A DNA stretch of 64,000 nucleotides from NCBI RefSeq assembly GCF_000422845.1, contig NZ_KE383931.1, forward strand, positions 1-64,000, in the 5' to 3' direction. The DNA is from Oceanobacter kriegii DSM 6294 (GTDB taxonomy: Bacteria; Pseudomonadota; Gammaproteobacteria; Pseudomonadales; Oceanobacteraceae). Position numbers and translations under genes: made by a program. The first letter of the stretch is position 1. Each line of letters starts with the position of its first letter. The notes beneath the pieces were generated by a model, which did not search any database, was not told where the DNA came from, and saw only the letters and a program-made list of their open reading frames with translations. Shown one piece after another: positions 1-64,000 of this stretch.

Positions 1-93
1 AAACAGTATATTGATCGCTTCTACAACAGAACTCGTCTGCACTCTGGCTTGGGATACATGAGTCCGTTAGAGTACGAGGCGATAAATGGATAA
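1..93 (+). CDS. IS3-family transposase (OrfB), C-terminal fragment
   Basis: Only the C-terminus is present. It reads YNRTRLHSGLGYMSPLEYE and ends at a TAA at 91-93. This tail, with FYN...R.H..LGY.SP..YE, follows the final catalytic glutamate region of the DDE (rve) integrase domain in IS3-family OrfB transposases. The start lies outside the window, so the catalytic D, D and E residues cannot be checked. It is a partial gene because of the window edge, not necessarily a broken one. Confidence 0.85.
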   Translation, partial: KQYIDRFYNRTRLHSGLGYMSPLEYEAING

Positions 94-128
94 CTGCAAT
101 GTGTCCGGAAAAGCGGGTGAGGATCACA
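1..128 (+). mobile_element. right end of an IS3-family insertion sequence
   Basis: The window opens inside an IS3-family element. It holds the last 31 codons of the transposase and a probable right terminal inverted repeat at 102-128, which reads TGTCCGGAAAAG... and ends in the CA expected of this family. IS3-group ends commonly carry a TTTCCGGACA core on the opposite strand, as here. The left end lies outside the window, so neither the target duplication nor completeness can be judged. It adjoins an integron-cassette-like region (315-1079), a typical landing place for such elements. Confidence 0.75.
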
Positions 129-311
129 GAACACAGGAAGCTAAGTTTGTTAAGTGGAAGCATCAGTGAAGATGAAATCATATGCACCGAAAGTGAAGTT
201 CTAAGTGGTGAAAAGTACAAAAAAGTTAGTGGGTTCAAAAAGTATCCTGACCAGCCGCTATCAGAACACATTAAAACTACTCAGCGTGGCAAAAGTGGCC
301 ATATTAAGTAA
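129..311 (+). pseudogene. possible 3' remnant of a cassette ORF cut by the IS
   Basis: The frame stays open from the IS end to the TAA at 309-311, four bases before the attC-like site at 315. It encodes about 60 hydrophilic residues containing EKYKKVSGFKKYPDQPLSEH. A stop codon abutting an attC is the usual layout of an integron gene cassette. I therefore read this as the tail of a cassette gene whose 5' end was displaced by the insertion. An in-frame ATG at 99 lies within the IS end and is unlikely to be a native start. I recognise no family. Confidence 0.35.
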
Positions 312-314
312 CTC

Positions 315-425
315 ACATAACAATACGTGCCAGCGGACAATTTATTCCACGGCTCAATTTTTTGTTGGCCGCTACGCTAGCACAAAACGCCACGCCAAAA
401 ATTGCGCATGCACTCGGCGCTAGCT
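315..425 (+). repeat. attC-like integron recombination site (long form)
   Basis: The left half begins ACATAACAATACG (a relaxed RYYYAAC box at 315-321) and continues GTGCCAGCGGACAATTT at 327-343. The right half AAATTGCGCATGCAC at 399-413 is its imperfect reverse complement with unpaired bases on one arm, as in attC hairpins. The right box GGCGCTAGCT (416-425) differs by one base from the usual GGCGTTAGCT. A length of 111 bp fits chromosomal-integron attC sites. The altered right box suggests it may be weakened. Confidence 0.6.
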
Positions 426-445
426 CGTTACCGGATTCCACACAT

Positions 446-985
446 ATGTTTTTAGACCTTAATGCCGTCGATTCTCAGATGAAGCTCGTATACGAGCTGG
501 TCGAGGATCTAAAGAAAAATCCAGAACGCATCAGATTGGTTCAGGCGCTGACACTTGATTCAAATAGACCACGCTCGGGACTCAAAGGCTCGCATGGCCT
601 TTTTGGTTCCCCGGAGTGGTGGGCAACTATCAAAAGTGAGTTTGAGAAAAACGATGACTTTTTGGCGAAGGTGAAACGTTTGATAAAAAAGCCGATAAAA
701 ACCAAAATCATATCTGGAGTCATAGATGAAACTTATTTTGCTGGTCAGGATGCACGCTGGGGAGATCAGGTAAATAGCTTTGTTTTAAAACTTGAGGACG
801 GAACAACTGTTACTGAAAGTATTTACCCAAAACTCAAAAGCGACAGAAAATTATTTCGCCCTGGTGCAAGAGTGCTTATTGCATATGTTTTCGACGAAGG
901 GAAGGCACGAAAAGCTGATGGTAGTGCTACATATTCAAAGACCGTTTTGGAGATGGCGGTTTCAACAAGGCCGATCACAACATGA
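446..985 (+). CDS. hypothetical protein, probable integron cassette gene
   Basis: A 179-residue soluble protein of unknown function. I start it at the ATG at 446, 21 bases after the attC-like site. An upstream in-frame ATG at 362 lies inside that site and would translate palindrome sequence. The N-terminal half is charged and helical. The C-terminal part (TKIISGVIDETYFAG, then FRPGARVLIAYVFDEG) looks like a small beta-rich fold. There is no signal peptide or membrane segment. Flanking attC-like sites at 315-425 and 1003-1079 make it a single-gene cassette candidate. Its A+T-richer composition compared with genes to the right agrees with transfer. Confidence 0.6.
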   Translation: MFLDLNAVDSQMKLVYELVEDLKKNPERIRLVQALTLDSNRPRSGLKGSHGLFGSPEWWATIKSEFEKNDDFLAKVKRLIKKPIKTKIISGVIDETYFAGQDARWGDQVNSFVLKLEDGTTVTESIYPKLKSDRKLFRPGARVLIAYVFDEGKARKADGSATYSKTVLEMAVSTRPITT

Positions 986-1002
986 GAAATTCGTTTCCAT
1001 CA

Positions 1003-1079
1003 CGGACCACCCCTTAGGTTAAGAGGGACTGGCTTCCGGTATGCCGCCTCCAGCCAGCCCTTCAACTCCAACGTTAATA
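1003..1079 (+). repeat. second attC-like palindrome (decayed, VCR-like)
   Basis: GTTAAGAGGGACTGGCT (1018-1034) pairs with AGCCAGCCCTTCAAC (1052-1066) with one extra unpaired A on the left arm. An inner GC-rich loop lies between them, and a right core-like ACGTTAATA ends at 1079. AAGAGGGACTG on the left and CCAGCCC on the right recall Vibrio-type attC sites. I cannot find a good left outer box, so the site may be inactive. A plain terminator is less likely because no T-run follows. Confidence 0.45.
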
Positions 1080-1084
1080 ACTCA

Positions 1085-1483
1085 ATGTCAAAACGAATCC
1101 TTATCTACACCACCGCCTGCGTGATCACCATCGTTCTGGGGCTATCCACCCGCTCCCCTGCGCTGGATTTACCCCAGTTTTTCCATGTTTACGTGGGTGA
1201 CTTTCTTTGGGCAGTGATGGTGTATTTTGGCGTTTGTCTGATTACCCCGAATTGGAAATTCCGCAGTCAGGTTGCAGCAGCCTTGCTATTTTCCTATGGG
1301 ATTGAATTCTCGCAGTTTTACCACGCTGACTGGATCGACAGCATTCGCGCCACCACCATCGGCGGTCTGGTACTGGGGTTTGGCTTTCGTGTCAGCGATC
1401 TGGTGGCCTATACACTGGGAATCGGGGTTGGCACTCTGATTAATCGTTATGTGTTTTTAAGATTATTGCGGATCAAAAGGTAA
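1085..1483 (+). CDS. DUF2809 family small membrane protein
   Basis: 132 residues with four or five hydrophobic segments and the conserved pattern of DUF2809 proteins: FHVYVGDFLWAVMVYF, then EFSQFYHADWIDSIR, then AYTLGIGVGTLI near the end. Function is unknown in the family; the proteins are inner-membrane. The ATG lies six bases after the second attC-like palindrome. It may therefore be the last cassette of an array or the first chromosomal gene beyond it; no further attC-like site follows. Family assignment is firm, function is not. Confidence 0.8.
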   Translation: MSKRILIYTTACVITIVLGLSTRSPALDLPQFFHVYVGDFLWAVMVYFGVCLITPNWKFRSQVAAALLFSYGIEFSQFYHADWIDSIRATTIGGLVLGFGFRVSDLVAYTLGIGVGTLINRYVFLRLLRIKR

Positions 1484-1489
1484 GCCGGT

Positions 1490-1711
1490 CTAGCCAAAGT
1501 CATAAGACTCAAGCGTGGCCGCCTCTTTTTCCGCCCGAGCAATTGTCGCCTGCTTTACAAACTCGTAAGGCAAATCCGGATTATCTTCCATCATTTCGCC
1601 AATTTTGGCCCAATGCTCAATCTGTTTTGGTGCCGAACGATTAAGCGCCTTTCCCATAATGGTCGCTTTTTCAATCAACGCCTGATCCAGTCTTACACTG
1701 ACTATTGCCAA
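1490..1711 (-). CDS. ParD-like antitoxin family protein
   Basis: A small helical protein with an N-terminal AIVSVRLDQ strand and a helix-turn-helix-like stretch (ALIEKATIMGKALNRSAPKQIEHWAKIG), matching the ParD-like antitoxin family (PF11903 type). These bind DNA as ribbon-helix-helix dimers and usually neutralise a ParE or RelE toxin. No ATG exists in the frame. I prefer the TTG at 1711, which gives the family's usual M-A-I-V start; a TTG at 1753 would add 14 residues. No toxin gene is visible on either side, so it is an orphan. Its position beside cassette-like sites fits toxin-antitoxin cargo of integrons. Confidence 0.65.
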   Translation of the reverse strand: MAIVSVRLDQALIEKATIMGKALNRSAPKQIEHWAKIGEMMEDNPDLPYEFVKQATIARAEKEAATLESYDFG

Positions 1712-1864
1712 GGTATTTTGCCTGCGTACATCAAGGTGAATAAACGGTAGCAATGCGCCACAATTGCAGCAATCCCAAACAGGTCACACACTCCCAGAAC
1801 CAACCTAAAATAACAACTGTCTGACACAGCGAATCAGTAATACCTGAAGAATCAGGAGGTCTGT

Positions 1865-2608
1865 ATGCCCCATCAATCTCACACCGTGCTGGCGTTTGAT
1901 GTTTACGGCACACTCATTGATACCCGTGGTGTAACCAATCTGATGGCCCACGCCATTGGTGATCTCGCTCCGGCTTTGGCCGACAGCTGGCGACAGAAGC
2001 AGCTGGAATACAGCTTCCGTCGTGGTCTGATGCAAAACTATGCGCCGTTTTCTGTGGTCACCGAGCAAGCGTTGGAGTTTTGTATTCAGCAATTCAAGCT
2101 GGATGTTCCAGTCGACACACGTAGCGCTTGGCTCGATGCCTACAACAAGCTACCTGCCTTTGAAGATGCCCTGCCCGCACTGCGCCGACTGAGCGATTCC
2201 GATGCACGGTTATTTGCCTTCTCTAACGGCCAGCAGGCAGATGTAACCAAACTACTGGAGCAAGCCGAGCTACTGGATTTCTTCGAAGGGGTTGTCAGCG
2301 TCGATGACTTACGCTCGTTCAAACCCAACCCCGGCGTCTATGCCCATTTTATGCGTGAGGCGGGCAGTCAGGCGCAGCAGAGCTGGCTGATCTCGGGTAA
2401 CCCGTTTGATGTGATCGGCGCCAAATCTGCGGGCATGCGAGGGGCATGGGTTAAACGCAACCCGGATGCGGTGTTTGACCCTTGGGGCATTGAGCCGGAT
2501 TTGGTGATTAATAACCTGGATGAGCTGGCGCAGAAAAACGCGCTTGCGGTACAAGCCAAGCAGCTGGACGCGCCGCACCATCAACTGGGAGACAAGCGGT
2601 TGGTTTGA
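1865..2608 (+). CDS. HAD-superfamily hydrolase, (S)-2-haloacid dehalogenase type
   Basis: 247 residues with all haloacid dehalogenase type II motifs: FDVYGTL with nucleophile Asp12, FSNG (motif II serine), SFKPNP (motif III lysine) and SGNPFDVIGAKSAGM (motif IV acids and binding loop). Family members hydrolyse short 2-haloacids through an aspartyl-ester intermediate in the cytosol. The exact substrate cannot be read from sequence and some relatives are general phosphatases. A ribosome site (AGGAGGT) precedes the ATG by a few bases. It is a single gene, divergent from the antitoxin and followed by repeats. Confidence 0.85.
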   Translation: MPHQSHTVLAFDVYGTLIDTRGVTNLMAHAIGDLAPALADSWRQKQLEYSFRRGLMQNYAPFSVVTEQALEFCIQQFKLDVPVDTRSAWLDAYNKLPAFEDALPALRRLSDSDARLFAFSNGQQADVTKLLEQAELLDFFEGVVSVDDLRSFKPNPGVYAHFMREAGSQAQQSWLISGNPFDVIGAKSAGMRGAWVKRNPDAVFDPWGIEPDLVINNLDELAQKNALAVQAKQLDAPHHQLGDKRLV

Positions 2609-2614
2609 TTGAGG

Positions 2615-2960
2615 TTTCCGGTGCGCAGTGCGCACCCTACATAACGGTTTGATTTGAACTGGTGGGAGGTAGCTTGCTGCCGATGTACTCAAAACATCGT
2701 GAGCAAGCTCACTCCCACAGCCTCCCTACGAGTCGCCAAATAATTTTCCAGAGGCCTTTCGACTGGCGGACTGTAGGTTGGATAAACGAGCGCAGCAAGT
2801 GCCATCCAACACACTGCGCCAGTGAGCACACCACGTCAGATGGCAGCCGCTTCGCGCCTTTATCTGACCTACAAATATTTTCCCGAACCATGCTCTGGGA
2901 ATCTCACGACGGCTCATCAGGAAGCATGCTCACACATAGGATGTGAGCTTGCGCCCATCA
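2615..2960. repeat. cluster of short palindromic repeats
   Basis: The 364-base gap after the dehalogenase holds no gene. It contains GGTGCGCAGTGCGCACC (about 2620-2637), then GGGAGGTAGCTTGCTGCCGA facing GAGCAAGCTCACTCCCACA (2665-2717), then GGTTGGATAAACGAGCGCAG...TGCCATCCAACA (2773-2812), and a TCAGGAAGC...GATGTGAGCTTGCGC unit (about 2918-2957). The same units recur near 8.6, 25.7, 37.5 and 51.5 kb, so these are dispersed REP-like elements. Confidence 0.75.
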
Positions 2961-2972
2961 AACTCGCTTGGC

Positions 2973-4079
2973 TTAGCCCTTCGTCAAGCACCCCAGCATG
3001 GCGGCTTCAATGGCTTGCCAATCCAGCTCTCGCGGACTGATGATTTCAATACGGCTGTCACGGCGGTAGGCGACTTTGTCGAAATCATATTCGTTGTTTA
3101 CGCGGTTGTAGAACACCCAATCGCGGCCGATTCTGATCACGCCTTTGATGCGGCTGATGCCTTCAATATTGTTTAGAATTTCTTCCAGCGCCCAGTAATC
3201 GAAGCAGTCTTCGCGGTGGAATATCCAGCCGCAGCTGTGCAAGCCACTGCCGTTACCGGTTTTGCAAATGGGCTTGCCCGGTTCGGCGACGGCTTCCGGT
3301 TCCTGGCTATGAGAATGGTTGTGGGAATGGTGGTGACTGTTATGGCTATGAGAGTGATCGCAATGCTCATCACAGTGATGGTCATGTTTTTCGTGAGAAT
3401 GCCCATGATGGTCGCCATGACTGTGATTGTGCGTGTGGGCTTGCGAAAATTGCGATTTCAGCTCGCCGTTACGCACCAGGTCCAGCAATTCCAGGCTGAT
3501 ATTACCGCGGGTAATGCGACCAATATGCTGTTTGGGCGGGAACATTCTGTTCAGGCTTTCTTCCACCACGTCTACCTGTGCCGGGTCGGCCAAATCACAT
3601 TTATTGATCAGCACTACATCGGCCAGATTGAGCTGGTCGTGGAAAATCTCGCTGCCGACCACTTCTTCCAGCCCCAGTGAGCGCGGGTCAAGCAAACAGA
3701 TGGTAGCGCGTAGGTCGAGCTTGTCCTTGAAAGCCGGCCCCATCAGGGTGTCGATGATGCCTTCAGGGTGACCTATGCCTGTTGGCTCAATAATCAAGCG
3801 ATCCGGTTTGGCCTGTTCAATCAGGGCTTTTACGGTTTTGTGAAGCGATGGCCCTAGCTCACAGCAAATGCAGCCACCCGCCAGCTCTTTTACATGCAAA
3901 CCGTCTTGGTCTGGCATCATTTCCTGATCGATACCGATCTGACCGAATTCATTCACCAGTACCGCCCAGCTTTCGCCGTCAGGCTTGTTTGCCAGCAACG
4001 AATTGATCGAGGTGGTTTTCCCTACACCCAGAAAGCCGGTGATGATATTGGTCGGGATGGCTGCTGCTTGTTCTCTCAT
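2973..4079 (-). CDS. CobW/COG0523 GTPase, His-rich metal chaperone
   Basis: 368 residues of the G3E GTPase family. Walker A is GFLGVGKT (15-22), the metal-binding CxCC motif is GGCICCE (Cys70, 72, 73), and LIIEPTGIGHPEG follows as switch region. The guanine-specificity NKCD motif comes next, then a very His-rich spacer (about 213-260) and the C-terminal CobW_C domain. Such proteins load Zn, Co or Fe into client enzymes using GTP hydrolysis. The CxCC plus His tract points to zinc handling or storage, often under Zur control. I see no obvious Zur box upstream and no partner in an operon. Metal identity is inferred. Confidence 0.85.
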   Translation of the reverse strand: MREQAAAIPTNIITGFLGVGKTTSINSLLANKPDGESWAVLVNEFGQIGIDQEMMPDQDGLHVKELAGGCICCELGPSLHKTVKALIEQAKPDRLIIEPTGIGHPEGIIDTLMGPAFKDKLDLRATICLLDPRSLGLEEVVGSEIFHDQLNLADVVLINKCDLADPAQVDVVEESLNRMFPPKQHIGRITRGNISLELLDLVRNGELKSQFSQAHTHNHSHGDHHGHSHEKHDHHCDEHCDHSHSHNSHHHSHNHSHSQEPEAVAEPGKPICKTGNGSGLHSCGWIFHREDCFDYWALEEILNNIEGISRIKGVIRIGRDWVFYNRVNNEYDFDKVAYRRDSRIEIISPRELDWQAIEAAMLGCLTKG

Positions 4080-4597
4080 AGTGGCTCTTTACTGGTTGCG
4101 AGATTGGCTGGCACTTCGGCCTGCGCCTGGGCTGAATGTTACAGTATGACAATTCAGTTCATGGCGAACGTAAAAGAGTTTTACAACAAGAGCGACGCCA
4201 CAGGCCAAACCGAAAATCCTCAAAACCACCAACAAAGCTGATGCCTGTCTAACAAATTGAAAAATATCGCATTTTCAGTCGAAACCAGCGTTGTATTTGT
4301 TTATTTTTTTGGATCAATCAAAGCACCCACCTACCCACAAGCGAACACGACGAGAGCTTCTGCACTTCTGTCGAGCACCAGGTGTTTTCGTGCCTATGTT
4401 TATTTAACAGTCTTTTATTGAACCATTGTTAATCTTATTTTGATTACATTGAGTCACATATCAATTACACATATTGACTTAACGTTACGCAGGCGCATAT
4501 TCCGCCGAAGGACTCGTATGAGCTCCGGGTTCCGTTTTTGAGCCGTTGTTTTCGGCGCCAAAGACGTACTGGAAATTTCAAACAAAAGGTGTGGAAT
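4080..4597. other. long AT-rich intergenic region, promoter of the lipoprotein gene
   Basis: No coding signal on either strand over 518 bases. The left part carries the divergent metal-chaperone promoter. A GTTGTAA 7-mer lies on the minus strand at 4180-4186; this is expected by chance but noted because of the Tus gene. The right half is AT-rich and must contain the promoter and leader of the lipoprotein gene. I cannot pick a convincing -35/-10 pair. Confidence 0.4.
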
Positions 4598-6751
4598 ATG
4601 TTGTCGTTTAATCCAGCCCGCTTGGGCTGTTTGATTGGCGTTTCAGCACTTGTTGCTGCTTGTGGCGGCGCGGGCAATGAAACTGCTTCGAATGAACAGG
4701 AATCAACCCAGGCGACTGTCGCCATGAACTACGATGTTGCAGCGCTGCTGAGCCAGAACATCGCGGGTAATGAAGCGTTGCGTACTGCAGCCGCCAATCA
4801 GATCCTGCGTGGTGAACTGAGCGCAACGGCTCTGTCTGGCAGCAACGCGGGCAATGTTGAAACCGTTACCTGGACCATCAACCTGGACGATGAAACTTTC
4901 GTCGCCAGCAGCAACCAGACGCTGGTGTTGTCTCCTGCCAACTACGATTTCGAATTGCTGATCACCGAAGGCAACCAGCAGTATGCCGGTTACAGCAATG
5001 AAACCATCATTGATGGCGAAAACACCCTTGAGATGACCATCAAGCCGATCATTGGTGACTTCCTGAGCGACGTAACCATCATCGACCGTCTGGCCTACTT
5101 CAAGTTTGCCTACTCTACCGACGAACTGGCTGTGGTTGCCGACCCGTCCATGGGTATTCAGGTAGATGGCGGCCTGGAACAGGTGTTCGGTATCAACCCG
5201 ACCACCGGCCTGAGCGAGACCTTTGTAAACCTGCCAGCCGGCGAACACACCATCGAACTGGCCCTGTATGACGGCGCTACTCAGGTGGGTAAATCTCTCG
5301 ATGCGCAGGAAGCCCAGACCGTAAACTACGGTACCGATCTGGCCATGGACATCGTGCCTCTGTACGGCGAAGTACAGTTTGAGCTGACGGAAAACGGTGG
5401 CGACGCCAACATTGCTGTGACGGTTCCAGCCGAAGTGATTGATGAAGTCGGCGGTGTAAACAACCTGACCGCCACTCTGGCATTGGTTGGCCCGAAAAAC
5501 CCGCTGCAAGAAAGCGAGCTGTACCTTGTTCAACAGGGTGATGGCAGCTACCTGGCGGAATTCGTTCTGAACGACCTGCAATACGACGACGTTAATGTAT
5601 CGGTTACCTTCACCGACACCACCACGTCCGACCAGATCGCCACCTGCAACAACAGCTGGACCCTGAACAACCTGAGCCAGACCTTCAACTGCGATATCAC
5701 CCTGATTCGTCGTGCGGTTGTTAGCGGCAACATTCTGGCTGTTGTCGGCATCAATGTTGAGAACGCAGCTGGCGCGCCTGTCAGCGGTGCCGTCATCACC
5801 AACGCAGCCGAAGACGTACTGGCAGTAACCAACAGTGGCACTTACGGCACCCAAGGCTACGCCAAGGTTTACCTGACGGCTGGTGAATACACTCTGACCG
5901 CTACTGATGAAGCCACTGGCGATCTGAAAACCGTTACTTTCACCGTTAACCCGCTGGACGTTGAAAACCTGACTCTGGTTCTGGAAACGCCACCACCAGT
6001 TGAGTTCTCATACGCCTTCAACAGCGGCAACTGGAGCTTTTTCGACGGCGCGGCTTACAACGTCACCGAGACCCAATTCAACATCTTCGAGAGCTCTGTT
6101 GGTGGTGGCAAGCGCGCTGAAATCACCGTACAGGCTGACGGTCAGATTACTTTCGACTGGAGCTGTAACATCACGGTTGCCGGTGACTACGGTTCACGCT
6201 GCTACTACCTGCTGGACGGCGTAAACACCACCCTGAGCGACACGGTTGGTTCCGCCAATGGCACCGTGACCATCGATGTAACCGCTGGTCAGGTACTGGG
6301 CCTGGGTAACTGGGGCGGTACTCAGTACTCTCGCCTGAGCGCCAGCTTCTCCAACATCGCCTTCGCGGAAGTTGAGCCGTTCTCCTACGCCTTTGACGGC
6401 GGCAACTGGACCTTCGCAGACAACGCCAGCTACACCGCGTCTGGCAGCTCTTTCTCTGTGTACGAAAGCGCCAATGGTGGCGGTCGTCGTGCAGAGCTGA
6501 CGGTACCTGCGGACGTTCAGCTGACCTTCAACTGGACTTGTTCTATCACGGTTGCCGGCGACTACGGTTCCAAGTGCTACATCAATGTTGATGGCGTACA
6601 AACCGTACTGAGCAGCGCAGTGGGTACCGTGACCGGCTCCGAGAGCATTGCGCTGTCTGCTGGCCAGGTTGTTGGCCTGGGCAACTGGGGTGGTACTCAG
6701 TACTCTCGCCTGACCGTAGCGTTCGACAGCGTGACCTTCAGCCCGCTGTAA
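4598..6751 (+). CDS. large surface lipoprotein with duplicated C-terminal domain
   Basis: 717 residues. The start at 4598 gives a clean lipoprotein signal (MLSFNPARLGCLIGV, then LVAAC with lipobox Cys) and has AAAGGTG upstream; the frame opens 20 codons earlier at 4538 without a signal peptide. After the signal come beta-rich segments. Two homologous domains of about 115 residues end the protein, one from about 486 and one from about 605. Each runs FSYAF..GNW through ITVAGDYGS.CY to LGNWGGTQYSRL. Two Cys per repeat could form a disulphide. Ig-like or carboxypeptidase-regulatory-like folds precede them (SGAVITNAAEDVLAVT). It is probably outer-membrane anchored; function and ligand are unknown. 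Confidence 0.75.
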   Translation: MLSFNPARLGCLIGVSALVAACGGAGNETASNEQESTQATVAMNYDVAALLSQNIAGNEALRTAAANQILRGELSATALSGSNAGNVETVTWTINLDDETFVASSNQTLVLSPANYDFELLITEGNQQYAGYSNETIIDGENTLEMTIKPIIGDFLSDVTIIDRLAYFKFAYSTDELAVVADPSMGIQVDGGLEQVFGINPTTGLSETFVNLPAGEHTIELALYDGATQVGKSLDAQEAQTVNYGTDLAMDIVPLYGEVQFELTENGGDANIAVTVPAEVIDEVGGVNNLTATLALVGPKNPLQESELYLVQQGDGSYLAEFVLNDLQYDDVNVSVTFTDTTTSDQIATCNNSWTLNNLSQTFNCDITLIRRAVVSGNILAVVGINVENAAGAPVSGAVITNAAEDVLAVTNSGTYGTQGYAKVYLTAGEYTLTATDEATGDLKTVTFTVNPLDVENLTLVLETPPPVEFSYAFNSGNWSFFDGAAYNVTETQFNIFESSVGGGKRAEITVQADGQITFDWSCNITVAGDYGSRCYYLLDGVNTTLSDTVGSANGTVTIDVTAGQVLGLGNWGGTQYSRLSASFSNIAFAEVEPFSYAFDGGNWTFADNASYTASGSSFSVYESANGGGRRAELTVPADVQLTFNWTCSITVAGDYGSKCYINVDGVQTVLSSAVGTVTGSESIALSAGQVVGLGNWGGTQYSRLTVAFDSVTFSPL

Positions 6752-6816
6752 TAGCGACTGAACAGACCCGCATGGAGCTGTCTGTATAAAGCTCTATGTA
6801 TAAAGCTGTCTGCAAA

Positions 6817-6854
6817 AAACAAAGACCCCGGCATATGCCGGGGTCTTTGTTTTC
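6817..6854 (+). terminator. Rho-independent terminator after the lipoprotein gene
   Basis: A perfect hairpin AAAGACCCCGGC/GCCGGGGTCTTT is followed by GTTTTC, and an A-rich left flank makes it bidirectional. It lies 65 bases after the lipoprotein stop and about 50 bases beyond the 3' end of the convergent DUF3360 gene, so it can serve both. Confidence 0.85.
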
Positions 6855-6905
6855 AAGATCTCTGTTTTCAAGGTGCTTATTTTCAGGGGCTTTGTTCTCA
6901 GGGGA

Positions 6906-8408
6906 TTACCCGGCAAGCGTCCGGAACGACTCCATCAATGCCGGAATGCCCGGAAACATGCCAATCATCGCCATCACGGTACACAGCACCACAAACGTGA
7001 TGCCAGGAATAATCCAGCGACCGGTATGACCCAACTCCTTGCCCCGCTCTTTGCAGCCAATCAGGCCCAAATTGTCGAGCACCATGGTCAACGACCAACC
7101 AAATACCGGGTTCACCAACGCCGACGAGAAAATCACAATCGCAGCGGATTGAGTGGTTTTGCCTTCCCGGGTCATCTGCATGCCCGCTTCCAGCAATGGC
7201 AGGAACACGCCAACAATCAACGCCACGCTCAGTACCGGCTGCCAAATCGCCAGATCCATTGGGTAACCCCAAATAGCCGCCACTACGCACAGTAAACCGG
7301 TCAAAATAGCACCCGCTGGAATCGGACGCTTGGCAATTGCCGCCGGCACAATATATGTCCCCCAGGAAGACGACAGGTTACCGCCGCCCAGCAAGCTGCC
7401 TACCGCCTGACGAGCGGAGGTCGACAGCATGGTGTCGTCGATGTTCATCAGCACCTTGTCGGTCTTTTTCGGGTAGCTCAACTCCTGAAACACCCGGTGA
7501 CCCAGAAAGTCCGGTGACCACATGGCTACTGCCAGCACCGCAAACGGCGCTACCGCAATAAAATGCTCCAACCCCGGCAAACCCAGTTGCCAACCGGTGT
7601 TTTCACCCCACCAATAGGTCGGATCAAGGTTCGGAATGCCCGGCTCGGTTTTGAACTCAAATGGCGCACCCAAGGCCAGTGCTACCACAGCGGCAAACAC
7701 AGAACCCAGTGGAATAGCCAGCCAGCGCATCTGAATGTGCTCCAGCCAGGCGTACATAATGATGGTGCCGATGATCACCACGAAGGCTATGTAGGCCATG
7801 TCGAAACTCTCCGCCCAGGCAAACAGCTTTGCCACCTGCCCGGTGACGCCGATAAAGCCCAGATACAAGAGCAGGCCGCCACAAACACCCTTGCTGGTGA
7901 GCTTGGCCAACAGGCTGCCGCCTTTGGTGATCCCCAAAATAAAACCGAACACACCAATCATTAAGCCCAGTGCCATCGGGTGTCCGCCCGAAGCCACAAT
8001 CAATGGAATCAAGGGAATCAGCGGACCATGAGTACCGGCCAAGTTGCTGGTTGGGTTCAGAAAGCCGGAAACCAACACCACGAACAGAATCGCGGCGATC
8101 AGCATTTCAAAACGGGCGTTTTCAATCACAAACTCGGGCGACAAGCCCAGTGGCATGGCAAACGCTCCCACCACAGCTGCCACCATAACGATTTTGCCAA
8201 TGGTCGCTGCCATGGCGGGCACCCAGTCTTCGATTTCGAAACGATAATCCCGAAACGGCAAGTTCGGACGCCAGCGTTTGGGGTCCATTACCTGAAGTTC
8301 GTGTTCCAGATATTCCGAGCGCGTTGCGAATTCAGAACGCGGCTTTCGGTTTCTGTTGTAAGCGCTTTCGGAAGAGGTTTGATATGAGGTTTTATTATTA
8401 TCTTTCAT
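6906..8408 (-). CDS. DUF3360 family multi-span membrane transporter-like protein
   Basis: About 500 residues. A hydrophilic N-terminus of some 70 residues contains the family signature EYLEHELQVMDPKRWRPNLPF in part and FRDYRFEIEDWVPA. About ten to twelve membrane segments follow, with glycine-rich loops NLAGTHGPLIPLIPL and GGHPMALGLMIGVFG, typical of DUF3360. The fold resembles SLC26/NCS2-type permeases, but no substrate is established to my knowledge. I chose the ATG at 8408 over the GTG two codons upstream. It is a single gene, and its terminator is shared with the convergent lipoprotein gene. Confidence 0.8.
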   Translation of the reverse strand: MKDNNKTSYQTSSESAYNRNRKPRSEFATRSEYLEHELQVMDPKRWRPNLPFRDYRFEIEDWVPAMAATIGKIVMVAAVVGAFAMPLGLSPEFVIENARFEMLIAAILFVVLVSGFLNPTSNLAGTHGPLIPLIPLIVASGGHPMALGLMIGVFGFILGITKGGSLLAKLTSKGVCGGLLLYLGFIGVTGQVAKLFAWAESFDMAYIAFVVIIGTIIMYAWLEHIQMRWLAIPLGSVFAAVVALALGAPFEFKTEPGIPNLDPTYWWGENTGWQLGLPGLEHFIAVAPFAVLAVAMWSPDFLGHRVFQELSYPKKTDKVLMNIDDTMLSTSARQAVGSLLGGGNLSSSWGTYIVPAAIAKRPIPAGAILTGLLCVVAAIWGYPMDLAIWQPVLSVALIVGVFLPLLEAGMQMTREGKTTQSAAIVIFSSALVNPVFGWSLTMVLDNLGLIGCKERGKELGHTGRWIIPGITFVVLCTVMAMIGMFPGIPALMESFRTLAG

Positions 8409-8559
8409 AATCACACTGATCTATTTGAAGTCATTGCGATTATGAGTGTGTGAAACGGGCCAACAATCAGACCTTAGGCACATTATGATACAAAGGTCTA
8501 TTGCTCAGAAAACAACCAAGTGGTTCCGGCACGACGCTTAACCACCAGCCGAAAAACAG

Positions 8560-8795
8560 AAAAACGTAGGTTGGATAAACGAGCGCAGCGAGTGCCATCC
8601 AACACATCAGCGGCCCGAATCAGACCTATATTTTCACGAGCCACACAGCAGTATTCGGTGCGCGGTGCGGCACCCTACACGAGGAATTGTAGGAGGTAGC
8701 TTGCTGCCGAACAGCAGCAAAACACAGGCTGGATAAACGAGCGCAGTGAGTGCCATCCAACACATCAGCAGCCCGCATCAGACCTATGTTTCCAT
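8560..8795. repeat. tandem copies of a dispersed palindromic repeat
   Basis: Two near-identical units (about 8565-8630 and 8725-8787) both read GGATAAACGAGCGCAG, then TGCCATCCAACACATCAGC, then ATCAGACCTAT. Between them lie GGTGCGCGGTGCGGCACC and GTAGGAGGTAGCTTGCTGCC. The same three unit types occur at 2.6-2.9 kb. No gene lies between 8409 and 8800 apart from these repeats and the divergent DUF3360 promoter. Confidence 0.75.
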
Positions 8796-8800
8796 CAATA

Positions 8801-9274
8801 TTAACTGGTTTTCGTGTCGCAAGGCGCTTCGCACGCTCGGCAGGCGGTACGGCGGGCTTTGTGTTTCTTGGGAAAGTCTTCGCCGTCGCCGTATTCAATA
8901 AATTTGTCGTAATGCTCGTGCACTCGCAGGGCGTCTTTGTCTTCGTGCTTGGGGTGTTTGATGGGACACCAATACCATTCGGTACGTCCGGCAATTTCCG
9001 CCGCGTAGGCAAAGACGCCGTTGGCGTAATCGCAATACAGACAATTAATTTTCTGGAAAGCATTCAGGTATTGCAGCTTGCCACGATCAAATGCCAGGTA
9101 ATTACTGCGTTTAACCTGTGGTATGCGGTAAGCGGGGAAACAGATTTTCTGATACAGGCTGACGCAAATATCGACAACCACCACGGGCAAGATCAAACCG
9201 TATATGGCCGGTGCGGTGATGGTAATCAGCAGGAAGTGGATGGGGTCTTTTCGTACCCGGGTAAGTAGCGCCAT
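8801..9274 (-). CDS. conserved hypothetical membrane-anchored protein with two Cys pairs
   Basis: 157 residues. One hydrophobic segment (FLLITITAPAIYGLILPVVV, about 14-33) is followed by a soluble part with INCLYCDYANG and, near the end, ACRACEAPC. The paired cysteines could bind metal or iron-sulfur. The region between contains WYWCPIKHPKHEDKDALRVHEHY. I have seen this architecture in hypothetical proteins of marine gammaproteobacteria but cannot give a function. It is a single gene that lies downstream of, and reads the same way as, the deaminase at 9407, separated by a terminator. The C-terminus is charged. Confidence 0.65.
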   Translation of the reverse strand: MALLTRVRKDPIHFLLITITAPAIYGLILPVVVVDICVSLYQKICFPAYRIPQVKRSNYLAFDRGKLQYLNAFQKINCLYCDYANGVFAYAAEIAGRTEWYWCPIKHPKHEDKDALRVHEHYDKFIEYGDGEDFPKKHKARRTACRACEAPCDTKTS

Positions 9275-9336
9275 GGTGCCTGTTCCTTTTCTGGCCCGGT
9301 TAAATTCCGGTGAGCCAGGTCAGGTTACCACAAGCA

Positions 9337-9372
9337 AAACGAGAAACCGCCAGCTACCCGGTAGCTGGCGGT
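9337..9372 (-). terminator. terminator of the deaminase gene
   Basis: CCGCCAGCTACC/GGTAGCTGGCGG forms a perfect 12-bp stem (9347-9372). On the minus strand it is followed by TTTCTCGTTTT, as expected for intrinsic termination of the gene ending at 9407. Confidence 0.8.
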
Positions 9373-9406
9373 GGTGCTGCTCTTTGTGCCTTAAAGGCAG
9401 CCGCTA

Positions 9407-10417
9407 TCAGGCAGCGGCGAAAGCATCCAGTTTGGCCAGCAAAGCTGCTTTGGCTTCATCACTCAGGAAGCTGGCCTTGAAGCCGTTGGCCGAGAGTTTC
9501 AGGGCTTGTTCTTTGTTCATGCCCAGCTCGTCTGCCAGTGACTCAAAGTTCTCGTTCATAAAGCCGCCGAAGTACGTCGGGTCATCGGAGTTAACCGTTA
9601 CGCAGAGGCCTTTGTCGAGCATCTCCAACAGGTTGTGGTCGGCCATTGTGTCGAACACGCACAAACGCACGTTAGACAGCGGGCACACCGTCAGTGGAAT
9701 CTGCTCTTTCACCAAGCGCTCAACCAGTACGTCGTCTTCAACACAGCGTACTCCGTGGTCAACACGGTCGACGTGCAGCAGATCCAGTGCGCCCCAGATG
9801 TAGGATGGCGGCCCCTCTTCACCCGCATGGGCAATCAACTTGTAGCCCAGCGATTTGGCCTTGGCGTACAAACGCTCGAATTTTTCCGGCGGGTTGCCCA
9901 CTTCCGAGCTGGCCAGACCAATCCCGACGAAATCGTCACGGAAAGGCTCCACGCTGTCGAGCATGGCCAGTGCTTCGTCTTCGCTCAGGTGGCGCAACAT
10001 GCTGAGAATCATCAGAGCCGACTGGCCGTTCTGTTCCCTGGCTTCGGCAATGGCCTTGCGGAAGCCCGCCAGCACGGTTTCAACCGCAACGCCATAAGGC
10101 AGGTAGGTTTGCGGCTCGACCATGATTTCGGTGTGAATGATGTTTTGTTCGTGGCACTTGTCGAGGTAGTCCTTCATAAGGAAATAGAAGTCTTCCTCGT
10201 CTCGCAGTACCGAAGCGCCCAGATAGTACAAATCCAGGAAGCTTTGCAGGTCTTCGAAGTTATAGGCCTGTTCTACCGACTCCACGCTGTCGTAAGGAAT
10301 ATCAACGCCGTTTTTCGCTGCCAACTGCAACAAACGGGAAGCCTGCAAGCTACCGTCAATGTGCAGGTGAAGTTCGGCTTTGGGCATGGCGCGTAGCCAT
10401 TGTTTGAAATCGTTCAT
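9407..10417 (-). CDS. adenosine deaminase-family enzyme, probably adenine deaminase
   Basis: 336 residues covering the complete TIM-barrel deaminase. Zinc ligands are in PKAELHLHIDGSL (His17, His19), the catalytic Glu is in IAHAGEEGPP, and further ligands are in DRVDHGV and NSDDPTYFGG. The spacing and the sequence SSEVGNPPEKF resemble the bacterial/yeast Aah1 branch, whose characterised Pseudomonas member deaminates adenine to hypoxanthine rather than adenosine. The reaction is purine salvage in the cytosol. The single-gene unit has its own terminator. The adenine/adenosine choice rests on family resemblance only. Confidence 0.85.
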   Translation of the reverse strand: MNDFKQWLRAMPKAELHLHIDGSLQASRLLQLAAKNGVDIPYDSVESVEQAYNFEDLQSFLDLYYLGASVLRDEEDFYFLMKDYLDKCHEQNIIHTEIMVEPQTYLPYGVAVETVLAGFRKAIAEAREQNGQSALMILSMLRHLSEDEALAMLDSVEPFRDDFVGIGLASSEVGNPPEKFERLYAKAKSLGYKLIAHAGEEGPPSYIWGALDLLHVDRVDHGVRCVEDDVLVERLVKEQIPLTVCPLSNVRLCVFDTMADHNLLEMLDKGLCVTVNSDDPTYFGGFMNENFESLADELGMNKEQALKLSANGFKASFLSDEAKAALLAKLDAFAAA

Positions 10418-10688
10418 GAGGACCTGTGGAGTGAAATACGTCTTACAAGATTAGTCCACCTGGCCAAAAATCCGAATCGACCAAGCGGTCAGCTATTGTC
10501 TCGCAGTCCGCCGGCCGGTGCCAGTCCGCAACAGGCTGTTTTGCCTTTTGGAAGGTGTGTTGGAAGACCATTACCCGCTACAAAGTTGATCAACCGGTCA
10601 ATTACAAAAAGAATCACGCAGACGCCTGACTTTTACTGACGCTTTGTTAGGATTTGGCCATCCAAAGGGAATGGTTGCAGGAGCCACC

Positions 10689-12443
10689 ATGAGTGCAGTA
10701 AACGCCATCAAACGCACGCTGTGGCTGTTTGGCCTGCTGCTGTTTGTTATTCCCTCCAGCCTTGCATCGCCCGGTAGCCCGGAAACTGCCACCAAGGGCA
10801 CGGTCAACAACACGTCGTCCTCAAGGCAGGTACTGCTCGACCGTTCACTGTGGCACCCGGTACAAAATTCTACGCTCAACACCTGGCTCAATGGCAAGAT
10901 TGCATCACCTGTCGCTCAGCCAGCAGTGAACTCCCTGATCGGCCGCTCTGGCCAGTTCGTGGCCAAAATTGCCACCGGCCCCAACCCGTCTGATTTTCCG
11001 TACGTGGTGGTAAACAGCAACTTTGTCGATACCGGTCGTGCATTTTGGCAAGCCGACGGCCAAGCGCCGCAGCCCATTGCAGACTTTTCGGTTTCCAGTC
11101 CGCTAACTGCGCCATTTCTTGCCCACGCCCATACCTTCCGGGTAGACCCGGGCCTGCCGCAAGCCGGTACCTTGTGGGTTGTGATCGATGCCGAACACTA
11201 CACCACACCGGTTACCGTCAGCGTTTACAGCGCCGAGAGCTATTTTCGCCACCAGCAATGGGTCAACTTCACCACGCTTGGGGCAGTATTTACGTTACTC
11301 ACGATGGCGATTCTGGCAATGGTGGTGTTCTGGAGAACCTGTCAGCCGGTGACTTTCTGGTACGCCGGTTATGTGGGGCTGCATTCGGTCGGTTGGGCCA
11401 TGTCCGCTGGGCTGATTAATGCGCTTGGGCCATGGCAGGTAAATACCGGCTACGGCGGCATGTACCTGTTCCCGGCGGCGATCGCTTGCGCCGCCATGTT
11501 TACCGCCGGGCTGTTCAGTCTGAAAAAGCACAATCCAAGGCTTCACCGCGTCATGACGGCGGTTGCGGTGGTAGGTGCTGTTAGCAGCCCGTTGTTGCTG
11601 GTTCTGCCATTTACCCCAGTGTTCTACTTTGCCCATCTGATGGCGTCGATTTGGGTCGGGTGCAGCCTGGCAGTGGCGCTGGCCAACCTGCGCCGCTACG
11701 GTGTTCGGGCCTGGTATTACTTTATAGGCAACCTGCTCTACAGTGCTTCACTGGTTTACTACATGGCCTCTCACGCACTGCCAGAAGCCGGTTTCTATTA
11801 CCCTGAAATGACGGTTCTGATCGCACTCTCGTTGGATTGCCTTTGTATTTTGCTGGCTCTGGCCGAGTGGCTGCGCGCCAAGCAACTGGAGCTGGGAACC
11901 GTTACCCGCCAGGCACATATCGACCGTTTGACCGGTGCGGGCAATCGTTTTGCTCTGGACGAACACATGGCGAAACTCGACCGTCGCTATCTGATTGTGT
12001 TTATCGATTTTGATGGCATGAAAGGCATTAACGATCAGCTCGGCCACAGTGAAGGCGACCGTTTTCTGATCGAAGCCGTCAAAGAGCTGCACCAGCATTT
12101 ACCCAACGATGGCCAGTTATTCCGTGTTGGCGGTGATGAATTTGTCTGGTTAAGAAGCCGTGTAAGGGCCGATAACACCGAGCTGGAGCAGCAAATTAAT
12201 CATTGCATTACCGATATCGAAGCACGCCTGCAACGTCAGTGGCCCATGGCGGGCATCAGCTATGGCCTTGGCTACGGCGTGAGCAGCAGTGACAAGCACC
12301 AAAGCATGGCCGAAGCCGACCGACGCATGTACGAACACAAAACGTCCAAGCAATCGATACAGGTGCGCCGTGAAGAAGATGGCCACGGTGGCGGCAGTAT
12401 TCCCCCTAACCTGCCGAAATCGCCACGTTTGGGCTTGTATTAG
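10689..12443 (+). CDS. 7TM-DISM sensor diguanylate cyclase
   Basis: 584 residues from the ATG at 10689 (CAGGAGCC upstream); the frame opens 15 codons earlier. A signal peptide (TLWLFGLLLFVIPSSLA) leads to a periplasmic 7TMR-DISM extracellular domain (to about 185). Seven membrane spans (about 195-400) follow, then a GGDEF domain ending the protein. The active-site loop is intact (RVGGDEFVWL), so it should make cyclic di-GMP from GTP. The RxxD inhibitory site normally five residues before GGDEF is absent (PNDG stands there), so product inhibition is probably lost. The periplasmic ligand is unknown. Confidence 0.85.
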   Translation: MSAVNAIKRTLWLFGLLLFVIPSSLASPGSPETATKGTVNNTSSSRQVLLDRSLWHPVQNSTLNTWLNGKIASPVAQPAVNSLIGRSGQFVAKIATGPNPSDFPYVVVNSNFVDTGRAFWQADGQAPQPIADFSVSSPLTAPFLAHAHTFRVDPGLPQAGTLWVVIDAEHYTTPVTVSVYSAESYFRHQQWVNFTTLGAVFTLLTMAILAMVVFWRTCQPVTFWYAGYVGLHSVGWAMSAGLINALGPWQVNTGYGGMYLFPAAIACAAMFTAGLFSLKKHNPRLHRVMTAVAVVGAVSSPLLLVLPFTPVFYFAHLMASIWVGCSLAVALANLRRYGVRAWYYFIGNLLYSASLVYYMASHALPEAGFYYPEMTVLIALSLDCLCILLALAEWLRAKQLELGTVTRQAHIDRLTGAGNRFALDEHMAKLDRRYLIVFIDFDGMKGINDQLGHSEGDRFLIEAVKELHQHLPNDGQLFRVGGDEFVWLRSRVRADNTELEQQINHCITDIEARLQRQWPMAGISYGLGYGVSSSDKHQSMAEADRRMYEHKTSKQSIQVRREEDGHGGGSIPPNLPKSPRLGLY

Positions 12444-12496
12444 GGTCTTTTAATAGAAAGCAGGAATAGAAAACAGGAATAAAAAGCCAGAAACAA

Positions 12497-12535
12497 AAAA
12501 ACCGATGCCACCTTCCTGATGACACCGGTTTTCTT
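12497..12535. terminator. probable bidirectional terminator
   Basis: AAAACCGATGCCA pairs imperfectly with TGACACCGGTTTT, with A-run and T-run flanks. It lies between the convergent diguanylate cyclase and CoA-transferase genes, so it may stop both. The mismatched stem lowers certainty. Confidence 0.5.
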
Positions 12536-12608
12536 GTGTCGCTGAACCAGCGACGGTTTTCACGCTCCACGGGTGCTGTGGCGCTCTGCCTTAACGGCAG
12601 GTATTCGA

Positions 12609-13265
12609 TCAGAATGTCATTTCCGGTACGTGGTCTGGCACGATCAGTTTACCGGCTGTTTTTTCGGCAATTTCTTCAACCGACACGCCCGGCGCACGTT
12701 CTTTCAGGTGGAATGCACCGTCTTCAATTTCAAGCCACGCCAGGTCGGTCAAAACCTTCTTGATGCAGCCCTTGCCGGTCAGTGGCAGTGAGCAATCGGC
12801 CAGCAGTTTGGATTCGCCGTGCTTGGAAGCGTGGGTCATGGTCACAATGATGTTGTCGGCACCGGCCACCAGGTCCATTGCCCCACCCATGCCTTTCACC
12901 AACTTGCCGGGGATCATCCAGCTGGCAATGTTGCCGTTCACATCCACCTCAAACGCGCCCAGTACCGTCAAATCGACATGACCACCACGGATCATGGCAA
13001 AGGAATCTGCGGAGTTAAAAATGGACGCACCCGGTACCGCCGTCACGGTTTGCTTACCGGCGTTAATCATATCGGCGTCGAGTTCGTCTTCGGTTGGAAA
13101 GCGGCCCATGCCCAGCAGCCCGTTCTCGGATTGCAGCATCACTTCCATGCCTTCCGGCACGTAGTTGGCCACCAGCGTTGGAATACCAATGCCCAGGTTT
13201 ACGTAAAAGCCATCCTCAAGTTCGCGGGCAACGCGTTGTGCCATTTGTTCACGAGTAAGTGCCAT
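12609..13265 (-). CDS. scoB: 3-oxoacid (acetoacetate/succinyl) CoA-transferase subunit B
   Basis: 218 residues of the class I CoA-transferase beta chain. The catalytic glutamate sits in QSENGLLGMG, and GIGIPTLVANY and GGHVDLTVLGAFEVD are typical. With the A subunit it moves CoA from succinyl-CoA to acetoacetate or a related ketoacid, feeding ketone bodies or beta-ketoadipate into central metabolism. I start at the second ATG (13265), seven bases from AGAGGGG. The first ATG at 13271 is too close to that site. It is cotranscribed with the A subunit 43 bases upstream. A pcaJ-type role is possible but cannot be separated here. Confidence 0.85.
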   Translation of the reverse strand: MALTREQMAQRVARELEDGFYVNLGIGIPTLVANYVPEGMEVMLQSENGLLGMGRFPTEDELDADMINAGKQTVTAVPGASIFNSADSFAMIRGGHVDLTVLGAFEVDVNGNIASWMIPGKLVKGMGGAMDLVAGADNIIVTMTHASKHGESKLLADCSLPLTGKGCIKKVLTDLAWLEIEDGAFHLKERAPGVSVEEIAEKTAGKLIVPDHVPEMTF

Positions 13266-13308
13266 GTTCATTCCCCTCTAGTCGTTGGAAGCTGTCTCAG
13301 CGTTGAAA

Positions 13309-14010
13309 TCAGGATTCAGTGACGGTGCGTTTTTCGATGCGCTTTTCAAAGCTGCCAACGATCAAACGGTTCACATAAATCCCCGGGGTGTGAATCTGGC
13401 TAGGTTCCAACTCCCCGACTTCGACCAGCTCTTCCACTTCGACCACGGTGATCTTGCCCGCCGTTGCCGCCATTGGGTTGAAGTTCTGGGCGGTGTGACG
13501 GTACATCACGTTGCCATAACGGTCGGCTTTCCAGCCTTTGACGATGGCAAAGTCGCCAACAATGGATTCTTCCAACAAGTATTCGCGGCCATTGAACTCA
13601 CGCACTTCCTTGCCTTCGCCCACCGGCGTGCCAACACCAGTAGCAGTAAAGAAAGCAGGAATGCCCGCGCCACCAGCGCGCATTTTTTCTGCCAGCGTGC
13701 CTTGTGGTGTCAGTTCTACTTCCAGCTCGCCGTTCAGCAGTTGCTGTTCAAACATGGCGTTTTCGCCCACATAGGACGAAATCATTTTTTTAACCTGTTT
13801 GTCTTCCAGCAACACGCCGAGGCCAAAGCCATCGACACCGCAGTTGTTGGACACAATGGTCAGGTCGCGGGTGCCCTTACGCTTGATCTCACCGATCAGG
13901 TTTTCCGGGATACCACACAAACCAAATCCGCCGGCAATGACGGTCATGCCATCCTGCAAGCCTTCCATTGCTTCTTCATAACTGCCTACGACTTTATCGA
14001 AACCTGCCAT
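13309..14010 (-). CDS. scoA: 3-oxoacid CoA-transferase subunit A
   Basis: 233 residues. The glycine-rich [13 protein letters not shown] near the N-terminus and [12 protein letters not shown], then [13 protein letters not shown], mark the alpha chain of class I CoA-transferases. It binds CoA and pairs with the ScoB chain encoded just downstream. A GGAGA ribosome site lies eight bases before the ATG. The promoter must lie in the 366-base gap upstream. A bacterium making catechol by the iac pathway would need a beta-ketoadipate CoA-transferase; this pair could serve, but no cat or pca genes are in view. Confidence 0.85.
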
Positions 14011-14376
14011 TGTCGTTGTCTCCGTAGATTGTTTGGTTTAACCGCTACAGCAGCAGTAAAGCAGCCAGACACCGAGGCTGCTATATGCTCAAAGTATGAG
14101 CAGCTGACGATTGAATAATTCCAGTCTGCCGACTCGGCTTTGATTCGTTAATTTAATTATTTAAAGCTATTTTTTTGTTTTTCTTATGAGTTGTCACACC
14201 AAGGATTCGCAAATCGACCGTTCAGTACTTACGGAAGCGGCCGATACTTAAACCTGAGTACAGGACATTCCAAGCACCTTTACTGAATGTACAAAGCAGC
14301 AAAGTGGGCAAACTGGCCAAACCCCGGTCATTGCCTATGCTGAATGCAGAAAAACAGAAAAATCGGAGTATTCCCT
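14011..14376. other. divergent promoter region, no gene seen
   Basis: This 366-base gap separates scoAB from the binding-protein/chemoreceptor genes. A short dyad, GCTGCTATATGCTC then GTATGAGCAGC (about 14078-14105), could be an operator for scoAB. A low-GC tract around 14140-14190 suits promoters. No coding sequence or stable RNA was recognised. Confidence 0.35.
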
Positions 14377-15309
14377 ATGCGAGCTTTTCGGCCTGTAGCC
14401 CGCGTGATCGCCACCTGCGCCCTGTTCGGATTGATGAACCAAGCCCATTCCGGGGTCATCGCTGCCACCATGCCGCGCTTTGAAGACAACTTTCTCACGG
14501 TACTGAGAATGGCGATTGAAGAATCTGCCGGTTATCGGGGGCACGACACCTACGTCGCCGATGGCGACGGCAACAAGGAACGTCAGCTCAGCCAGATTCG
14601 TGAGTTTGTTGACGCCAAGGTCGACGCCATCATCATCGCGCCGGTCAGTGGCGACCCGGAATACAACCGGGGCATCGTCGAAACCGTTATCAGCGCCAAC
14701 ATCCCGTTGGTTTACGTCAACACAGATCCCTCCATCAGCAACTACCCCAGCAACATGGTGTACGTCGGCTCCAACGAAGTGGAATCCGGCACCATGCAAA
14801 CCGAAGAGCTGGCCAAGTTGGCGAACTACAAAGCCAACATCGCTCTGTTAAAAGGTGCCGAGGACAACCCTGCCGCCCAAATTCGAACCCAGGACGTGCG
14901 TGACGTCATCAAGCAATACCCGAATATGAAAATCACCGTGGAAGGCACCGCCAACTGGCAGCGTTCGGAAGCCATGGCACTGGTGACCAAGTGGCTCGAC
15001 GAAGGCCAGACCTTCGACATGATCGTTGCCAACAACGATGAAATGGCGCTGGGCGCCATTCTGGCCTTGCAGAAAAAAGGCCTCGATCCGAAGAAATTTT
15101 TGATTGGCGGTATCGACGCCACCCATGACGCCCTCGAAGCCATGGACAAACAACTGCTCGACGTCACTGTGTTGCAAGACGGCCAGCGTCAGGCCGAAAA
15201 AGCCGTAATTGCCGCCAACAACCTGATTCGCGGTCGCGAAGTGGATGAGAAAGTCTGGGTGCCTTTCAAACTGGTGACCCAGGACAATTATCAGGATTTC
15301 CTCAACTAA
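14377..15309 (+). CDS. periplasmic sugar-binding-like protein (peripla_BP_4 family)
   Basis: 310 residues from the ATG at 14377 (CGGAG upstream). The signal peptide ends at NQAHSG. The mature protein matches RbsB-type type I periplasmic binding proteins: VDAIIIAPVSGDPEYN, PLVYVNTDPS, ANNDEMALGAILAL and GGIDATHDALEAM. No permease or ATPase genes are adjacent. A methyl-accepting chemoreceptor begins 18 bases after the stop instead. The protein is therefore likely a ligand sensor presenting a sugar or autoinducer-2-like molecule to that receptor rather than a transport component. The ligand cannot be read from sequence. Confidence 0.8.
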   Translation: MRAFRPVARVIATCALFGLMNQAHSGVIAATMPRFEDNFLTVLRMAIEESAGYRGHDTYVADGDGNKERQLSQIREFVDAKVDAIIIAPVSGDPEYNRGIVETVISANIPLVYVNTDPSISNYPSNMVYVGSNEVESGTMQTEELAKLANYKANIALLKGAEDNPAAQIRTQDVRDVIKQYPNMKITVEGTANWQRSEAMALVTKWLDEGQTFDMIVANNDEMALGAILALQKKGLDPKKFLIGGIDATHDALEAMDKQLLDVTVLQDGQRQAEKAVIAANNLIRGREVDEKVWVPFKLVTQDNYQDFLN

Positions 15310-15327
15310 GCGGATCGGAGAACAGAC

Positions 15328-17304
15328 ATGACCCTGGTACAAAAGATCACCGCCGGATTCGCTGCCATGTTGCTGGCCATGCTGGTATTAGCCGCTTCCA
15401 ACTACGCGTCGCTGACCGGTATCTCCCAACAAATGGAAGCCATCGTCGACGAAAGCGTGCCGCTGAGCCAGGCCGCCGCCAGTGCAGAAACCGCCCTGAT
15501 GGAAGCCAAAATCGCCTTGATTGAAGCCAACTGGTCGCACACCCCGGAAGCCCTGCAAGCCAGCCGCGACACCTTTTCAACCGCCATCAACAACCTCAAT
15601 CTGGCCATTGGCAGCGTGCCTGCCAGCCTGTTGCAGAACAACAGCGAGGTGGCCGCCAGTGTCGAAGAAATTCGCCAGCTAGCCGACAAAATGCGTGTCA
15701 GCGGTGAAGAAATTCTTAAGCACTACAGCGAAAAGGTTGTTGCCGACGAACAGGTTTCCAACGGCATTTATCAAATGACCAAACTCAGCCGCCAGCTGGA
15801 AAAGTACCTGCTGAAATACCGCGACTACTACAAACCCAGCCTGCGTATGGTGATCAACTCACTGGGCCGCGACGTCAACAAGGCCATCGCTGCCTTCAGT
15901 GGCCATGTCGCCAACCCCGATATGCTGATTTTGAACGAATCCCTGAAAGGCCTTGGCCCGGTAATCACGGAGTCTTACCAGGCGGTTGTGGCCGAAAATG
16001 ACAGCATCGGCAAAGTATTCAGCTTTATGGTGCCCAAACTGGTGATGCACATGGACGCCCCGGAAGGTTTGCGTGCGGCTTACCAGCGTCAGCACGACCT
16101 TGAAACCGCCATCATGGGTGAGCAGCAGTACGTCACGGAACTGACGGAATCGTCGGTACAAGCGGTGATGCAATTCAACGCGCTGACCAAAGTGATGCTG
16201 GACGAGGCCCGTGAATCCAGCGCTGCGGCGGTGTCATCCGGCATCTCCATGCTGCTGGGATTAGGCCTGGTTGCTGTGCTGGTAGCGGTGATCATTGGCT
16301 CGATGATTTCCCGCAGCATTCGCAATGCCATCGGCCAGTTCCGTCACAATCTGGTTGAGATGTCGAAAGGCAATCTGCAAGTCAGCTTTGATGCCAACGG
16401 CAAGGACGAATTTGCCGATCTGGGCGGTTATTTGAATACGCTGAACCAGTCGCTGCGCGACACCTTCAGCAAGTTGTCGGCCGCCGCCGACCAGCTCAAC
16501 AACACCTCTGGCGTTAATGCCGATACCGCAACAACATCGCGCAGCATTGCCGACAAGCAAAAAGCGCTGGTGGTGCAAACCGCCACCGCCATGACCCAAA
16601 TGGAATCGTCGGTGAAAGAAGTCGCCGATCGCTCGCAAGAAACCATGCAGGCCACTGGCAACGTCAGCAGCATGATGAAAGACGCCAAGTCGGCCATTGA
16701 ACGTGCCATTTCCAACGTTCGTACCCAGGCAGCCCAGGTGCGTCAGGCTTCGGGCACCACCAACGAGCTGGACGAATACGGCAACCAGATCGACAGCATC
16801 ATTGAAACCATTCACAACATTGCCGAGCAAACCAACCTGCTGGCCTTGAACGCGGCCATTGAGGCCGCACGCGCTGGCGAACAGGGTCGTGGCTTTGCGG
16901 TTGTTGCCGACGAAGTACGTTCACTGGCCAGCCGTACCAAACAAAGCACCGTCGAAATCCAGCAAACCATCGAACTGATGCAAAAACTGATCACCGCCGT
17001 GGTCTCGGTGATGGCAGAGTCCACCCAGCTCAGCGAAGAAAGCATTCAGGTAGCCGGTGAAGCTGAACAGGGCCTTAATGGCATCGACCTGTCGATTACC
17101 CAAATTTCCGAAATGAACACCCAGATTGCCAGCGCTACGGAAGAACAAAGCGCCACCGCGCGCGAGATCAGCTCGGCTCTGGAAGCCATCAGCAACCATT
17201 CGGAAGAAAACCTGCAAGGCGCTCAGCGCACCGCCAGCATCGGTAATGATTTGATGGGCATGGCCAAAACCCAGCGCGATTTGGTAAGCCGCTACCGGGT
17301 GTAA
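15328..17304 (+). CDS. methyl-accepting chemotaxis protein
   Basis: 658 residues. TM1 spans about 9-27 and a long helical periplasmic region (about 30-300, the size of an HBM-type bimodular sensor) follows. TM2 is about 306-328, then come a HAMP domain and a cytoplasmic coiled-coil. The CheA/CheW hairpin tip is typical ([19 protein letters not shown], then [13 protein letters not shown]). The receptor probably reads the binding protein encoded immediately upstream and signals to flagellar CheA. Glutamate/glutamine-rich helices ([13 protein letters not shown]) offer methylation sites. The C-terminus lacks a CheR-tethering pentapeptide. Confidence 0.9.
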
Positions 17305-17317
17305 CCAGACAGCCATT

Positions 17318-17395
17318 TGAGTGATGGGTGCAAGCGCCCATCCTATTACTCTCACCGCACCACAAACTCATAGGATGGGCACTCGTGCCCATCCA
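17318..17395. repeat. facing palindromic repeats
   Basis: GATGGGTGCAAGCGCCCATCC (17322-17342) is followed about 20 bases later by the related TAGGATGGGCACTCGTGCCC unit (about 17371-17390). Each is a dyad and the two face one another. The region lies between the chemoreceptor and the next gene, where it could act as a weak terminator or a REP element. A fragment of the same type (GGGCGGGGCCCATCC) recurs at about 51622. Confidence 0.6.
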
Positions 17396-17496
17396 CCCTC
17401 CTCTTTTCGACCAACACGCATTAATTTCAAATAATCGTGTAAGAAATCGTCGCCATCGCCGACCACAAGGAGACCTAACCCAAAAGAGTCTCTGAC

Positions 17497-18852
17497 ATGG
17501 ATTTCTTCAATAGCCTGCTTACCCGCTTTATTCTGGCCGCCAGCCTGCTGCTGGCCCTGGTGGTGTCACTGAGTCTGACGTATCAAGGCTCGTTGGCGTT
17601 GCAAAACGCGCTGTCCGATTGGCACAACCAAACCGAACAACTGACCATGGAGTTGGTGAAAATCAACGCCCTGGCCGATAAGTACAAACAAAACGCCCCT
17701 CGCGACTACGAGAGTTACAACCGCGATCTGGTGATTTTCAACGAACAATTCCAGCAAGCCATCAACACCCTGGGTCAGCGCATCGAAGCCATGGACCGCC
17801 ATGCCGAAAGCGCGGCGGGTAATCCAATCTGGTGGCTGTTGAATGGCGACGCCTTCGACACCCTCGCCAATACCACCCAGCCCGCCATGTCGACCGGATG
17901 GAGTCAGTTCAACAGCCGCCTGCATGAGCTGATTGGCGACCCTGAAGAGCCCCGTCTGGAATGGGCTGCCGAGTATGTCATTGAAAGCGGTCCAACCATG
18001 TTGGCCGACGCCCAAATGCTGGGCAGCGAACTGGTGCAACTGGAAGCCAGCGTTGATAACCAACTGTCGCAGTTGAATGCCCTGCTGCTATGCGCCGTGG
18101 TGGGCTACATCGTCGCGGGATTTGTGGCCTTTCTGATGTGGGTGATCCGACCGGTAATCAAAACCGCCAAAGCCTGTGAGGCAGTGGCCGCAGGCAACTA
18201 TGGCCATGCCGTTGATATTCAGGGCAGCGGCGAAACCCGTCATTTGCAGCAGTCATTCAATGAGCTGAGCTGGTCGGCGGGCTTGATGCTGGATCTGGTG
18301 CGCGACCTCAGCCGCAGTGGCAACCTCGGCCGCAAGCTGGAAGGCATCTTGAATTCGGGCCAAAAGCCTTTGGGCATTCGTTGGGTCGGCCTGATGCAGC
18401 TGGGCCAGCAGGATGCCGAGCTGATTGACTGTGCACCAAGCCATGTTCACAAAGCCTGGCGTCATCCACGGGTGTCGTTGCACAAGTCATTCGGACGCCG
18501 TTTGAAAGCCACCCAAGGCGACCAGTGGCTCAACATTGATGATTTATCTGGACTGGCGTTGAACCACCACGACGAGCGCTTTCTGCGCGAAATGCATAAA
18601 CACGCCCACACCAATTTCATTACCGGATTTGGCTTTTCAGGAAGCGACGGCCAGGCTTTCTTGCTGCTGTTTGCCAGTGATGGCGTTGCCTTCAAGCCGC
18701 ACCAGAAAGAGCTGCTGAAAAACCTCTCCGGCTTGATGGCCAGTTCGTTGCTGGAAGCGATTGATGTGTCAGCCGAAAACCAGAATATGCCTAAGAACCA
18801 GGTCATGACCGAGAACCAGAACACAGGCAAGCCAGAGTGGCTGGTCTCGTAA
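17497..18852 (+). CDS. orphan membrane sensor: periplasmic helical domain, HAMP and GAF-like region, no output domain
   Basis: 451 residues. TM1 is about 8-30, a periplasmic helical domain follows (about 31-195), and TM2 is about 200-222 (LLLCAVVGYIVAGFVAFLMW). A HAMP domain (VIRPVIKTAKACEAVAAGNYG) and a cytoplasmic globular part with GAF-like features come next. No histidine kinase, GGDEF, EAL or MCP signalling domain is present. The tail is low-complexity (repeated ENQN). It follows the binding protein and chemoreceptor on the same strand and may modulate that system or act as a partner subunit. Function is unknown; architecture is clear. Confidence 0.65.
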   Translation: MDFFNSLLTRFILAASLLLALVVSLSLTYQGSLALQNALSDWHNQTEQLTMELVKINALADKYKQNAPRDYESYNRDLVIFNEQFQQAINTLGQRIEAMDRHAESAAGNPIWWLLNGDAFDTLANTTQPAMSTGWSQFNSRLHELIGDPEEPRLEWAAEYVIESGPTMLADAQMLGSELVQLEASVDNQLSQLNALLLCAVVGYIVAGFVAFLMWVIRPVIKTAKACEAVAAGNYGHAVDIQGSGETRHLQQSFNELSWSAGLMLDLVRDLSRSGNLGRKLEGILNSGQKPLGIRWVGLMQLGQQDAELIDCAPSHVHKAWRHPRVSLHKSFGRRLKATQGDQWLNIDDLSGLALNHHDERFLREMHKHAHTNFITGFGFSGSDGQAFLLLFASDGVAFKPHQKELLKNLSGLMASSLLEAIDVSAENQNMPKNQVMTENQNTGKPEWLVS

Positions 18853-18860
18853 AACAGACA

Positions 18861-18884
18861 CAAAAAAGCCCGCACGAAGCGGGC
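18861..18884 (-). terminator. terminator of putA
   Basis: GCCCGC-ACGAA-GCGGGC hairpin; on the minus strand it is followed by TTTTTTG. It lies 145 bases beyond the putA stop. Confidence 0.75.
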
Positions 18885-18982
18885 AAAGAATTGAACCAAA
18901 AGACCGCCAACCCAAAGCTCAATCTCTCTGGGGTGGTGGGGTCCCTGCTGTAATCGCCACACTCAGGCCATTACAACAAGGT

Positions 18983-19018
18983 CAGTCAGCGGCCACCGCG
19001 TCGAGTGGCTGCTGACTG
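18983..19018 (-). other. strong hairpin just after the putA stop codon
   Basis: GTCAGCGGCCAC and GTGGCTGCTGAC form a 12-bp stem with one mismatch and an 8-base loop, ten bases past the putA stop. No T-run follows, so it may protect the mRNA 3' end or act with the downstream terminator. Confidence 0.5.
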
Positions 19019-19027
19019 TGTTGCTGA

Positions 19028-22000
19028 TTACTCAGCAGAGGCGATCAGGCTGGCGTTACCACCGGCCGCCGTTGTATCGATACAGATGTGACGCTCCAGC
19101 ACATAACGGTGGCTGTTGCTGTCATCGTTGATCAGCGGCAGCAAAGCACCATCACGAGCAGCCAGCGCTTTACGGTAATCCACCATAAAGCTGCCCTGAC
19201 CTGCGCAAACCACAGCGGCAAAACCGTTTACAGCGGTCAGCGTTTCGGCGCCAACCTGGCCATCAATAGCAACGATCGGCCATTCGTGACCACGCAGCAG
19301 GTTCACGGCGTTTTCAGCACCCGGCGCTACCACAACCACCTGGTTACCACACGCCAGGGCGTAAGCGGCCTGTTTCATGGCGCGGTCCAGTGTTGGGCCA
19401 ACTACCAGAATCACACCACGGGCGTGAACAGACAGACGGTTCAGTTCACCGGTTGGTCCTGGCAGTTCAGCAGGCTCATGGCCCTTCACATCAACCTTGA
19501 TGTTCAGCGCGGCAAAGCTGTCGTTCACTTGCTGAACCAGAGATTCCTGCAAGTCTTTCGCTGGCGCGAAGCTCAGGCCCGCTGCTTTGGTCAGGGCCGC
19601 TTCCAGTTTGCTGGCAGCAACCACTTCACCGGTCAGCTCGGCGCTTTCCAGCGCACGGTTTGGCTTGATGAACTGTTCAACGTAGTGCGGACCACCGGCT
19701 TTCGGGCCAGTACCGGACAAACCTTCACCGCCGAATGGCTGGGAGCCAACGATGGCGCCAATCTGGTTACGGTTAACGTAGGCGTTGCCCACCTTGATGC
19801 GCTTGGTGACGAATTCCACACGGGAATCCATACGGGTGTGCAGACCAAAGGTCAGACCAAAACCACGGTTATTGATGTCGTTAACCACCTGCTCAACCTG
19901 GTCACCCTTGAAGGTCGCCACGTGCAGCACTGGGCCAAAGATTTCTTCAGGCATGTCGTTGATGCCGCCAACCTTAACAACTGCAGGACCAACGAACAGA
20001 CCGTCTTTTGGTACGTCCATGCGCTTCAGCAGACCGCCTTTGGCAGCGAAGCCATCAACGTAAGCAGCGATTTTGGAGCGTGCGGCTTCGTCAATCACAG
20101 GACCCACGTCAGTGGTCAGCTCCCATGGGTTGCCCAGCTCCAGCTCGTCCATCGCGCCGTACAGCATGTTCAGCAGGTTGTCGGCGATGTCTTCCTGTAC
20201 GTACAGCACACGCAGAGCAGAACAACGCTGACCCGCACTCTGGAAAGAAGACGCCAACACATCACGCACAACCTGTTCTGGCAGCGCGGTGGAATCCACG
20301 ATCATGGCGTTCAGACCACCGGTTTCGGCGATCAGAGGCGCTTCGGCGTTCATTGCCGCAGACATGGCCTTGTTGATGGTTTGTGCCGTAGCGGTAGAAC
20401 CGGTGAAGCACACACCCTGAATACGGCTGTCGGAAGTCAGCGGCGCACCTACGTCCTTACCGGAACCTGGCAGCAGCTGAATCACGTCGGCAGGGATGCC
20501 GGCTTCCAGCATCATTTCAACGGCACGAGCAGCAATCAACGGAGTCTGGTCGGCAGGCTTGGCCAGTACCGAGTTACCAGCGGCAATAGCAGCCAGAATC
20601 TGACCGGTGAAAATCGCCAGCGGGAAGTTCCATGGGGAGATACAAGTGATCACACCGCGACCTTCCGCTGCACCGCCAGCGGCCTTGGCTTTGGCGTCCA
20701 GCTGTTGAACCTGATCGGCGTAGTAACGGGCAAAATCGACCGCTTCACGCACTTCACCCACCGCGTCCAGCAGGGTTTTACCCGCTTCGCGCTGAGTCAG
20801 AGCAAACAGCTCAATGGCGTTTTCTTCGTACAGGTCAGCCAGTTTGTTCAGTGCTGCAGCACGAACTTCAACAGGTACTTTGGACCAGGCTTCAGCGCCG
20901 CTAACGGCGTTGCTAATGGCCACTTCGATGTCAGCAGGGGTTGAGTTGGTCACTTCACCCACAATGTCGGCTGGATTGGCAGGGTTCAGTACCTGAGTTT
21001 TGGCACCACCTTCTACCTGACCCGCAATCATCGGCGCGGCTTTCCACTGAGTGGCCTTGAAGGCATCACGCTGTTGCAGCATGTCGCCTACTTCCACCAC
21101 GTCAGTCACGTCCCAACCCTTGGCGTTTTTACGGTTTTCACCAAACAGGTGCTCGGAACGACGGATCATGCCACTTGGCTTTGGCTCACCAAACACATCG
21201 GAAATTTCAAACGGATCGCGGGCGATCATTTCCGGGGTAATACGGGTATCAACAATCTGGTTTACGAAGGAGCTGTTGGCACCGTTTTCCAACAAACGAC
21301 GCACCAGATACGCCAGCAGGTCGCGGTGTTCGCCAACCGGAGCGTAAATACGGCAGCGTGTGCCTTCGTTGCTCAGCACTTCATCGTGCAGGGCTTCACC
21401 CATGCCGTGCAGACGCTGGAACTCGAACTTGGTCTTGTCCACGCCCTTGGCCATGTTCAGTACAGATGCCACGGAGTGAGCGTTGTGAGTAGCGAACTGA
21501 GGGTAAATGTGATCGGTCATGCCCAGCAGTTTTTCGGCACAGCACAGGTAGGACACATCGGAGTGTGCCTTACGGGTGTACACCGGGAAGCCATCCAGAC
21601 CCAGAGTCTGGGCGCGCTTGATTTCGGCATCCCAGTAAGCACCTTTCACCAGACGCACCATGATGCGACGGTTCAGACGCTTGGCCTGGGCGTACAGGAA
21701 TTCAATCACGTGTGGTGCACGCTGACCAAACGCCTGAACAACGATACCAAAGCCGTCCCAACCCGCCAGTTCAGGGTCTTCCAGCACAGCCACAATCACA
21801 TCCAGAGACAAGTCCAGACGGTCGGCTTCTTCAGCATCAATGTTAAAGCCCATGTTGGCTTTCTTGGCCTGACGAGCCAGCTCACGGGTACGCTCAACCA
21901 GTTCCTGCATCACGCGCTCGCGCTTGGCGAATTCGTAACGTGGGTGCAGTGCCGACAGCTTCACAGAAATACCCGGGTTTTCGGCCATGGTTTTGTGAGT

Positions 22001-22684
22001 ACACAACGGAGCCAATGCAGCGATCGCTTCGCTGTAGGCGCGGTGGTATTCCAGCGCGTGCTCGTCAGTACGGGCGGCTTCGCCCAGCATGTCGTAAGAA
22101 TAGGTGTAGCCGCGGGATTCCAGCTTACGCGCACGATCGGTGGCGTTCTTGATGTTGCTGCCCAGTACAAACTGACGACCCAGTTCTTTCATCGCCTGGC
22201 CAACGGCCACACGGATCACCGGCTCACCCAGACGTTTTACCAGACCACGCAAGGTGGAACGTACGCCTTCGGCAGTGGTTGGTGCGATCATTTTACCGGT
22301 GAGCATCAGTGCCCAGGTAGAAGAGTTCACCAAACCGGATTTGGATTGACCCAGGTGCTCGCTCCACTGACCCGGAGCTACCTTGTCTTCGATCAGAGCG
22401 TCGATGGTGTAGGAATCGGGTACTCGCAGCAGAGCTTCGGCCAGACACATCAGGGCAACACCCTCACGTGTGGTCAGGCCATATTCAGCCAGGAAGTTTT
22501 CCATCATGGTTGGTCGGCTACCGGCACGAACCTTACGAACCAGTTCGGCAGCAGCGGTGGAAATGGCCTGGCGCTGACCTTGGTTAAGACGGCTATTCGC
22601 TACCAGTTCACGCAGCGCAGTGGCTTCGTCTTTCAGGTAGCGGTCGCGGATGTTGCGACGGATGTCTTGAATTGTAGTTGTCAT
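19028..22684 (-). CDS. putA: bifunctional proline dehydrogenase / P5C dehydrogenase PutA
   Basis: 1218 residues. The N-terminal half is the FAD proline dehydrogenase barrel (NPGISVKLSALHPRYE, GFNIDAEEADRLDLSLD, MVRLVKGAYWDAEIKRAQ). The second half is the NAD-dependent glutamate-semialdehyde dehydrogenase (SPWNFPLAIFTGQILAAI; catalytic Cys in QSAGQRCSALRVLY). A C-terminal ALDH-like tail follows. Proline is oxidised to glutamate with channelling of P5C. The ribbon-helix-helix repressor domain found at the N-terminus of E. coli PutA is absent, so control must come from elsewhere. The Lrp-type gene at 25122 and a CRP-like site at 22753 are candidates. Confidence 0.95.
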   Translation of the reverse strand: MTTTIQDIRRNIRDRYLKDEATALRELVANSRLNQGQRQAISTAAAELVRKVRAGSRPTMMENFLAEYGLTTREGVALMCLAEALLRVPDSYTIDALIEDKVAPGQWSEHLGQSKSGLVNSSTWALMLTGKMIAPTTAEGVRSTLRGLVKRLGEPVIRVAVGQAMKELGRQFVLGSNIKNATDRARKLESRGYTYSYDMLGEAARTDEHALEYHRAYSEAIAALAPLCTHKTMAENPGISVKLSALHPRYEFAKRERVMQELVERTRELARQAKKANMGFNIDAEEADRLDLSLDVIVAVLEDPELAGWDGFGIVVQAFGQRAPHVIEFLYAQAKRLNRRIMVRLVKGAYWDAEIKRAQTLGLDGFPVYTRKAHSDVSYLCCAEKLLGMTDHIYPQFATHNAHSVASVLNMAKGVDKTKFEFQRLHGMGEALHDEVLSNEGTRCRIYAPVGEHRDLLAYLVRRLLENGANSSFVNQIVDTRITPEMIARDPFEISDVFGEPKPSGMIRRSEHLFGENRKNAKGWDVTDVVEVGDMLQQRDAFKATQWKAAPMIAGQVEGGAKTQVLNPANPADIVGEVTNSTPADIEVAISNAVSGAEAWSKVPVEVRAAALNKLADLYEENAIELFALTQREAGKTLLDAVGEVREAVDFARYYADQVQQLDAKAKAAGGAAEGRGVITCISPWNFPLAIFTGQILAAIAAGNSVLAKPADQTPLIAARAVEMMLEAGIPADVIQLLPGSGKDVGAPLTSDSRIQGVCFTGSTATAQTINKAMSAAMNAEAPLIAETGGLNAMIVDSTALPEQVVRDVLASSFQSAGQRCSALRVLYVQEDIADNLLNMLYGAMDELELGNPWELTTDVGPVIDEAARSKIAAYVDGFAAKGGLLKRMDVPKDGLFVGPAVVKVGGINDMPEEIFGPVLHVATFKGDQVEQVVNDINNRGFGLTFGLHTRMDSRVEFVTKRIKVGNAYVNRNQIGAIVGSQPFGGEGLSGTGPKAGGPHYVEQFIKPNRALESAELTGEVVAASKLEAALTKAAGLSFAPAKDLQESLVQQVNDSFAALNIKVDVKGHEPAELPGPTGELNRLSVHARGVILVVGPTLDRAMKQAAYALACGNQVVVVAPGAENAVNLLRGHEWPIVAIDGQVGAETLTAVNGFAAVVCAGQGSFMVDYRKALAARDGALLPLINDDSNSHRYVLERHICIDTTAAGGNASLIASAE

Positions 22685-23060
22685 GGTACAGCCCTCTGTT
22701 ACGCAAAACGTTGCCGGACATGGTACTCATTTGTGAAAGTCGATCTTCCTAAAGTGATCTATTTCACAGACCAAAGGAGCCGCTTTCTTACAAAACTCAA
22801 GAAAAAGCCTTAAAAAGCGATCAAAAAAGAGTCTAATGGCGCTTTGTAGAAATCATCAGAAAGCGTTATTTCGAGACTCAGATTTACCGTAATCTTCAAC
22901 CAATTAAATGCACCACGAGAAAACACAACGCACACCATTGGTGCATTTTTAGGGTCTGGTTTTTCCTTGGTTTTTTCTTGGCATCAGGCCATGTATTCGC
23001 ACCGCCATTCCTGCGACCGAATCCCAGACACCCAAAACCCAGACCCAAAAACCCAGCCAC
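22685..23060. other. putP-putA intergenic region
   Basis: No gene. It contains the putA promoter and the CRP-like site. A wide dyad ATGCACCA...TGGTGCAT (22908-22945) sits about 225 bases upstream of putA and may bind a regulator. A C/A-rich tract (about 23010-23060) precedes the putP terminator. Confidence 0.4.
22753..22768 (-). promoter_or_regulatory. CRP/Vfr-like site upstream of putA
   Basis: On the minus strand it reads TGTGAAATAGATCACT, nine of ten conserved positions of TGTGA-N6-TCACA. It is centred about 75 bases upstream of the putA start codon. Catabolite control of proline oxidation is well known in other gammaproteobacteria. Binding here is inferred from the motif only. Confidence 0.5.
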
Positions 23061-23088
23061 AAAAAAAGGAGCCGAAGCTCCTTTTTTT
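23061..23088. terminator. terminator after putP
   Basis: AAAAAAAGGAGC-CGAA-GCTCCTTTTTTT: a short GC stem with A and T runs on both sides, so it works in either direction. It ends the putP transcript 95 bases past its stop. Confidence 0.85.
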
Positions 23089-23183
23089 GAAATCATTGCC
23101 AGCGCAAGGTTCATCTTGCCAGCCGGCAATTCATGCCAGTTGTAGCAAGGCCAGCAAAAGCCAACCCGCTACAACCCGATGCA

Positions 23184-24650
23184 TCAGCTCTTAACTTCAG
23201 CATCCACTTCGTCGAACTTCTTCTTGATGGAATCAGAAGGTTCGCTGGTCGCCAGAGACACACCAATGATGGCGATGGTAGCGAACAGAATGCCAGGCAT
23301 GATTTCGTACAGGTCGAACCAGCCACCAGTCAGCTGCTTCCAAACCACAACGGTCACACCACCGATGATGATACCGGCCAGAGCACCTTGCTTGGTCATG
23401 CGCTTCCAGTACAGAGACAGGATCAGAGCAGGACCGAAGGCAGCACCGAAGCCAGCCCAGGCGTAGGAAACCAGATCCAGAACGCCGGAATCCGGGTTCA
23501 GAGCCAGAATGGTTGCGATCACAGCGATACCCACAACGGCGAAACGACCAACATTAACCAGCTGCTGGGCAGAGGCTTCCTTGTTGAACAGCGCCTTGTA
23601 GAAGTCTTCTGCCAGTGCAGAAGAAGATACCAGCAACTGGGAATCCGCAGTGGACATGATGGCAGCCAGAATCGCAGCCAGCAGAACGCCTGCAACAACC
23701 GGGTGGAAGATAGCGTCAACCATCACCATGAATACGGTTTCGTTGTCGCCCAGATCAGACTTCAGGTAAGCAATGGCGAACAGACCAATAGCGATGGAAC
23801 CGGCCATGGAAACACCAGACCACAGTACCGCGATGCGACGTGCAGCCGGAACGTGATCCTTGCTCTTGATGCCTTTGAAACGCGCCAGAATGTGTGGCTG
23901 ACCGAAGTAACCGAAGCCCCAACCAACCAGGGACAGGGTGCCAATCAGGGTAATGGAAGTACCGTCAGCATTGGTGAATGCGTCCAGCAGCTCAGGGTTT
24001 TTGGCAGCAATTTGATCGAACGCAGAGCCAACACCGCCCAGATCAGACAGCGCCAGAACAGGAACCAGAACCATAGCGCCAACCATCAGCAGGCCTTGCA
24101 CTACGTCAGTCCAGGATACCGCCAGGAAGCCACCGAACATGGTGTAGGAGATAACCGCAACCGCGCCAACAACAACAGCCAGTTGGTAGTCCAGACCGAA
24201 TACGGTTTCAAACAGTTTACCGCCAGCAACCAGACCGGAGCTGGTGTAGAACAGGAAGAACACCAGTACGAAGAACGCAGACACAACGCGCAGAGCATGG
24301 CTGTGGTCTTCAAAACGCTTTTCAAAGAAAGCAGGCAGAGTCAGAGCATCATCAGCGCGATGAGAGTAAACGCGCAGACGTTGTGCAACCAGCAACCAGT
24401 TGGCCCAGGTACCTACCAGCAGGCCACCAGCCAGCCAGAATGCACCGTAACCGGCGCTCATGGCGTAACCCGGCAGACCCAACAGCAACCAACCACTCAT
24501 GTCAGATGCACCAGCACTCAAGGCGCTCGGGATTGGGCCAAGGTTACGGCCACCCAGTACATAGTCAGAGAGATCTTGCGTGCGACGATAAGCGACGATA
24601 CCGATGCCCAGCATGACTGCCAGGTACAGTACAAACGTCAAAGTAACCAT
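23184..24650 (-). CDS. putP: sodium/proline symporter PutP
   Basis: 488 residues and thirteen predicted membrane helices of the sodium:solute symporter family. The match to PutP is clear at LGGRNLGPIPSALSAGASDMSG (given in part), GLPGYAMSAGYGAFW and AAIMSTADSQLLVSSSALAED, which hold sodium and proline ligand residues. It imports proline with Na+ at the inner membrane. It sits upstream of putA on the same strand but is separated by a terminator and 500 bases, so it is transcribed independently. A sodium-coupled carrier suits a marine host. Its start lies next to a weak GGACT ribosome site. Confidence 0.95.
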   Translation of the reverse strand: MVTLTFVLYLAVMLGIGIVAYRRTQDLSDYVLGGRNLGPIPSALSAGASDMSGWLLLGLPGYAMSAGYGAFWLAGGLLVGTWANWLLVAQRLRVYSHRADDALTLPAFFEKRFEDHSHALRVVSAFFVLVFFLFYTSSGLVAGGKLFETVFGLDYQLAVVVGAVAVISYTMFGGFLAVSWTDVVQGLLMVGAMVLVPVLALSDLGGVGSAFDQIAAKNPELLDAFTNADGTSITLIGTLSLVGWGFGYFGQPHILARFKGIKSKDHVPAARRIAVLWSGVSMAGSIAIGLFAIAYLKSDLGDNETVFMVMVDAIFHPVVAGVLLAAILAAIMSTADSQLLVSSSALAEDFYKALFNKEASAQQLVNVGRFAVVGIAVIATILALNPDSGVLDLVSYAWAGFGAAFGPALILSLYWKRMTKQGALAGIIIGGVTVVVWKQLTGGWFDLYEIMPGILFATIAIIGVSLATSEPSDSIKKKFDEVDAEVKS

Positions 24651-24981
24651 GGATAGTCCTCTTTCATTTTTTGATTATTGATTTAGGTATCACTTTTAAA
24701 GCATACCCATGTTTTTCAAGAGACATCCAACCAAAGCTGAGAACAGTTGATCGGTTTGTGCCCATGGGCGAAACAGACTAATGCAGACCCAATGGTCGAA
24801 TTTCCTGATTCATTCTTTTTTATAGTGAAAAGGCGCTAAATTTTTACCAACCACCCAAAAATCGCACAAAAAAGCCGTTCGCAAAGATTTTTTCACTTTT
24901 GCATCACAAGAGTGCAACGAATGTTACATTTCAGGCCTTCCGAACTATTTAGGTGCATTATCATCAATATTGGATTCGCCT

Positions 24982-25095
24982 ATGAAATACCCTAAAGAAG
25001 GAAAAAGGCCTGCCAAAAAACGGGAATTTGAAAGAAAGAACTACGACAGTGTTATTACAATGAGCCGCGTTCACCCCTATTCCAACAACAAGTGA
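24982..25095 (+). CDS. possible small basic peptide upstream of the Lrp-type gene
   Basis: A 37-codon frame from ATG at 24982 to TGA at 25093 (MKYPKEGKRPAKKREF, later MSRVHPYSNNK). It is rich in Lys and Arg and ends 26 bases before the regulator start. It has no strong ribosome site, no match I recognise, and sits in the leader of the regulator. It could be a leader peptide or simply chance; chance is a serious possibility for a frame this short. Confidence 0.25.
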   Translation: MKYPKEGKRPAKKREFERKNYDSVITMSRVHPYSNNK

Positions 25096-25121
25096 CCACC
25101 AAATAAAGAAAATAAAGCCAA

Positions 25122-25592
25122 ATGGACTCCCAAGACAAACTCGACAAACTCGACATGGCTATTCTTCGTGAACTTCAGAAAAACGGCCGCATCACTGTAA
25201 CTGAACTGGCATCCCGCGTGGGTCTATCAAAGACGCCCTGCCAGATCCGAATGAAACGCCTGGAAGAACAAGGCTACATTCTTGGTTACATGGCCCTGAT
25301 AGATCAGAAGAAGCTGGGTACCAAGTACGTGGCCTTTGTTCAGGTTTCCCTGAGCGACACCCGCACCCGCGCCCTTAATGCCTTTAATGATGCAGTAAGA
25401 GCCATTCCGGAAATTGAGCAGTGCCACATGACGGCCGCAACGTTCGATTACCTGTTAAAGATCCGCACGTCAGATATGGAGTCCTATCGTGCGGTTCTGG
25501 GTGAAAAGATCTCGTCACTACCTTACGTTACCCAAACCAGCACCTTCGTGGTGATGGAAGACGTAAAAGACATCGAGTCCAAACTGCTGTAA
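25122..25592 (+). CDS. Lrp/AsnC family regulator, probable PutR-type activator
   Basis: 156 residues. The N-terminal winged helix-turn-helix (LDMAILRELQKNGRITVTELASRVG in two parts, then SKTPCQIRMKRLEEQGYI) is followed by the RAM ligand-binding domain (about 75-150). This subfamily includes proline-responsive activators of put genes in several proteobacteria. It is divergent from putP across 470 bases. Together with a PutA lacking its own DNA-binding domain, this makes it the likely proline-sensing activator of putA and putP. The effector is inferred from context, not visible in sequence. Confidence 0.8.
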   Translation: MDSQDKLDKLDMAILRELQKNGRITVTELASRVGLSKTPCQIRMKRLEEQGYILGYMALIDQKKLGTKYVAFVQVSLSDTRTRALNAFNDAVRAIPEIEQCHMTAATFDYLLKIRTSDMESYRAVLGEKISSLPYVTQTSTFVVMEDVKDIESKLL

Positions 25593-26257
25593 TCCAGAGA
25601 GTAAAACTCGAGGGCTGTATTTCCTCAGCCCAGCCTGCGCAGCGAGTCACACCGCTGCGCCGCCTTGCTCAATTGCACCGCTTGGCTCAATAAAGAAATA
25701 GCGACGACTGGCAATTCGCTCGCGATTGAAATCGCTCCTACAAAATATCGTCCTCACATCAACGTCTGTAGGAGGCAATTCATTGCCGAAAGCTGATGTG
25801 CCTGCAAAAGCACAGTGCCATCAAATACAACAATTCAGGCCATTTACCACCTGAAACCGCGTATTAGCCCAAAGTAGTATGCGCAACTTCCCTAGCGGAC
25901 CGGCTCAAAATAGTCCATCTGACGCACCACCAATTCGAGTGAGTCATTACTCATCGAATGAACAGTTTTTCCTTGTGCTATCCCCCGTCAATACTGGCCT
26001 TTAGTAACTTTTGAAAGGCACAATTCAAGCTGGCCAAACTGCCTGAACTTCTAACAACCACGCAAACTACCTACGTACTTCTACTTGGTACTTTTACCAA
26101 GAAGACCAATAAAACTACGTATCACTACGCATACGTACCGCAGTCCTGCGAATAGCCGGATCAATGGTTAGACCACACTATTGCCACCGCTCACTAAGAA
26201 GCTGGCGTTGAACAACGTCGACGCCGATTGTGTTGAATAACCAAGGATAAGAATAAA
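25593..26257. other. 665-base intergenic region with repeats and the TRAP promoter
   Basis: No coding frame stands out. The left part (about 25700-25800) carries two facing REP-like units: CAATTCGCTCGCGATTGAAA with GCTCCTAC, and GTAGGAGGCAATTCATTGCC. The right part has several TACGTA/CTACG motifs and a dyad described separately, consistent with an inducible promoter for the TRAP genes. Confidence 0.5.
26079..26104 (+). promoter_or_regulatory. dyad upstream of the TRAP operon, candidate operator
   Basis: CTTGGTA-CTTT-TACCAAG is a perfect 7-bp inverted repeat, extended outwards by CTTC and GAAG. It lies about 155 bases before dctP, among TACGTA repeats. NarL/LuxR-type regulators bind short dyads of this form and such a regulator is encoded at 30782. 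The pairing is inference. Confidence 0.4.
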
Positions 26258-27334
26258 ATGATCAAGCTCTCCAAGCTCAAAACCGGCCTGCTGGCGGGTA
26301 TTTGTGGCATGGTCGTCGCTGCTGGCGCCCAGGCTGCTGACAAGGTTTACCGTCTGAAGATGGCTGAAACCTGGCAAACCGATTTCCCGATTTTTGGTGA
26401 TGCACCGCGCAACATGGCCGCCATGGCCGAGAAGATGTCCAACGGCCGCCTGATCATCACCATCGATTCCGCCAACAAGCACAAATCCCCATTCGGCGTG
26501 TTCGATATGGTACGTGCTGGCCAATATGACCTTGGCCACTCAGCGTCCTACTACTGGAAAGGCAAAGTGCCTAACACCCTGTACTTCACCACCATGCCAT
26601 TCGGCATGACTGCTCCGGAACAGTACTCTTGGTTCTACCACGGTGGCGGTATGGAGCTGATGGACAAGGTTTACGGCAAATTCGGTCTGATGAGCTTCCC
26701 TGGCGGTAACACCGGTAACCAGATGGGTGGTTGGTTCCAGAAAGAGATCAACTCTCTGGACGACCTGAAGGGCCTGAAAATGCGTATCCCAGGCTTCGCT
26801 GGCGAAGTTGTGGCCAAGCTAGGCGTAAGCCCAACCAACATTGCCCCGGGCGAGCTGTACACCGCACTGGAACGTCGCACCATCGACGCACTGGAATGGG
26901 TAGGCCCATCTCTGGACCTGCGTATGGGCTTCCACAAGATTGCGCCGTACTACTACACCGGCTGGCATGAGCCTGCGACCGAACTGCAGTTCCTGGTAAA
27001 CCAGCGCACCTGGAAGAAACTGCCAGCAGACCTGCAGGAAATCCTGCGCGTCGCGATGAAGACTGCGGCCTACGACATGTACATCCAGTCTTACCACGAG
27101 TCGGCTGAAAACCTGGCCGTAATCGAAAAAGACTACCCGAACGTACAGATCAAAACCTTCCCGGAAGACGTCATGGCTGCCATGCGCAAAGCCAACGACG
27201 AGCTGCTGGCTGAAAAAGCCAAAGGCGACGAGCTGGCGGCGGAAATCCTCAAATCCCAAGCCGACTACCTGCAAAAGGTTCGTGGCTGGACCGATATTTC
27301 CGACAAGGCTTACCTGAACTCCATCGCTCAGTAA
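26258..27334 (+). CDS. dctP: TRAP transporter substrate-binding protein, DctP family
   Basis: 358 residues. The signal peptide is cut after GAQAA. The mature DctP fold contains the conserved IPGFAGEVVAKLGVSPTNIA (arginine in the preceding MR contacts the carboxylate) and ALEWVGPSLDLRMGFHKIAP. These segments resemble TakP/SmoM-type proteins that bind 2-oxoacids or polyols. It delivers an organic acid to the membrane subunits encoded next. It has GGATAAGAATAAA before the ATG. It is the first gene of dctPQM, followed by a sensor kinase and response regulator. The substrate is not certain. Confidence 0.9.
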   Translation: MIKLSKLKTGLLAGICGMVVAAGAQAADKVYRLKMAETWQTDFPIFGDAPRNMAAMAEKMSNGRLIITIDSANKHKSPFGVFDMVRAGQYDLGHSASYYWKGKVPNTLYFTTMPFGMTAPEQYSWFYHGGGMELMDKVYGKFGLMSFPGGNTGNQMGGWFQKEINSLDDLKGLKMRIPGFAGEVVAKLGVSPTNIAPGELYTALERRTIDALEWVGPSLDLRMGFHKIAPYYYTGWHEPATELQFLVNQRTWKKLPADLQEILRVAMKTAAYDMYIQSYHESAENLAVIEKDYPNVQIKTFPEDVMAAMRKANDELLAEKAKGDELAAEILKSQADYLQKVRGWTDISDKAYLNSIAQ

Positions 27335-27467
27335 GCTCATATCCGGTACCCTACGGCACCACAGGTGCCTGGGTACCTGCTGAACAGCTCGCTACCCGCG
27401 GGTTGTTCTCCCCATTCTGACCTCACCCGGTCTGTTCACCATCCCCGTCTACCCGGAGGGAGAGATT

Positions 27468-28001
27468 ATGCTGGTTCGGCTGGAGCGGCTTATCAATCGC
27501 TTTTCCGACATGCTCGGTGTTGTATCCGCCGTGCTGTTCTTGCTGCTACTGGTCAACGTGTTTATCGACGTTGTCCTGCGCTACGCGCTAAATGTTGTTT
27601 ATATCGGTGCCCAAGAAATGGAATGGCACCTGTACGCCGCCATGTTCATGCTGGCGATTCCCTACACCTTGAAAGAAGAAGGTCACGTACGTGTTGACCT
27701 GATTTACGAACGCCTGCCACAAAACTGGAAAAACGGCATCGACATCGCCGGTGGTTTTGTCTTCCTGCTGCCGTTCTGTCTGCTGGTTGGCTACTACGGC
27801 ATCGGCTTTGCCCACGAAGCGTTCGAACTGGGCGAAACCTCTGGCGACCCAGGCGGCCTGCCTGCCCGCTGGATCATCAAGTCAGTGATTCCACTGGCCT
27901 TCTTTGCCACGGCAGTTTCCGGCCTCGGCATGATCCTCGCTGCCATTAACGAAATGCGCGGTGTAAAACACGAGCATCACGATAAGGAGGCCCAGCTGTG
28001 A
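27468..28001 (+). CDS. dctQ: TRAP transporter small permease subunit, DctQ family
   Basis: 177 residues and four membrane helices. The conserved GAQEMEWHLYAAMFMLAIPYTLKEEGHVRVDL core (read in parts) identifies DctQ. It bridges the binding protein and the large permease. A strong GGAGGGAGAG ribosome site precedes the ATG. The stop codon overlaps the GTG start of dctM by four bases, so the two are translationally coupled. The cytoplasmic tail is His-rich (HEHHDKE). Confidence 0.9.
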   Translation: MLVRLERLINRFSDMLGVVSAVLFLLLLVNVFIDVVLRYALNVVYIGAQEMEWHLYAAMFMLAIPYTLKEEGHVRVDLIYERLPQNWKNGIDIAGGFVFLLPFCLLVGYYGIGFAHEAFELGETSGDPGGLPARWIIKSVIPLAFFATAVSGLGMILAAINEMRGVKHEHHDKEAQL

Positions 28002-29287
28002 TCGGTATTATTATGTTTATTGTCGCCTTGCTGATGCTGTTGTTCGGCTTCCCGGTGGCATTTACCTTTGGCGGCGTGGCGCTGATCTTTGGTGTTCTGG
28101 CTGAAGGCCCGGACATGTTTGCCTTCATGCCCTTCCGCATTCAAAGCATCATGGAAAACGTCACCATGATGGCAGTACCCCTGTTTGTTTTCATGGGCAT
28201 CATCCTGCAAAAAACCCGTCTGGCAGAACAACTGCTGGAATCCATGGGCAAGCTGTTTGGTGGCGTTCGTGGTGGTTTGGCAATTTCTACCGTTCTGGTG
28301 GGCGCGTTGCTGGCAGCTTCTACCGGTGTGGTGGGTGCGTCTGTGGTGGCCATGGGTCTGATTTCCCTGCCAGTGATGCTGAAGTACAACTACGACAAGG
28401 GCCTTGCCTGCGGCACCATTTGTGCCTCTGGTACGCTGGGCCAAATCATTCCGCCGTCCATCATCCTGATCATTCTGGGTGACGTGATGGGTATTCCGGT
28501 TGGCGACCTGTTCCAGGCCGCAGTGATGCCGGGCCTGATCCTGATTGGTATCTACGTGGTTTACATTCTGGCCTACTCCTTCATCAAGCCAGAAGCAGCA
28601 CCCGCTATTCCGATGGAAAGCGATGAAACCAAGCGCGAGATGTACATCAAGGCGCTGAAATCCATTATTCCGCCACTGGCACTGATTCTGGTCGTACTGG
28701 GCTCCATCTTTGCCGGTATTGCCACACCAACCGAATCCTCCGCACTGGGCGGCGTCGGCGCTGTGATCCTGTCGGTACTGTATCGTCAGTTCAGCTGGAA
28801 AATGCTCTACGAGTCCTCCAAGGAAACCGTAAAAATCACCGCCATGGTGTTCGCTATCCTGCTGGGCGCAACCGCCTTCTCAATGGCCTTCACCTACACC
28901 GGTGGCGACTACATTGTTGAAGAAGTGCTGAGCAACCTGCCTGGCGGCGCGACCGGCTTCCTGATTCTGTCGATGCTGGCCATTCTGATTCTGGGCTTCT
29001 TCATCGACTTCGTAGAAATCAGCTTCATCATTGTGCCGATCCTGTATCCGGTTGCCGAAGCACTGGGCATTGCGCCGGTATGGTTTGCGATTCTGGTCGC
29101 CATGAACCTGCAGACATCGTTCCTGACACCGCCGTTCGGCTTCGCCCTCTTCTATCTCAAAGGGGTTGCGCCGCCGTCGGTACAAACCACCGACATCTAC
29201 AAAGGGGTGATGCCATTCATCCTGATGCAGGCCGGTGTGGTTATTTCGATCATGTTCTTCCCGGAGTTCTACGGACTGGTGGACTGA
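27998..29287 (+). CDS. dctM: TRAP transporter large permease subunit, DctM family
   Basis: 429 residues with about twelve membrane helices. Typical DctM features are MAVPLFVFMGIILQKTRLAE, GTLGQIIPPSIILI and TPTESSALGGVGA. It forms the sodium-driven channel of the TRAP system in the inner membrane. The start is a GTG overlapping the dctQ stop. A strong hairpin terminator follows at 29313, which separates the transporter from the two-component genes. Confidence 0.9.
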   Translation: MIGIIMFIVALLMLLFGFPVAFTFGGVALIFGVLAEGPDMFAFMPFRIQSIMENVTMMAVPLFVFMGIILQKTRLAEQLLESMGKLFGGVRGGLAISTVLVGALLAASTGVVGASVVAMGLISLPVMLKYNYDKGLACGTICASGTLGQIIPPSIILIILGDVMGIPVGDLFQAAVMPGLILIGIYVVYILAYSFIKPEAAPAIPMESDETKREMYIKALKSIIPPLALILVVLGSIFAGIATPTESSALGGVGAVILSVLYRQFSWKMLYESSKETVKITAMVFAILLGATAFSMAFTYTGGDYIVEEVLSNLPGGATGFLILSMLAILILGFFIDFVEISFIIVPILYPVAEALGIAPVWFAILVAMNLQTSFLTPPFGFALFYLKGVAPPSVQTTDIYKGVMPFILMQAGVVISIMFFPEFYGLVD

Positions 29288-29312
29288 TCAAACCTGAGTA
29301 AACCGCAACAAG

Positions 29313-29351
29313 CACAACCGGATGGCCCACAGGCTGTCCGGTTGTGTTTTC
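29313..29351 (+). terminator. terminator of the dctPQM operon
   Basis: CACAACCGGA...TCCGGTTGTG with an inner GCC/GGC pair, then TTTTC. It lies 26 bases past the dctM stop. Confidence 0.85.
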
Positions 29352-29402
29352 AGAAAATGGCGATATAACACCAACAATGACGCCTGAGCCTGAAGTACGC
29401 CC

Positions 29403-30785
29403 ATGCCCAACCTCTCACTGAAAGCCAAAATCCTGTTACTAACGATCCTGCCGATGCTGGTGTTATCACTCACCATCAGTTGGTTGTATCAACGTCAGGC
29501 CCGCGAACTGGCCGAGCAACAGGTTGCCATTTTTCAGGAAAACCTGATGTCGAGCCGCCGCGAGGCGCTCAAAAACCATGTGCAGCTGGCGATGAACTCG
29601 ATCCAGCCGGTACTGGAGCAAATGGACAGCGGCTTGCAGCGTTCGCTGGCCGAATACCGTATCAAGCACCAGTTGCGAGGCATGCGCTACGGCAGCGACG
29701 GCTACTTTTTTGCCTACAGCCCTGATGGCACCAACCTGGTACACCCTACTCAGCCAGAGTTGGAAAACCAGAACCTGTTCGACATGCAGGATGAAAACGG
29801 CCAATTCGTCATCCGCGATCTGCTGGAACTGGCCTACAGTGGCGGCGGTTATTATCGCTATCACTGGCGCAAGCCAACCGCCGGGTCCGACGTCAACAAA
29901 CTCTCATACGTGATCGAAATTCCCGAGTTGGGCTGGATGATGGGCACCGGCCTGTACGTTGATGACATCGCCGAAGAAATTGCCCTGCTGGAAGAAAAAG
30001 TCGCCAGTAATGTCCGCAAGAGCTTCTGGGCCAGCACAATTCTGTTGATTGCCACGCTTTCTACTGTGGTCTTGATTGTGACGCTGGTGAATATGCACAC
30101 CACTCAAATGGCCGACCAGCGGCTGCAGGAACTGGCCAACCGCTTTGTGACCTTTCAGGTGATCCAGCGCCGTAACTTCGCCCGCGAACTGCACGACGGC
30201 ATTAACCAGCTATTGGTGTCAGCCAAGCTGCGTCTTAATTTGGCCAACCGCCAATGGCCCGATGACAAGGCCCAGGACCACCTCGACAAGGGCGCAGAGC
30301 AACTCAACATCGCCATTCAGGAAGTGCGCCGTATTTCTCATAACCTGCGGCCGGTGCTGTTGGATGATCTGGGGCTGGAAGCCGCATTGCACGGCCTGCT
30401 GGACGAGCTGGAAGAACAAACCGACATAGGCACCCGCCGCCGCATTCGGCTGCCCAAGGAGCGCCTGCCCGACGCCATCGAAATGACCATTTACCGCGTC
30501 GTGCAAGAAGCCATCACCAATATTCGCAAGCACGCTGAAGCCAGTCAGGTGATACTCAGTGTTACCTGTAGCACACAGAAACTTACACTGCTAATGGGTG
30601 ATAATGGACGTGGATTTACAGTTAACGCTGAAGATAACAGCGGCATCGGCCTGATGAACATGCGTGAACGGGTCGAGCTCCTAGGAGGAAAGTTCAGTGT
30701 CCGCAGCAACAGCAGCAAAGGTACACTGATCAAAGCTGAACTGCTGATGAATCCGCAGAGCAATAAGAACAAGGAACTCCCATGA
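29403..30785 (+). CDS. NarL-class sensor histidine kinase with Cache domain
   Basis: 460 residues. TM1 is about 9-27 and a periplasmic single Cache-type domain follows (about 35-190; contains YGSDGYFFAYSPDGT and LGWMMGTGLYVDDI, typical of sensors of small acids). TM2 is about 203-225. The HisKA_3 dimerisation helix has phosphorylated His in FARELHDGINQLLVS, and a HATPase domain (DNGRGF, GIGLMNMRERVELLGG) ends the protein. Its position after the TRAP genes suggests it senses the TRAP substrate and drives the regulator overlapping its 3' end. Confidence 0.9.
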   Translation: MPNLSLKAKILLLTILPMLVLSLTISWLYQRQARELAEQQVAIFQENLMSSRREALKNHVQLAMNSIQPVLEQMDSGLQRSLAEYRIKHQLRGMRYGSDGYFFAYSPDGTNLVHPTQPELENQNLFDMQDENGQFVIRDLLELAYSGGGYYRYHWRKPTAGSDVNKLSYVIEIPELGWMMGTGLYVDDIAEEIALLEEKVASNVRKSFWASTILLIATLSTVVLIVTLVNMHTTQMADQRLQELANRFVTFQVIQRRNFARELHDGINQLLVSAKLRLNLANRQWPDDKAQDHLDKGAEQLNIAIQEVRRISHNLRPVLLDDLGLEAALHGLLDELEEQTDIGTRRRIRLPKERLPDAIEMTIYRVVQEAITNIRKHAEASQVILSVTCSTQKLTLLMGDNGRGFTVNAEDNSGIGLMNMRERVELLGGKFSVRSNSSKGTLIKAELLMNPQSNKNKELP

Positions 30786-31459
30786 CCACCTCTGAACGAC
30801 CTACCATCCGGTTGCTGATCGCCGACGATCACCCAATGGTGCGCGAAGGCCTCAAGGCCAGCCTGGAAATCGAGCAATACATCGAGGTTGTTGCCGACGT
30901 CAGCAACGGCAAAGAAGCACTGGAACAAACCGCCACCCATAAGCCCGACGTGGTGTTGCTGGACATCTCCATGCCAGTGATGGGCGGACTGGAAGCCTGT
31001 GAGGCCTTCCGCGAGCAGTTTCCGGATACCCGCCTCTTGATTGTCACTATGCACGACAACCGCGAATACATTTTGAAAGTGGTACAGGCCGGAGCCGCAG
31101 GCTACGTGCTGAAAGACGTACCAACCGAAGAACTGCTATTGGCCGTACAAACCGTGCATCAAGGCGGTACCTACTTCAGCTCCAGCGTTGCCAAAACCCT
31201 CTTCAGCGAATTCGGCAACACCAGCAGCAGTCGAGGTGCCAGTCACAATGTCAGCCATGCGCTAAGCCCACGGGAAACCGACGTACTGGCACTGTTGAGC
31301 GATGGCCTCTGCAACAAGGAAATCGCCAGCGAGCTGAGCATTTCGGTGCGCACTGTTGAAGCCCACCGACTGAAGATCAAACAAAAGCTCGGCATCAGCA
31401 ACTCAGCCGGACTGGTGCGTTACGCGCTGGAAAACGGCATCAGCAGCAAAACCGCCTGA
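30782..31459 (+). CDS. LuxR/NarL-family response regulator
   Basis: 225 residues. The receiver domain has acidic pocket DD at 15-16, phosphorylated Asp61 in VVLLDISMPVMGG, and Lys in YVLKDVPTEEL. A C-terminal LuxR helix-turn-helix follows (LSPRETDVLALLSDGLCNKEIA, then VEAHRLKIKQKL). The ATG overlaps the kinase stop (ATGA), a coupled pair. It probably activates dctPQM, possibly through the dyad at 26079. The orientation and operon layout resemble other NarL-type pairs next to TRAP genes. Confidence 0.9.
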   Translation: MTTSERPTIRLLIADDHPMVREGLKASLEIEQYIEVVADVSNGKEALEQTATHKPDVVLLDISMPVMGGLEACEAFREQFPDTRLLIVTMHDNREYILKVVQAGAAGYVLKDVPTEELLLAVQTVHQGGTYFSSSVAKTLFSEFGNTSSSRGASHNVSHALSPRETDVLALLSDGLCNKEIASELSISVRTVEAHRLKIKQKLGISNSAGLVRYALENGISSKTA

Positions 31460-31476
31460 GCCGTATTCACCCCGAC

Positions 31477-31509
31477 AAAAGGCGACATCAAGCCAGCTTT
31501 GATGTCGCC
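31477..31509 (-). terminator. terminator of the LysE-family gene, overlapping its stop
   Basis: GGCGACATCAA...TTTGATGTCGCC hairpin. Read on the minus strand it ends in TTTTG. The stem includes the last codons and stop of the exporter gene (31488). On the plus strand it lies 22 bases after the response regulator stop but lacks a T-run in that direction. Confidence 0.7.
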
Positions 31510-32162
31510 AACCGCACTGCCAAGCCGATAAACACCACACCAGCAAGTCCATCCAGAATACGTCTGGCATTGACCGTGCGAAGCAACTTGCCGCCTACCC
31601 GGTCCGACAACACCGCCAGTGTCGAAAACACCAACAAAGCCGCCAACATAAACAACAGCGAAAACAGTCCAATTTGCAGTGCAGACGACGCCAGCAGGCC
31701 CGTGGCATTAGGGTCCAGAAACTGCGGCAGAAACGCCAGAAAGAAAATAAACACCTTCGGATTGGACAGGTTCATCACCACGCCGCGTCGAAACAAACGC
31801 CCGGCACCGCTGATTTTTTCCTGACCTCCAGCCAAATCACCGGATTCATCCGCGTCGGCATCGGCAGCTGCCGGCCGTGCAGCGGCTTTCAGCGCATTAA
31901 AACCAATCCAGACCAACCAGCCAGCGCCTAACCACTTCAGTACCATCATCGCCGTTGGCGACGCCAGCAGAATAGACGCCACCCCCAGGGCCACCAGCAA
32001 GCCATGGCCAACCAGCCCCGAACACAGCCCCAGTGTCGTGATCACACCGGCACGCCAGCCTTTGGTCGCCGACACCGATATCACGTAAAGATTATCCGGC
32101 CCTGGCGCCAGCGCCAGCAGCACCGAGGCAACAAAAAATGACAACAACAATTGAATTTCCAT
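31488..32162 (-). CDS. LysE/RhtB-family amino-acid exporter
   Basis: 224 residues and six membrane helices. The family hallmark APGPDNLYVISVSATKGWRAG lies near the N-terminus, and NLSNPKVFIFFLAFLPQF is in the middle. These inner-membrane proteins export amino acids or derivatives; substrate is not predictable. An unusual acidic, Ala-rich cytoplasmic loop (ADADADESGDLAGG) lies between helices 3 and 4. It is a single gene with a terminator overlapping its end, upstream AAAGGAG about 11 bases from the ATG. Confidence 0.85.
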   Translation of the reverse strand: MEIQLLLSFFVASVLLALAPGPDNLYVISVSATKGWRAGVITTLGLCSGLVGHGLLVALGVASILLASPTAMMVLKWLGAGWLVWIGFNALKAAARPAAADADADESGDLAGGQEKISGAGRLFRRGVVMNLSNPKVFIFFLAFLPQFLDPNATGLLASSALQIGLFSLLFMLAALLVFSTLAVLSDRVGGKLLRTVNARRILDGLAGVVFIGLAVRLATSKLA

Positions 32163-32397
32163 CGATGAAACGACTCCTTTTATTAACTAGCAGTAAAACG
32201 CGGTCTGCATTAACCCAGCCTCTCTGCGGCGTTAGCCGGAGAGCCATTGGATCGTTCTTGAAAAGCTCATAAGCGACCCAAGATTTTGACACACGGCATA
32301 ACGGCTGATAGAACGGCTACAATCCCGCTGTACTATCCCGCCGAACAAGCCCACCGGTATTAGACCAGCGAATCTGAATTCCCGACAGCCTGCCAAG

Positions 32398-32413
32398 GTT
32401 GTAATCGTTACAA
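32398..32413 (+). promoter_or_regulatory. Ter-like palindrome upstream of the terB-tus operon
   Basis: TTGTAA-TCG-TTACAA is a perfect 6-bp dyad. It includes GTTGTAAT, the core of the Tus-binding Ter consensus AGNATGTTGTAAYTAAA of enterobacteria, though the TAAA end is missing. It sits 14 bases before the first gene of the operon that encodes Tus, the position where E. coli TerB autoregulates tus. It may be an operator for this Tus; it may also be an unrelated dyad. Confidence 0.4.
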
Positions 32414-32426
32414 GAGTATTCCCGCC

Positions 32427-32870
32427 ATGTTGAAACAACTGATGAGTTTCTTCACCGAGGAAGCGGACAAAAAGCCCGCCGACAAATACACCCTCGACCT
32501 GTCTGCTGCGGCCTTGATGGTCGAAGTGATGAAAGCCGACCACTACATTGATAACGCCGAGCGCAAAGCGTTGAAGGCCTCCATCAATGAGTTGTTTGAC
32601 CTCAGCGAAGACGACGTACTGGAACTGATGGCACAGGCCGAAGGCGCCAGTGACCAATCGGTCGACCTGTTCAAATTCACCGAAGTCGTGCACGCCCACT
32701 TCAGCGTGCAACAAAAATACGACCTGATGGTGGGTTTGTGGCGCGTTGCCTACGCCAGTGACGGCATCGACAAGTACGAAGAACACATCATTCGCCGCAT
32801 TGCCGACCTGCTGTACATTCCTCACAGCGAATTCATTCGCGCCAAACAGCTGGCCAGGCCTGACGCGTGA
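32427..32870 (+). CDS. TerB-family (tellurite resistance TerB-like) protein
   Basis: 147 residues, all-helical. DLSAAALMVEVMKADHYIDNAERKAL carries the acidic metal-binding-like helix of the TerB fold, and MVGLWRVAYASDGIDKYEEHIIRRIADLL the second. Stand-alone TerB-like proteins are small cytoplasmic proteins of uncertain role; the name has nothing to do with the replication site TerB. Its stop overlaps the GTG start of the Tus gene by four bases, so the two are cotranslated. No other ter genes are nearby. Confidence 0.85.
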   Translation: MLKQLMSFFTEEADKKPADKYTLDLSAAALMVEVMKADHYIDNAERKALKASINELFDLSEDDVLELMAQAEGASDQSVDLFKFTEVVHAHFSVQQKYDLMVGLWRVAYASDGIDKYEEHIIRRIADLLYIPHSEFIRAKQLARPDA

Positions 32871-33721
32871 TCACCGATCTGATTGAACAGTTCCGACAGC
32901 TGCAAGCGCAATTGCTGGAACTGAAACAGCACTTGCACAGCACCCAACCAACCCATTGGGTGCTGCTTTCGGAACGGGAATCCAGCTACGTTCAGGGGTT
33001 GGACTTCGCCGCCGACCTTATCAGCGACCTCTGGTATCAGGACCAGCAGGACGGCCGGGAAACCCGCTCTCGTCATGGCCTGATTTTGGCGGATGCCACC
33101 AGCGTGGCCTTGATAGAATCCATCAACCAGACCAAGGACGACTTCCGCGCGGCGGTGAATGCCGAAAAGCAGGATGCACCGCATTGGAAGCAGGCCTTTG
33201 AACAACTGTGCGAGCAGCCCGCACCCCTGCGCGACAAACTGCAAAACGTCGGCCTCAGCCGCATTCACCTGAAGCAGTGTTTTCGCCATATTCCGCTGTT
33301 GCAACAAGCACCGCGAAAAGTGGGTTTCAGCTGGTACGTCAACGGCCGCAGCATCAAAAAGCTGACCCTGAAACAAGCCGAAGACAAACTGCTGGAACTG
33401 GGCGAAGACAAGGCCCACATCCAGATCCAATTGCAGAAACTCGGACAACTGCCACCAGCCACCGTACTGGCACAGATGCAAACACTGGCCCCGGTGGTCA
33501 GAGCCAACCTCGTCTTTGGCAGTGGCGACGACGTTGTGCGCAAAGCCATGAACGTTTCGATGCCGATCTTTGTACCAGCAGCCTCCGGCCGCGGGCCGTT
33601 GCCAGAACACAACCTGATCAGCCCGGAACCGCCAGAAGGCCGAACCCGACAAGCCCGTGGCGACCAACGCCTGCAAGACGAGCCTTTCCTGCCAAGTATT
33701 CGGGGTTATCTGTACAGATAG
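32867..33721 (+). CDS. tus: DNA replication terminus site-binding protein (Tus homologue)
   Basis: 284 residues, close to the 309 of E. coli Tus. Similarity is visible in the core DNA-binding strands: RHIPLLQQAPRKVGFSWYVNGRSIKKLT corresponds to the E. coli region around [20 protein letters not shown]. A conserved end is LPSIRGYLYR. Tus bound to Ter sites stops replication forks arriving from one side. The gene starts with GTG overlapping the TerB-like gene. A Tus outside enterobacteria is sparse in distribution, so site specificity may differ. Candidate Ter-like sequences are noted at 32398 and 56870. Assignment rests on my recognition of the family, not an alignment run here. Confidence 0.75.
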   Translation: MITDLIEQFRQLQAQLLELKQHLHSTQPTHWVLLSERESSYVQGLDFAADLISDLWYQDQQDGRETRSRHGLILADATSVALIESINQTKDDFRAAVNAEKQDAPHWKQAFEQLCEQPAPLRDKLQNVGLSRIHLKQCFRHIPLLQQAPRKVGFSWYVNGRSIKKLTLKQAEDKLLELGEDKAHIQIQLQKLGQLPPATVLAQMQTLAPVVRANLVFGSGDDVVRKAMNVSMPIFVPAASGRGPLPEHNLISPEPPEGRTRQARGDQRLQDEPFLPSIRGYLYR

Positions 33722-34145
33722 TCGTGCCGTTACCAGTGCCGTTAGAAGTACCGGTACACGTGGCGCAGTTTGCCGTTACAGCAACACAATCTGCGCCATC
33801 CTCTCGCCACCAGCCAATTACACACCATTACATTGAGCGGATAAGCCCGCCTGAACAACGCCCACCAGACATTCAAAAGTCGCTCCCCCCGCCAGCGTGT
33901 TTTTCCCGTCAGGAAGCAGTAGCCGCTGACGTAAAACATTAATGACAACAGCGACACAAAAGTCACTCTAAAGAACGATTTTCACCCGCCACGTTGTCCA
34001 TGACCGAGCCATGAAGCACAACCCATCATCCGCATTGCCAAGCGCCTCAACAGCAACCAAAGTTCTGATCAGACGGTTTCAAAAACAACTGACCGCCGCT
34101 CAATGACAACAGAGTCACCAGCGGCACCAAGCGCAGATAGTAATA
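33722..34145. other. intergenic region, nothing recognised
   Basis: 424 bases between the Tus gene and the secreted-protein pair. Short frames on both strands have no homology I recognise. There is no hairpin with a T-run. It must hold the promoter for the gene at 34146, which itself has only a weak ribosome site. Confidence 0.3.
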
Positions 34146-35327
34146 ATGATAAAAACACCCAGGATACTGGCTGCTGCCTTACTTACGTCATCAATCGCAC
34201 TGGTCTGGCTGGCCGCTAATAACGGCTCCAACAGCCACGTCCACAATCCAAAAGATGAGCCTGCTCCGCAAAACGTCACCACCAGCTCCGACGACTCCAG
34301 ACTACAACCTTCTTGGGCAACAGGCAGCAAAGTCCAGAAATCAGCTCTGACACCAAACCAAATATCAGGCCAAACATCAGGCCAGACAGGCAGCGTACTT
34401 CAGCTGGACCCTGCGCTGACTAGCACATTCCAGAACGTCGCCGCAGGCTATGCAGTCACCAGCCAGTTCCCATCCTGGTCGGTGCCGCTGGATCAACATC
34501 AAACCGATTTACTCAATCCCAACGGCGAGTCCCTCAACCATCGCGACCTAACCCCAGCAGGACTTCCCCTGTCCATCAGCATGGCGCTGTCGGCTTATCG
34601 CTATGCTCCCGGCGAAATCATCGAAGGTGCAGTCAGCCTCAGTGGAGATGCTGACACTCTTCGACGGGTTCGCAACGTATCGGTCGCCATCACAGACAGC
34701 CGGTTACGGCCTATAAAAGAGCTAAAGGCGATACAGGCCTCACAAACAGGCTCAAACAGCACATCGGCAGGCACACGTTGGGAAACCCACATCGCCGCCG
34801 ACCCGGAATGGCCACAACAACTGAACTACACCACCGTGGTCACCCTGAACGACGGCCAAACCGTCAGCCAAAGCTCGCCGTTTCAGGTAACGGCCTGGTC
34901 CGCCATGATCACCGGGGTTGGCAGCCACTGGCAGGAGGGCAACGAATTGGTTATCCCGGTCACCGTCCGCGATGCCAGTCCGGGTTACTACAAACTTGGT
35001 GCCGCGCTGTTTGATCAGCAACAGCAACCAGTGGCGTATTTGCAAGGTAAGCAATCGCTCAGTGGCAGCAGCGGCACCATCAAATTGCGTGTATGGGGTT
35101 CGTTGCTGCAACAGCTGGAGCAACCTCAAAAATTGTGGCTTGGCAGCTTCCAATTGCGCAATGTGCCCAGCCGCCCCGGCAGCCCAATCCAGTGGGGCCA
35201 CAGCCAACAAGACCGTTATCCGATTTCCACCGTCGACCCAGCCCGGTTCGATGCCGAGCCCTATCAGGACGAACAAGCCCAGGCACGTCTTGAATTTCTG
35301 CAAGCCCTGGGCACTCCGGCCCATTGA
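34146..35327 (+). CDS. exported beta-rich protein paired with a lipase (possibly DUF4785-like)
   Basis: 393 residues. An N-terminal signal anchor (ILAAALLTSSIALVWLAAN) leads to a Ser/Thr/Gln-rich linker to about 100, then two Ig-like beta domains. One spans about 140-255 (SAYRYAPGEIIEGAVSLSGD), and one about 255-375 (VIPVTVRDASPGYYKLGAALFD). The layout recalls DUF4785 proteins, but I am not certain. The lipase gene starts 51 bases after its stop on the same strand. A periplasmic folding helper, adaptor or inhibitor for that lipase is possible, though it does not look like the helical Lif lipase foldases. Confidence 0.55.
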   Translation: MIKTPRILAAALLTSSIALVWLAANNGSNSHVHNPKDEPAPQNVTTSSDDSRLQPSWATGSKVQKSALTPNQISGQTSGQTGSVLQLDPALTSTFQNVAAGYAVTSQFPSWSVPLDQHQTDLLNPNGESLNHRDLTPAGLPLSISMALSAYRYAPGEIIEGAVSLSGDADTLRRVRNVSVAITDSRLRPIKELKAIQASQTGSNSTSAGTRWETHIAADPEWPQQLNYTTVVTLNDGQTVSQSSPFQVTAWSAMITGVGSHWQEGNELVIPVTVRDASPGYYKLGAALFDQQQQPVAYLQGKQSLSGSSGTIKLRVWGSLLQQLEQPQKLWLGSFQLRNVPSRPGSPIQWGHSQQDRYPISTVDPARFDAEPYQDEQAQARLEFLQALGTPAH

Positions 35328-35378
35328 TGCCAATAACAATCACAAACCATCAATCACATACAAGCAGAGGGATGTTCC

Positions 35379-36482
35379 ATGCCCAACTACCAAGACTGCC
35401 ACGTAAACAACAACCCCAAACGGCAACGCCGCTGTACCACAGCAACGCTATCGGCCATGGCCCTGACGGCTGCGCTATGCAGTAGTCCAGCCAGCGCCCA
35501 GCTGGGCGGCAAAAACCTGATTCTGGTGCACGGCTTCAGCCCGGACCAGATTATGTCCGATGAGGTTTCAGAAGCCCGGGTGGTCACCGACGCCGACAGC
35601 TATTGGGAAGATTTCTGGAATCAGCACAGCGACGATCGCCTCGACTGGTCGTCCAAAGAACGTATTGAAGGCGGCATCGCCAACCGCGCCTATAACAAGG
35701 TGATTGAATGGGCCAGCACCGGCTTCTGCAACGATGGTTGCGTTATTGTCACCCACTCAACCGGCGATCTGGTGACCCGCTACATGCTGGAAAATCAGGA
35801 CGTCTGGACCGAGGCCGCAGGATACCCTCCGCTGAACGTACTGGCCGTGTTTGACTTTGCCGGTGCCGGTGGCGGCTCCGAGCTGGCAGACCTCGCAGTG
35901 GACACCATCGATGGCGACGGCCTGGTGAATTCCGCCATTCGCGGCATGCTATCCCTGTGGCTGGGCTTTGACCCCAGCGGGCAACAACTCGGGGTGGTTC
36001 ACGACTTGCGACCCGCCAACGCCCGCAACCTGGCCACCGCGCCGGGCTCTGTGCCGCATTTACGCTTTGTGGGTGGTGGCACCGAATACCTCGGCACCAC
36101 CGACCTCTACATTCCCGGCAGCGATGACGGCGTGGTGTCGCTGCACTCGGCTTGTGGAGCGCCGGCTCAGGCGGAGTACGATTCCTGCGTGAACTACCGC
36201 GACCTCAATGGCGAATCCGGAACGGTATCGGCACCGGCATCGTTGCGTTACAACTACTACCCGATCCTGATGGGCGACAGCACCCACCACGGCGGCACCA
36301 TTGGCACCCAAACCGGCGTGGAGCTGAGCTACGTGACGGCCAGCATCGATACCGGCGTCAGCGTTAACCTGTCGACCCAACGCTATACATCGGGATGGTG
36401 GTTGTGGAAACGCCAATACGACACCGTCACCGGCTCGGCCGACCGCAGCATGTCTGAAACCCTGTTCAACTCAGTGCAATAA
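35379..36482 (+). CDS. secreted lipase-like alpha/beta hydrolase
   Basis: 367 residues. A long signal peptide (n-region rich in Arg/Lys, cleavage near SPASAQ) precedes a typical lipase start NLILVHGFSPDQI. The nucleophile elbow is THSTGD (serine at the GxSxG-like motif, first Gly replaced by Thr). A candidate late histidine is in STHHGGTIG, and an acid lies between (IPGSDDGVV). Cys pairs suggest disulphides after export. Hydrolysis of triacylglycerol or other esters outside the cell is likely. A GAGGG ribosome site precedes the ATG. It follows the exported partner gene closely, so the two are probably cotranscribed. Confidence 0.8.
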   Translation: MPNYQDCHVNNNPKRQRRCTTATLSAMALTAALCSSPASAQLGGKNLILVHGFSPDQIMSDEVSEARVVTDADSYWEDFWNQHSDDRLDWSSKERIEGGIANRAYNKVIEWASTGFCNDGCVIVTHSTGDLVTRYMLENQDVWTEAAGYPPLNVLAVFDFAGAGGGSELADLAVDTIDGDGLVNSAIRGMLSLWLGFDPSGQQLGVVHDLRPANARNLATAPGSVPHLRFVGGGTEYLGTTDLYIPGSDDGVVSLHSACGAPAQAEYDSCVNYRDLNGESGTVSAPASLRYNYYPILMGDSTHHGGTIGTQTGVELSYVTASIDTGVSVNLSTQRYTSGWWLWKRQYDTVTGSADRSMSETLFNSVQ

Positions 36483-36606
36483 CCCCGAGCCTTGAAACGG
36501 CTGTTGCCAATGGGCGTCTATCACACTCATTGGCAGCCACTACTGGCCGCGCCTCCTGTGAATGGTAAACTGCACGCTTTTAACAGAACGCCATTCGGAC
36601 AATTCC

Positions 36607-37419
36607 ATGACCACCATCGTCAGCTTTAACATCAACGGCATTCGTGCCCGTCAGCACCAGCTTGAAGCCATCAAGGAACACATCGACCCGGACATCATGG
36701 GTTTGCAGGAAACCAAGGTGCACGATGAGCAATTTCCGCTGGCGGATGTTGAATCACTGGGTTGGCACGTTGAATTCTTCGGTCAGAAAAGCCACTACGG
36801 CGTCGCACTGGTCAGCAAGACCAAACCGGTTTTTGTTCAGAAAGGCTGGCCATGGGACGACGAAGACGCCCAGAAGCGCCTGATTCACGCCCGCTACGAA
36901 ATCAACGGCACCACCTACGACGTACTGAACGGCTACTTCCCGCAAGGTGAAAGCCGCGACCACGAAACCAAATTCCCGGCCAAGGAGAAGTTCTACGCCG
37001 ACCTGATGCGCTACCTGAACGAAAACTTCAGCGCCAGCGACAACGTGGTGGTGATTGGCGACATGAACATTTCTCCGGAAGACACCGACATCGGCATTGG
37101 CGAACCCAACCGCAAGCGCTGGCTGAAGCAGGGCAAATGCTCCTTCCTGCCAGAAGAGCGCGAGTGGTACCAAACCCTGCTGAACTGGGGCCTGTCCGAC
37201 AGCTACCGCAAGCATTACCCAACCAGCACCGACTTCTACAGCTGGTTCGACTACCGCTCCAAAGGCTTCGACGACGACCCGAAACGCGGCCTGCGCATTG
37301 ACCACATTCTGGTTACCCAGCCGTTGCTGGAGCGTTGCACCGACGCTGGCGTCAGCTACGACATCCGTGGTTTGGAGAAACCCTCCGACCACGCGCCTAT
37401 CTGGTCCAACTTCGAGTAA
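36607..37419 (+). CDS. xthA: exodeoxyribonuclease III
   Basis: 270 residues from the ATG at 36607 ([20 protein letters not shown]); an in-frame ATG 15 codons earlier gives an atypical N-terminus. The endonuclease/exonuclease/phosphatase fold is complete: GLQETKV (metal-binding Glu), [16 protein letters not shown] (catalytic Asp/Asn), RIDHILVTQ and SDHAPIW (catalytic Asp-His). It cuts DNA at abasic sites and degrades 3' ends during base excision repair. It stands alone; the next gene is separated by a REP-containing gap. Confidence 0.95.
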
Positions 37420-37479
37420 ATCGAACCCGGCTGCATCGCTATTGAACCGCGATGCAGCCCTGCCTCCCGCCATGCAGAG

Positions 37480-37565
37480 CAGGTGTAGGAGGGAATTTAT
37501 TCCCGATAAGGTCAACGAGAGTATCTAGAGCAAGCTCTCTCCCACACCTGACTCTCGAGGCTACG
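37480..37565. repeat. REP-like palindromic pair
   Basis: TGTAGGAGGGAATTTATTCC (37482-37501) is followed by GAGCAAGCTCTCTCCCACA (about 37530-37548) facing it. These are the same element types as at 2.66 kb and 51.5 kb but with different inner arms. The region is otherwise noncoding. Confidence 0.65.
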
Positions 37566-37648
37566 CGCCCCGCTCACTCCCGACTCCCAAAACCCGCCCT
37601 TAATAAATTTGATTTGCAATTCAAACTAAATGCCGACACCATCAAAGG

Positions 37649-38119
37649 ATGAACAACGCCGATAACCTCCGTGCCCGCTTTGGCATCAAGTTTTCCCTGC
37701 TGGCGCGCCAATGGCGACGCGTAATGCAGGCGCATCTGGCCCGCTCCGGCATGACCGACACCACCTGGGTGCCGCTGATGCATTTACGCGACCATCCTGA
37801 CGGCATTCTGCTGAAAGAGCTGTCGCTACTGGTTGGCGTCGACAGCTCCAGCCTGGTGCGCATCATCGACAAACTGGATCGCGATGGACTGGTTGAGCGC
37901 AAGCGCGATGAAACCGACGCCCGCGCCAAGCAAATTCTGCTCACCCAGCATGGTCACCAACGGGTTGCTGCTATCCAACAGCAGCTGGCTGTTGCAGAGC
38001 TGGATATCCTTGGCGGTTTAACAGACGAAGACATCGTACAAATGTCAGCGTCCCTGCGCCACATTCAGCAAAAATTGACCGACTTCGAACACGCCGAACC
38101 GACACCCCATAAAGACTGA
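37649..38119 (+). CDS. MarR-family transcriptional regulator
   Basis: 156 residues with the winged helix-turn-helix LLKELSLLVGVDSSSLVRIIDKLDRDGLVERKR (in two overlapping parts) and wing DETDARAKQI. MarR proteins bind DNA as dimers and release on phenolic or aromatic ligands. The gene precedes a FUSC-type membrane protein by 40 bases, an arrangement typical of a regulator and its efflux target. IAA-catabolic clusters elsewhere use a MarR regulator (IacR); this one is 12 kb from the nearest iac gene, so that role is only a possibility. Confidence 0.85.
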   Translation: MNNADNLRARFGIKFSLLARQWRRVMQAHLARSGMTDTTWVPLMHLRDHPDGILLKELSLLVGVDSSSLVRIIDKLDRDGLVERKRDETDARAKQILLTQHGHQRVAAIQQQLAVAELDILGGLTDEDIVQMSASLRHIQQKLTDFEHAEPTPHKD

Positions 38120-38159
38120 CTTCAGGCCACAGACATTCGGAACTGCTCCGAGGACTTTC

Positions 38160-39290
38160 ATGACCAACAAGCCACCTCACAACGAGAACACCAGCCAACA
38201 GACGCACCGTCGGCGCGATGCCGCCCGGTACTTGTTTCATAGCGACAGTCTGAAAGAAAGTGTGGCACTGGCACCGTCGGCCAGCATGCGAAACAACGTT
38301 CTCACTGGTGTGCAAACGGCACTGACCGCGGTGATTGCGATTACCCTGTTCCACTTTTCCGCATGGCCACATCTGGTCGGCTTTGCCGGGCTTGGCGCAC
38401 TGGCCATCCTGTTCGGGCGCTTTGAGCCGCGTTTGCAGCGCTCCAAAATCCTGTTTCTGGCCTCTCTGATGCAAACCACGACGGTGCTGATCATGTCGAC
38501 AGCGGGCTGGCTACAACTTCCAATCCCACTGCAACTGGGCTTGTTGTCGCTGATGGTGGGTGTTCTGGTGTTTATTTGCTCTACCACCGGGCTATGGCTC
38601 CCCGGCCCGCTGATTTTTGTCTTTGCCGCGGGCGCCAGCATCGCCCCTGAACTGAGTGGCACCGACGTAATCGAACGTACGTTAGCCACCGGCGCTACCG
38701 CCCTGTTTGGCTGGCTGATCTGCATTGCCACGGCGCTGTTACGACAGATTCCGGGACCAAACACCAACTTCCCGCCCATCCCACCACTGCAACCGGTCAA
38801 CGAACGGCTGGCAGTGGCTGCTCGCATCACACTGGGAGCGGCGCTGGCGATATTTATCTCCCATTACTTGTTTGATGCCCACTACCCGGCCTGGGCAGGC
38901 ATGGGAACACTGGCGGTGATGCAAGGAGCCTATCTGCATCTGAACATGAGCCGAGCCCTGCAACGCATGGTCGGAACCACCATCGGTGCTGTTATGGCCT
39001 GGGCGGTTTTGCAGCAGCAGCCGAATATCTGGGAATTGCTGGCGGTCATCGCCGTATTCCAGGTTCTGACGGAAATCTTCATCGGCATGAACTACGCCAT
39101 CGGCCAAATGTTCGTCGCGCCAATGGCGCTGTTGATGACCTACCTGGCCGCCCCCCATCTGGTCGGCGACAACATGGTGCCCGAGCGCGTGCTGGACACA
39201 CTCACCGGCGCCAGCATCGGCGTTGCCATCGCAGTTTTGCTATCAACACTGGACGACCGTCGTCATCTGTCAGAGCTCAGAAATAAATAG
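38160..39290 (+). CDS. FUSC-family inner-membrane protein (aromatic acid exporter type)
   Basis: 376 residues with about nine hydrophobic segments in two similar halves (one from about 40, one from about 220: RITLGAALAIFISHYLFDAHYPAWAGMGTLAVMQG, shown in the record by these key residues only). This is the fusaric-acid-resistance/AaeB-like FUSC fold, here in the short form lacking a large cytoplasmic domain. Such proteins take part in efflux of aromatic carboxylic acids. It lies 40 bases after a MarR regulator that probably controls it. The substrate is not known; toxic aromatic acids are a fair guess. Confidence 0.8.
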   Translation: MTNKPPHNENTSQQTHRRRDAARYLFHSDSLKESVALAPSASMRNNVLTGVQTALTAVIAITLFHFSAWPHLVGFAGLGALAILFGRFEPRLQRSKILFLASLMQTTTVLIMSTAGWLQLPIPLQLGLLSLMVGVLVFICSTTGLWLPGPLIFVFAAGASIAPELSGTDVIERTLATGATALFGWLICIATALLRQIPGPNTNFPPIPPLQPVNERLAVAARITLGAALAIFISHYLFDAHYPAWAGMGTLAVMQGAYLHLNMSRALQRMVGTTIGAVMAWAVLQQQPNIWELLAVIAVFQVLTEIFIGMNYAIGQMFVAPMALLMTYLAAPHLVGDNMVPERVLDTLTGASIGVAIAVLLSTLDDRRHLSELRNK

Positions 39291-39456
39291 ATCGATCACA
39301 GATGAGGCGTAGCTACAGGGATGGGAATAGAGAAAAATAGAAAAAACAGGGCTTAACGGACTTTGGCCTGCCTGACATTTCAGTGCCAGACCAAAGCGTT
39401 TTCATTCCCGTCTATACAAGCCAAATGGCTGGCGGGAATCATGCGCTGTGGCAGAA

Positions 39457-39585
39457 CTACCGATGATCGTCGTGCTGTTTGCTGTGGCCAAAACGCCACT
39501 CCTGCAAACTCACATCACTGGCAAATCCCAACACAATAGCGGCCGCTACTCCTGCGGCCATGGTTACGGCAACGAGTTCAGTCAT
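39457..39585 (-). CDS. tiny membrane protein with strong ribosome site
   Basis: 42 residues: start MTELVAVTMAAGVAAAIVLG, one membrane helix (about 4-20), then a short tail ending FGHSKQHDDHR with His and Asp. AGGAGGTG lies four bases before the ATG, one of the best Shine-Dalgarno matches in the window, which argues that it is translated. It lies 112 bases downstream of the amidase on the same strand. Its leader closely resembles that of the small protein at 45608. No family is recognised. Confidence 0.55.
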   Translation of the reverse strand: MTELVAVTMAAGVAAAIVLGFASDVSLQEWRFGHSKQHDDHR

Positions 39586-39697
39586 GGGCACCTCCTATCG
39601 GGGTGTTTGTTTTTGTTATCCCAATTCCTTTGGAGCCGTAACCAGTATAGACATCGTATATACGTTCTTGCCAGTTTTTAGCAAAATCGTCTGCGCA

Positions 39698-41017
39698 TTA
39701 AACAGACACTTCGACCACACGATTCACCCATGCCGCCGTCGCCAGCAAGGCATCATCCCCTCGACTACGGCCAACCAGCTGCAAGCCCAATGGAATACCC
39801 TGACGGTTTTTCACGCCGGTCAGAGTGACCGTCGGCAACCCTAGTGCCTGCCATGCACGGCTCATGTGTGGCGAGCCAGTGCCCTCTTCCGCCAGCGGCG
39901 CAATGTCTGGCGCGGCAGGCGTGATGATGGCATCCACATCCGGGTAATGCTTATGCAGCTGCAAGCGCGCCTGATCCACTGCCGCCAGCGCAGCCAGATA
40001 GTCTTCACGAGACATCGCCAGCCCTTTATTGATCAGATCTTGCATCTGCGGGCTCAGCAACTCTGGCTGCGCCGCCTCAGCGGCCAAATTACGGCACACT
40101 TCCCAGGCCATAATGGTGGCGTGATGTTCAACCAGACCGCCCAGCCCCTGGTCGCCGGCAACGTCCTGATCCAGCATGGCAATGGTAACGCCTGCCTTTA
40201 ACAGCTGCTCGGTCGCTTCTTCCAATGCAGTGGCCATCTCGACCGACACCGGACCCAGCCAACTGCCCGGACACATCAAAATTTTGGCAGGCTTGCGTGG
40301 TGCTTCAACGGCTGCGGTCTGATGTTCTGATCCTGTTCTCAGCAAGACCGCTCTCAGCAGTGCAATATCATCGGCCTGACGGGCAAATACCCCCAACGAA
40401 TCCAGCGACTGCGCTAACGGCTGGCCACCGCGTAACGAATACTCGCCACGACTGCCAACATACCCTACCGCACCGCAATAGGCCGCCGGACGAATCACCG
40501 AAGCCGCGGTTTGGGAACCCAACGCCATCGGCACCATAAAATCGGCTACCGCCGCCGCCGAACCGCTGGAAGAACCGCCCGGCGTACGAGAAATATCGGC
40601 CGGGTTACGCGTGGCACCCGGTTTGAAGTAGGCAAACTCCGTCGTCACCGTTTTGCCCAGCACAATGGCCCCGGCCTGTTTCAGCAGCACCACACAGGTC
40701 GCATCATCAACCGGCTGACGGCCCTTATGAATCGGCGACCCCAGCTCCGTCGGCATATCGGCGGTATCAATGATGTCCTTCACCCCCAACGGCAAGCCCT
40801 TCAGCAAGCTTTGGTCGTAGAACGCCTGGCGACTGCGGTACTGAGCCAGATACTCCTCACGCTGCAAACGGTACTGCCAGGCCTGCACCTCCGGCTCACG
40901 TTGTTCAATCTGATCAAAACAGGCATGAATGACGTCTTCCGTGCAAAACGCGCCGGATTCAATGCCTTCCAGCATCTGCATTAACGAATAATGAGCCAGA
41001 TTTTCAGGTGCTTGCAT
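39698..41017 (-). CDS. amidase-signature enzyme (IacH-like or indole-acetamide hydrolase-like)
   Basis: 439 residues, full amidase signature family. The triad is visible as Lys80 (LPLGVKDIID), the cis-Ser in TPGGSSSGSAAAVAD (about 149) and nucleophile Ser173 in GSQTAASVIRPAAY. It hydrolyses an amide to acid plus ammonia, or transfers the group. IAA-catabolic clusters usually include an amidase, IacH, of uncertain role; IaaH-type amidases convert indole-3-acetamide to IAA. Position 6 kb from the iac-side genes and a promoter sharing a palindrome with the araC gene support a catabolic link, but the substrate is not proven. Confidence 0.75.
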   Translation of the reverse strand: MQAPENLAHYSLMQMLEGIESGAFCTEDVIHACFDQIEQREPEVQAWQYRLQREEYLAQYRSRQAFYDQSLLKGLPLGVKDIIDTADMPTELGSPIHKGRQPVDDATCVVLLKQAGAIVLGKTVTTEFAYFKPGATRNPADISRTPGGSSSGSAAAVADFMVPMALGSQTAASVIRPAAYCGAVGYVGSRGEYSLRGGQPLAQSLDSLGVFARQADDIALLRAVLLRTGSEHQTAAVEAPRKPAKILMCPGSWLGPVSVEMATALEEATEQLLKAGVTIAMLDQDVAGDQGLGGLVEHHATIMAWEVCRNLAAEAAQPELLSPQMQDLINKGLAMSREDYLAALAAVDQARLQLHKHYPDVDAIITPAAPDIAPLAEEGTGSPHMSRAWQALGLPTVTLTGVKNRQGIPLGLQLVGRSRGDDALLATAAWVNRVVEVSV

Positions 41018-41439
41018 GGTAATTCCTCAGTAACAAACGGCGATGTAATAACGCCTGCAATTACTTGAATATTCACGCAATAAAAATTGTAATTCAACAA
41101 CGTGTGAATTCAGAAAAGACTCATCAAAGAGAGCCAATCTGCGGCTAAAAACCAATAAAAACGCAATAATTCACAACAAAAGCCGCTAAAACCTGAGTTT
41201 CACGCCGAAAATCGCAGCAGAACCCGCGCTACAACCACTCAGTCCACACCCATATTTTTTAAACATTCAGACCGACAAACACGCCATTAGCCACCATCAC
41301 AGCACAGCGGCACGCATTGCCATCAGCACGGCATAAATTGCCAAGCGCCCTTTTTCTGCCTCTGCCCTAATGACAGTCATGCATACCCAATTCGCACTGC
41401 ATCGGCAGTCAATAAAGAACAATTTGATGAGGGACACAC
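41018..41439. other. divergent promoter region between amidase and GMC genes
   Basis: 422 noncoding bases, AT-rich near the amidase. It contains the palindromic ACTTGAATATTCA (41063-41075) and a TTGAATT...AATTCAA-like scatter (41090-41115: ATTGTAATTC, GTGAATTC). It should hold both divergent promoters. No small frame with a ribosome site was seen. Confidence 0.4.
41063..41075. promoter_or_regulatory. candidate AraC operator, amidase side
   Basis: ACTTGAATATTCA, containing a TGAATATTCA dyad, 46-58 bases upstream of the amidase start. The identical 13 bases occur upstream of the araC-type gene at 44671-44683. Sharing within these two short regulatory regions suggests a common regulator. Confidence 0.4.
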
Positions 41440-43128
41440 ATGAGCAAGCAATATGACTACATCATTGCTGGCGCAGGTTCAGCCGGTTGCGTCATTGCCC
41501 ACCGGCTGGTCAACGCCGGACATTCCGTACTGCTGCTGGAAGCCGGCGAAAAAGACGACAGCCTGTTCCATAAAATCCCGGCCACGGTGGTGAAAGTCTT
41601 CCAGCAAAAATCATGGCCCTACATGACTCTGCCACAAGTCGAGTGCAACAACCGGGAAATGCTGATCGCCCAAGGCAAAGTGCTGGGCGGCGGCAGCTCG
41701 GTTAATGGCATGATCTACATCCGCGGCCAGCAGCAGGACTACGATGACTGGGAAAACCTCTGGGGCTGTCGTGGCTGGGGGTATCACGATGTGTTGCCAT
41801 TCTTTCGACGTGCCGAGGCCAATGAAAGCCTCGGCGATGAGTATCATGGCGAAACCGGCCCAGTGCATATTGGCGAGAACCGCTACCGCCACCCATTGAC
41901 CCAGGCCTGCATCAAGGCCTGCGAACAAATGGGACTGCCCTACACCAATGACTTCAACGGCGCCTCACAAGAAGGCACCGGGTTTTACCAAACCAATATC
42001 AAACACGGCGAACGCCAAAGCACCTCGCAAACCTATCTGAAAGCCATCGCCAACAACCCCAAACTGACGGTCATCACTCACGCACTGGTGCACAAGGTAT
42101 TGCTGGAAAGCTCTGGAGATCAGCAAAAAGCCACCGGCGTTGAATACTCAATCAAGGGCGGTGACAGCATCATTGCCATGGCCTGCAAGGAAGTCATCGT
42201 CAGCTCTGGCGCGATTGGATCACCCAAAGTCTTGTTGCTGTCAGGCATTGGCCCGGCCGAGCAGCTGGCCAAACACGGCATCGCCTGCCACCGCGAGCTA
42301 CCCGTCGGCAAGAACTTTCACGACCACCAGCACATGTCGATCAACGCCACCACCAAAGAAAACATCTCCATCTACGAGGAAGACAAGGGTCTCTCGGCCA
42401 TCAAACACATGTTGCAGTATCTGACCACCCGCTCAGGCCTGATGACGTCCAATATTCTGGAAGGTGGTGCCTTTATCGATACCGAAGGCGTAGGCCGCCC
42501 CGACGTGCAATTCCATTTTTTGCCGTTGCTCGACAACTTCGACAATACCCCGGGTGAAAAACCCGAAGCAGAGGCCCACGGCGTTTCCATCAAGGTGGGG
42601 CACCTGCGCTCTAAATCCCGTGGCGAAGTGCGCCTAAAAAGCGCCAACCCTGCCGATCTGGTGGAAATCGACGCCCAGGTGCTGAGTCACCCGGACGATC
42701 TGAAGAATCAGGTGCGAGCAGTGCAAGTCGCCCTGAAAGCCTTCCAGCAACCGGCCCTGAGACGCATTATCAAACGGGTGATAGAGCCAGACAACATTGC
42801 CATGGACGATATCAGCGCCCTTGAAGCCTTCGTTCGCCAGAACATCAAAACCGTCTATCACCCGGGCGGTACCTGCAAGCTGGGCACAGATTCCACCGAC
42901 TCTGTCGTTGATCTGCAATTGCGCGTTCACGGCATTCCCAACCTGCGGGTTATCGATATGTCGATCTGCCCTCAAGTGCCGAGCGGCAATACCAATGCCG
43001 TCGCCATGATGATTGGCGAACGCGGTGCCGACCTGATCCTGAACCCGGACCAACCGACTTCCTCTCAAACCACTGCCTTTCAAACAACAAGCGCGGCCAA
43101 CGAACAGAAGGAAACTGCACATGCCTGA
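41440..43128 (+). CDS. GMC-family FAD alcohol dehydrogenase (choline dehydrogenase-like)
   Basis: 562 residues. The FAD-binding motif is GAGSAGCVIA (11-20), the GMC signature is GGGSSVNGMIYIRG, and the C-terminal catalytic His is in YHPGGTCKLGTDS with PSGNTNAVAMMIGERGADLIL. These flavoenzymes oxidise alcohols to aldehydes. BetA (choline), AlkJ (alkanols) and PEG dehydrogenase are relatives, and sequence alone does not decide. The stop overlaps the next gene, an aldehyde dehydrogenase, by eight bases, and an AraC regulator follows: alcohol to aldehyde to acid. A GATGAGGG ribosome site precedes the ATG. Confidence 0.85.
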   Translation: MSKQYDYIIAGAGSAGCVIAHRLVNAGHSVLLLEAGEKDDSLFHKIPATVVKVFQQKSWPYMTLPQVECNNREMLIAQGKVLGGGSSVNGMIYIRGQQQDYDDWENLWGCRGWGYHDVLPFFRRAEANESLGDEYHGETGPVHIGENRYRHPLTQACIKACEQMGLPYTNDFNGASQEGTGFYQTNIKHGERQSTSQTYLKAIANNPKLTVITHALVHKVLLESSGDQQKATGVEYSIKGGDSIIAMACKEVIVSSGAIGSPKVLLLSGIGPAEQLAKHGIACHRELPVGKNFHDHQHMSINATTKENISIYEEDKGLSAIKHMLQYLTTRSGLMTSNILEGGAFIDTEGVGRPDVQFHFLPLLDNFDNTPGEKPEAEAHGVSIKVGHLRSKSRGEVRLKSANPADLVEIDAQVLSHPDDLKNQVRAVQVALKAFQQPALRRIIKRVIEPDNIAMDDISALEAFVRQNIKTVYHPGGTCKLGTDSTDSVVDLQLRVHGIPNLRVIDMSICPQVPSGNTNAVAMMIGERGADLILNPDQPTSSQTTAFQTTSAANEQKETAHA

Positions 43129-44602
43129 TATTCAACTGCTGCCAGAAACCAGCGCCTTTCTGGATCGACCACACAGCCAATTTATTGCGGGTGAAGCCAT
43201 CGCCGCCAGCGGCGAAACCTTCGACGTTATCAACCCGGCCACCGAAGCAGCCATTGCAACCGTCGGTGCAGCATCCAGTGATGAACTGAATCAGGCCGTC
43301 GCCGCCGCCAAAACCTGTTTCAACGACGTTTGGGCAGACTTTAACCCCTATGCCCGCGGCCAGATCCTGAACAAACTGGCCGACCTGATTGAACAGAACG
43401 GTGAAGAAATCGCTCAGCTGGAAACCTTGTCGAGCGGCAAATCGATCAACCTGGCACGCTTGTTTGAAGTACAGCAGAGCGCCCTGTTTCTTCGTTACTT
43501 CGCCAGCTGGACCACCAAGATCAATGGCGAAACCATGCAGCCCTCACTGCCTTCCATGGCCGGTGAAAAATACTCCGCCTTCACCCTGCGCCAGCACATC
43601 GGCGTCGTTGCGGCGATTGTGCCCTGGAATTTCCCGTTGATGATCGCCATCTGGAAGCTCGGTGCGGCACTGGCCTGTGGCTGCACCGTGGTACTGAAGC
43701 CATCGGAATTTACCCCGCTGACTGTTTTGAAGCTTGCCGAACTGGCCCGGCAAGCGGGCCTGCCCGATGGTGCGCTGAACATCATCAACGGCAAGGGCGA
43801 TATCGGCGAAGCCTTGGTCAAACATCCCGACGTCAAAAAAGTTTCCTTCACCGGCTCCGTACAAACGGGCATGAAAGTGAACCAAACCGCGGCTCAGGAC
43901 ATGACCCGCTGCACACTGGAGCTGGGCGGCAAAAACAGCGCCGTACTGCTGCACGATGCAGACATAGACCGCGCAGTGGGCGCGCTATTGCAGCTGGGCT
44001 ATATCCATCAAGGGCAAGTATGCGCAGCGCCAGAGCGCATCTATGTTCCAAACGACCGCATCGACGAACTGCTGGATAAATTCAGTGCGGCACTTTCACA
44101 AGCCCCAATCGGCTCGCCAATGGATGAAAGCAACGTATTTGGTCCTATCTCCAACAAACCACAGTACGAAAAAGTGCTCAGCTATCTGCAGTACGCCAAA
44201 GACCACGGCCAGTTGGTTTACGGAGGCGAACCGTTTGATCAGGACGGGCTGTACATCACTCCGGCACTGGTCAAAGCCAGTAGCGCCGAAGACGTGCTGA
44301 TGCAACAGGAAACCTTTGGCCCGATATTGACCGTAATGGGTTACGACGATGAATCCGAATTACTGGAATTGATCAACAACACCCCCTACGGCCTTGGTAC
44401 CAGTCTGTGGACCAACAATTTGTCTGCGGCGATGCGCATGATTCCGAAAATCGAATCCGGCACGGTGTGGATTAACCTGCACACCATGGTTGACCCCGCC
44501 GTGCCATTTGGAGGCGTCAAACAGTCGGGAATTGGTCGGGAATTCGGCAGTGCATTTATTGATGAATACACCGAGCTGAAGTCAGTCATGATGGCGTACT
44601 GA
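43121..44602 (+). CDS. NAD(P)-dependent aldehyde dehydrogenase
   Basis: 493 residues of the ALDH superfamily, betaine-aldehyde/phenylacetaldehyde dehydrogenase-like. The active-site Cys is in HQGQVCAAPERIYV, the general base Glu in TLELGGKNSAVL, and the cofactor loop is VPWNFPLMIAIWKLGAAL. It should oxidise the aldehyde made by the GMC enzyme whose 3' end it overlaps. An indole-3-acetaldehyde activity, giving IAA, would tie the pair to the neighbouring iac genes but is a guess. A glycine-betaine role is the main alternative; no betI or choline transporter is seen. Confidence 0.85.
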   Translation: MPDIQLLPETSAFLDRPHSQFIAGEAIAASGETFDVINPATEAAIATVGAASSDELNQAVAAAKTCFNDVWADFNPYARGQILNKLADLIEQNGEEIAQLETLSSGKSINLARLFEVQQSALFLRYFASWTTKINGETMQPSLPSMAGEKYSAFTLRQHIGVVAAIVPWNFPLMIAIWKLGAALACGCTVVLKPSEFTPLTVLKLAELARQAGLPDGALNIINGKGDIGEALVKHPDVKKVSFTGSVQTGMKVNQTAAQDMTRCTLELGGKNSAVLLHDADIDRAVGALLQLGYIHQGQVCAAPERIYVPNDRIDELLDKFSAALSQAPIGSPMDESNVFGPISNKPQYEKVLSYLQYAKDHGQLVYGGEPFDQDGLYITPALVKASSAEDVLMQQETFGPILTVMGYDDESELLELINNTPYGLGTSLWTNNLSAAMRMIPKIESGTVWINLHTMVDPAVPFGGVKQSGIGREFGSAFIDEYTELKSVMMAY

Positions 44603-44670
44603 TCCAGCCAAACCCCACCTGGTGCGACCGCGGTCAGACTCAAACAATGGAACATTGCTTGCTTATAAAA

Positions 44671-44683
44671 ACTTGAATATTCA
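44671..44683. promoter_or_regulatory. candidate AraC operator, regulator side
   Basis: The same ACTTGAATATTCA as at 41063, here extended to the perfect palindrome TTGAATATTCAA, 24-36 bases before the AraC-type start codon. That position suits autoregulation. Confidence 0.4.
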
Positions 44684-44706
44684 ATTATAAACAAGAGATT
44701 CCAGAC

Positions 44707-45681
44707 ATGAGAGAGACTGAATCACTGTCGCACTGGGACTACGCCGTCAAAGATATTTGTGGCACCTTCGCAACGCGTATTCACCCGCACATTCCTTTCA
44801 TTGGCAACATCACGCTCCGCAACCACGGCGGTCTGGAAATCGCTCATATTGAAACCAACGCCGAACGGGTTCTGCGCAGCAAACTCGCCTGCCGGGATGA
44901 CCGCTACTGCTTTCTTATTCTGCAAACCCACGGCGTTATGGGCTTTGTCGCCAGTAATGGCGATGAGCTGTCGCTGGCTCCGGGCGATATGCTGCTGATC
45001 GACTCATCCCATGAATTCGCCATGTTGCCGCAAGGGCTCATTCAACAACTGAGCTTTCACCTTCCACGCGAGAAGCTCCGGCACATCACCACTCCGAAAC
45101 GAGCCTTCCACAAGCTGGATTACCACAGCATCAGCGCCTTGTCGCTGCGCGGCATACTGCAGCAACTGCGCTTTTCGGACGTTCATTTTGGTGCAAAGCC
45201 ACAAGATGCCGAGGCGCTCCAACAAGCCATCATCGCCCTACTTACCGCCGCGTTGGGGCAACCCTCTGCACCTGAGATTTCCTTGCGCGATCAGGCAGAG
45301 CAACACATCCGGCGGCTGATTGCAGACCACCGGCTCTGTCCGGAAAAAATTGCCTCTGAAATGGGAATTTCACGTCGAAGCCTGTACCGGCTGTTTCAAC
45401 AGGAAGGTGGTAGCATCGCCCAGCACATTCTGGATTTGCGGTTGAACAATGCCGCTGCGGATCTTCAGTACCGGGGCCAGGATGCCCTTTCGGTGACCGA
45501 CATTGCCTTCCGCTGGGGATTCAACGATGTGTCGCAGTTTTCACGCGCCTTCAAACGGGAACTGGGCCTGTCGCCAACCGCTTACCGGCAACAAGCCCGA
45601 GAGATAATCAAGCCTTGCGGGCCCGCCCCTGACGCAGTCGCATCAGTACCGCACGCTGACGGCGATAATGTTCGAGGTTAA
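44707..45681 (+). CDS. AraC-family transcriptional regulator
   Basis: 324 residues. An N-terminal cupin-like AraC_binding_2 domain (to about 190) precedes the C-terminal double helix-turn-helix (CPEKIASEMGISRRSLYRLFQQEGG and VTDIAFRWGFNDVSQFSRAFKRELG, shown as key segments, then SPTAYRQQ). It follows the GMC-ALDH pair by 104 bases on the same strand and is the likely activator of that operon. The last 74 bases overlap, in antisense, the small gene at 45608. The architecture resembles FeaR-type regulators of aromatic amine/aldehyde catabolism. Confidence 0.85.
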   Translation: MRETESLSHWDYAVKDICGTFATRIHPHIPFIGNITLRNHGGLEIAHIETNAERVLRSKLACRDDRYCFLILQTHGVMGFVASNGDELSLAPGDMLLIDSSHEFAMLPQGLIQQLSFHLPREKLRHITTPKRAFHKLDYHSISALSLRGILQQLRFSDVHFGAKPQDAEALQQAIIALLTAALGQPSAPEISLRDQAEQHIRRLIADHRLCPEKIASEMGISRRSLYRLFQQEGGSIAQHILDLRLNNAAADLQYRGQDALSVTDIAFRWGFNDVSQFSRAFKRELGLSPTAYRQQAREIIKPCGPAPDAVASVPHADGDNVRG

Positions 45682-45814
45682 TAATTTCTGCAGATGGGCG
45701 GGTTTCAACGCGCAGGCATACCGGGCGAACCGGATTAAAAACGCCGGAGCGGACAACCACGAATACGATGGCGATGGTTGCTACTACAAGAGTAAGCGAG
45801 AGCAAATCAGGCAT
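45608..45814 (-). CDS. small membrane protein with strong ribosome site
   Basis: 68 residues from the ATG at 45814 (MPDLLSLTLVVATIAIVFVV), one membrane helix (about 4-22) then a basic tail (HYRRQRAVLMRLRQGRARKA). GGGAGGTG lies three bases before this ATG; the in-frame ATG two codons upstream is too close to it. The leader ACACCC..G....GGAGGTG is nearly the same as that of the 42-residue gene at 39457. It overlaps the 3' end of the AraC gene in antisense. No family is recognised; the shared leader supports real translation. Confidence 0.55.
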   Translation of the reverse strand: MPDLLSLTLVVATIAIVFVVVRSGVFNPVRPVCLRVETRPSAEIINLEHYRRQRAVLMRLRQGRARKA

Positions 45815-46048
45815 AGTCACCTCCCAGCCAGGGTGTTTTATTATTATTCACTAATCCCTGTGAGTCGTGCGCTGAGCTTTTCTGTGCTGTTTAAAAGCGG
45901 GTCATACCGAAGCATGAAATGGCCGTCATGCTGCGTCTCCCATTGGCCTTAATGGCCCAACACTTGAAACAACTTATTACAAACTTTGAATGAAGTATAG
46001 AAAACCGTACCGGTCAGGCCAGTGCTTTTAGCCTGGTGATGTAAAAAG

Positions 46049-47227
46049 TCAGCCAGGATTTAACTCCGCCAACTCTGCCAGTGACGAACACCCCATCAAA
46101 TTCATCGCTCGGGCCATTTCTTCCTGCAGCAACGCCAGCACCCGGTCGCTGCCCGCTTCGCCAGCGGCAGCCACACCAAACAGCGTCGCGCGCCCCAGCA
46201 ATACGCCCGATGCGCCACAGCTGATGGCCTTGATCACGTCAACGCCACGGCGAATCCCGGAATCCAGCAAAACAGGAATGCGGCCATCGACCACCTCAAC
46301 AATCGGCCCAAGCGCCGCCATGGAGCTAATGGCACCGTCCAGCTGGCGGCCACCATGATTGCTGACCACCAATGCATCCACACCAGCATCCAACGCCAAC
46401 AGGGCATCACCCGGATGCAACACGCCTTTTAACACCAGCTTGCCCGGCCATTGCGCGCGAAGCGTTGCCAGATCATCCCAACTCAACAAGACGTTAAGTT
46501 GCTCAGCAATAAACTGCATGGCCCCCAGCGCCGACCGCTGCCCCGCAGGCAAATACGGGTTCAGATTGCCCATTGACGGCAAGCCGATACCATCCGATCC
46601 CGAGAGCATTACCCGTCGTAGCCATTGCGGATGCAGCAACACGTCCAGCTGATTTCTGAAGGTTAACTGACGCGGGGCGCTGAAATTTCGACGGTCCCAC
46701 TCCCTGTTGCCAACCACCAGCGCATCCGACGTAATCACCAGAGTATCGACCCCGGCATCCCGGGCACGCTGCAACAGGTCTTGCTGTATGCCTGCATCTT
46801 TCAAGGCGTACAACTGAAACCAGAAATCCAGCTGCGGACAGGCCTGCCGTACTTGCTCCACCGAGGCATTGGCCACCGTGCTGAGGCAAAAAGGAATCGA
46901 CGCCTTCATGGCCGATGTCGCCAGCAAAATATCCGCCTGCGGCCACAGCAGTCCATTAAACCCGGTTGGGCCAATGGCCATGGGCAACGCCGACGGCTTT
47001 CCAAGCATGGAAGACTGTAATTGCGGCGGGTGATTCGGCACCAGGGTGCGGCTCTGCAACGACAGCGACTGAAACGACGCACGGTTGGCCGCCAATGTCA
47101 GTTCATCTTCAGCACCACCCAGTAAATACTCACGGGCAAACGCGGGCAAATTGCGCTTTGCCTGCGCGGCCATTTCGTCCACCGACTGCACCCGCTGCAT
47201 GTCACCACCCTGATAATAACGCCTCAT
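46049..47227 (-). CDS. FMN-dependent alpha-hydroxyacid oxidase/dehydrogenase
   Basis: 392 residues, FMN_dh barrel. The active-site His/Arg motif is VVSNHGGRQLDGA, flavin-phosphate contacts are in LLDSGIRRGVDVIKAI and GRATLFG, and the N-terminal PAFAREYLLGGAEDE is typical. It oxidises an (S)-2-hydroxyacid (lactate, mandelate, glycolate or aryl-lactate) to the ketoacid. It is the last gene on the minus strand after the iac-type genes, 29 bases from the hydrolase. Indole-3-lactate or mandelate would suit that setting, but lactate cannot be excluded. An AGAAGGA site precedes the ATG. Confidence 0.8.
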   Translation of the reverse strand: MRRYYQGGDMQRVQSVDEMAAQAKRNLPAFAREYLLGGAEDELTLAANRASFQSLSLQSRTLVPNHPPQLQSSMLGKPSALPMAIGPTGFNGLLWPQADILLATSAMKASIPFCLSTVANASVEQVRQACPQLDFWFQLYALKDAGIQQDLLQRARDAGVDTLVITSDALVVGNREWDRRNFSAPRQLTFRNQLDVLLHPQWLRRVMLSGSDGIGLPSMGNLNPYLPAGQRSALGAMQFIAEQLNVLLSWDDLATLRAQWPGKLVLKGVLHPGDALLALDAGVDALVVSNHGGRQLDGAISSMAALGPIVEVVDGRIPVLLDSGIRRGVDVIKAISCGASGVLLGRATLFGVAAAGEAGSDRVLALLQEEMARAMNLMGCSSLAELAELNPG

Positions 47228-47256
47228 GGCAAATTCCTTCTCCGTCTGTAGCGGGT

Positions 47257-48216
47257 CTATTCTGATGCCGCGGTCTGTCGTTGTCCGAACGCCCGTCGCA
47301 AGAACAGCGGCAACTCGATTTTCACTGCCTGGGCTGCAGCGGCGTTATAGGCAAAGCGGCCGTCACTCTGCACGCAGTCGTTTTCAGGCCGGAACATACG
47401 GCCAGTGGTTTCATTCACCAACACGCCCTTGACGACTTCTTTCACAATACAGTCCCGGAACGATGTTGTGTTCTCTTCTGCCAGCCCTTCAGGGTGCTGT
47501 AAATCAAAGCCATGACCCGCATCATCATAGGCAACCACCTGAATATCAGCGCCATTGGCTTTGGCGCGACGGGCAAAGTCCTGACAGGAGCCAATGGCGT
47601 TAATATTGTCGTTCATACCATGGAAGATTCGCACGGGCGTGGCCAGCAGCTGGTCATCGTCCCGGTACTGGAAGCCACAATTGGGATAGAAGGCCGCTAC
47701 CGCGGCAAATTGCTGATCGGCCCGGCCATAAAGGGTCTGCATCCGCGACATGGCACTGTACAGGGCCGCCTGACCGGCGTCGGTAAAACCAACCAACGCG
47801 ATCCGGTGCATGTCGATGGCCGGATGATTGGCCAGCACATCCAGCGCCGCCCAGGCGTCGCGGATCATCGCCAGCTGGCGCATGCCGGTATAGGCCTCGA
47901 CACGGCCGTAGGTGCTTTCGACCAGAAAGGTGGCAATGCCCTGTGCATTCAATAATTCCACCCAGTCCTGCAATTCGTAGCTGTAGCCACCCGGGCCGTA
48001 CAGCAGGATCACCGCCGGATTGTCACTCGCCTGCGGCAGTTTCAGCGCCCCCACAATACCGGCCTGATGACCGCCCTTGCCGCGCAACAACTGCTGATCA
48101 GACATGGTTACTGTGTTGAACACATGGATTTCCGAGCGCATGGAAGCACTCGCGGTAGAGGGCAAGCCCGCCAGTAGCAGCCAGGTTGCAATCACCAGAC
48201 AAACAGAGTTTTTCAT
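47257..48216 (-). CDS. exported alpha/beta hydrolase, dienelactone hydrolase-like, with altered nucleophile elbow
   Basis: 319 residues from ATG at 48216, giving signal peptide CLVIATWLLLAGLPSTASAS. The DLH fold is visible: VILLYGPGGYSYEL (oxyanion region), FLVESTYGR, DAGHGFDL (catalytic Asp/His motif). The elbow that should be GxSxG or GxCxG reads GFTDAG, placing Thr145 at the nucleophile position. Either Thr acts, or the protein is not a hydrolase. Cys residues (about 200 and the C-terminal part) could form disulphides in the periplasm. It lies between the porin and the hydroxyacid oxidase genes in what seems one transcript. Confidence 0.65.
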   Translation of the reverse strand: MKNSVCLVIATWLLLAGLPSTASASMRSEIHVFNTVTMSDQQLLRGKGGHQAGIVGALKLPQASDNPAVILLYGPGGYSYELQDWVELLNAQGIATFLVESTYGRVEAYTGMRQLAMIRDAWAALDVLANHPAIDMHRIALVGFTDAGQAALYSAMSRMQTLYGRADQQFAAVAAFYPNCGFQYRDDDQLLATPVRIFHGMNDNINAIGSCQDFARRAKANGADIQVVAYDDAGHGFDLQHPEGLAEENTTSFRDCIVKEVVKGVLVNETTGRMFRPENDCVQSDGRFAYNAAAAQAVKIELPLFLRRAFGQRQTAASE

Positions 48217-48338
48217 CGGATACCCCGAAGGATGCCGCTGACAGCCCCTCCCTGGTATCAGCAAGCACATAAAAAAGTATGGGAAACAGCAAAAGGCAGC
48301 CGCGTGGCGGCTGCCTTGTTGGCCTTCACACCGTCAGA

Positions 48339-49568
48339 TCAGAACTGACGGGTATAAGTGGTGATAAAGCGGAATTCGCGGAAGCCGGAAGTCCAGCTAC
48401 GGTCAATCCACATATCACGGGCGGAGAATGCCAAACCCTTAAAGGTTTCGTCCTGAACGGCGTAGGTCAGGAATACGTCACGCTCGGACTGGTGCTCGTC
48501 ATCACCACCGGCAACGTCAATGTCCTTACCGAAGATGTACTGGGTCATCAGCGACAGACCAGGCGCCCCCAGGTCTTTAAAATCGTAGCCATAACGGATA
48601 CCGGTGGATTTCTCATCCGGCATGATGAAGGCGGCCATTGACCAGTGCAGAGTGTAAGGCTGTGGTACGTAACCGTTCAGCGTTGGCACCGCACGCTCGC
48701 CGTCGATGCTCTGATAGCTCAGGCGCAGTTTGTGGTTGCCATGAGCCAGGCCCAAACCTGTGCTCAACACATCCACGTCCATATCGTCGCCGCCATAGGC
48801 TTTACCGTCGTTACCGTAGTCCAGGTAGCGCAGGTCGTAACTAACGCCCGTATCGCCAAACTTGTTTTTGTAGGCCAGTGCGTAGGTGTTCTGGGTGTAG
48901 AAATCTTTCAGCTGGCCATAGTAGTAAGTACCGCTGAGGGTCTTGGTAAACCCGTAGGTCGCGCCGGCAAAGTACAGGCCGTCGGAGCGGTTTTCGTCCT
49001 GGCCACGGTAAACATAAAACTCCTCTTTATCGGAAGAGTTACGGGTCACGGCTTTCCAGAACACACCGGCCTTGAGGTCGAGGCCCTCCACTTCTTTGGA
49101 TTCCAGTACCGCACCTTCGTAGATGGTGGTCAGCACGCGGCTTGGGTCTTCCCATGCCACCGGCAGGTGTGGACGGTAGTCACCGATTTTCAGTTCGGTG
49201 TTGGAATACTTCAGCTTCAGGGTGGCACCCAGACGACCGTAGTTATCGACAGCTTCACCATCGCTGTCGAGAGGCAGCGAGCCGTCATTACCTTCGGAGT
49301 CCAGCACAATGGCGTCGGTGGTGTTCACATCCAGACCCACCTTCACCTTGGTGTCGGTGTAGCCAGAGATAAACTGCAGGTCGACGGCTTGTGACCAGTT
49401 GCCTTCCTCGGTGTCATTTTTGGTGTAGCGGCGATCCAGGTAGTAGTTTTTCAGCTGCATTTTCAGCGCTGAATCTTCCATAAAATCTGCCTGCGCAGTG
49501 CCCGTGGCAGCCAAACCGGCCATGGCCGACACCAGCAAGCCTGTCGTGGAAATAGTGTGTCTCTTCAT
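48339..49568 (-). CDS. OprD-family outer-membrane porin
   Basis: 409 residues from the ATG at 49568 (AAAAGGAAA upstream), with signal peptide ending GTAQAD. The mature protein alternates hydrophobic residues in many strands and ends in FRFITTYTRQF, whose terminal Phe is the usual barrel-assembly signal. The start DSALKMQLKNYYLDRRY and the SYD/YGYDFK patterns fit the OprD/OpdK group, which admits aromatic and other organic acids and basic amino acids. Between iacG and catabolic enzymes it probably carries the pathway's acid substrate across the outer membrane. Confidence 0.85.
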   Translation of the reverse strand: MKRHTISTTGLLVSAMAGLAATGTAQADFMEDSALKMQLKNYYLDRRYTKNDTEEGNWSQAVDLQFISGYTDTKVKVGLDVNTTDAIVLDSEGNDGSLPLDSDGEAVDNYGRLGATLKLKYSNTELKIGDYRPHLPVAWEDPSRVLTTIYEGAVLESKEVEGLDLKAGVFWKAVTRNSSDKEEFYVYRGQDENRSDGLYFAGATYGFTKTLSGTYYYGQLKDFYTQNTYALAYKNKFGDTGVSYDLRYLDYGNDGKAYGGDDMDVDVLSTGLGLAHGNHKLRLSYQSIDGERAVPTLNGYVPQPYTLHWSMAAFIMPDEKSTGIRYGYDFKDLGAPGLSLMTQYIFGKDIDVAGGDDEHQSERDVFLTYAVQDETFKGLAFSARDMWIDRSWTSGFREFRFITTYTRQF

Positions 49569-49784
49569 CGTGGTTTTCCTTTTTCTTTGCTCAGTACCAG
49601 TGCTGCTAACGCCCGCCAGCAAAATGCCAGACAAAACGAACAGCCGTTAGGGTGATTGGCGGTTTTGTTCAAGAGCTATTAGCTACACCAAAACGTTTCA
49701 ACCGCTCTTTTTCGCTGGTAACGAAGCCCCCGGCTTCGCCGCCCCCTCGTACCACCGGACCTATCCTTGCCCGGCGTCTTGCAT

Positions 49785-49819
49785 GGCAACGATCTCCCAT
49801 GCCCCCGGAGATCGTTGCC
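49785..49819 (-). other. perfect 13-bp hairpin between iacG and the porin gene
   Basis: GGCAACGATCTCC, a 9-base loop, then GGAGATCGTTGCC, without a T-run. It sits just after the iacG stop (minus strand). It may reduce read-through into the porin gene or stabilise the iac mRNA end. A second small hairpin (CGAAGCCCCCGGCTTCG) lies at 49722-49738. Confidence 0.6.
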
Positions 49820-49838
49820 GGTGTAGTGACTCAGTGGC

Positions 49839-50333
49839 CTATGCCACCGAGCTGTCGCACAAACGGTGGTAATTACGATTGAAATACACCAGACCAGCAT
49901 CGGCAGAACCAATGCGAACATCCTGAATGCGGCAGTAAAACACCGTGTGCGAGCCCATTTCGTGGCTTTCGTGGATGGTGCAATCGAAGTTCACCAGCGC
50001 TTCGTCCAGCGCCGGAGCGCCGGTGGTCAGGTTGGTGAATGAATGACGGGAAAATCGCTCTTCGCTGTTCAGATCGCGGTTGGCGAAATCCCACGACACG
50101 TTCTGGTGGTCGCCATTCAGTACGTTGACGCACAACACGCCGTTGGTCTTAAAGTGGTCGTGGGCGTACGAATTGCGGTTCATGCACACCAGCAACGTCG
50201 GTGGCTCATCGGTAACACTGCACACGGCGGTGGCAGTAAAACCAAAGCGTCCGGCTTCGCCGTCGGTGGTGATGACGTTAACGGCACCGCCCAGCAGAGC
50301 CATGCCATTTCGAAATGCCTGGGTATCAATCAT
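49839..50333 (-). CDS. iacG: flavin reductase component, IacG-like
   Basis: 164 residues from ATG at 50333 (CAGGAG upstream). The flavin_reduct fold includes MALLGGAVNVITTDGEAG, GFTATAVCSVTDEPPTLLVC and the C-terminal YFNRNYH. It reduces free FAD or FMN with NAD(P)H for a partner monooxygenase, here presumably IacA encoded in the same cluster. The equivalent gene is iacG in the Pseudomonas putida IAA cluster. It is preceded by iacF with 26 bases between, one unit. A strong hairpin follows. Confidence 0.8.
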   Translation of the reverse strand: MIDTQAFRNGMALLGGAVNVITTDGEAGRFGFTATAVCSVTDEPPTLLVCMNRNSYAHDHFKTNGVLCVNVLNGDHQNVSWDFANRDLNSEERFSRHSFTNLTTGAPALDEALVNFDCTIHESHEMGSHTVFYCRIQDVRIGSADAGLVYFNRNYHRLCDSSVA

Positions 50334-50359
50334 GGAAATTTCTCCTGCTGTTGGCCGAC

Positions 50360-51319
50360 TCACAGATCCAGCACCAAACGCGGGGTTTTGGAGCGTGAGC
50401 AGCAAATGGTCATTTGGTCGTTGTCTTCCTTTTCCTCATCGGTCAGGAACACATCGCGGTGTTCGGGAATGCCTTCCACCACGTCGCACAGGCAAGTACC
50501 GCAGGTGCCCTGCTCGCACGACACAGGGATTTTCATACCCGCGGCGTTCAGTGCCTGGGCGATGGTTTGATCCGGCCCCACGGTCACGGTGATGTCACTG
50601 GCTTCGGCATATACCTCGAAGGCTTCGCCGCCGGTTTCCACTTCTACCTGGAAGAATTCCTTGTGCATGCGGTCGTCGCTGAAGCCCTTGCTGGCTGCAG
50701 CGTCCATCACCCAATCCATAAAGCCCGCCGGGCCACAGGTGTACATATGGGTGGTGTCATCACTGCCTTCGTAAACGGCCTCAAGATCAACCCGCTTGCC
50801 GTCGTGTTCGTCGCCAAACCAGAAGTGAACCTGTGCGGCGAAGGGGCTGTTGGCGAGATCGTCAATAAAGGCCGACGTGGCACGGGAACGACCGCAGTAC
50901 CAGATATCAAACGGCTTACCCGCTGCATGCAGCGCATACGCCATGGCGATCATCGGCGTGATGCCAATACCGCCGCCAATCAGAATCGAACGGCCGTTCG
51001 TTTCAGACAGTGGAAACAGGTTACGCGGGGCACTGATTTGCAGCTCAGTGCCTTCGTGCAAATGCTCGTGAACGGCGATGGAACCGCCACGGGAATCCGG
51101 GTCGCGCAAGACCCCAACCCGATACGCCGAGCGGTCGGCGGGGTTGTTGCAAAGCGAATACTGACGCACCAGATCGCCTTTTAGGTGCAGGTCAATGTGT
51201 GCACCCGCTTCAAACACCGGCAAAGGCTGCCCTGCTGGATCTACCAACTCCAGGGCAACAACGCCTTCGGCTTGTTGTTCGCGCTTGCGAACGACGACGG
51301 TCAACAACTCGTCTGTCAT
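50360..51319 (-). CDS. iacF: dioxygenase reductase (vanillate demethylase reductase type), IacF-like
   Basis: 319 residues of the phthalate dioxygenase reductase family. FMN-binding RQYSLCNNPADRSAY comes first, the NAD domain is GGGIGITPMIAMAY and YTCGPAGFMDW, and a C-terminal plant-type 2Fe-2S domain has ligands in VSCEQGTCGTCLC and a late Cys (ICC). It passes electrons from NADH to the Rieske oxygenase. In the IAA cluster this role is IacF. It sits 500 bases from iacE, separated by palindromic repeats, and heads the iacFG-porin part of the cluster. Confidence 0.85.
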   Translation of the reverse strand: MTDELLTVVVRKREQQAEGVVALELVDPAGQPLPVFEAGAHIDLHLKGDLVRQYSLCNNPADRSAYRVGVLRDPDSRGGSIAVHEHLHEGTELQISAPRNLFPLSETNGRSILIGGGIGITPMIAMAYALHAAGKPFDIWYCGRSRATSAFIDDLANSPFAAQVHFWFGDEHDGKRVDLEAVYEGSDDTTHMYTCGPAGFMDWVMDAAASKGFSDDRMHKEFFQVEVETGGEAFEVYAEASDITVTVGPDQTIAQALNAAGMKIPVSCEQGTCGTCLCDVVEGIPEHRDVFLTDEEKEDNDQMTICCSRSKTPRLVLDL

Positions 51320-51414
51320 GTTATTTCTCCGTCCGGCCAGGCCGGTTTTCTGCGTGAGTATTTCTTTCTTGGTCAGACGTCTGAAGCCAGATGCCTGACG
51401 CTTTATTCGGGAGC

Positions 51415-51700
51415 GCGGCGGTGCGCAGTGCGCACCCTACAAGTTGCTCCCGTTGGTCATGTGTAGGAGCGAATTCATTCGCGAATAAATTCGCTCCTAC
51501 AAAAGCGTGTCGCTCGTAATTTGTTTGCCCTGCGGTACAGGGCTTCGCAGGCAAGCCAGCTCCTACAGCATCTGTGTACGTAGGAGGTAGCTTGCTGCCG
51601 ATAGTCGTTTACCCTTTGATGGGCGGGGCCCATCCTACGAACGCCACACCTGAAACGTAGGAGCGAATTCATTCGCGATTAGCTTCTGACCAATCGCGTA
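51415..51700. repeat. repeat cluster splitting the iac genes
   Basis: The 504-base gap between iacE and iacF has no gene. It holds GGTGCGCAGTGCGCACC (51420), GTAGGAGCGAATTCATTCGC (51462) facing GCGAATAAATTCGCTCCTAC (51480-51499), GGCAAGCCAGCTCCTACA, GTAGGAGGTAGCTTGCTGCC (51580), GGGCGGGGCCCATCC (51622) and TAGGAGCGAATTCATTCGCG (51658), then two direct copies of GCGTACCGGAGC (51696 and 51731). All are members of the repeat families seen elsewhere. Confidence 0.8.
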
Positions 51701-51823
51701 CCGGAGCGTTAACGAGGCAGGCAGAGCAAGGCGTACCGGAGCCCGGACACAAGACATACCAAATGGGTAGGCGCAGTGACGGGCGAGGACACAACGAAGC
51801 TATGCCAACGCAGTTAGCTCCGA

Positions 51824-52582
51824 TCACCTCATGAAGAGGCCGCCATTCACATCCCAAGTCGTGCCCGTGGTGAAATACGCCTCTGGCCTTGCCAGCTGCA
51901 CCACCATGTCGCCGATAAAATCGGCGTCTCCCAGGCGTCCAGCAGGAATGTTGGCCAGCAGGCCTGGCAAGCGTTCTTCCGGCACCAGCGCCTTCACCAT
52001 CGGCGATTCGATCGGGCCCGGGGCGATGGCGTTTACAGTCACGCCGCTGGCGGCCAGTTCCTTGGCGAATACCTTGGTGATGGTGATGATGCCGCCCTTC
52101 GAGGCCGCGTAATGGGCACCGGTGCTGGTGCCGCCGTTCTGTCCTGCCAGTGAAGCCATGTTGATGATGCGACCAAAGCCCTGTTCGGCCATGTAGGCGC
52201 CCATTACCTGGCAACCACCGAAGCAGCCACCCAGGTTGATGCTGACCACTTCGTTGAACTCTTCGAGGGAAATCTCCATCACTGGTGTAGCGCGTGTCAC
52301 GGCGGCGTTGTTTACCAACACCTGAACACTGCCCCAGCGGTCGATCACGGCGTCCAGCGCCTGCTGATAGTCGCTTTTGCTGGCGATATTCAGGCCCACG
52401 GCCATGGCGGTGGCGCCACTGCTATCGAGCTGGTTGGCTGCGGTTTGAGCGGCGTCGACGTTGATATCCGTCACAACAACCCGGTAACCGGCCTGATGCA
52501 GTCGACTGGCGATGTGAAAGCCAACGCCCTGGGCGGCGCCGGTTACCAGTGCCACTGGCTGTGTTGCGATACTTGTGGTCAT
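51824..52582 (-). CDS. iacE: short-chain dehydrogenase/reductase, IacE-like
   Basis: 252 residues from ATG at 52582 (AGAAGGAAA upstream). The Rossmann start is ALVTGAAQGVGFHIA, with NNAAVTRA, catalytic Ser in NMASLAGQNGG, Tyr-Lys in HYAASKGG and the PG motif AIAPGPIESPMV. An NAD(P)-dependent alcohol/ketone oxidoreductase. In the IAA pathway IacE helps turn hydroxylated IAA into the dioxindole acid; the assignment rests on gene order and family. It lies 24 bases after iacD in the same transcript and is the last gene before the repeat cluster. Confidence 0.8.
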   Translation of the reverse strand: MTTSIATQPVALVTGAAQGVGFHIASRLHQAGYRVVVTDINVDAAQTAANQLDSSGATAMAVGLNIASKSDYQQALDAVIDRWGSVQVLVNNAAVTRATPVMEISLEEFNEVVSINLGGCFGGCQVMGAYMAEQGFGRIINMASLAGQNGGTSTGAHYAASKGGIITITKVFAKELAASGVTVNAIAPGPIESPMVKALVPEERLPGLLANIPAGRLGDADFIGDMVVQLARPEAYFTTGTTWDVNGGLFMR

Positions 52583-52606
52583 GGAAATTTCCTTCTGCCT
52601 GGCCAA

Positions 52607-53089
52607 TTAGAAAACGAAGCTGACGGTGCGCAGGAAGCCATCGGCGTGCAGCAACTTGACGACTTTCTGTTCAATCTGGAAACCGCCATCCACCGGTTTG
52701 AGGGTGTATTCGACGTTGGCCGGATAGGTAACCAGCTTGCCGTGACGCAGTTCGTTGAGGGTTTGTGCCGAGCGCACAATCACTGCTTCGTCACCGGCTT
52801 CCAGAATGCGTACCCGTGACACCATGCGAACGGTTGAGCCAACGGAATTGGCGGATACCGATTCACCGTTTTCCAATCGGGCCACACGCATACGGCGCAT
52901 GTCGGCGTCATCCAAAGCCAGGTTCAGGGTGCTGAGGTAGTCGGTTTCGTTGAGGTCGGTCGGTACGATGTACAAACCGCTGTCGGTCCACAGCGACAGC
53001 CATTCCTGATAGCCCTTGTGGTCCAGCAGGTCGGCCTCGTAGCTGATGAATTCGGTCACCAGCGCCAGCAGTTGAGTGTTGGATTTCAT
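52607..53089 (-). CDS. iacD: ring-hydroxylating dioxygenase small (beta) subunit, IacD-like
   Basis: 160 residues with the cystatin-like Ring_hydroxyl_B fold: EFISYEADLLDHKGYQEWLSLW near the start, then YIVPTD, VARLENGESVSANSVGS and the end LRTVSFVF. It forms the structural subunit of an alpha3beta3 Rieske oxygenase with the protein encoded 3 bases upstream. It has no metal sites of its own. Order alpha then beta is as in IAA clusters. Confidence 0.85.
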   Translation of the reverse strand: MKSNTQLLALVTEFISYEADLLDHKGYQEWLSLWTDSGLYIVPTDLNETDYLSTLNLALDDADMRRMRVARLENGESVSANSVGSTVRMVSRVRILEAGDEAVIVRSAQTLNELRHGKLVTYPANVEYTLKPVDGGFQIEQKVVKLLHADGFLRTVSFVF

Positions 53090-53092
53090 GGC

Positions 53093-54421
53093 TTATTTCT
53101 CCTCAACAGTGTCTGTGGTTGCGGTTTTGGCGCTCTGACCGGCGGCCATCACTTGCTTGTATTTGGCGTAAGCTCCACGCATGCCGGTTTCCGAGCACAC
53201 CGCGCCTTGCGGGTTGCCATCTGCGGAGTCGCGCAGCTTGGTCATGCCGCGGTTAACCAGAATCCAGCCGTCAGTACCGGCCATGGAGCCTTTTTGAACG
53301 CGCTCCCAGGCTTCACCATCGTCTGGCGTACCAAAGCCCATTGGGCCTTGAAAGTGCTCATGCAAACGCATGCGCTTCTGGTTGAAGGCGTTTGGTGCAC
53401 CGGCACCGCCAATGGCAACGTGCTGGATTTCGGTTTCATCCACCGATACCGGACGCAGCACCCGGAAAAACGCCATGGAGCAGGACACGTTCGGGAACAG
53501 GTTGAGGTTGAAGCCAGTGCCGTGGGCTGCACGCACAAGTTTCTTCACTTCGTCTTCCGACTTGCCTTCGTCACGCAGTGCCTGAGCCAGCGAGTTGAAA
53601 CGTTCAGGGATCGGCTGATCCAGATCGGCCTCCAGGTCGGTCAGCTCAGGAATCATCACCATCACACTGTGGCCGTTGCCCAGGTCTTCAACAAAGCCTT
53701 CGCCGTCCAGGAAGTCGAAGATGTCGGCGGTGGCTTCATCCAGCGAGCTCACAAATGACTTGTGAACAATCGGGAAGTGGTAGGCATCGGTGGTGTTTTC
53801 CAGCTGGATTTTCCAGTTGCCCGGAAAGTTAAAACGGTGTTCGCCCAGCACTTGCAGCGGGTAGCCACCGCCCTGCTTCATAAACAGATCAATCCACTTT
53901 TTGGCACCACCAAGGAAGTCGGCCAGTGGCTCAATGTCCTGATTGAAGGTGGCGAAAATCATGCCTTGGTAGGAGTCCCACTTGAGGCTTTCCAGCGGCA
54001 TATCTTTCTTGTCGAAAACACCGTCGTACTCTTCCGGCTTAGGCAGCGCACGCAGCGAGCCATCAAGGCCGTAGCCCCAGCCGTGGTAAGGGCAGGTAAA
54101 GGCTTTGGTTTTGCCTTTGCGGGCTTCACACACGGTGGCACCGCGGTGACGACAACGGTTTTGCAGTACGTGGATGTTCATTTTGCGGTCGCGGCTGATG
54201 ATCACCGGGTGACGACCCACGTAAGAGGTTTTGAAGCTGCCCGCTTCCGGCACTTCGCTTTCGTGACCAACAAACACCCAGGTTTTGTTGAACACCAGAT
54301 CAATTTCTTCTTCAAAGATTTCCGGGTTGGAGTACAGCTCTTTTTTTACCCGGCCGTTTTCTACATCGACCATGTCAGCGGCTTGGGTGCCGATGTTTTT
54401 CAATGCAATCAATTCACTCAT
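53093..54421 (-). CDS. iacC: Rieske dioxygenase large (alpha) subunit, IacC-like
   Basis: 442 residues. The Rieske 2Fe-2S ligands are Cys90, His92, Cys110 and His113 (NRCRHRGATVC...FTCPYHGWGY). The mononuclear iron ligands lie in ENTTDAYHFPIVHKS (Asp212 bridge, His215, His220). It adds O2 to an aromatic ring using electrons from IacF. In IAA breakdown IacC/IacD act on the dioxindole acid to give catechol. It is a dioxygenase of the benzoate/anthranilate-like group by architecture; substrate is inferred from its neighbours. Confidence 0.85.
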   Translation of the reverse strand: MSELIALKNIGTQAADMVDVENGRVKKELYSNPEIFEEEIDLVFNKTWVFVGHESEVPEAGSFKTSYVGRHPVIISRDRKMNIHVLQNRCRHRGATVCEARKGKTKAFTCPYHGWGYGLDGSLRALPKPEEYDGVFDKKDMPLESLKWDSYQGMIFATFNQDIEPLADFLGGAKKWIDLFMKQGGGYPLQVLGEHRFNFPGNWKIQLENTTDAYHFPIVHKSFVSSLDEATADIFDFLDGEGFVEDLGNGHSVMVMIPELTDLEADLDQPIPERFNSLAQALRDEGKSEDEVKKLVRAAHGTGFNLNLFPNVSCSMAFFRVLRPVSVDETEIQHVAIGGAGAPNAFNQKRMRLHEHFQGPMGFGTPDDGEAWERVQKGSMAGTDGWILVNRGMTKLRDSADGNPQGAVCSETGMRGAYAKYKQVMAAGQSAKTATTDTVEEK

Positions 54422-54499
54422 GGCTATCTCTCTTTCAATTTGGTTGGCGTGGCATCTGCACGGCTTTCTGGCTGGCGCTCTAACCTGCGTTCAATACGG

Positions 54500-55024
54500 C
54501 TACTTGCCCGGAACAGGCAGGCTGGCGTCGCTGTTCCAGTGATCAACAGGGCGACTGAACAGGTTTTCAGTCTGGAAATGACACATCCGCCACACCCCGT
54601 TGTCGCATCGGAAGCGCACTGTCAAACGGGCGCTGTTCAGGTGCGATCTGCCGTCACTGAAGGTCGACACCTGCAACATGTTCCAGCTGCCGCTGGCGTC
54701 ATTGCCCTCCACCTGAATCAGCTCAGAGGTCAGGTAATGAACGTTGAGGGCAAAATGGGCAGGCTCGACGCAGTACTTCGCCAGCATGGCGACAATGGCG
54801 TCGCGGCCCTGATGGCCACCGAAGCTATTGGCGTACCGAGCGCCCTTGCCTTCCCAGCAAGCATCCTCGGTGAACAGGTCGCCCAATTCGTCCAGCGGCG
54901 TACAGGCATCGAGTCGGTCGCACAAATCCATGTAACGATTGATGCAACGGCGAATACCTTGTTGACTGGCTTGCTGGTGCTCCAGCTGTTGCAGACGTTG
55001 CTGCAATGCGTGCAAATCCGTCAT
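54500..55024 (-). CDS. iacI: SnoaL-like protein, IacI-like
   Basis: 174 residues. The start MTDLHALQQRLQQLEHQQAS is a short coiled coil, then a SnoaL_4-type cone fold (INRYMDLCDRLDACTPLDELGDLFTEDACWEG, in parts; RFRCDNGVWRMCHFQ near the end). The fold hosts isomerases, small hydroxylases and structural partners of ring dioxygenases. IAA clusters contain an accessory gene, iacI, which I believe has this fold; the symbol is tentative. It lies between iacB and iacC, which differs from the usual order. Confidence 0.65.
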   Translation of the reverse strand: MTDLHALQQRLQQLEHQQASQQGIRRCINRYMDLCDRLDACTPLDELGDLFTEDACWEGKGARYANSFGGHQGRDAIVAMLAKYCVEPAHFALNVHYLTSELIQVEGNDASGSWNMLQVSTFSDGRSHLNSARLTVRFRCDNGVWRMCHFQTENLFSRPVDHWNSDASLPVPGK

Positions 55025-55037
55025 GGCGATCTCTGCC

Positions 55038-55400
55038 TTACGCCCGTTGTACGATCAGTTCACGACCGATACGGGATTCGATCTTGCAGTAGCGCCACAG
55101 CTTGTACGGGGTGTCGCCCACAGCGGTGGTACGGAACAGGTTGCAGCAGGCCACTACAGTGTCGTAATCGGCCACGTCTGCCAGCAAATAGGTGGTCCAT
55201 GGGTAACCGGTGGAAGGGCCAACCATGCTCTGGTCGTCGTCCATATTGCCGATCACTTCAACGCCTTCCATGTCATGAATGGCATTCCACATGCTGCCGA
55301 ACGCGGCCCATACATCGAGCTGCTCTTCACGCGGGGCGTCCATAAAGTTCTGGTTGATGCCCATGCAAAACAGCACGCGCAATGGTTTCTTTTCGCTCAT
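55038..55400 (-). CDS. iacB: small conserved protein, IacB-like
   Basis: 120 residues of an EthD/ferredoxin-like alpha-beta fold (LRVLFCMGINQNFM; STGYPWTTYLLADVADYDTV; a C-terminal YCKIESRIGRELIV). It follows iacA directly, the position of iacB in known IAA clusters. The biochemical role of IacB is not well established, though it seems needed for normal IAA conversion. No catalytic residues can be pointed to. It is in one operon with the genes on both sides (13 and 40 bases apart). Confidence 0.7.
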   Translation of the reverse strand: MSEKKPLRVLFCMGINQNFMDAPREEQLDVWAAFGSMWNAIHDMEGVEVIGNMDDDQSMVGPSTGYPWTTYLLADVADYDTVVACCNLFRTTAVGDTPYKLWRYCKIESRIGRELIVQRA

Positions 55401-55440
55401 TTATCTAACTCCTGTTCGCTTGATTCTGACTGCCTGGCAC

Positions 55441-56583
55441 TTACAAATAGCCGGGCAACGGGTCGTGGCCGAAGAACATGGCACCGGCGTTTTTCAGGGT
55501 GATACGGCCCATAAAGGCGTGCTGGGTCACCATTCGGGAATCACGCAAAATGCGAGACAATGGATGCTTGCTGTAAGCGCCGGTCATGCCGGTTACCTCG
55601 TACGTCATGCGTACCGCTTCGGCGCATTCATGAGCCAGCGTGGTGGTGGCAAGACGAATCAGATTGGTCTGATCCGCTGACGGCTTGCCGCCTTGTTGAA
55701 TGGTTTCCCAGGCTTCCTCTGTCACCTGATAGAAGAAGGCGCGGGAGGCCCGCAATTTGGCCTCGGCCTGGGCAATTTCAATTTGCACGTACTCGCGCTG
55801 GCCAAGGTTCGGGGCACCGGTCACAGACTGGCGTCCGGCCGCTTCGGCCTGCACCACATCAAGGGCTTCACGGGCCAGACCGGCACAGGTAATGGCCAAC
55901 ACCTGAGCAGCAAACGACAGGCTTGGGTAACGGAAGAAGTCCGAATCGAGGTTCGGTTTTCCGCCCCGCACAAAGGTCCACTCTTCCGGCACAAACTGGT
56001 TTTCAACCACCAGGTCGTGGGAGCCGGTGCCAACCATGCCGATCACATCCCAGTTGGGCTTGATAGTGACCTTGTCAGCCGGGAAAACCGCCATGCGGGG
56101 CAGTGGTTCGTTTTCATCCTTGATGCCAACGCCAATCAGCGATGCACCCTTGCAGCCAGAGCCGAATTTCCAGGTGCCACTGACCATAAAGCCGCCGTCT
56201 ACCCGCTCGGCCTTTTGTGGCGGGAAAATACCGCCGGCAAACACCACATCCGGGCCGCCAGACCACACCTTGTCGATGGTTTCCAGTGGCAGTGCTGCCA
56301 AATAGGCCGGGTTCATACCAAAACTGGCAACCCAACCGGATGAACCGTCTGCTGCAGCAATGGCTTCCACCATTTGCAGGAATTCCATTGGCGAACGCTC
56401 GTCGCCGCCCAATGCTTTGGGCACCATGGCGCGATACACACCGATTTCGCGAAAACGCTCAATGATGTCCTGAGCAATGTATTGCTGATCCTCGAACTCC
56501 TGTCGGCGCTCGCGAATATCAGCCAGCAGCGCATCGAATGCGTCGCCTCCCCAAAGGGATTTATCAATTTGATAAGCAGGCAT
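55441..56583 (-). CDS. iacA: flavin-dependent indole-3-acetate monooxygenase, IacA-like
   Basis: 380 residues with the acyl-CoA dehydrogenase fold used by group D two-component flavin monooxygenases (HsaA, DszC, indole oxygenase). Segments YRAMVPKALGGDERSPMEFL, ADGSSGWVASFGMNPAYLA, GTWKFGSGC and TGSHDLVVENQFVP match this group; there is no catalytic Glu of true dehydrogenases that I can place. It should hydroxylate the indole ring of IAA at C2 using reduced flavin from IacG. First gene of the minus-strand iac operon, AGGAG ten bases before the ATG. The 700-base region upstream is shared with the Liv-type transporter. Confidence 0.8.
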   Translation of the reverse strand: MPAYQIDKSLWGGDAFDALLADIRERRQEFEDQQYIAQDIIERFREIGVYRAMVPKALGGDERSPMEFLQMVEAIAAADGSSGWVASFGMNPAYLAALPLETIDKVWSGGPDVVFAGGIFPPQKAERVDGGFMVSGTWKFGSGCKGASLIGVGIKDENEPLPRMAVFPADKVTIKPNWDVIGMVGTGSHDLVVENQFVPEEWTFVRGGKPNLDSDFFRYPSLSFAAQVLAITCAGLAREALDVVQAEAAGRQSVTGAPNLGQREYVQIEIAQAEAKLRASRAFFYQVTEEAWETIQQGGKPSADQTNLIRLATTTLAHECAEAVRMTYEVTGMTGAYSKHPLSRILRDSRMVTQHAFMGRITLKNAGAMFFGHDPLPGYL

Positions 56584-57285
56584 ATCGCTCTGTTCTCCTG
56601 TGTCCTGTGCTCGAAGCGGTCTGATAGAACCCGCTTTCTTCTGTGCTCATTCTAAGAGCCAGGGAGCACATAAAATTTCGGATATCGCCCCCCGATGCGT
56701 TTTATAAAATCATTTTTTTAACTTTACTTGTCAATTAATTTTTCAATATTTTTTACGCACAAAAAAGAAGCCAGCAAATTCAAATCGCACCAATAAAAAG
56801 CACTTTTAAAATCTCAAAATCCTATCCGCAAAACCCACCAAAAACCCATAAACCATTGTTTTTATTGGATTTAATTACAACAAGACAGAATCAAACGGCA
56901 TTTAATAATCAATTTGTAAAACCCAAGCAGAACCCAAGCCAACCAATGACAAAGCTAACAATCACTAAAAATACAATCTTATTTTTTGTACTTTTAACCA
57001 TCTAAAAACAGCAAAAACAACCGGTAAGCCTTCAAATCAAAATACGTGAAACTTCCAGTATTTATCAGGCCTGAAGCTATACCCGGGGAAAACCCGGAAA
57101 AGACCGTGTGGAAAGTAATTGGCCAATTTCCGGCAATTGCACAGCGACGACGCACAGGCCGACATGGCACGCCCCCTGCAAAACAGCCTGAGCGTTTTTT
57201 GAAAAACCCTGACACAAGAATCAGGAACACCAACGAAGAGCTTTGAGGTACCGGTGCTCGCCACTGGTCATTACAGGAGATACTC
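56584..57285. other. large AT-rich divergent promoter region (iac / ABC transporter)
   Basis: 702 bases, far more AT-rich than its surroundings (especially 56680-57000), without a convincing gene. It must contain the promoters of iacA and of the binding-protein gene. I could not identify an operator repeat with confidence. A Ter-like 12-mer on the minus strand is annotated separately. The AT-rich block could also be an H-NS-type silencing target. Confidence 0.5.
56870..56886 (-). promoter_or_regulatory. Ter-like sequence (possible Tus-binding site)
   Basis: On the minus strand it reads GTCTTGTTGTAATTAAA. Its last 12 bases, GTTGTAATTAAA, match the enterobacterial Ter core GTTGTAAYTAAA exactly; three of the four specified upstream bases (A, G, A) differ. 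A Tus homologue is encoded at 32867. The local sequence is AT-rich, which raises the chance of coincidence. Confidence 0.35.
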
Positions 57286-58443
57286 ATGCCATCACGGAAA
57301 ACCCTTTCTGCCCTGATCGCCGCAGCCACCCTGGCTTCCTCAATGGTTGCCCCGGTTGCCATGGCCGACATCAAGGTCGGCGTTGTGACATCCAGCACTG
57401 GCCCGATCGCGCTGGTCGGCATTCCACAGAAGAACACCGTTGCGCTGCTGCCAGATCATGCAGGCGGTGAAAAGATCACCTACATCCCACTGGACGACGC
57501 CAGCGACCCAACCGCTACCGTCAAGGCCTTCAAAAAGCTGATTGATGATGAAAAAGTGGACGCCATCATTGGCCCAAGCGGCTCTGGCAACGCCATGGGC
57601 GTGATCCAGTTTGCCGCCGAATCCGGCACACCAATGCTGGCCCCGGTGGGAACGGCCGCGGTGGTACTGCCAATGACGGAAGAAAAGAAGTGGGTGTTCA
57701 AAACCACCCAGAACGACGACCTGATTGCCGCCGCACTGGTTGACCACATGAAGAAATCCGGTGTCAAAACCATCGGCATGATGGGCACCGCCGACCCATA
57801 CGGCGAGAACTGGTCCCGCGTAATGAAAGGCCTGACCGAAAAAGCCGGCATCAAGATTGTTGCCGACGAACACTTCCAGCGTCAGGACACCTCTCTCACT
57901 GGCCAGAGCCTGAAAATCCTGATGTCCAACCCGGACGCCGTACTGATTGCGGCACCAGGATCGTCCTCGGTCATGCCACAAACCACCCTCAAGGATCAGG
58001 GCTACAGCGGTCAGATTTACCAGACTCACGGAGCCGCACTGGACCCATTCCTGCGCCTCGGTGGCAAAGCGGTTGAAGGCACCATTTTGGCCGCCAGCCT
58101 GATGCTGGTACTGGACGAAGTGCCTGAAAGCAAGTCGAAGGAAATCGCGGAAGACTACGTTGACCGCTACACCCGCATTTACGGCAATGCACCAGCCACC
58201 TTCGGCGGTAACGTTTACGACGCCGGCCTGTTGCTGCAAAACGCCATCCCGGCCGCCCTCGAACAGGGCAAACCAGGCACCGCCGAATTCCGTGCTGCAC
58301 TGCGTACCGCACTGGAAAACACCACCGAAATGGCGGCCACCCAGGGCGTTTATAACCTCACCCCGGAAGATCACAGCGGCTTCGACGAACGTGGTCGTGA
58401 ACTGATCACCGTGAAAGACGGTGGCTGGGCGCTGATGGACTAA
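57286..58443 (+). CDS. Liv-type ABC transporter substrate-binding protein
   Basis: 385 residues. The signal peptide ends VAMAD, then the Peripla_BP_6 fold with VGVVTSSTGPIALVGI, SDPTATVKAFKKLIDDEKVDAIIGPSG (in parts) and APVGTAAVVLP. Members of this group next to aromatic catabolic genes often bind aromatic acids (benzoate derivatives, for example) rather than branched-chain amino acids. Divergent from iacA, so an IAA or related acid ligand is plausible. GGAGATACTC precedes the ATG. It is the first gene of a complete transporter set. Confidence 0.85.
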   Translation: MPSRKTLSALIAAATLASSMVAPVAMADIKVGVVTSSTGPIALVGIPQKNTVALLPDHAGGEKITYIPLDDASDPTATVKAFKKLIDDEKVDAIIGPSGSGNAMGVIQFAAESGTPMLAPVGTAAVVLPMTEEKKWVFKTTQNDDLIAAALVDHMKKSGVKTIGMMGTADPYGENWSRVMKGLTEKAGIKIVADEHFQRQDTSLTGQSLKILMSNPDAVLIAAPGSSSVMPQTTLKDQGYSGQIYQTHGAALDPFLRLGGKAVEGTILAASLMLVLDEVPESKSKEIAEDYVDRYTRIYGNAPATFGGNVYDAGLLLQNAIPAALEQGKPGTAEFRAALRTALENTTEMAATQGVYNLTPEDHSGFDERGRELITVKDGGWALMD

Positions 58444-58595
58444 ATCAGACCAAGCCACACCTGCAGAGCACGATCTGCGCCCACCAGCCCAACTCCCCGC
58501 TGGCGAGGCGCAGACACAATACGACAACAATTACCGGAGTCAGACGGTGCCCAAGCACCGCCGTGCAGTCCCGGTAACGCAAGGACTCAGACGCA

Positions 58596-59630
58596 ATGAA
58601 TTTTCAGATTGCCCTTATTCTGGGGCAGGACGGCATCACCAACGGGGCCATTTACGCCCTGCTGGCACTGTCGATTTTGCTGGTGTTTACCGTCACCCGC
58701 ATCCTGCTGATCCCGCTGGGTGAATTCGTCACCTTTGGTGCCCTGACCATGGCCGCCATTCAAATGGGCAAAGCGCCCGCACTGGAATGGCTGCTACTGG
58801 CCCTGACCCTGATCGACTGCGGCATGGACCTGTACCAATACCGCCACAAACTGGACGGCCGTAAGTTCCAGACCATTGGCCTCAAACTCGGCTATGTGAT
58901 CGCCATGATCGCACTGATTCAAACCCTGCCGCTGGCCGAACTGCCAATGGTATTCCAGGCCCTGCTGACACTGGCGCTGATGGTTCCACTGGGCCCATTA
59001 ATGTACCGCCTGTTCTTCCAACCACTGGCAGACGCCCCGGCGCTGGTACTGCTGATTGTATCGATCGCCGTGCACGTTGCCATGGTCGGTGTTGGCCTGC
59101 TGCTGTTTGGGCCTGAAGGCGCACGCACAGAGCCATTCACTGATACCGTATTCCGCGTTGGCCCTATGATGCTGAAGAGCCAGACCCTGTGGGTGATCAT
59201 GGTGTCTGTGATTCTGATCGTGACCCTGTTCCTGCTGTTTGAACGCACGTTATATGGCAAGGCACTGCGCGCTACTGCCGTAAACCGTACCGGCGCACGC
59301 TTGCTGGGCATTTCGCCAGTATTTGCAGGCAAGGCAACGTTTGCTCTGGCGGCCTTCATTGGCACCCTGTCCGGCATCCTGATTGCCCCAATCACCACCT
59401 TGTACTTCGACTCCGGCTTCATCATCAGCCTCAAGGGCTTTGTTGGCGCCATCATCGGCGGCCTGATCTCCTACCCGCTGGCAGCCGTTGGCGCTGTTGC
59501 CGTAGGCCTGATCGAAGCCTTCTCGATGTTCTGGGCTTCGACCTACAAGGAAATCATCGTCTTCACCCTGATCATTCCGTTCCTGATCTGGCGTTCGATG
59601 ACCAGCCACCACGTAGAGGATGACGAGTGA
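58596..59630 (+). CDS. Liv-type ABC transporter permease, LivH family
   Basis: 344 residues and about nine membrane helices. The start ([37 protein letters not shown] in parts) and the cytoplasmic coupling loop [22 protein letters not shown] are the LivH signatures. An extra cytoplasmic stretch ([15 protein letters not shown], about 73-88) lengthens it beyond the usual 290-300. It forms half of the membrane channel. The stop overlaps the next gene by one base (TGATG). Confidence 0.85.
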
Positions 59631-61477
59631 TGAATACTGCAACTCTGAAATCAAGCGCAACCAAATCCAACAACCTACTGAAGCCGACCAACCTGATGTT
59701 GGCTGGCCTGGTGGTGGTACTGATCGCCCCGATGGTCGCTCCTACCTATACCGTCACACTGCTGAACTACATCGGCCTGTATGCGCTGGTGGTTCTGGGC
59801 CTGGTACTGCTGACCGGCGTTGGCGGCATGACCAGCTTCGGCCAGGCCGCGTTTGTCGGCCTCGGCGCTTACAGCACCGCTTATTTGACTACTACCCAGC
59901 AACTGCCTGAATGGCTGGCATTCACCGCGGGTTCGCCATGGGCCGGACTGGCCATGGGCCTGCTGCTGACGGCGGCCGTAGCACTGTTCCTGGGCGCTGT
60001 TACCCTGAAGCTGTCTGGTCACTATCTGCCACTGGGCACCATTGCCTGGGGTATTTCGCTCTACTACCTGTTCGGCACCATGTCTTCCATGGGTGGCCAC
60101 ACCGGTGTTAGCGGCCTGCCATCGCTGTCGATCTTTGGCATCGAGCTGGATAAGGGCGAGAAGATTTATTACCTCATATGGGCCGTACTCGCCGTCGCCA
60201 TTTTGATTACCCGCAACCTGCTCAACAGCCGCGAAGGCCGCGCCATTCGCGCCCTCAAGGGTGGCCAGCTGATGGCAGAATCCATGGGTGTTAACACCTT
60301 CCGTTCGAAAATGGTGATCTTCCTGATCTCTGCCATCTTCGCTGCCATCTCTGGCTGGTTGTACGCCCACACCCAACGCTTTGTTAACCCAACGCCGTTT
60401 GGCCTGCACATGGGCATCGACTACCTGTTTATGGCATTGATCGGCGGGGTTGGCAGTGTTTGGGGCGCCCTGCTGGGTGCTGGCGTGCTGACCATGCTGA
60501 AACAGTGGCTGCAAGACCTGCTGCCAATGATTCTGGGTAGCGATGGCCAGTACGAAACCATCGTCTTTGGCCTGCTGATTGTAGTCATGATGCAGCGCTG
60601 GCCAGGCGGTCTGATGGGCCTGCTGGCGAAACTGGTACCGGCCAAATACCGCGACCACTCGGATCTGACGCTTAACGATGACGCCGCTGAACTGCCTCGC
60701 CGGGAGCTGCCCAAAGCGGGTGACCTGGTGCTGGAAGCCTGCGACGTTACCCGTAAATTCGGTGGACTTGTGGCCAACAACCAAATGAACCTGCAACTGC
60801 ACGCTGGTGAAATTCTGGCCCTGATTGGCCCCAACGGCGCTGGCAAATCCACCATGTTCAACCAGCTGTCTTCCGTTGATACCCCAACCGAAGGTGAAGT
60901 GAAGTTCATGGGCCAGAGCCTGAAAGGCAAAAGCTCTCGTGAAGTCGCCCAAATGGGCATGAGCCGCACCTTCCAGCACGTAAAACTGCTGCCAACCATG
61001 ACGGTACTGGAGAACGTCGCCCTCGGTGCCCACATGCGTGGCTCCAAAGGCGTTGTCCCTGCTGCCCTACACCTGGAGCGCGAAGAAGAGCAGCGCCTGC
61101 TGAAAGAAGCCAAACACCAGCTTGAACGTGTTGGCCTGGGCGACTTCCTCTACGAAGAAGCCGGCTCCCTAGCACTGGGCCAGCAGCGTATTCTGGAAAT
61201 TGCTCGCGCCCTCTGCGCCGACCCTTGCGTATTACTGCTCGACGAACCCGCCGCTGGCCTGCGCTTTAAAGAGAAGAAAGCCCTTGCCGACCTGCTGACC
61301 AAATTGCGCGGCGAAGGCATGGCCATCCTGCTGGTTGAGCACGACATGGACTTCGTTATGGGACTGGTCGATCGCATCGTGGTGATGGAATTCGGCACCA
61401 AAATCGCCGAAGGCCTGCCGGAAGAAATCCAGACCAACCCTGCTGTATTGGAAGCCTATCTGGGAGGTGCCGAATGA
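59630..61477 (+). CDS. Liv-type ABC transporter permease-ATPase fusion (LivM-LivG)
   Basis: 615 residues. The N-terminal LivM permease (about 20-330; LLTGVGGMTSFGQAAFVGLGAYS in parts, then EGRAIRALKGGQLMAESMGV) is fused to a LivG ATPase. Walker A is GPNGAGKS, the signature is LALGQQRILEIARAL (Q-loop family LALGQQ in place of LSGGQ, a common LivG variant), and Walker B is VLLLDEPAAGL. Such fusions are frequent in proteobacterial aromatic-acid transport systems. The ATG at 59630 overlaps the LivH stop; a GTG one codon earlier is an alternative. The stop overlaps the next gene (ATGA). Confidence 0.85.
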   Translation: MNTATLKSSATKSNNLLKPTNLMLAGLVVVLIAPMVAPTYTVTLLNYIGLYALVVLGLVLLTGVGGMTSFGQAAFVGLGAYSTAYLTTTQQLPEWLAFTAGSPWAGLAMGLLLTAAVALFLGAVTLKLSGHYLPLGTIAWGISLYYLFGTMSSMGGHTGVSGLPSLSIFGIELDKGEKIYYLIWAVLAVAILITRNLLNSREGRAIRALKGGQLMAESMGVNTFRSKMVIFLISAIFAAISGWLYAHTQRFVNPTPFGLHMGIDYLFMALIGGVGSVWGALLGAGVLTMLKQWLQDLLPMILGSDGQYETIVFGLLIVVMMQRWPGGLMGLLAKLVPAKYRDHSDLTLNDDAAELPRRELPKAGDLVLEACDVTRKFGGLVANNQMNLQLHAGEILALIGPNGAGKSTMFNQLSSVDTPTEGEVKFMGQSLKGKSSREVAQMGMSRTFQHVKLLPTMTVLENVALGAHMRGSKGVVPAALHLEREEEQRLLKEAKHQLERVGLGDFLYEEAGSLALGQQRILEIARALCADPCVLLLDEPAAGLRFKEKKALADLLTKLRGEGMAILLVEHDMDFVMGLVDRIVVMEFGTKIAEGLPEEIQTNPAVLEAYLGGAE

Positions 61478-62244
61478 GCGTACAAGCCCTTAACACCAAC
61501 AAGCCACTGCTTGCCGTCAAAGACCTGCGGGTTTCCTACGGCAAGGTAGAAGCCGTTTCCGGCATCGACCTGACGCTGAAAGAAGGCCAGCTGGTGACTG
61601 TGATCGGCCCTAACGGCGCCGGTAAGACCACCCTGCTGTCGGCCATCATGGGCCTACTGCCTTCCAAAGGCGACGTCCACTTCGATGGCGAAGACTACGT
61701 CAGCCCGGAAATCGAAACCCTGGTGGGCCGAGGCTTGGGTCTGGTGCCCGAAAAGCGCGAGCTGTTCTCCACCATGACGGTGGAAGACAACCTGCTGCTG
61801 GGTGCTTTCCAGCGCTACCGCAAAGGCGACGACACCTTTGAAAACACGCTGGCAGAGGTATACAGCCTGTTTCCGCGCTTGCACGAACGTCGCCACCAGC
61901 AAGCAGGTACCCTGTCTGGCGGCGAGCGTCAGATGCTGGCCATTGGCCGCGCCATGATGGGCAAGCCACGCTTGCTGATGCTGGACGAACCGTCACTGGG
62001 TCTGGCACCACTGATCACCCGTGAGATTTTCCGCATCTTTGCCGACCTGCGTCGTCAGGGTGTATCCATCTTGCTGGTGGAACAGAACGCCCGTGCCGCC
62101 TTAAAAGTGGCGGATTACGCCTACGTTCTGGAAGGTGGCCAAATTGCCATGCAAGGCCCCGCTGCCGAACTGGCTAACGACCCACGGGTGATCGAAGCCT
62201 ATTTGGGTCTGGCCAGTAAGCATCAGGAGCTTCTGTCGAGTTAA
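61474..62244 (+). CDS. Liv-type ABC transporter ATPase, LivF family
   Basis: 256 residues. Walker A is GPNGAGKTTLLSAIMG, the ABC signature is LSGGERQMLAIGRAM, Walker B is LLMLDEPSLGLAPL, and the H-loop region ILLVEQNARAALKVADYAYVLEGG follows. It pairs with the fused LivG domain to power import. It starts at an ATGA overlap with the fusion gene. Last gene of the transporter operon, followed by a strong hairpin at 62316. Confidence 0.9.
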   Translation: MSVQALNTNKPLLAVKDLRVSYGKVEAVSGIDLTLKEGQLVTVIGPNGAGKTTLLSAIMGLLPSKGDVHFDGEDYVSPEIETLVGRGLGLVPEKRELFSTMTVEDNLLLGAFQRYRKGDDTFENTLAEVYSLFPRLHERRHQQAGTLSGGERQMLAIGRAMMGKPRLLMLDEPSLGLAPLITREIFRIFADLRRQGVSILLVEQNARAALKVADYAYVLEGGQIAMQGPAAELANDPRVIEAYLGLASKHQELLSS

Positions 62245-62315
62245 CGAGCCCGGGGCTGACATAGACGCCAACCCCGCCTATCGACCTATGGCTCTCTGAC
62301 CCTATAGACCTATGA

Positions 62316-62344
62316 CGCGCGATCACTTTCCATGTGATCGCGCG
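62316..62344 (+). other. perfect 11-bp hairpin after the ABC transporter operon
   Basis: CGCGCGATCAC-TTTCCAT-GTGATCGCGCG, 72 bases after the LivF stop. No T-run follows, so it may stabilise the mRNA end, pause transcription or bind a regulator of the next gene at 62477. Confidence 0.55.
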
Positions 62345-62476
62345 CAAATCTAACGACCGGTAGTCTATCGCTTAAACAGACAACACGAACGACCCGCACG
62401 CTTAACTTGCGTGCCTGGAAATCAAGAAAAAATAGCAAGACCCAAACTGCAAGACCGAAGGAAAGGAAAACACCAC

Positions 62477-63463
62477 ATGCGTATTTGTATTGCCGGAGCC
62501 GGTGCCATTGGCTGCACCCTGGCGGCGCGACTGGCCACTTCAGGACAACCCGTCAGCATGCTGGCAAGAGGCCGCACGCTGGAACAACTGCTGACCCAAG
62601 GCGTAACACTGAGCGACCTCGACGGTGAACACTCAGCAGCTGTAACCGCCAGCAACAGCGCCGCTGAACTGGGACCGCAGGACTTGATTCTGGTGTGCAC
62701 CAAAGCCCCGGCACTGGCCGATGTACTGGCACAAATCCAGCCGATGCTGCATGCCGACACGGTCGTCATACCCGTGGTGAACGGCGTGCCCTGGTGGTAT
62801 TTCCAGGGACTGACCAAAGACCAGAGCCGCTTTGCAGGCGAAGCCGTTAAAACCATCGACCCCGACGGCAGCCTCAGCGAACTGGTACCAGCAAAACATC
62901 TGATTGGTGCTGTGGTGTTTATCACCGCCACACGCACTGCCCCCGCGACCGTCAGCTCGGGCAACCCGCATTTGATGATCATGGGCGAAATCAACCACCA
63001 GATGACCGAGCGACTGGAAGCCATTCGCCAGCTGATTGAAAAAGCCGGCATCGAAGCCCGTGCCACCGACAACATTCGTGATCAGATCTGGACCAAAATC
63101 GTCGCCAACATCACCTCTAATCCACTTTCGGTGATCACTGGCGCCACACTCGAACAGCTGTACAGCGATGAACACCTGTCCGGCCTGGTACGCCGCATTC
63201 TGGACGAAACCCTGCTGGCCGCCGCCTCCCACGGTGCCCGCGTACGTTTCGACCCACAAACCATCATGGACATGGGCACCGGCATGGGCGCGGTAAAAAC
63301 CTCCATGCTGCAAGACTACGAAGCAGGCGCACCGCTGGAACTCGCCAACATTGGCCACGCCGTGGTCGAAATGGCCGAGCGCACCGGTATCGACATGCCG
63401 ACTACTCGCCACGTGCTGGCATTGGCAGAGTTTCTGTCTAATCAGCAAGCCAGCAGAGCATAA
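62477..63463 (+). CDS. ketopantoate reductase (ApbA/PanE) family protein
   Basis: 328 residues from ATG at 62477 (GGAAAGGAAA upstream). The NADP-binding RICIAGAGAIGCTLAARLA opens the protein; catalytic Lys is in IRDQIWTKIVANITSNPLS, and TSMLQDYEAGAPLELANIGH is the C-terminal domain signature. The true PanE reaction makes pantoate. Family members in catabolic operons reduce or oxidise other 2-keto/hydroxy acids. Following an ABC operon and preceding a class II aldolase, it is more likely a catabolic enzyme than vitamin biosynthesis. Substrate unknown. Confidence 0.8.
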   Translation: MRICIAGAGAIGCTLAARLATSGQPVSMLARGRTLEQLLTQGVTLSDLDGEHSAAVTASNSAAELGPQDLILVCTKAPALADVLAQIQPMLHADTVVIPVVNGVPWWYFQGLTKDQSRFAGEAVKTIDPDGSLSELVPAKHLIGAVVFITATRTAPATVSSGNPHLMIMGEINHQMTERLEAIRQLIEKAGIEARATDNIRDQIWTKIVANITSNPLSVITGATLEQLYSDEHLSGLVRRILDETLLAAASHGARVRFDPQTIMDMGTGMGAVKTSMLQDYEAGAPLELANIGHAVVEMAERTGIDMPTTRHVLALAEFLSNQQASRA

Positions 63464-63608
63464 GCCAGCGGATACAAAAGCAATCAAAAGAGCCCTGTCG
63501 GGCAGTAAAAGAACAGGGCCACCCGAACAACAAAACCGAACAACAACGCAGCGCAGAAAAAACACCAAAATTTTGCTCAACCGAGCACTGGAGCACCAAG
63601 GAGTTACC

Positions 63609-64000
63609 ATGAGCGAGACACAAGCCGTGCAAACCATCAGTCGCCCACAGCACATCAGCGAAGCGGAATGGGCATTACGCATCAAACTGGCCCACTGCTA
63701 CCATCTGGTCGATTACTTTGGCTGGACCGAAACCATCTTCAACCACATTTCAGCGCGCCTGATGGATCAGGAAGACTGCTACCTGGTGAACCCGTTTGGC
63801 CTCAACTACACCGAAATCACCCCACTGAACCTGATCAAGGTCGACGTTGACGGCAACAAGCTGGACGACTCACCGTACGACGGCAACCCGGCAGGCTTCG
63901 CCCTTCACGGTGCCATCCATGCCGCCCGCGATGACATTCACTGCGTGATTCACACCCATACCAACGAAGTATCCGCCGTCGCCGCCAAGCCAAACGGCTT
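63609..64000 (+). CDS. class II aldolase/adducin-family protein (5' part, cut by window end)
   Basis: The first 130 residues are present. They include HCYHLVDYFGWTETIFNHISAR (in parts), the adducin-like NPFGLNYTEITPLNLIKVD and IHAARDDIHCVIHTHTN, whose histidines bind the metal in class II aldolases. CAAGGAG precedes the ATG by six bases. Members split or decarboxylate short hydroxyacids or sugar phosphates. It follows the ketopantoate-reductase-like gene by 145 bases, so the two may act in one route. Confidence 0.8.
   Translation, partial: MSETQAVQTISRPQHISEAEWALRIKLAHCYHLVDYFGWTETIFNHISARLMDQEDCYLVNPFGLNYTEITPLNLIKVDVDGNKLDDSPYDGNPAGFALHGAIHAARDDIHCVIHTHTNEVSAVAAKPNG

Follow-up and report, generated by a model that had tools for sequence, protein, structure and literature searches.

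The question raised by this locus is whether the gene block at 49839-56583 of the window (the whole 64,000-nucleotide stretch of Oceanobacter kriegii DNA analysed) encodes a complete set for the breakdown of indole-3-acetic acid (IAA), and whether its gene order and setting are new, both of which the original prediction had claimed. The open reading frame listing places iacA-B-I-C-D-E-F-G on the minus strand as eight open frames, at the place and in the order predicted. The block and its surroundings comprise the following features.

39698..41017, minus strand: amidase of the Marinomonas "IacH" type, 57-61% identical to the amidases of loci L022, L023, L028 and L029 and 28-30% to Pseudomonas-type IacH
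41440..43128, plus strand: GMC (choline-dehydrogenase-like) oxidoreductase, by model match
43121..44602, plus strand: aldehyde dehydrogenase, nearest to phenylacetaldehyde dehydrogenase and below the cut-off of that model
44707..45681, plus strand: AraC-family regulator of the FeaR type, above the curated NCBIfam cut-off
46049..47227, minus strand: FMN-dependent alpha-hydroxyacid enzyme, with homologues in 4 of 79 named iac loci and in the Marinomonas clusters as published (PMC11373566)
47257..48270, minus strand: secreted-looking alpha/beta hydrolase of the dienelactone-hydrolase family, by family match; not matched in any of the 79 named loci
48339..49634, minus strand: OprD-family porin, by family match; homologue in 13 of the 79 named loci
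49839..50405, minus strand: iacG, flavin reductase (Pfam/NCBIfam)
50360..51319, minus strand: iacF, ferredoxin-type reductase (Pfam/NCBIfam)
51320..51823, no strand: iacE-iacF spacer with REP-like repeats at 51463-51500 and 51657-51678 (genome repeat search)
51824..52606, minus strand: iacE, short-chain dehydrogenase (Pfam/NCBIfam)
52607..53089, minus strand: iacD, ring-hydroxylating beta subunit (Pfam/NCBIfam)
53093..54421, minus strand: iacC, Rieske oxygenase alpha subunit (Pfam/NCBIfam and alignment)
54500..55024, minus strand: iacI, SnoaL-like, by library family match; same place in relatives
55038..55400, minus strand: iacB, no library family; 88-89% identical to the gene at the same place in loci L027, L028 and L029
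55441..56583, minus strand: iacA, ACAD-fold flavin monooxygenase (Pfam/NCBIfam), 82% identical to IacA of Marinobacterium halophilum
57286..62244, plus strand: branched-chain-type ABC transporter (binding protein, permease, fused permease-ATPase, ATPase); binding protein at least 55% identical in 16 of the 79 named loci
62411..63463, plus strand: 2-dehydropantoate-2-reductase-like gene, by model match
63609..64000, plus strand, running beyond the window end to 64385: class II aldolase, by model match and relatives
64649-65131, outside the window, after the aldolase: iacR, MarR-type, 60-76% identical to the MarR genes of iac loci L027, L045, L037 and L039

Pfam and NCBIfam return the expected families for seven of the eight iac products, IacB matching none; with all eight frames open and the set collinear with its relatives, the identities assigned to the products proved correct. 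In IacC, residues C90, H92, C110, H113, D212, H215 and H220, which we take to be the Rieske and iron-site residues, are invariant across 10 aligned proteins. The listed starts of iacE and iacG are both TTG, and internal ATG codons at ~52582 and ~50333, respectively, are the likelier candidates. The MarR-type iacR lies near the cluster beyond the window end (L020:2650-3132), with up to 76% identity to MarR genes of iac loci. A second MarR gene, at 37649-38119, was rejected as iacR, since no ORF of the fetched loci matches it at more than 34.5 bits.

The genes iacA, B, C, D, E, F, G and I, which define an iac (IAA to catechol) set, all occur together at the locus. The word complete holds with two provisos: iacR is outside the window, and the amidase is not a Pseudomonas-type IacH; no protein of the latter type was found in the genome, where the best match is 35%. 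The Marinomonas amidase is given as 28.6% identical to P. putida IacH in the published account, which still calls the clusters iac (PMC11373566). Because those clusters differ likewise, the present locus is kept as iac.

IacA shares the ACAD monooxygenase fold with HsaA and HPA hydroxylase, and its nearest solved relative is Rv3094c, which is consistent with IacA and its partners using another aromatic compound, such as a HsaA-type phenol or plain indole. Grouping of the IacA-like protein with HsaA, named beforehand as part of an outcome contrary to the prediction, was not found: IacA scores 164.5 bits on the NCBIfam HsaA model, far below the cut-off of 450, which rules out an HsaA identity, and it groups with Marinobacterium IacA. 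The whole iac set is, moreover, collinear, with iacB and iacR, and the comparison with indole oxygenases is drawn from this gene cluster, not from a tree. We regard another aromatic substrate as highly improbable.

As judged from sequence, the locus very probably encodes an ordinary iac-type pathway for IAA use. Uptake of IAA would use the OprD porin together with the ABC transporter. IacA, supplied by the flavin reductase IacG, would oxygenate the indole ring, and IacE would yield 3-hydroxy-2-oxindole-3-acetate, chemistry demonstrated in print for the Caballeronia homologues. The Rieske oxygenase IacCD with the reductase IacF would then probably open the ring system by angular dioxygenation, a step proposed in print (PMC8383072), with IacB and IacI acting in undefined steps and catechol as the predicted end product. 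The amidase would probably release ammonia from an amide freed en route, and regulation would fall to the MarR-type IacR encoded beyond the window. We also note that the lack of a convincing catechol dioxygenase, the lack of a Pseudomonas-type IacH and the splitting of the operon by repeats are points against the ordinary-pathway reading.

The proposed novelty of order and setting was not borne out. A-B-I-C-D-E runs uninterrupted in 40 of the 79 named iac loci and A-B-I-C-D-E-F-G in 20, and six of six fetched relatives have the latter order, except that L023 has no iacI match at the expected position and that the iacG match is weak in three. Clusters published as iacHABICDEFG in Enterobacter soli LF7, Acinetobacter baumannii ATCC 19606 and Pseudomonas LY1 share this order but carry iacH immediately before iacA; the same account places a porin in the LY1 cluster and catechol genes nearby in LF7 and LY1 (PMC8383072). 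The block of Marinomonas sp. NFXS50 and MWYL1 is nearly identical to the present one, being described as iacR, aldolase, 2-dehydropantoate 2-reductase, ABC transporter, iacABICDEFG, alpha-hydroxyacid enzyme and a divergent IacH-type amidase (PMC11373566). Relative to that description, the porin and hydrolase between iacG and the hydroxyacid enzyme are found only here, the dehydrogenase and FeaR genes precede the amidase here, and repeats stand between iacE and iacF; NFXS50 has a catechol 1,2-dioxygenase (PMC11373566). The 79-locus survey together with these published clusters rules out a new gene order.

A Pseudomonadota MAG (bin02 ROSE, L027), whose IacC is 89% identical to that described here, has the same succession of reductase, ABC transporter, ABICDEFG, OprD, hydroxyacid enzyme, GMC, aldehyde dehydrogenase and AraC. 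It differs in an amidase of the 29% type immediately before iacA, in iacR placed between the hydroxyacid enzyme and GMC, in the lack of the hydrolase, in an E-F gap of 93 bp and in a genomic catechol 2,3-dioxygenase. Pseudomonas putida 1290 shares the enzyme set, OprD-like and ABC ATP-binding genes upstream and phenylacetaldehyde genes in the island, whereas its order is given as iacABCDEFG-R-HI, with catR-catBCA nearby (PMC6624763). As for the added genes put forward as novel, the porin and the hydroxyacid enzyme flank iac elsewhere, and only the hydrolase sets this locus apart from the 79. The auxin-degradation set with this order and setting is on record for other bacteria, including marine ones.

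The iacE-iacF gap of 504 bp (51320-51823) exceeds every gap measurable in the named loci (62 of 79; largest 226, middle 46). Genome-wide, the sequence GTAGGAGCGAATTCATTCGCGA has 57 matches with at most 2 mismatches (27 in forward and 30 in reverse orientation), whereas the reversed control has none; the repeats are therefore dispersed elements, and a role as a pathway component was ruled out.

Counterparts of the dehydrogenase and FeaR-type genes (41440-45681) also accompany iac in Pseudomonas, in Acinetobacter and in a MAG, which suggests that these genes may feed indole-acetaldehyde or tryptophol into IAA. In a wider auxin funnel, the amidase would make IAA from indole-acetamide while FeaR-controlled GMC and aldehyde dehydrogenases would make it from tryptophol and indole-acetaldehyde, all feeding the iac core. 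Besides the FeaR model being passed and the aldehyde dehydrogenase being nearest to phenylacetaldehyde dehydrogenase, the best NCBIfam model for the amidase is indoleacetamide hydrolase; both enzymes nevertheless score below the cut-offs of these models, the nearest solved relative of the amidase is malonamidase E2, and phenylacetaldehyde or other substrates fit equally. Homologues of at least two of the three genes (GMC, aldehyde dehydrogenase and AraC) occur within 10-kb flanks of iac in 10 of the 79 named loci, against 69 without such a pair in flanks of that length. Similarly, 8 of the 10 genomes (among 50) with a GMC match of at least 60% place it within ~15 kb of iac, but it is distant in G321 and G324. 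The Acinetobacter pittii locus (L073) has a copper amine oxidase gene between those of the regulator and GMC. We hold the funnel only as a tentative possibility, one that supplements the main explanation and does not displace it.

The fate of catechol is less straightforward. Searches of the 99.8% complete genome with three models gave no convincing catechol 1,2- or 2,3-dioxygenase; a weak intradiol match (L106) was rejected, the protein being 362 aa long, with a leader like that of a lipoprotein and a stretch of low complexity. In a sample of the order, 12 of 13 other iac genomes have a candidate, defined as a catechol 2,3-dioxygenase over the cut-off or a PF00775 match of at least 130 bits in a frame of at least 298 aa; in the thirteenth (G170) there is only a pair of 246 and 205 aa, which by length resembles protocatechuate 3,4-dioxygenase. 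For the named loci, 49 of the 79 were chosen by us, the 30 omitted consisting largely of loci from alphaproteobacteria or without a full set. A PF00775 match of at least 100 bits is present in 42 of these 49 genomes, a count not sorted into CatA and protocatechuate 3,4-dioxygenase, which PF00775 cannot tell apart; G297 has only a pair resembling the latter by the PF00775 search alone. The 7 genomes without a match and G325 all have a catechol 2,3-dioxygenase over the cut-off except Marinomonas transparens (G295). Because Marinomonas transparens has the same gap, the present genome is unusual in this respect but not unique.

Such a gap would fit an incomplete pathway: the strain would use or detoxify IAA only in part and excrete catechol, and the operon would be either in decay or a recent patchwork. 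The affinities of IacA to Marinobacterium-type and of IacG to Marinomonas-type copies, and the splitting of the operon by repeats, point the same way. However, every iac frame is open, the assembly is in 36 contigs with a missed gene possible, and the equal gap of Marinomonas transparens occurs in a genus reported to include IAA users (PMC11373566). In addition, the genome has seven LigB-type extradiol places, and one such enzyme might cleave catechol. We consider an incomplete pathway unlikely. A joint proposal would make the whole 39.7-65.1 kb block an auxin funnel, in which the amidase and the FeaR-linked dehydrogenases convert the amide, alcohol and aldehyde forms to IAA for iac to break down and a LigB-type (class III) enzyme, not CatA or catechol 2,3-dioxygenase, cleaves the catechol. 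This proposal appears decidedly doubtful; the portions of the literature searched describe no LigB-type class III route for IAA carbon.

With the ordinary iac-type pathway as the preferred reading, the apparently missing catechol dioxygenase poses the simple question of where the carbon ends up, and the recurring FeaR, dehydrogenase and amine-oxidase neighbours hint at entry points of indole precursors. The locus adds one more likely auxin degrader, with genes akin to those of Marinobacterium and Marinomonas, a kinship that makes a marine or algal link plausible.

The eight open genes at 49839-56583 are ordered iacA-B-I-C-D-E-F-G, and the original prediction, which had read each product as a member of the iac set for breakdown of indole-3-acetic acid (IAA) to catechol, was sound in both the gene call and the functional guess. 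Pfam and NCBIfam assign the products to the expected families, namely ACAD-fold monooxygenase, SnoaL, Rieske alpha and beta subunits, short-chain dehydrogenase, ferredoxin-type reductase and flavin reductase. IacB, though matching no family in these two libraries, shares 88-89% identity with its positional counterpart in L027 (a Pseudomonadota MAG), L028 (Marinobacterium ramblicola) and L029 (Marinomonas transparens). Across ten aligned IacC proteins, the positions of the Rieske and iron-site motif do not vary. In a careful tree, IacA groups with Marinobacterium-type IacA proteins (82% identity to M. halophilum). HsaA was rejected as its identity, the score being far below the HsaA cut-off. 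The features of the region are as follows.

6906-8414, 502-aa DUF3360 protein (743 bits)
26258-31459, TRAP transporter (DctP, DctQ, DctM), then a Cache-domain histidine kinase and a LuxR-type response regulator
25720-25741, 37485-37506, 51463-51500 and 51657-51678, REP-like 22-base element
41440-45681, plus strand, GMC, aldehyde dehydrogenase and FeaR-type genes, past the FMN hydroxyacid enzyme
Past the FMN hydroxyacid enzyme, minus strand, amidase
After iacG, OprD porin, then a hydrolase, then the FMN hydroxyacid enzyme
47257-48270, the hydrolase, dienelactone-hydrolase family, secreted-looking
49839-56583, minus strand, iacA-B-I-C-D-E-F-G
57286-62244, branched-chain-type ABC transporter, divergent from iacA across a gap of ~700 bases
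Between ABC transporter and aldolase, 2-dehydropantoate-2-reductase-like gene, divergent from iacA
63609 to 64385, class II aldolase, divergent from iacA, extending beyond the window end
64649-65131, MarR gene, after the aldolase

The MarR gene shares 60-76% identity with the MarR genes of four iac loci (L027, L045, L037, L039) and is therefore very probably iacR.

The cluster is of a known kind in a known layout. The original prediction had taken its order and setting to be new; this did not hold against 79 named loci gathered by IacC alignment (from the best 80 matches, further matches existing) and published clusters. Among the matches listed, A-B-I-C-D-E is unbroken in 40 of the 79, A-B-I-C-D-E-F in 31 and the full A-B-I-C-D-E-F-G in 20; in the others iacI lies elsewhere, the locus end cuts the set, or a gene is missing at the 35% identity floor, at which the diverged B of some Acinetobacter and G of Acinetobacter and Marinobacterium are scored as missing. 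PMC8383072 gives the order iacHABICDEFG for Enterobacter soli LF7, A. baumannii ATCC 19606 and Pseudomonas LY1, a porin of the LY1 cluster showing the highest rise on IAA (217-fold). In Marinomonas NFXS50 and MWYL1 (PMC11373566) the published genes are iacR, aldolase, reductase, ABC transporter, iacABICDEFG, hydroxyacid enzyme and amidase. In P. putida 1290 (PMC6624763), iac has an OprD-like gene nearby and shares its island with phenylacetaldehyde genes. Among the matches listed, a homologue near iac was found for the binding protein (16 of the 79 loci), for OprD (13) and for the hydroxyacid enzyme (four), but in none of them for the hydrolase. The hydrolase has one solved relative, a weak one; as a guess, its substrates could be periplasmic IAA esters.

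The amidase is 57-61% identical to near-iac amidases of L022, L023, L028 and L029, 41-44% to those of six more iac loci (L051, L055, L079, L093, L098, L101) and 28-30% to the Pseudomonas-type IacH of L027, L039 and L046. When the genome was searched with a Pseudomonas-type IacH, no match covering most of the query exceeded 35%; one partial match reached 42%. The closest solved structure is malonamidase E2, and the top NCBIfam model is indoleacetamide hydrolase, at a score well under cut-off; candidate substrates are a small side-chain-derived amide acid, which would give ammonia, or indole-acetamide.

In quick single-gene trees, the nearest relatives of IacA and IacC are copies of the Marinobacterium type and from MAGs, and those of IacG are of the Marinomonas type; IacI sits nearest L022 and IacF nearest L027. 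By these trees, with which the careful IacA tree is concordant for IacA, the operon looks mosaic, as if parts had been exchanged. At 504 bases, the iacE-iacF spacer is longer than any of those that could be measured, in 62 named loci among the matches listed (largest 226). Within it lie copies of a near-palindromic 22-base sequence, a dispersed REP-like element found at 57 genome places with at most two mismatches (reversed control, 0).

The plus-strand genes at 41440-45681 suggest a feeder module that would convert arylethylamines, alcohols or aldehydes to arylacetates, IAA among them; phenylacetate would fit too. The regulator scores above the FeaR model cut-off, and the aldehyde dehydrogenase is closest to phenylacetaldehyde dehydrogenase, under that model's cut-off. 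Of the 79 named loci among the matches listed, 10 carry near iac homologues of two or more of GMC, the aldehyde dehydrogenase and the AraC regulator. In Acinetobacter pittii (L073:14711-21182), the regulator is separated from GMC by genes for a copper amine oxidase and for a 425-aa protein that matches no Pfam family. GMC matches at E 1e-180 or better occur in 12 of 50 iac genomes, own included, and at 60% identity or more in 10, eight of these within ~15 kb of iac by coordinates, contig numbers being taken as listed contigs; G321 and G324 are the two exceptions. When 293 genomes of the order were searched for GMC, identity rose above 60% in the window's genome alone; the next best, in two genomes, were at 49-50%. 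IAA synthesis in A. baumannii was proposed to involve an amine oxidase together with an aldehyde dehydrogenase, iac being unmentioned in the available text (PMC3527336). No proposal linking the module to iac was found in the literature, of which coverage was partial.

Catechol genes are present in published iac strains (PMC11373566, PMC6624763, PMC8383072). The search of this genome (99.8% complete, 36 contigs) gave no convincing catechol 1,2- or 2,3-dioxygenase (TIGR02439 at most 24.6, PF00775 at most 36, TIGR03211 at most 28 bits). A convincing candidate is present in 12 of the 13 other iac genomes of the order sample, G170 being without one. PF00775, a family that also includes protocatechuate 3,4-dioxygenase, matches at 100 bits or more in 42 of 49 named genomes taken from the 79 loci; of the other seven, Marinomonas transparens is the one with no catechol 2,3-dioxygenase either, both counts being among the matches listed. 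Seven LigB-type places occur in the window's genome, and the five examined comprise a homoprotocatechuate dioxygenase, a gallate dioxygenase scoring above cut-off, and three proteins that belong to class III subfamilies; the places listed for the dioxygenase gap and the LigB-type observation are L106:1081-2169 and L121-L125. We also note a 4-hydroxyphenylacetate set in L121, with HpaA regulator, homoprotocatechuate dioxygenase and hydroxylase.
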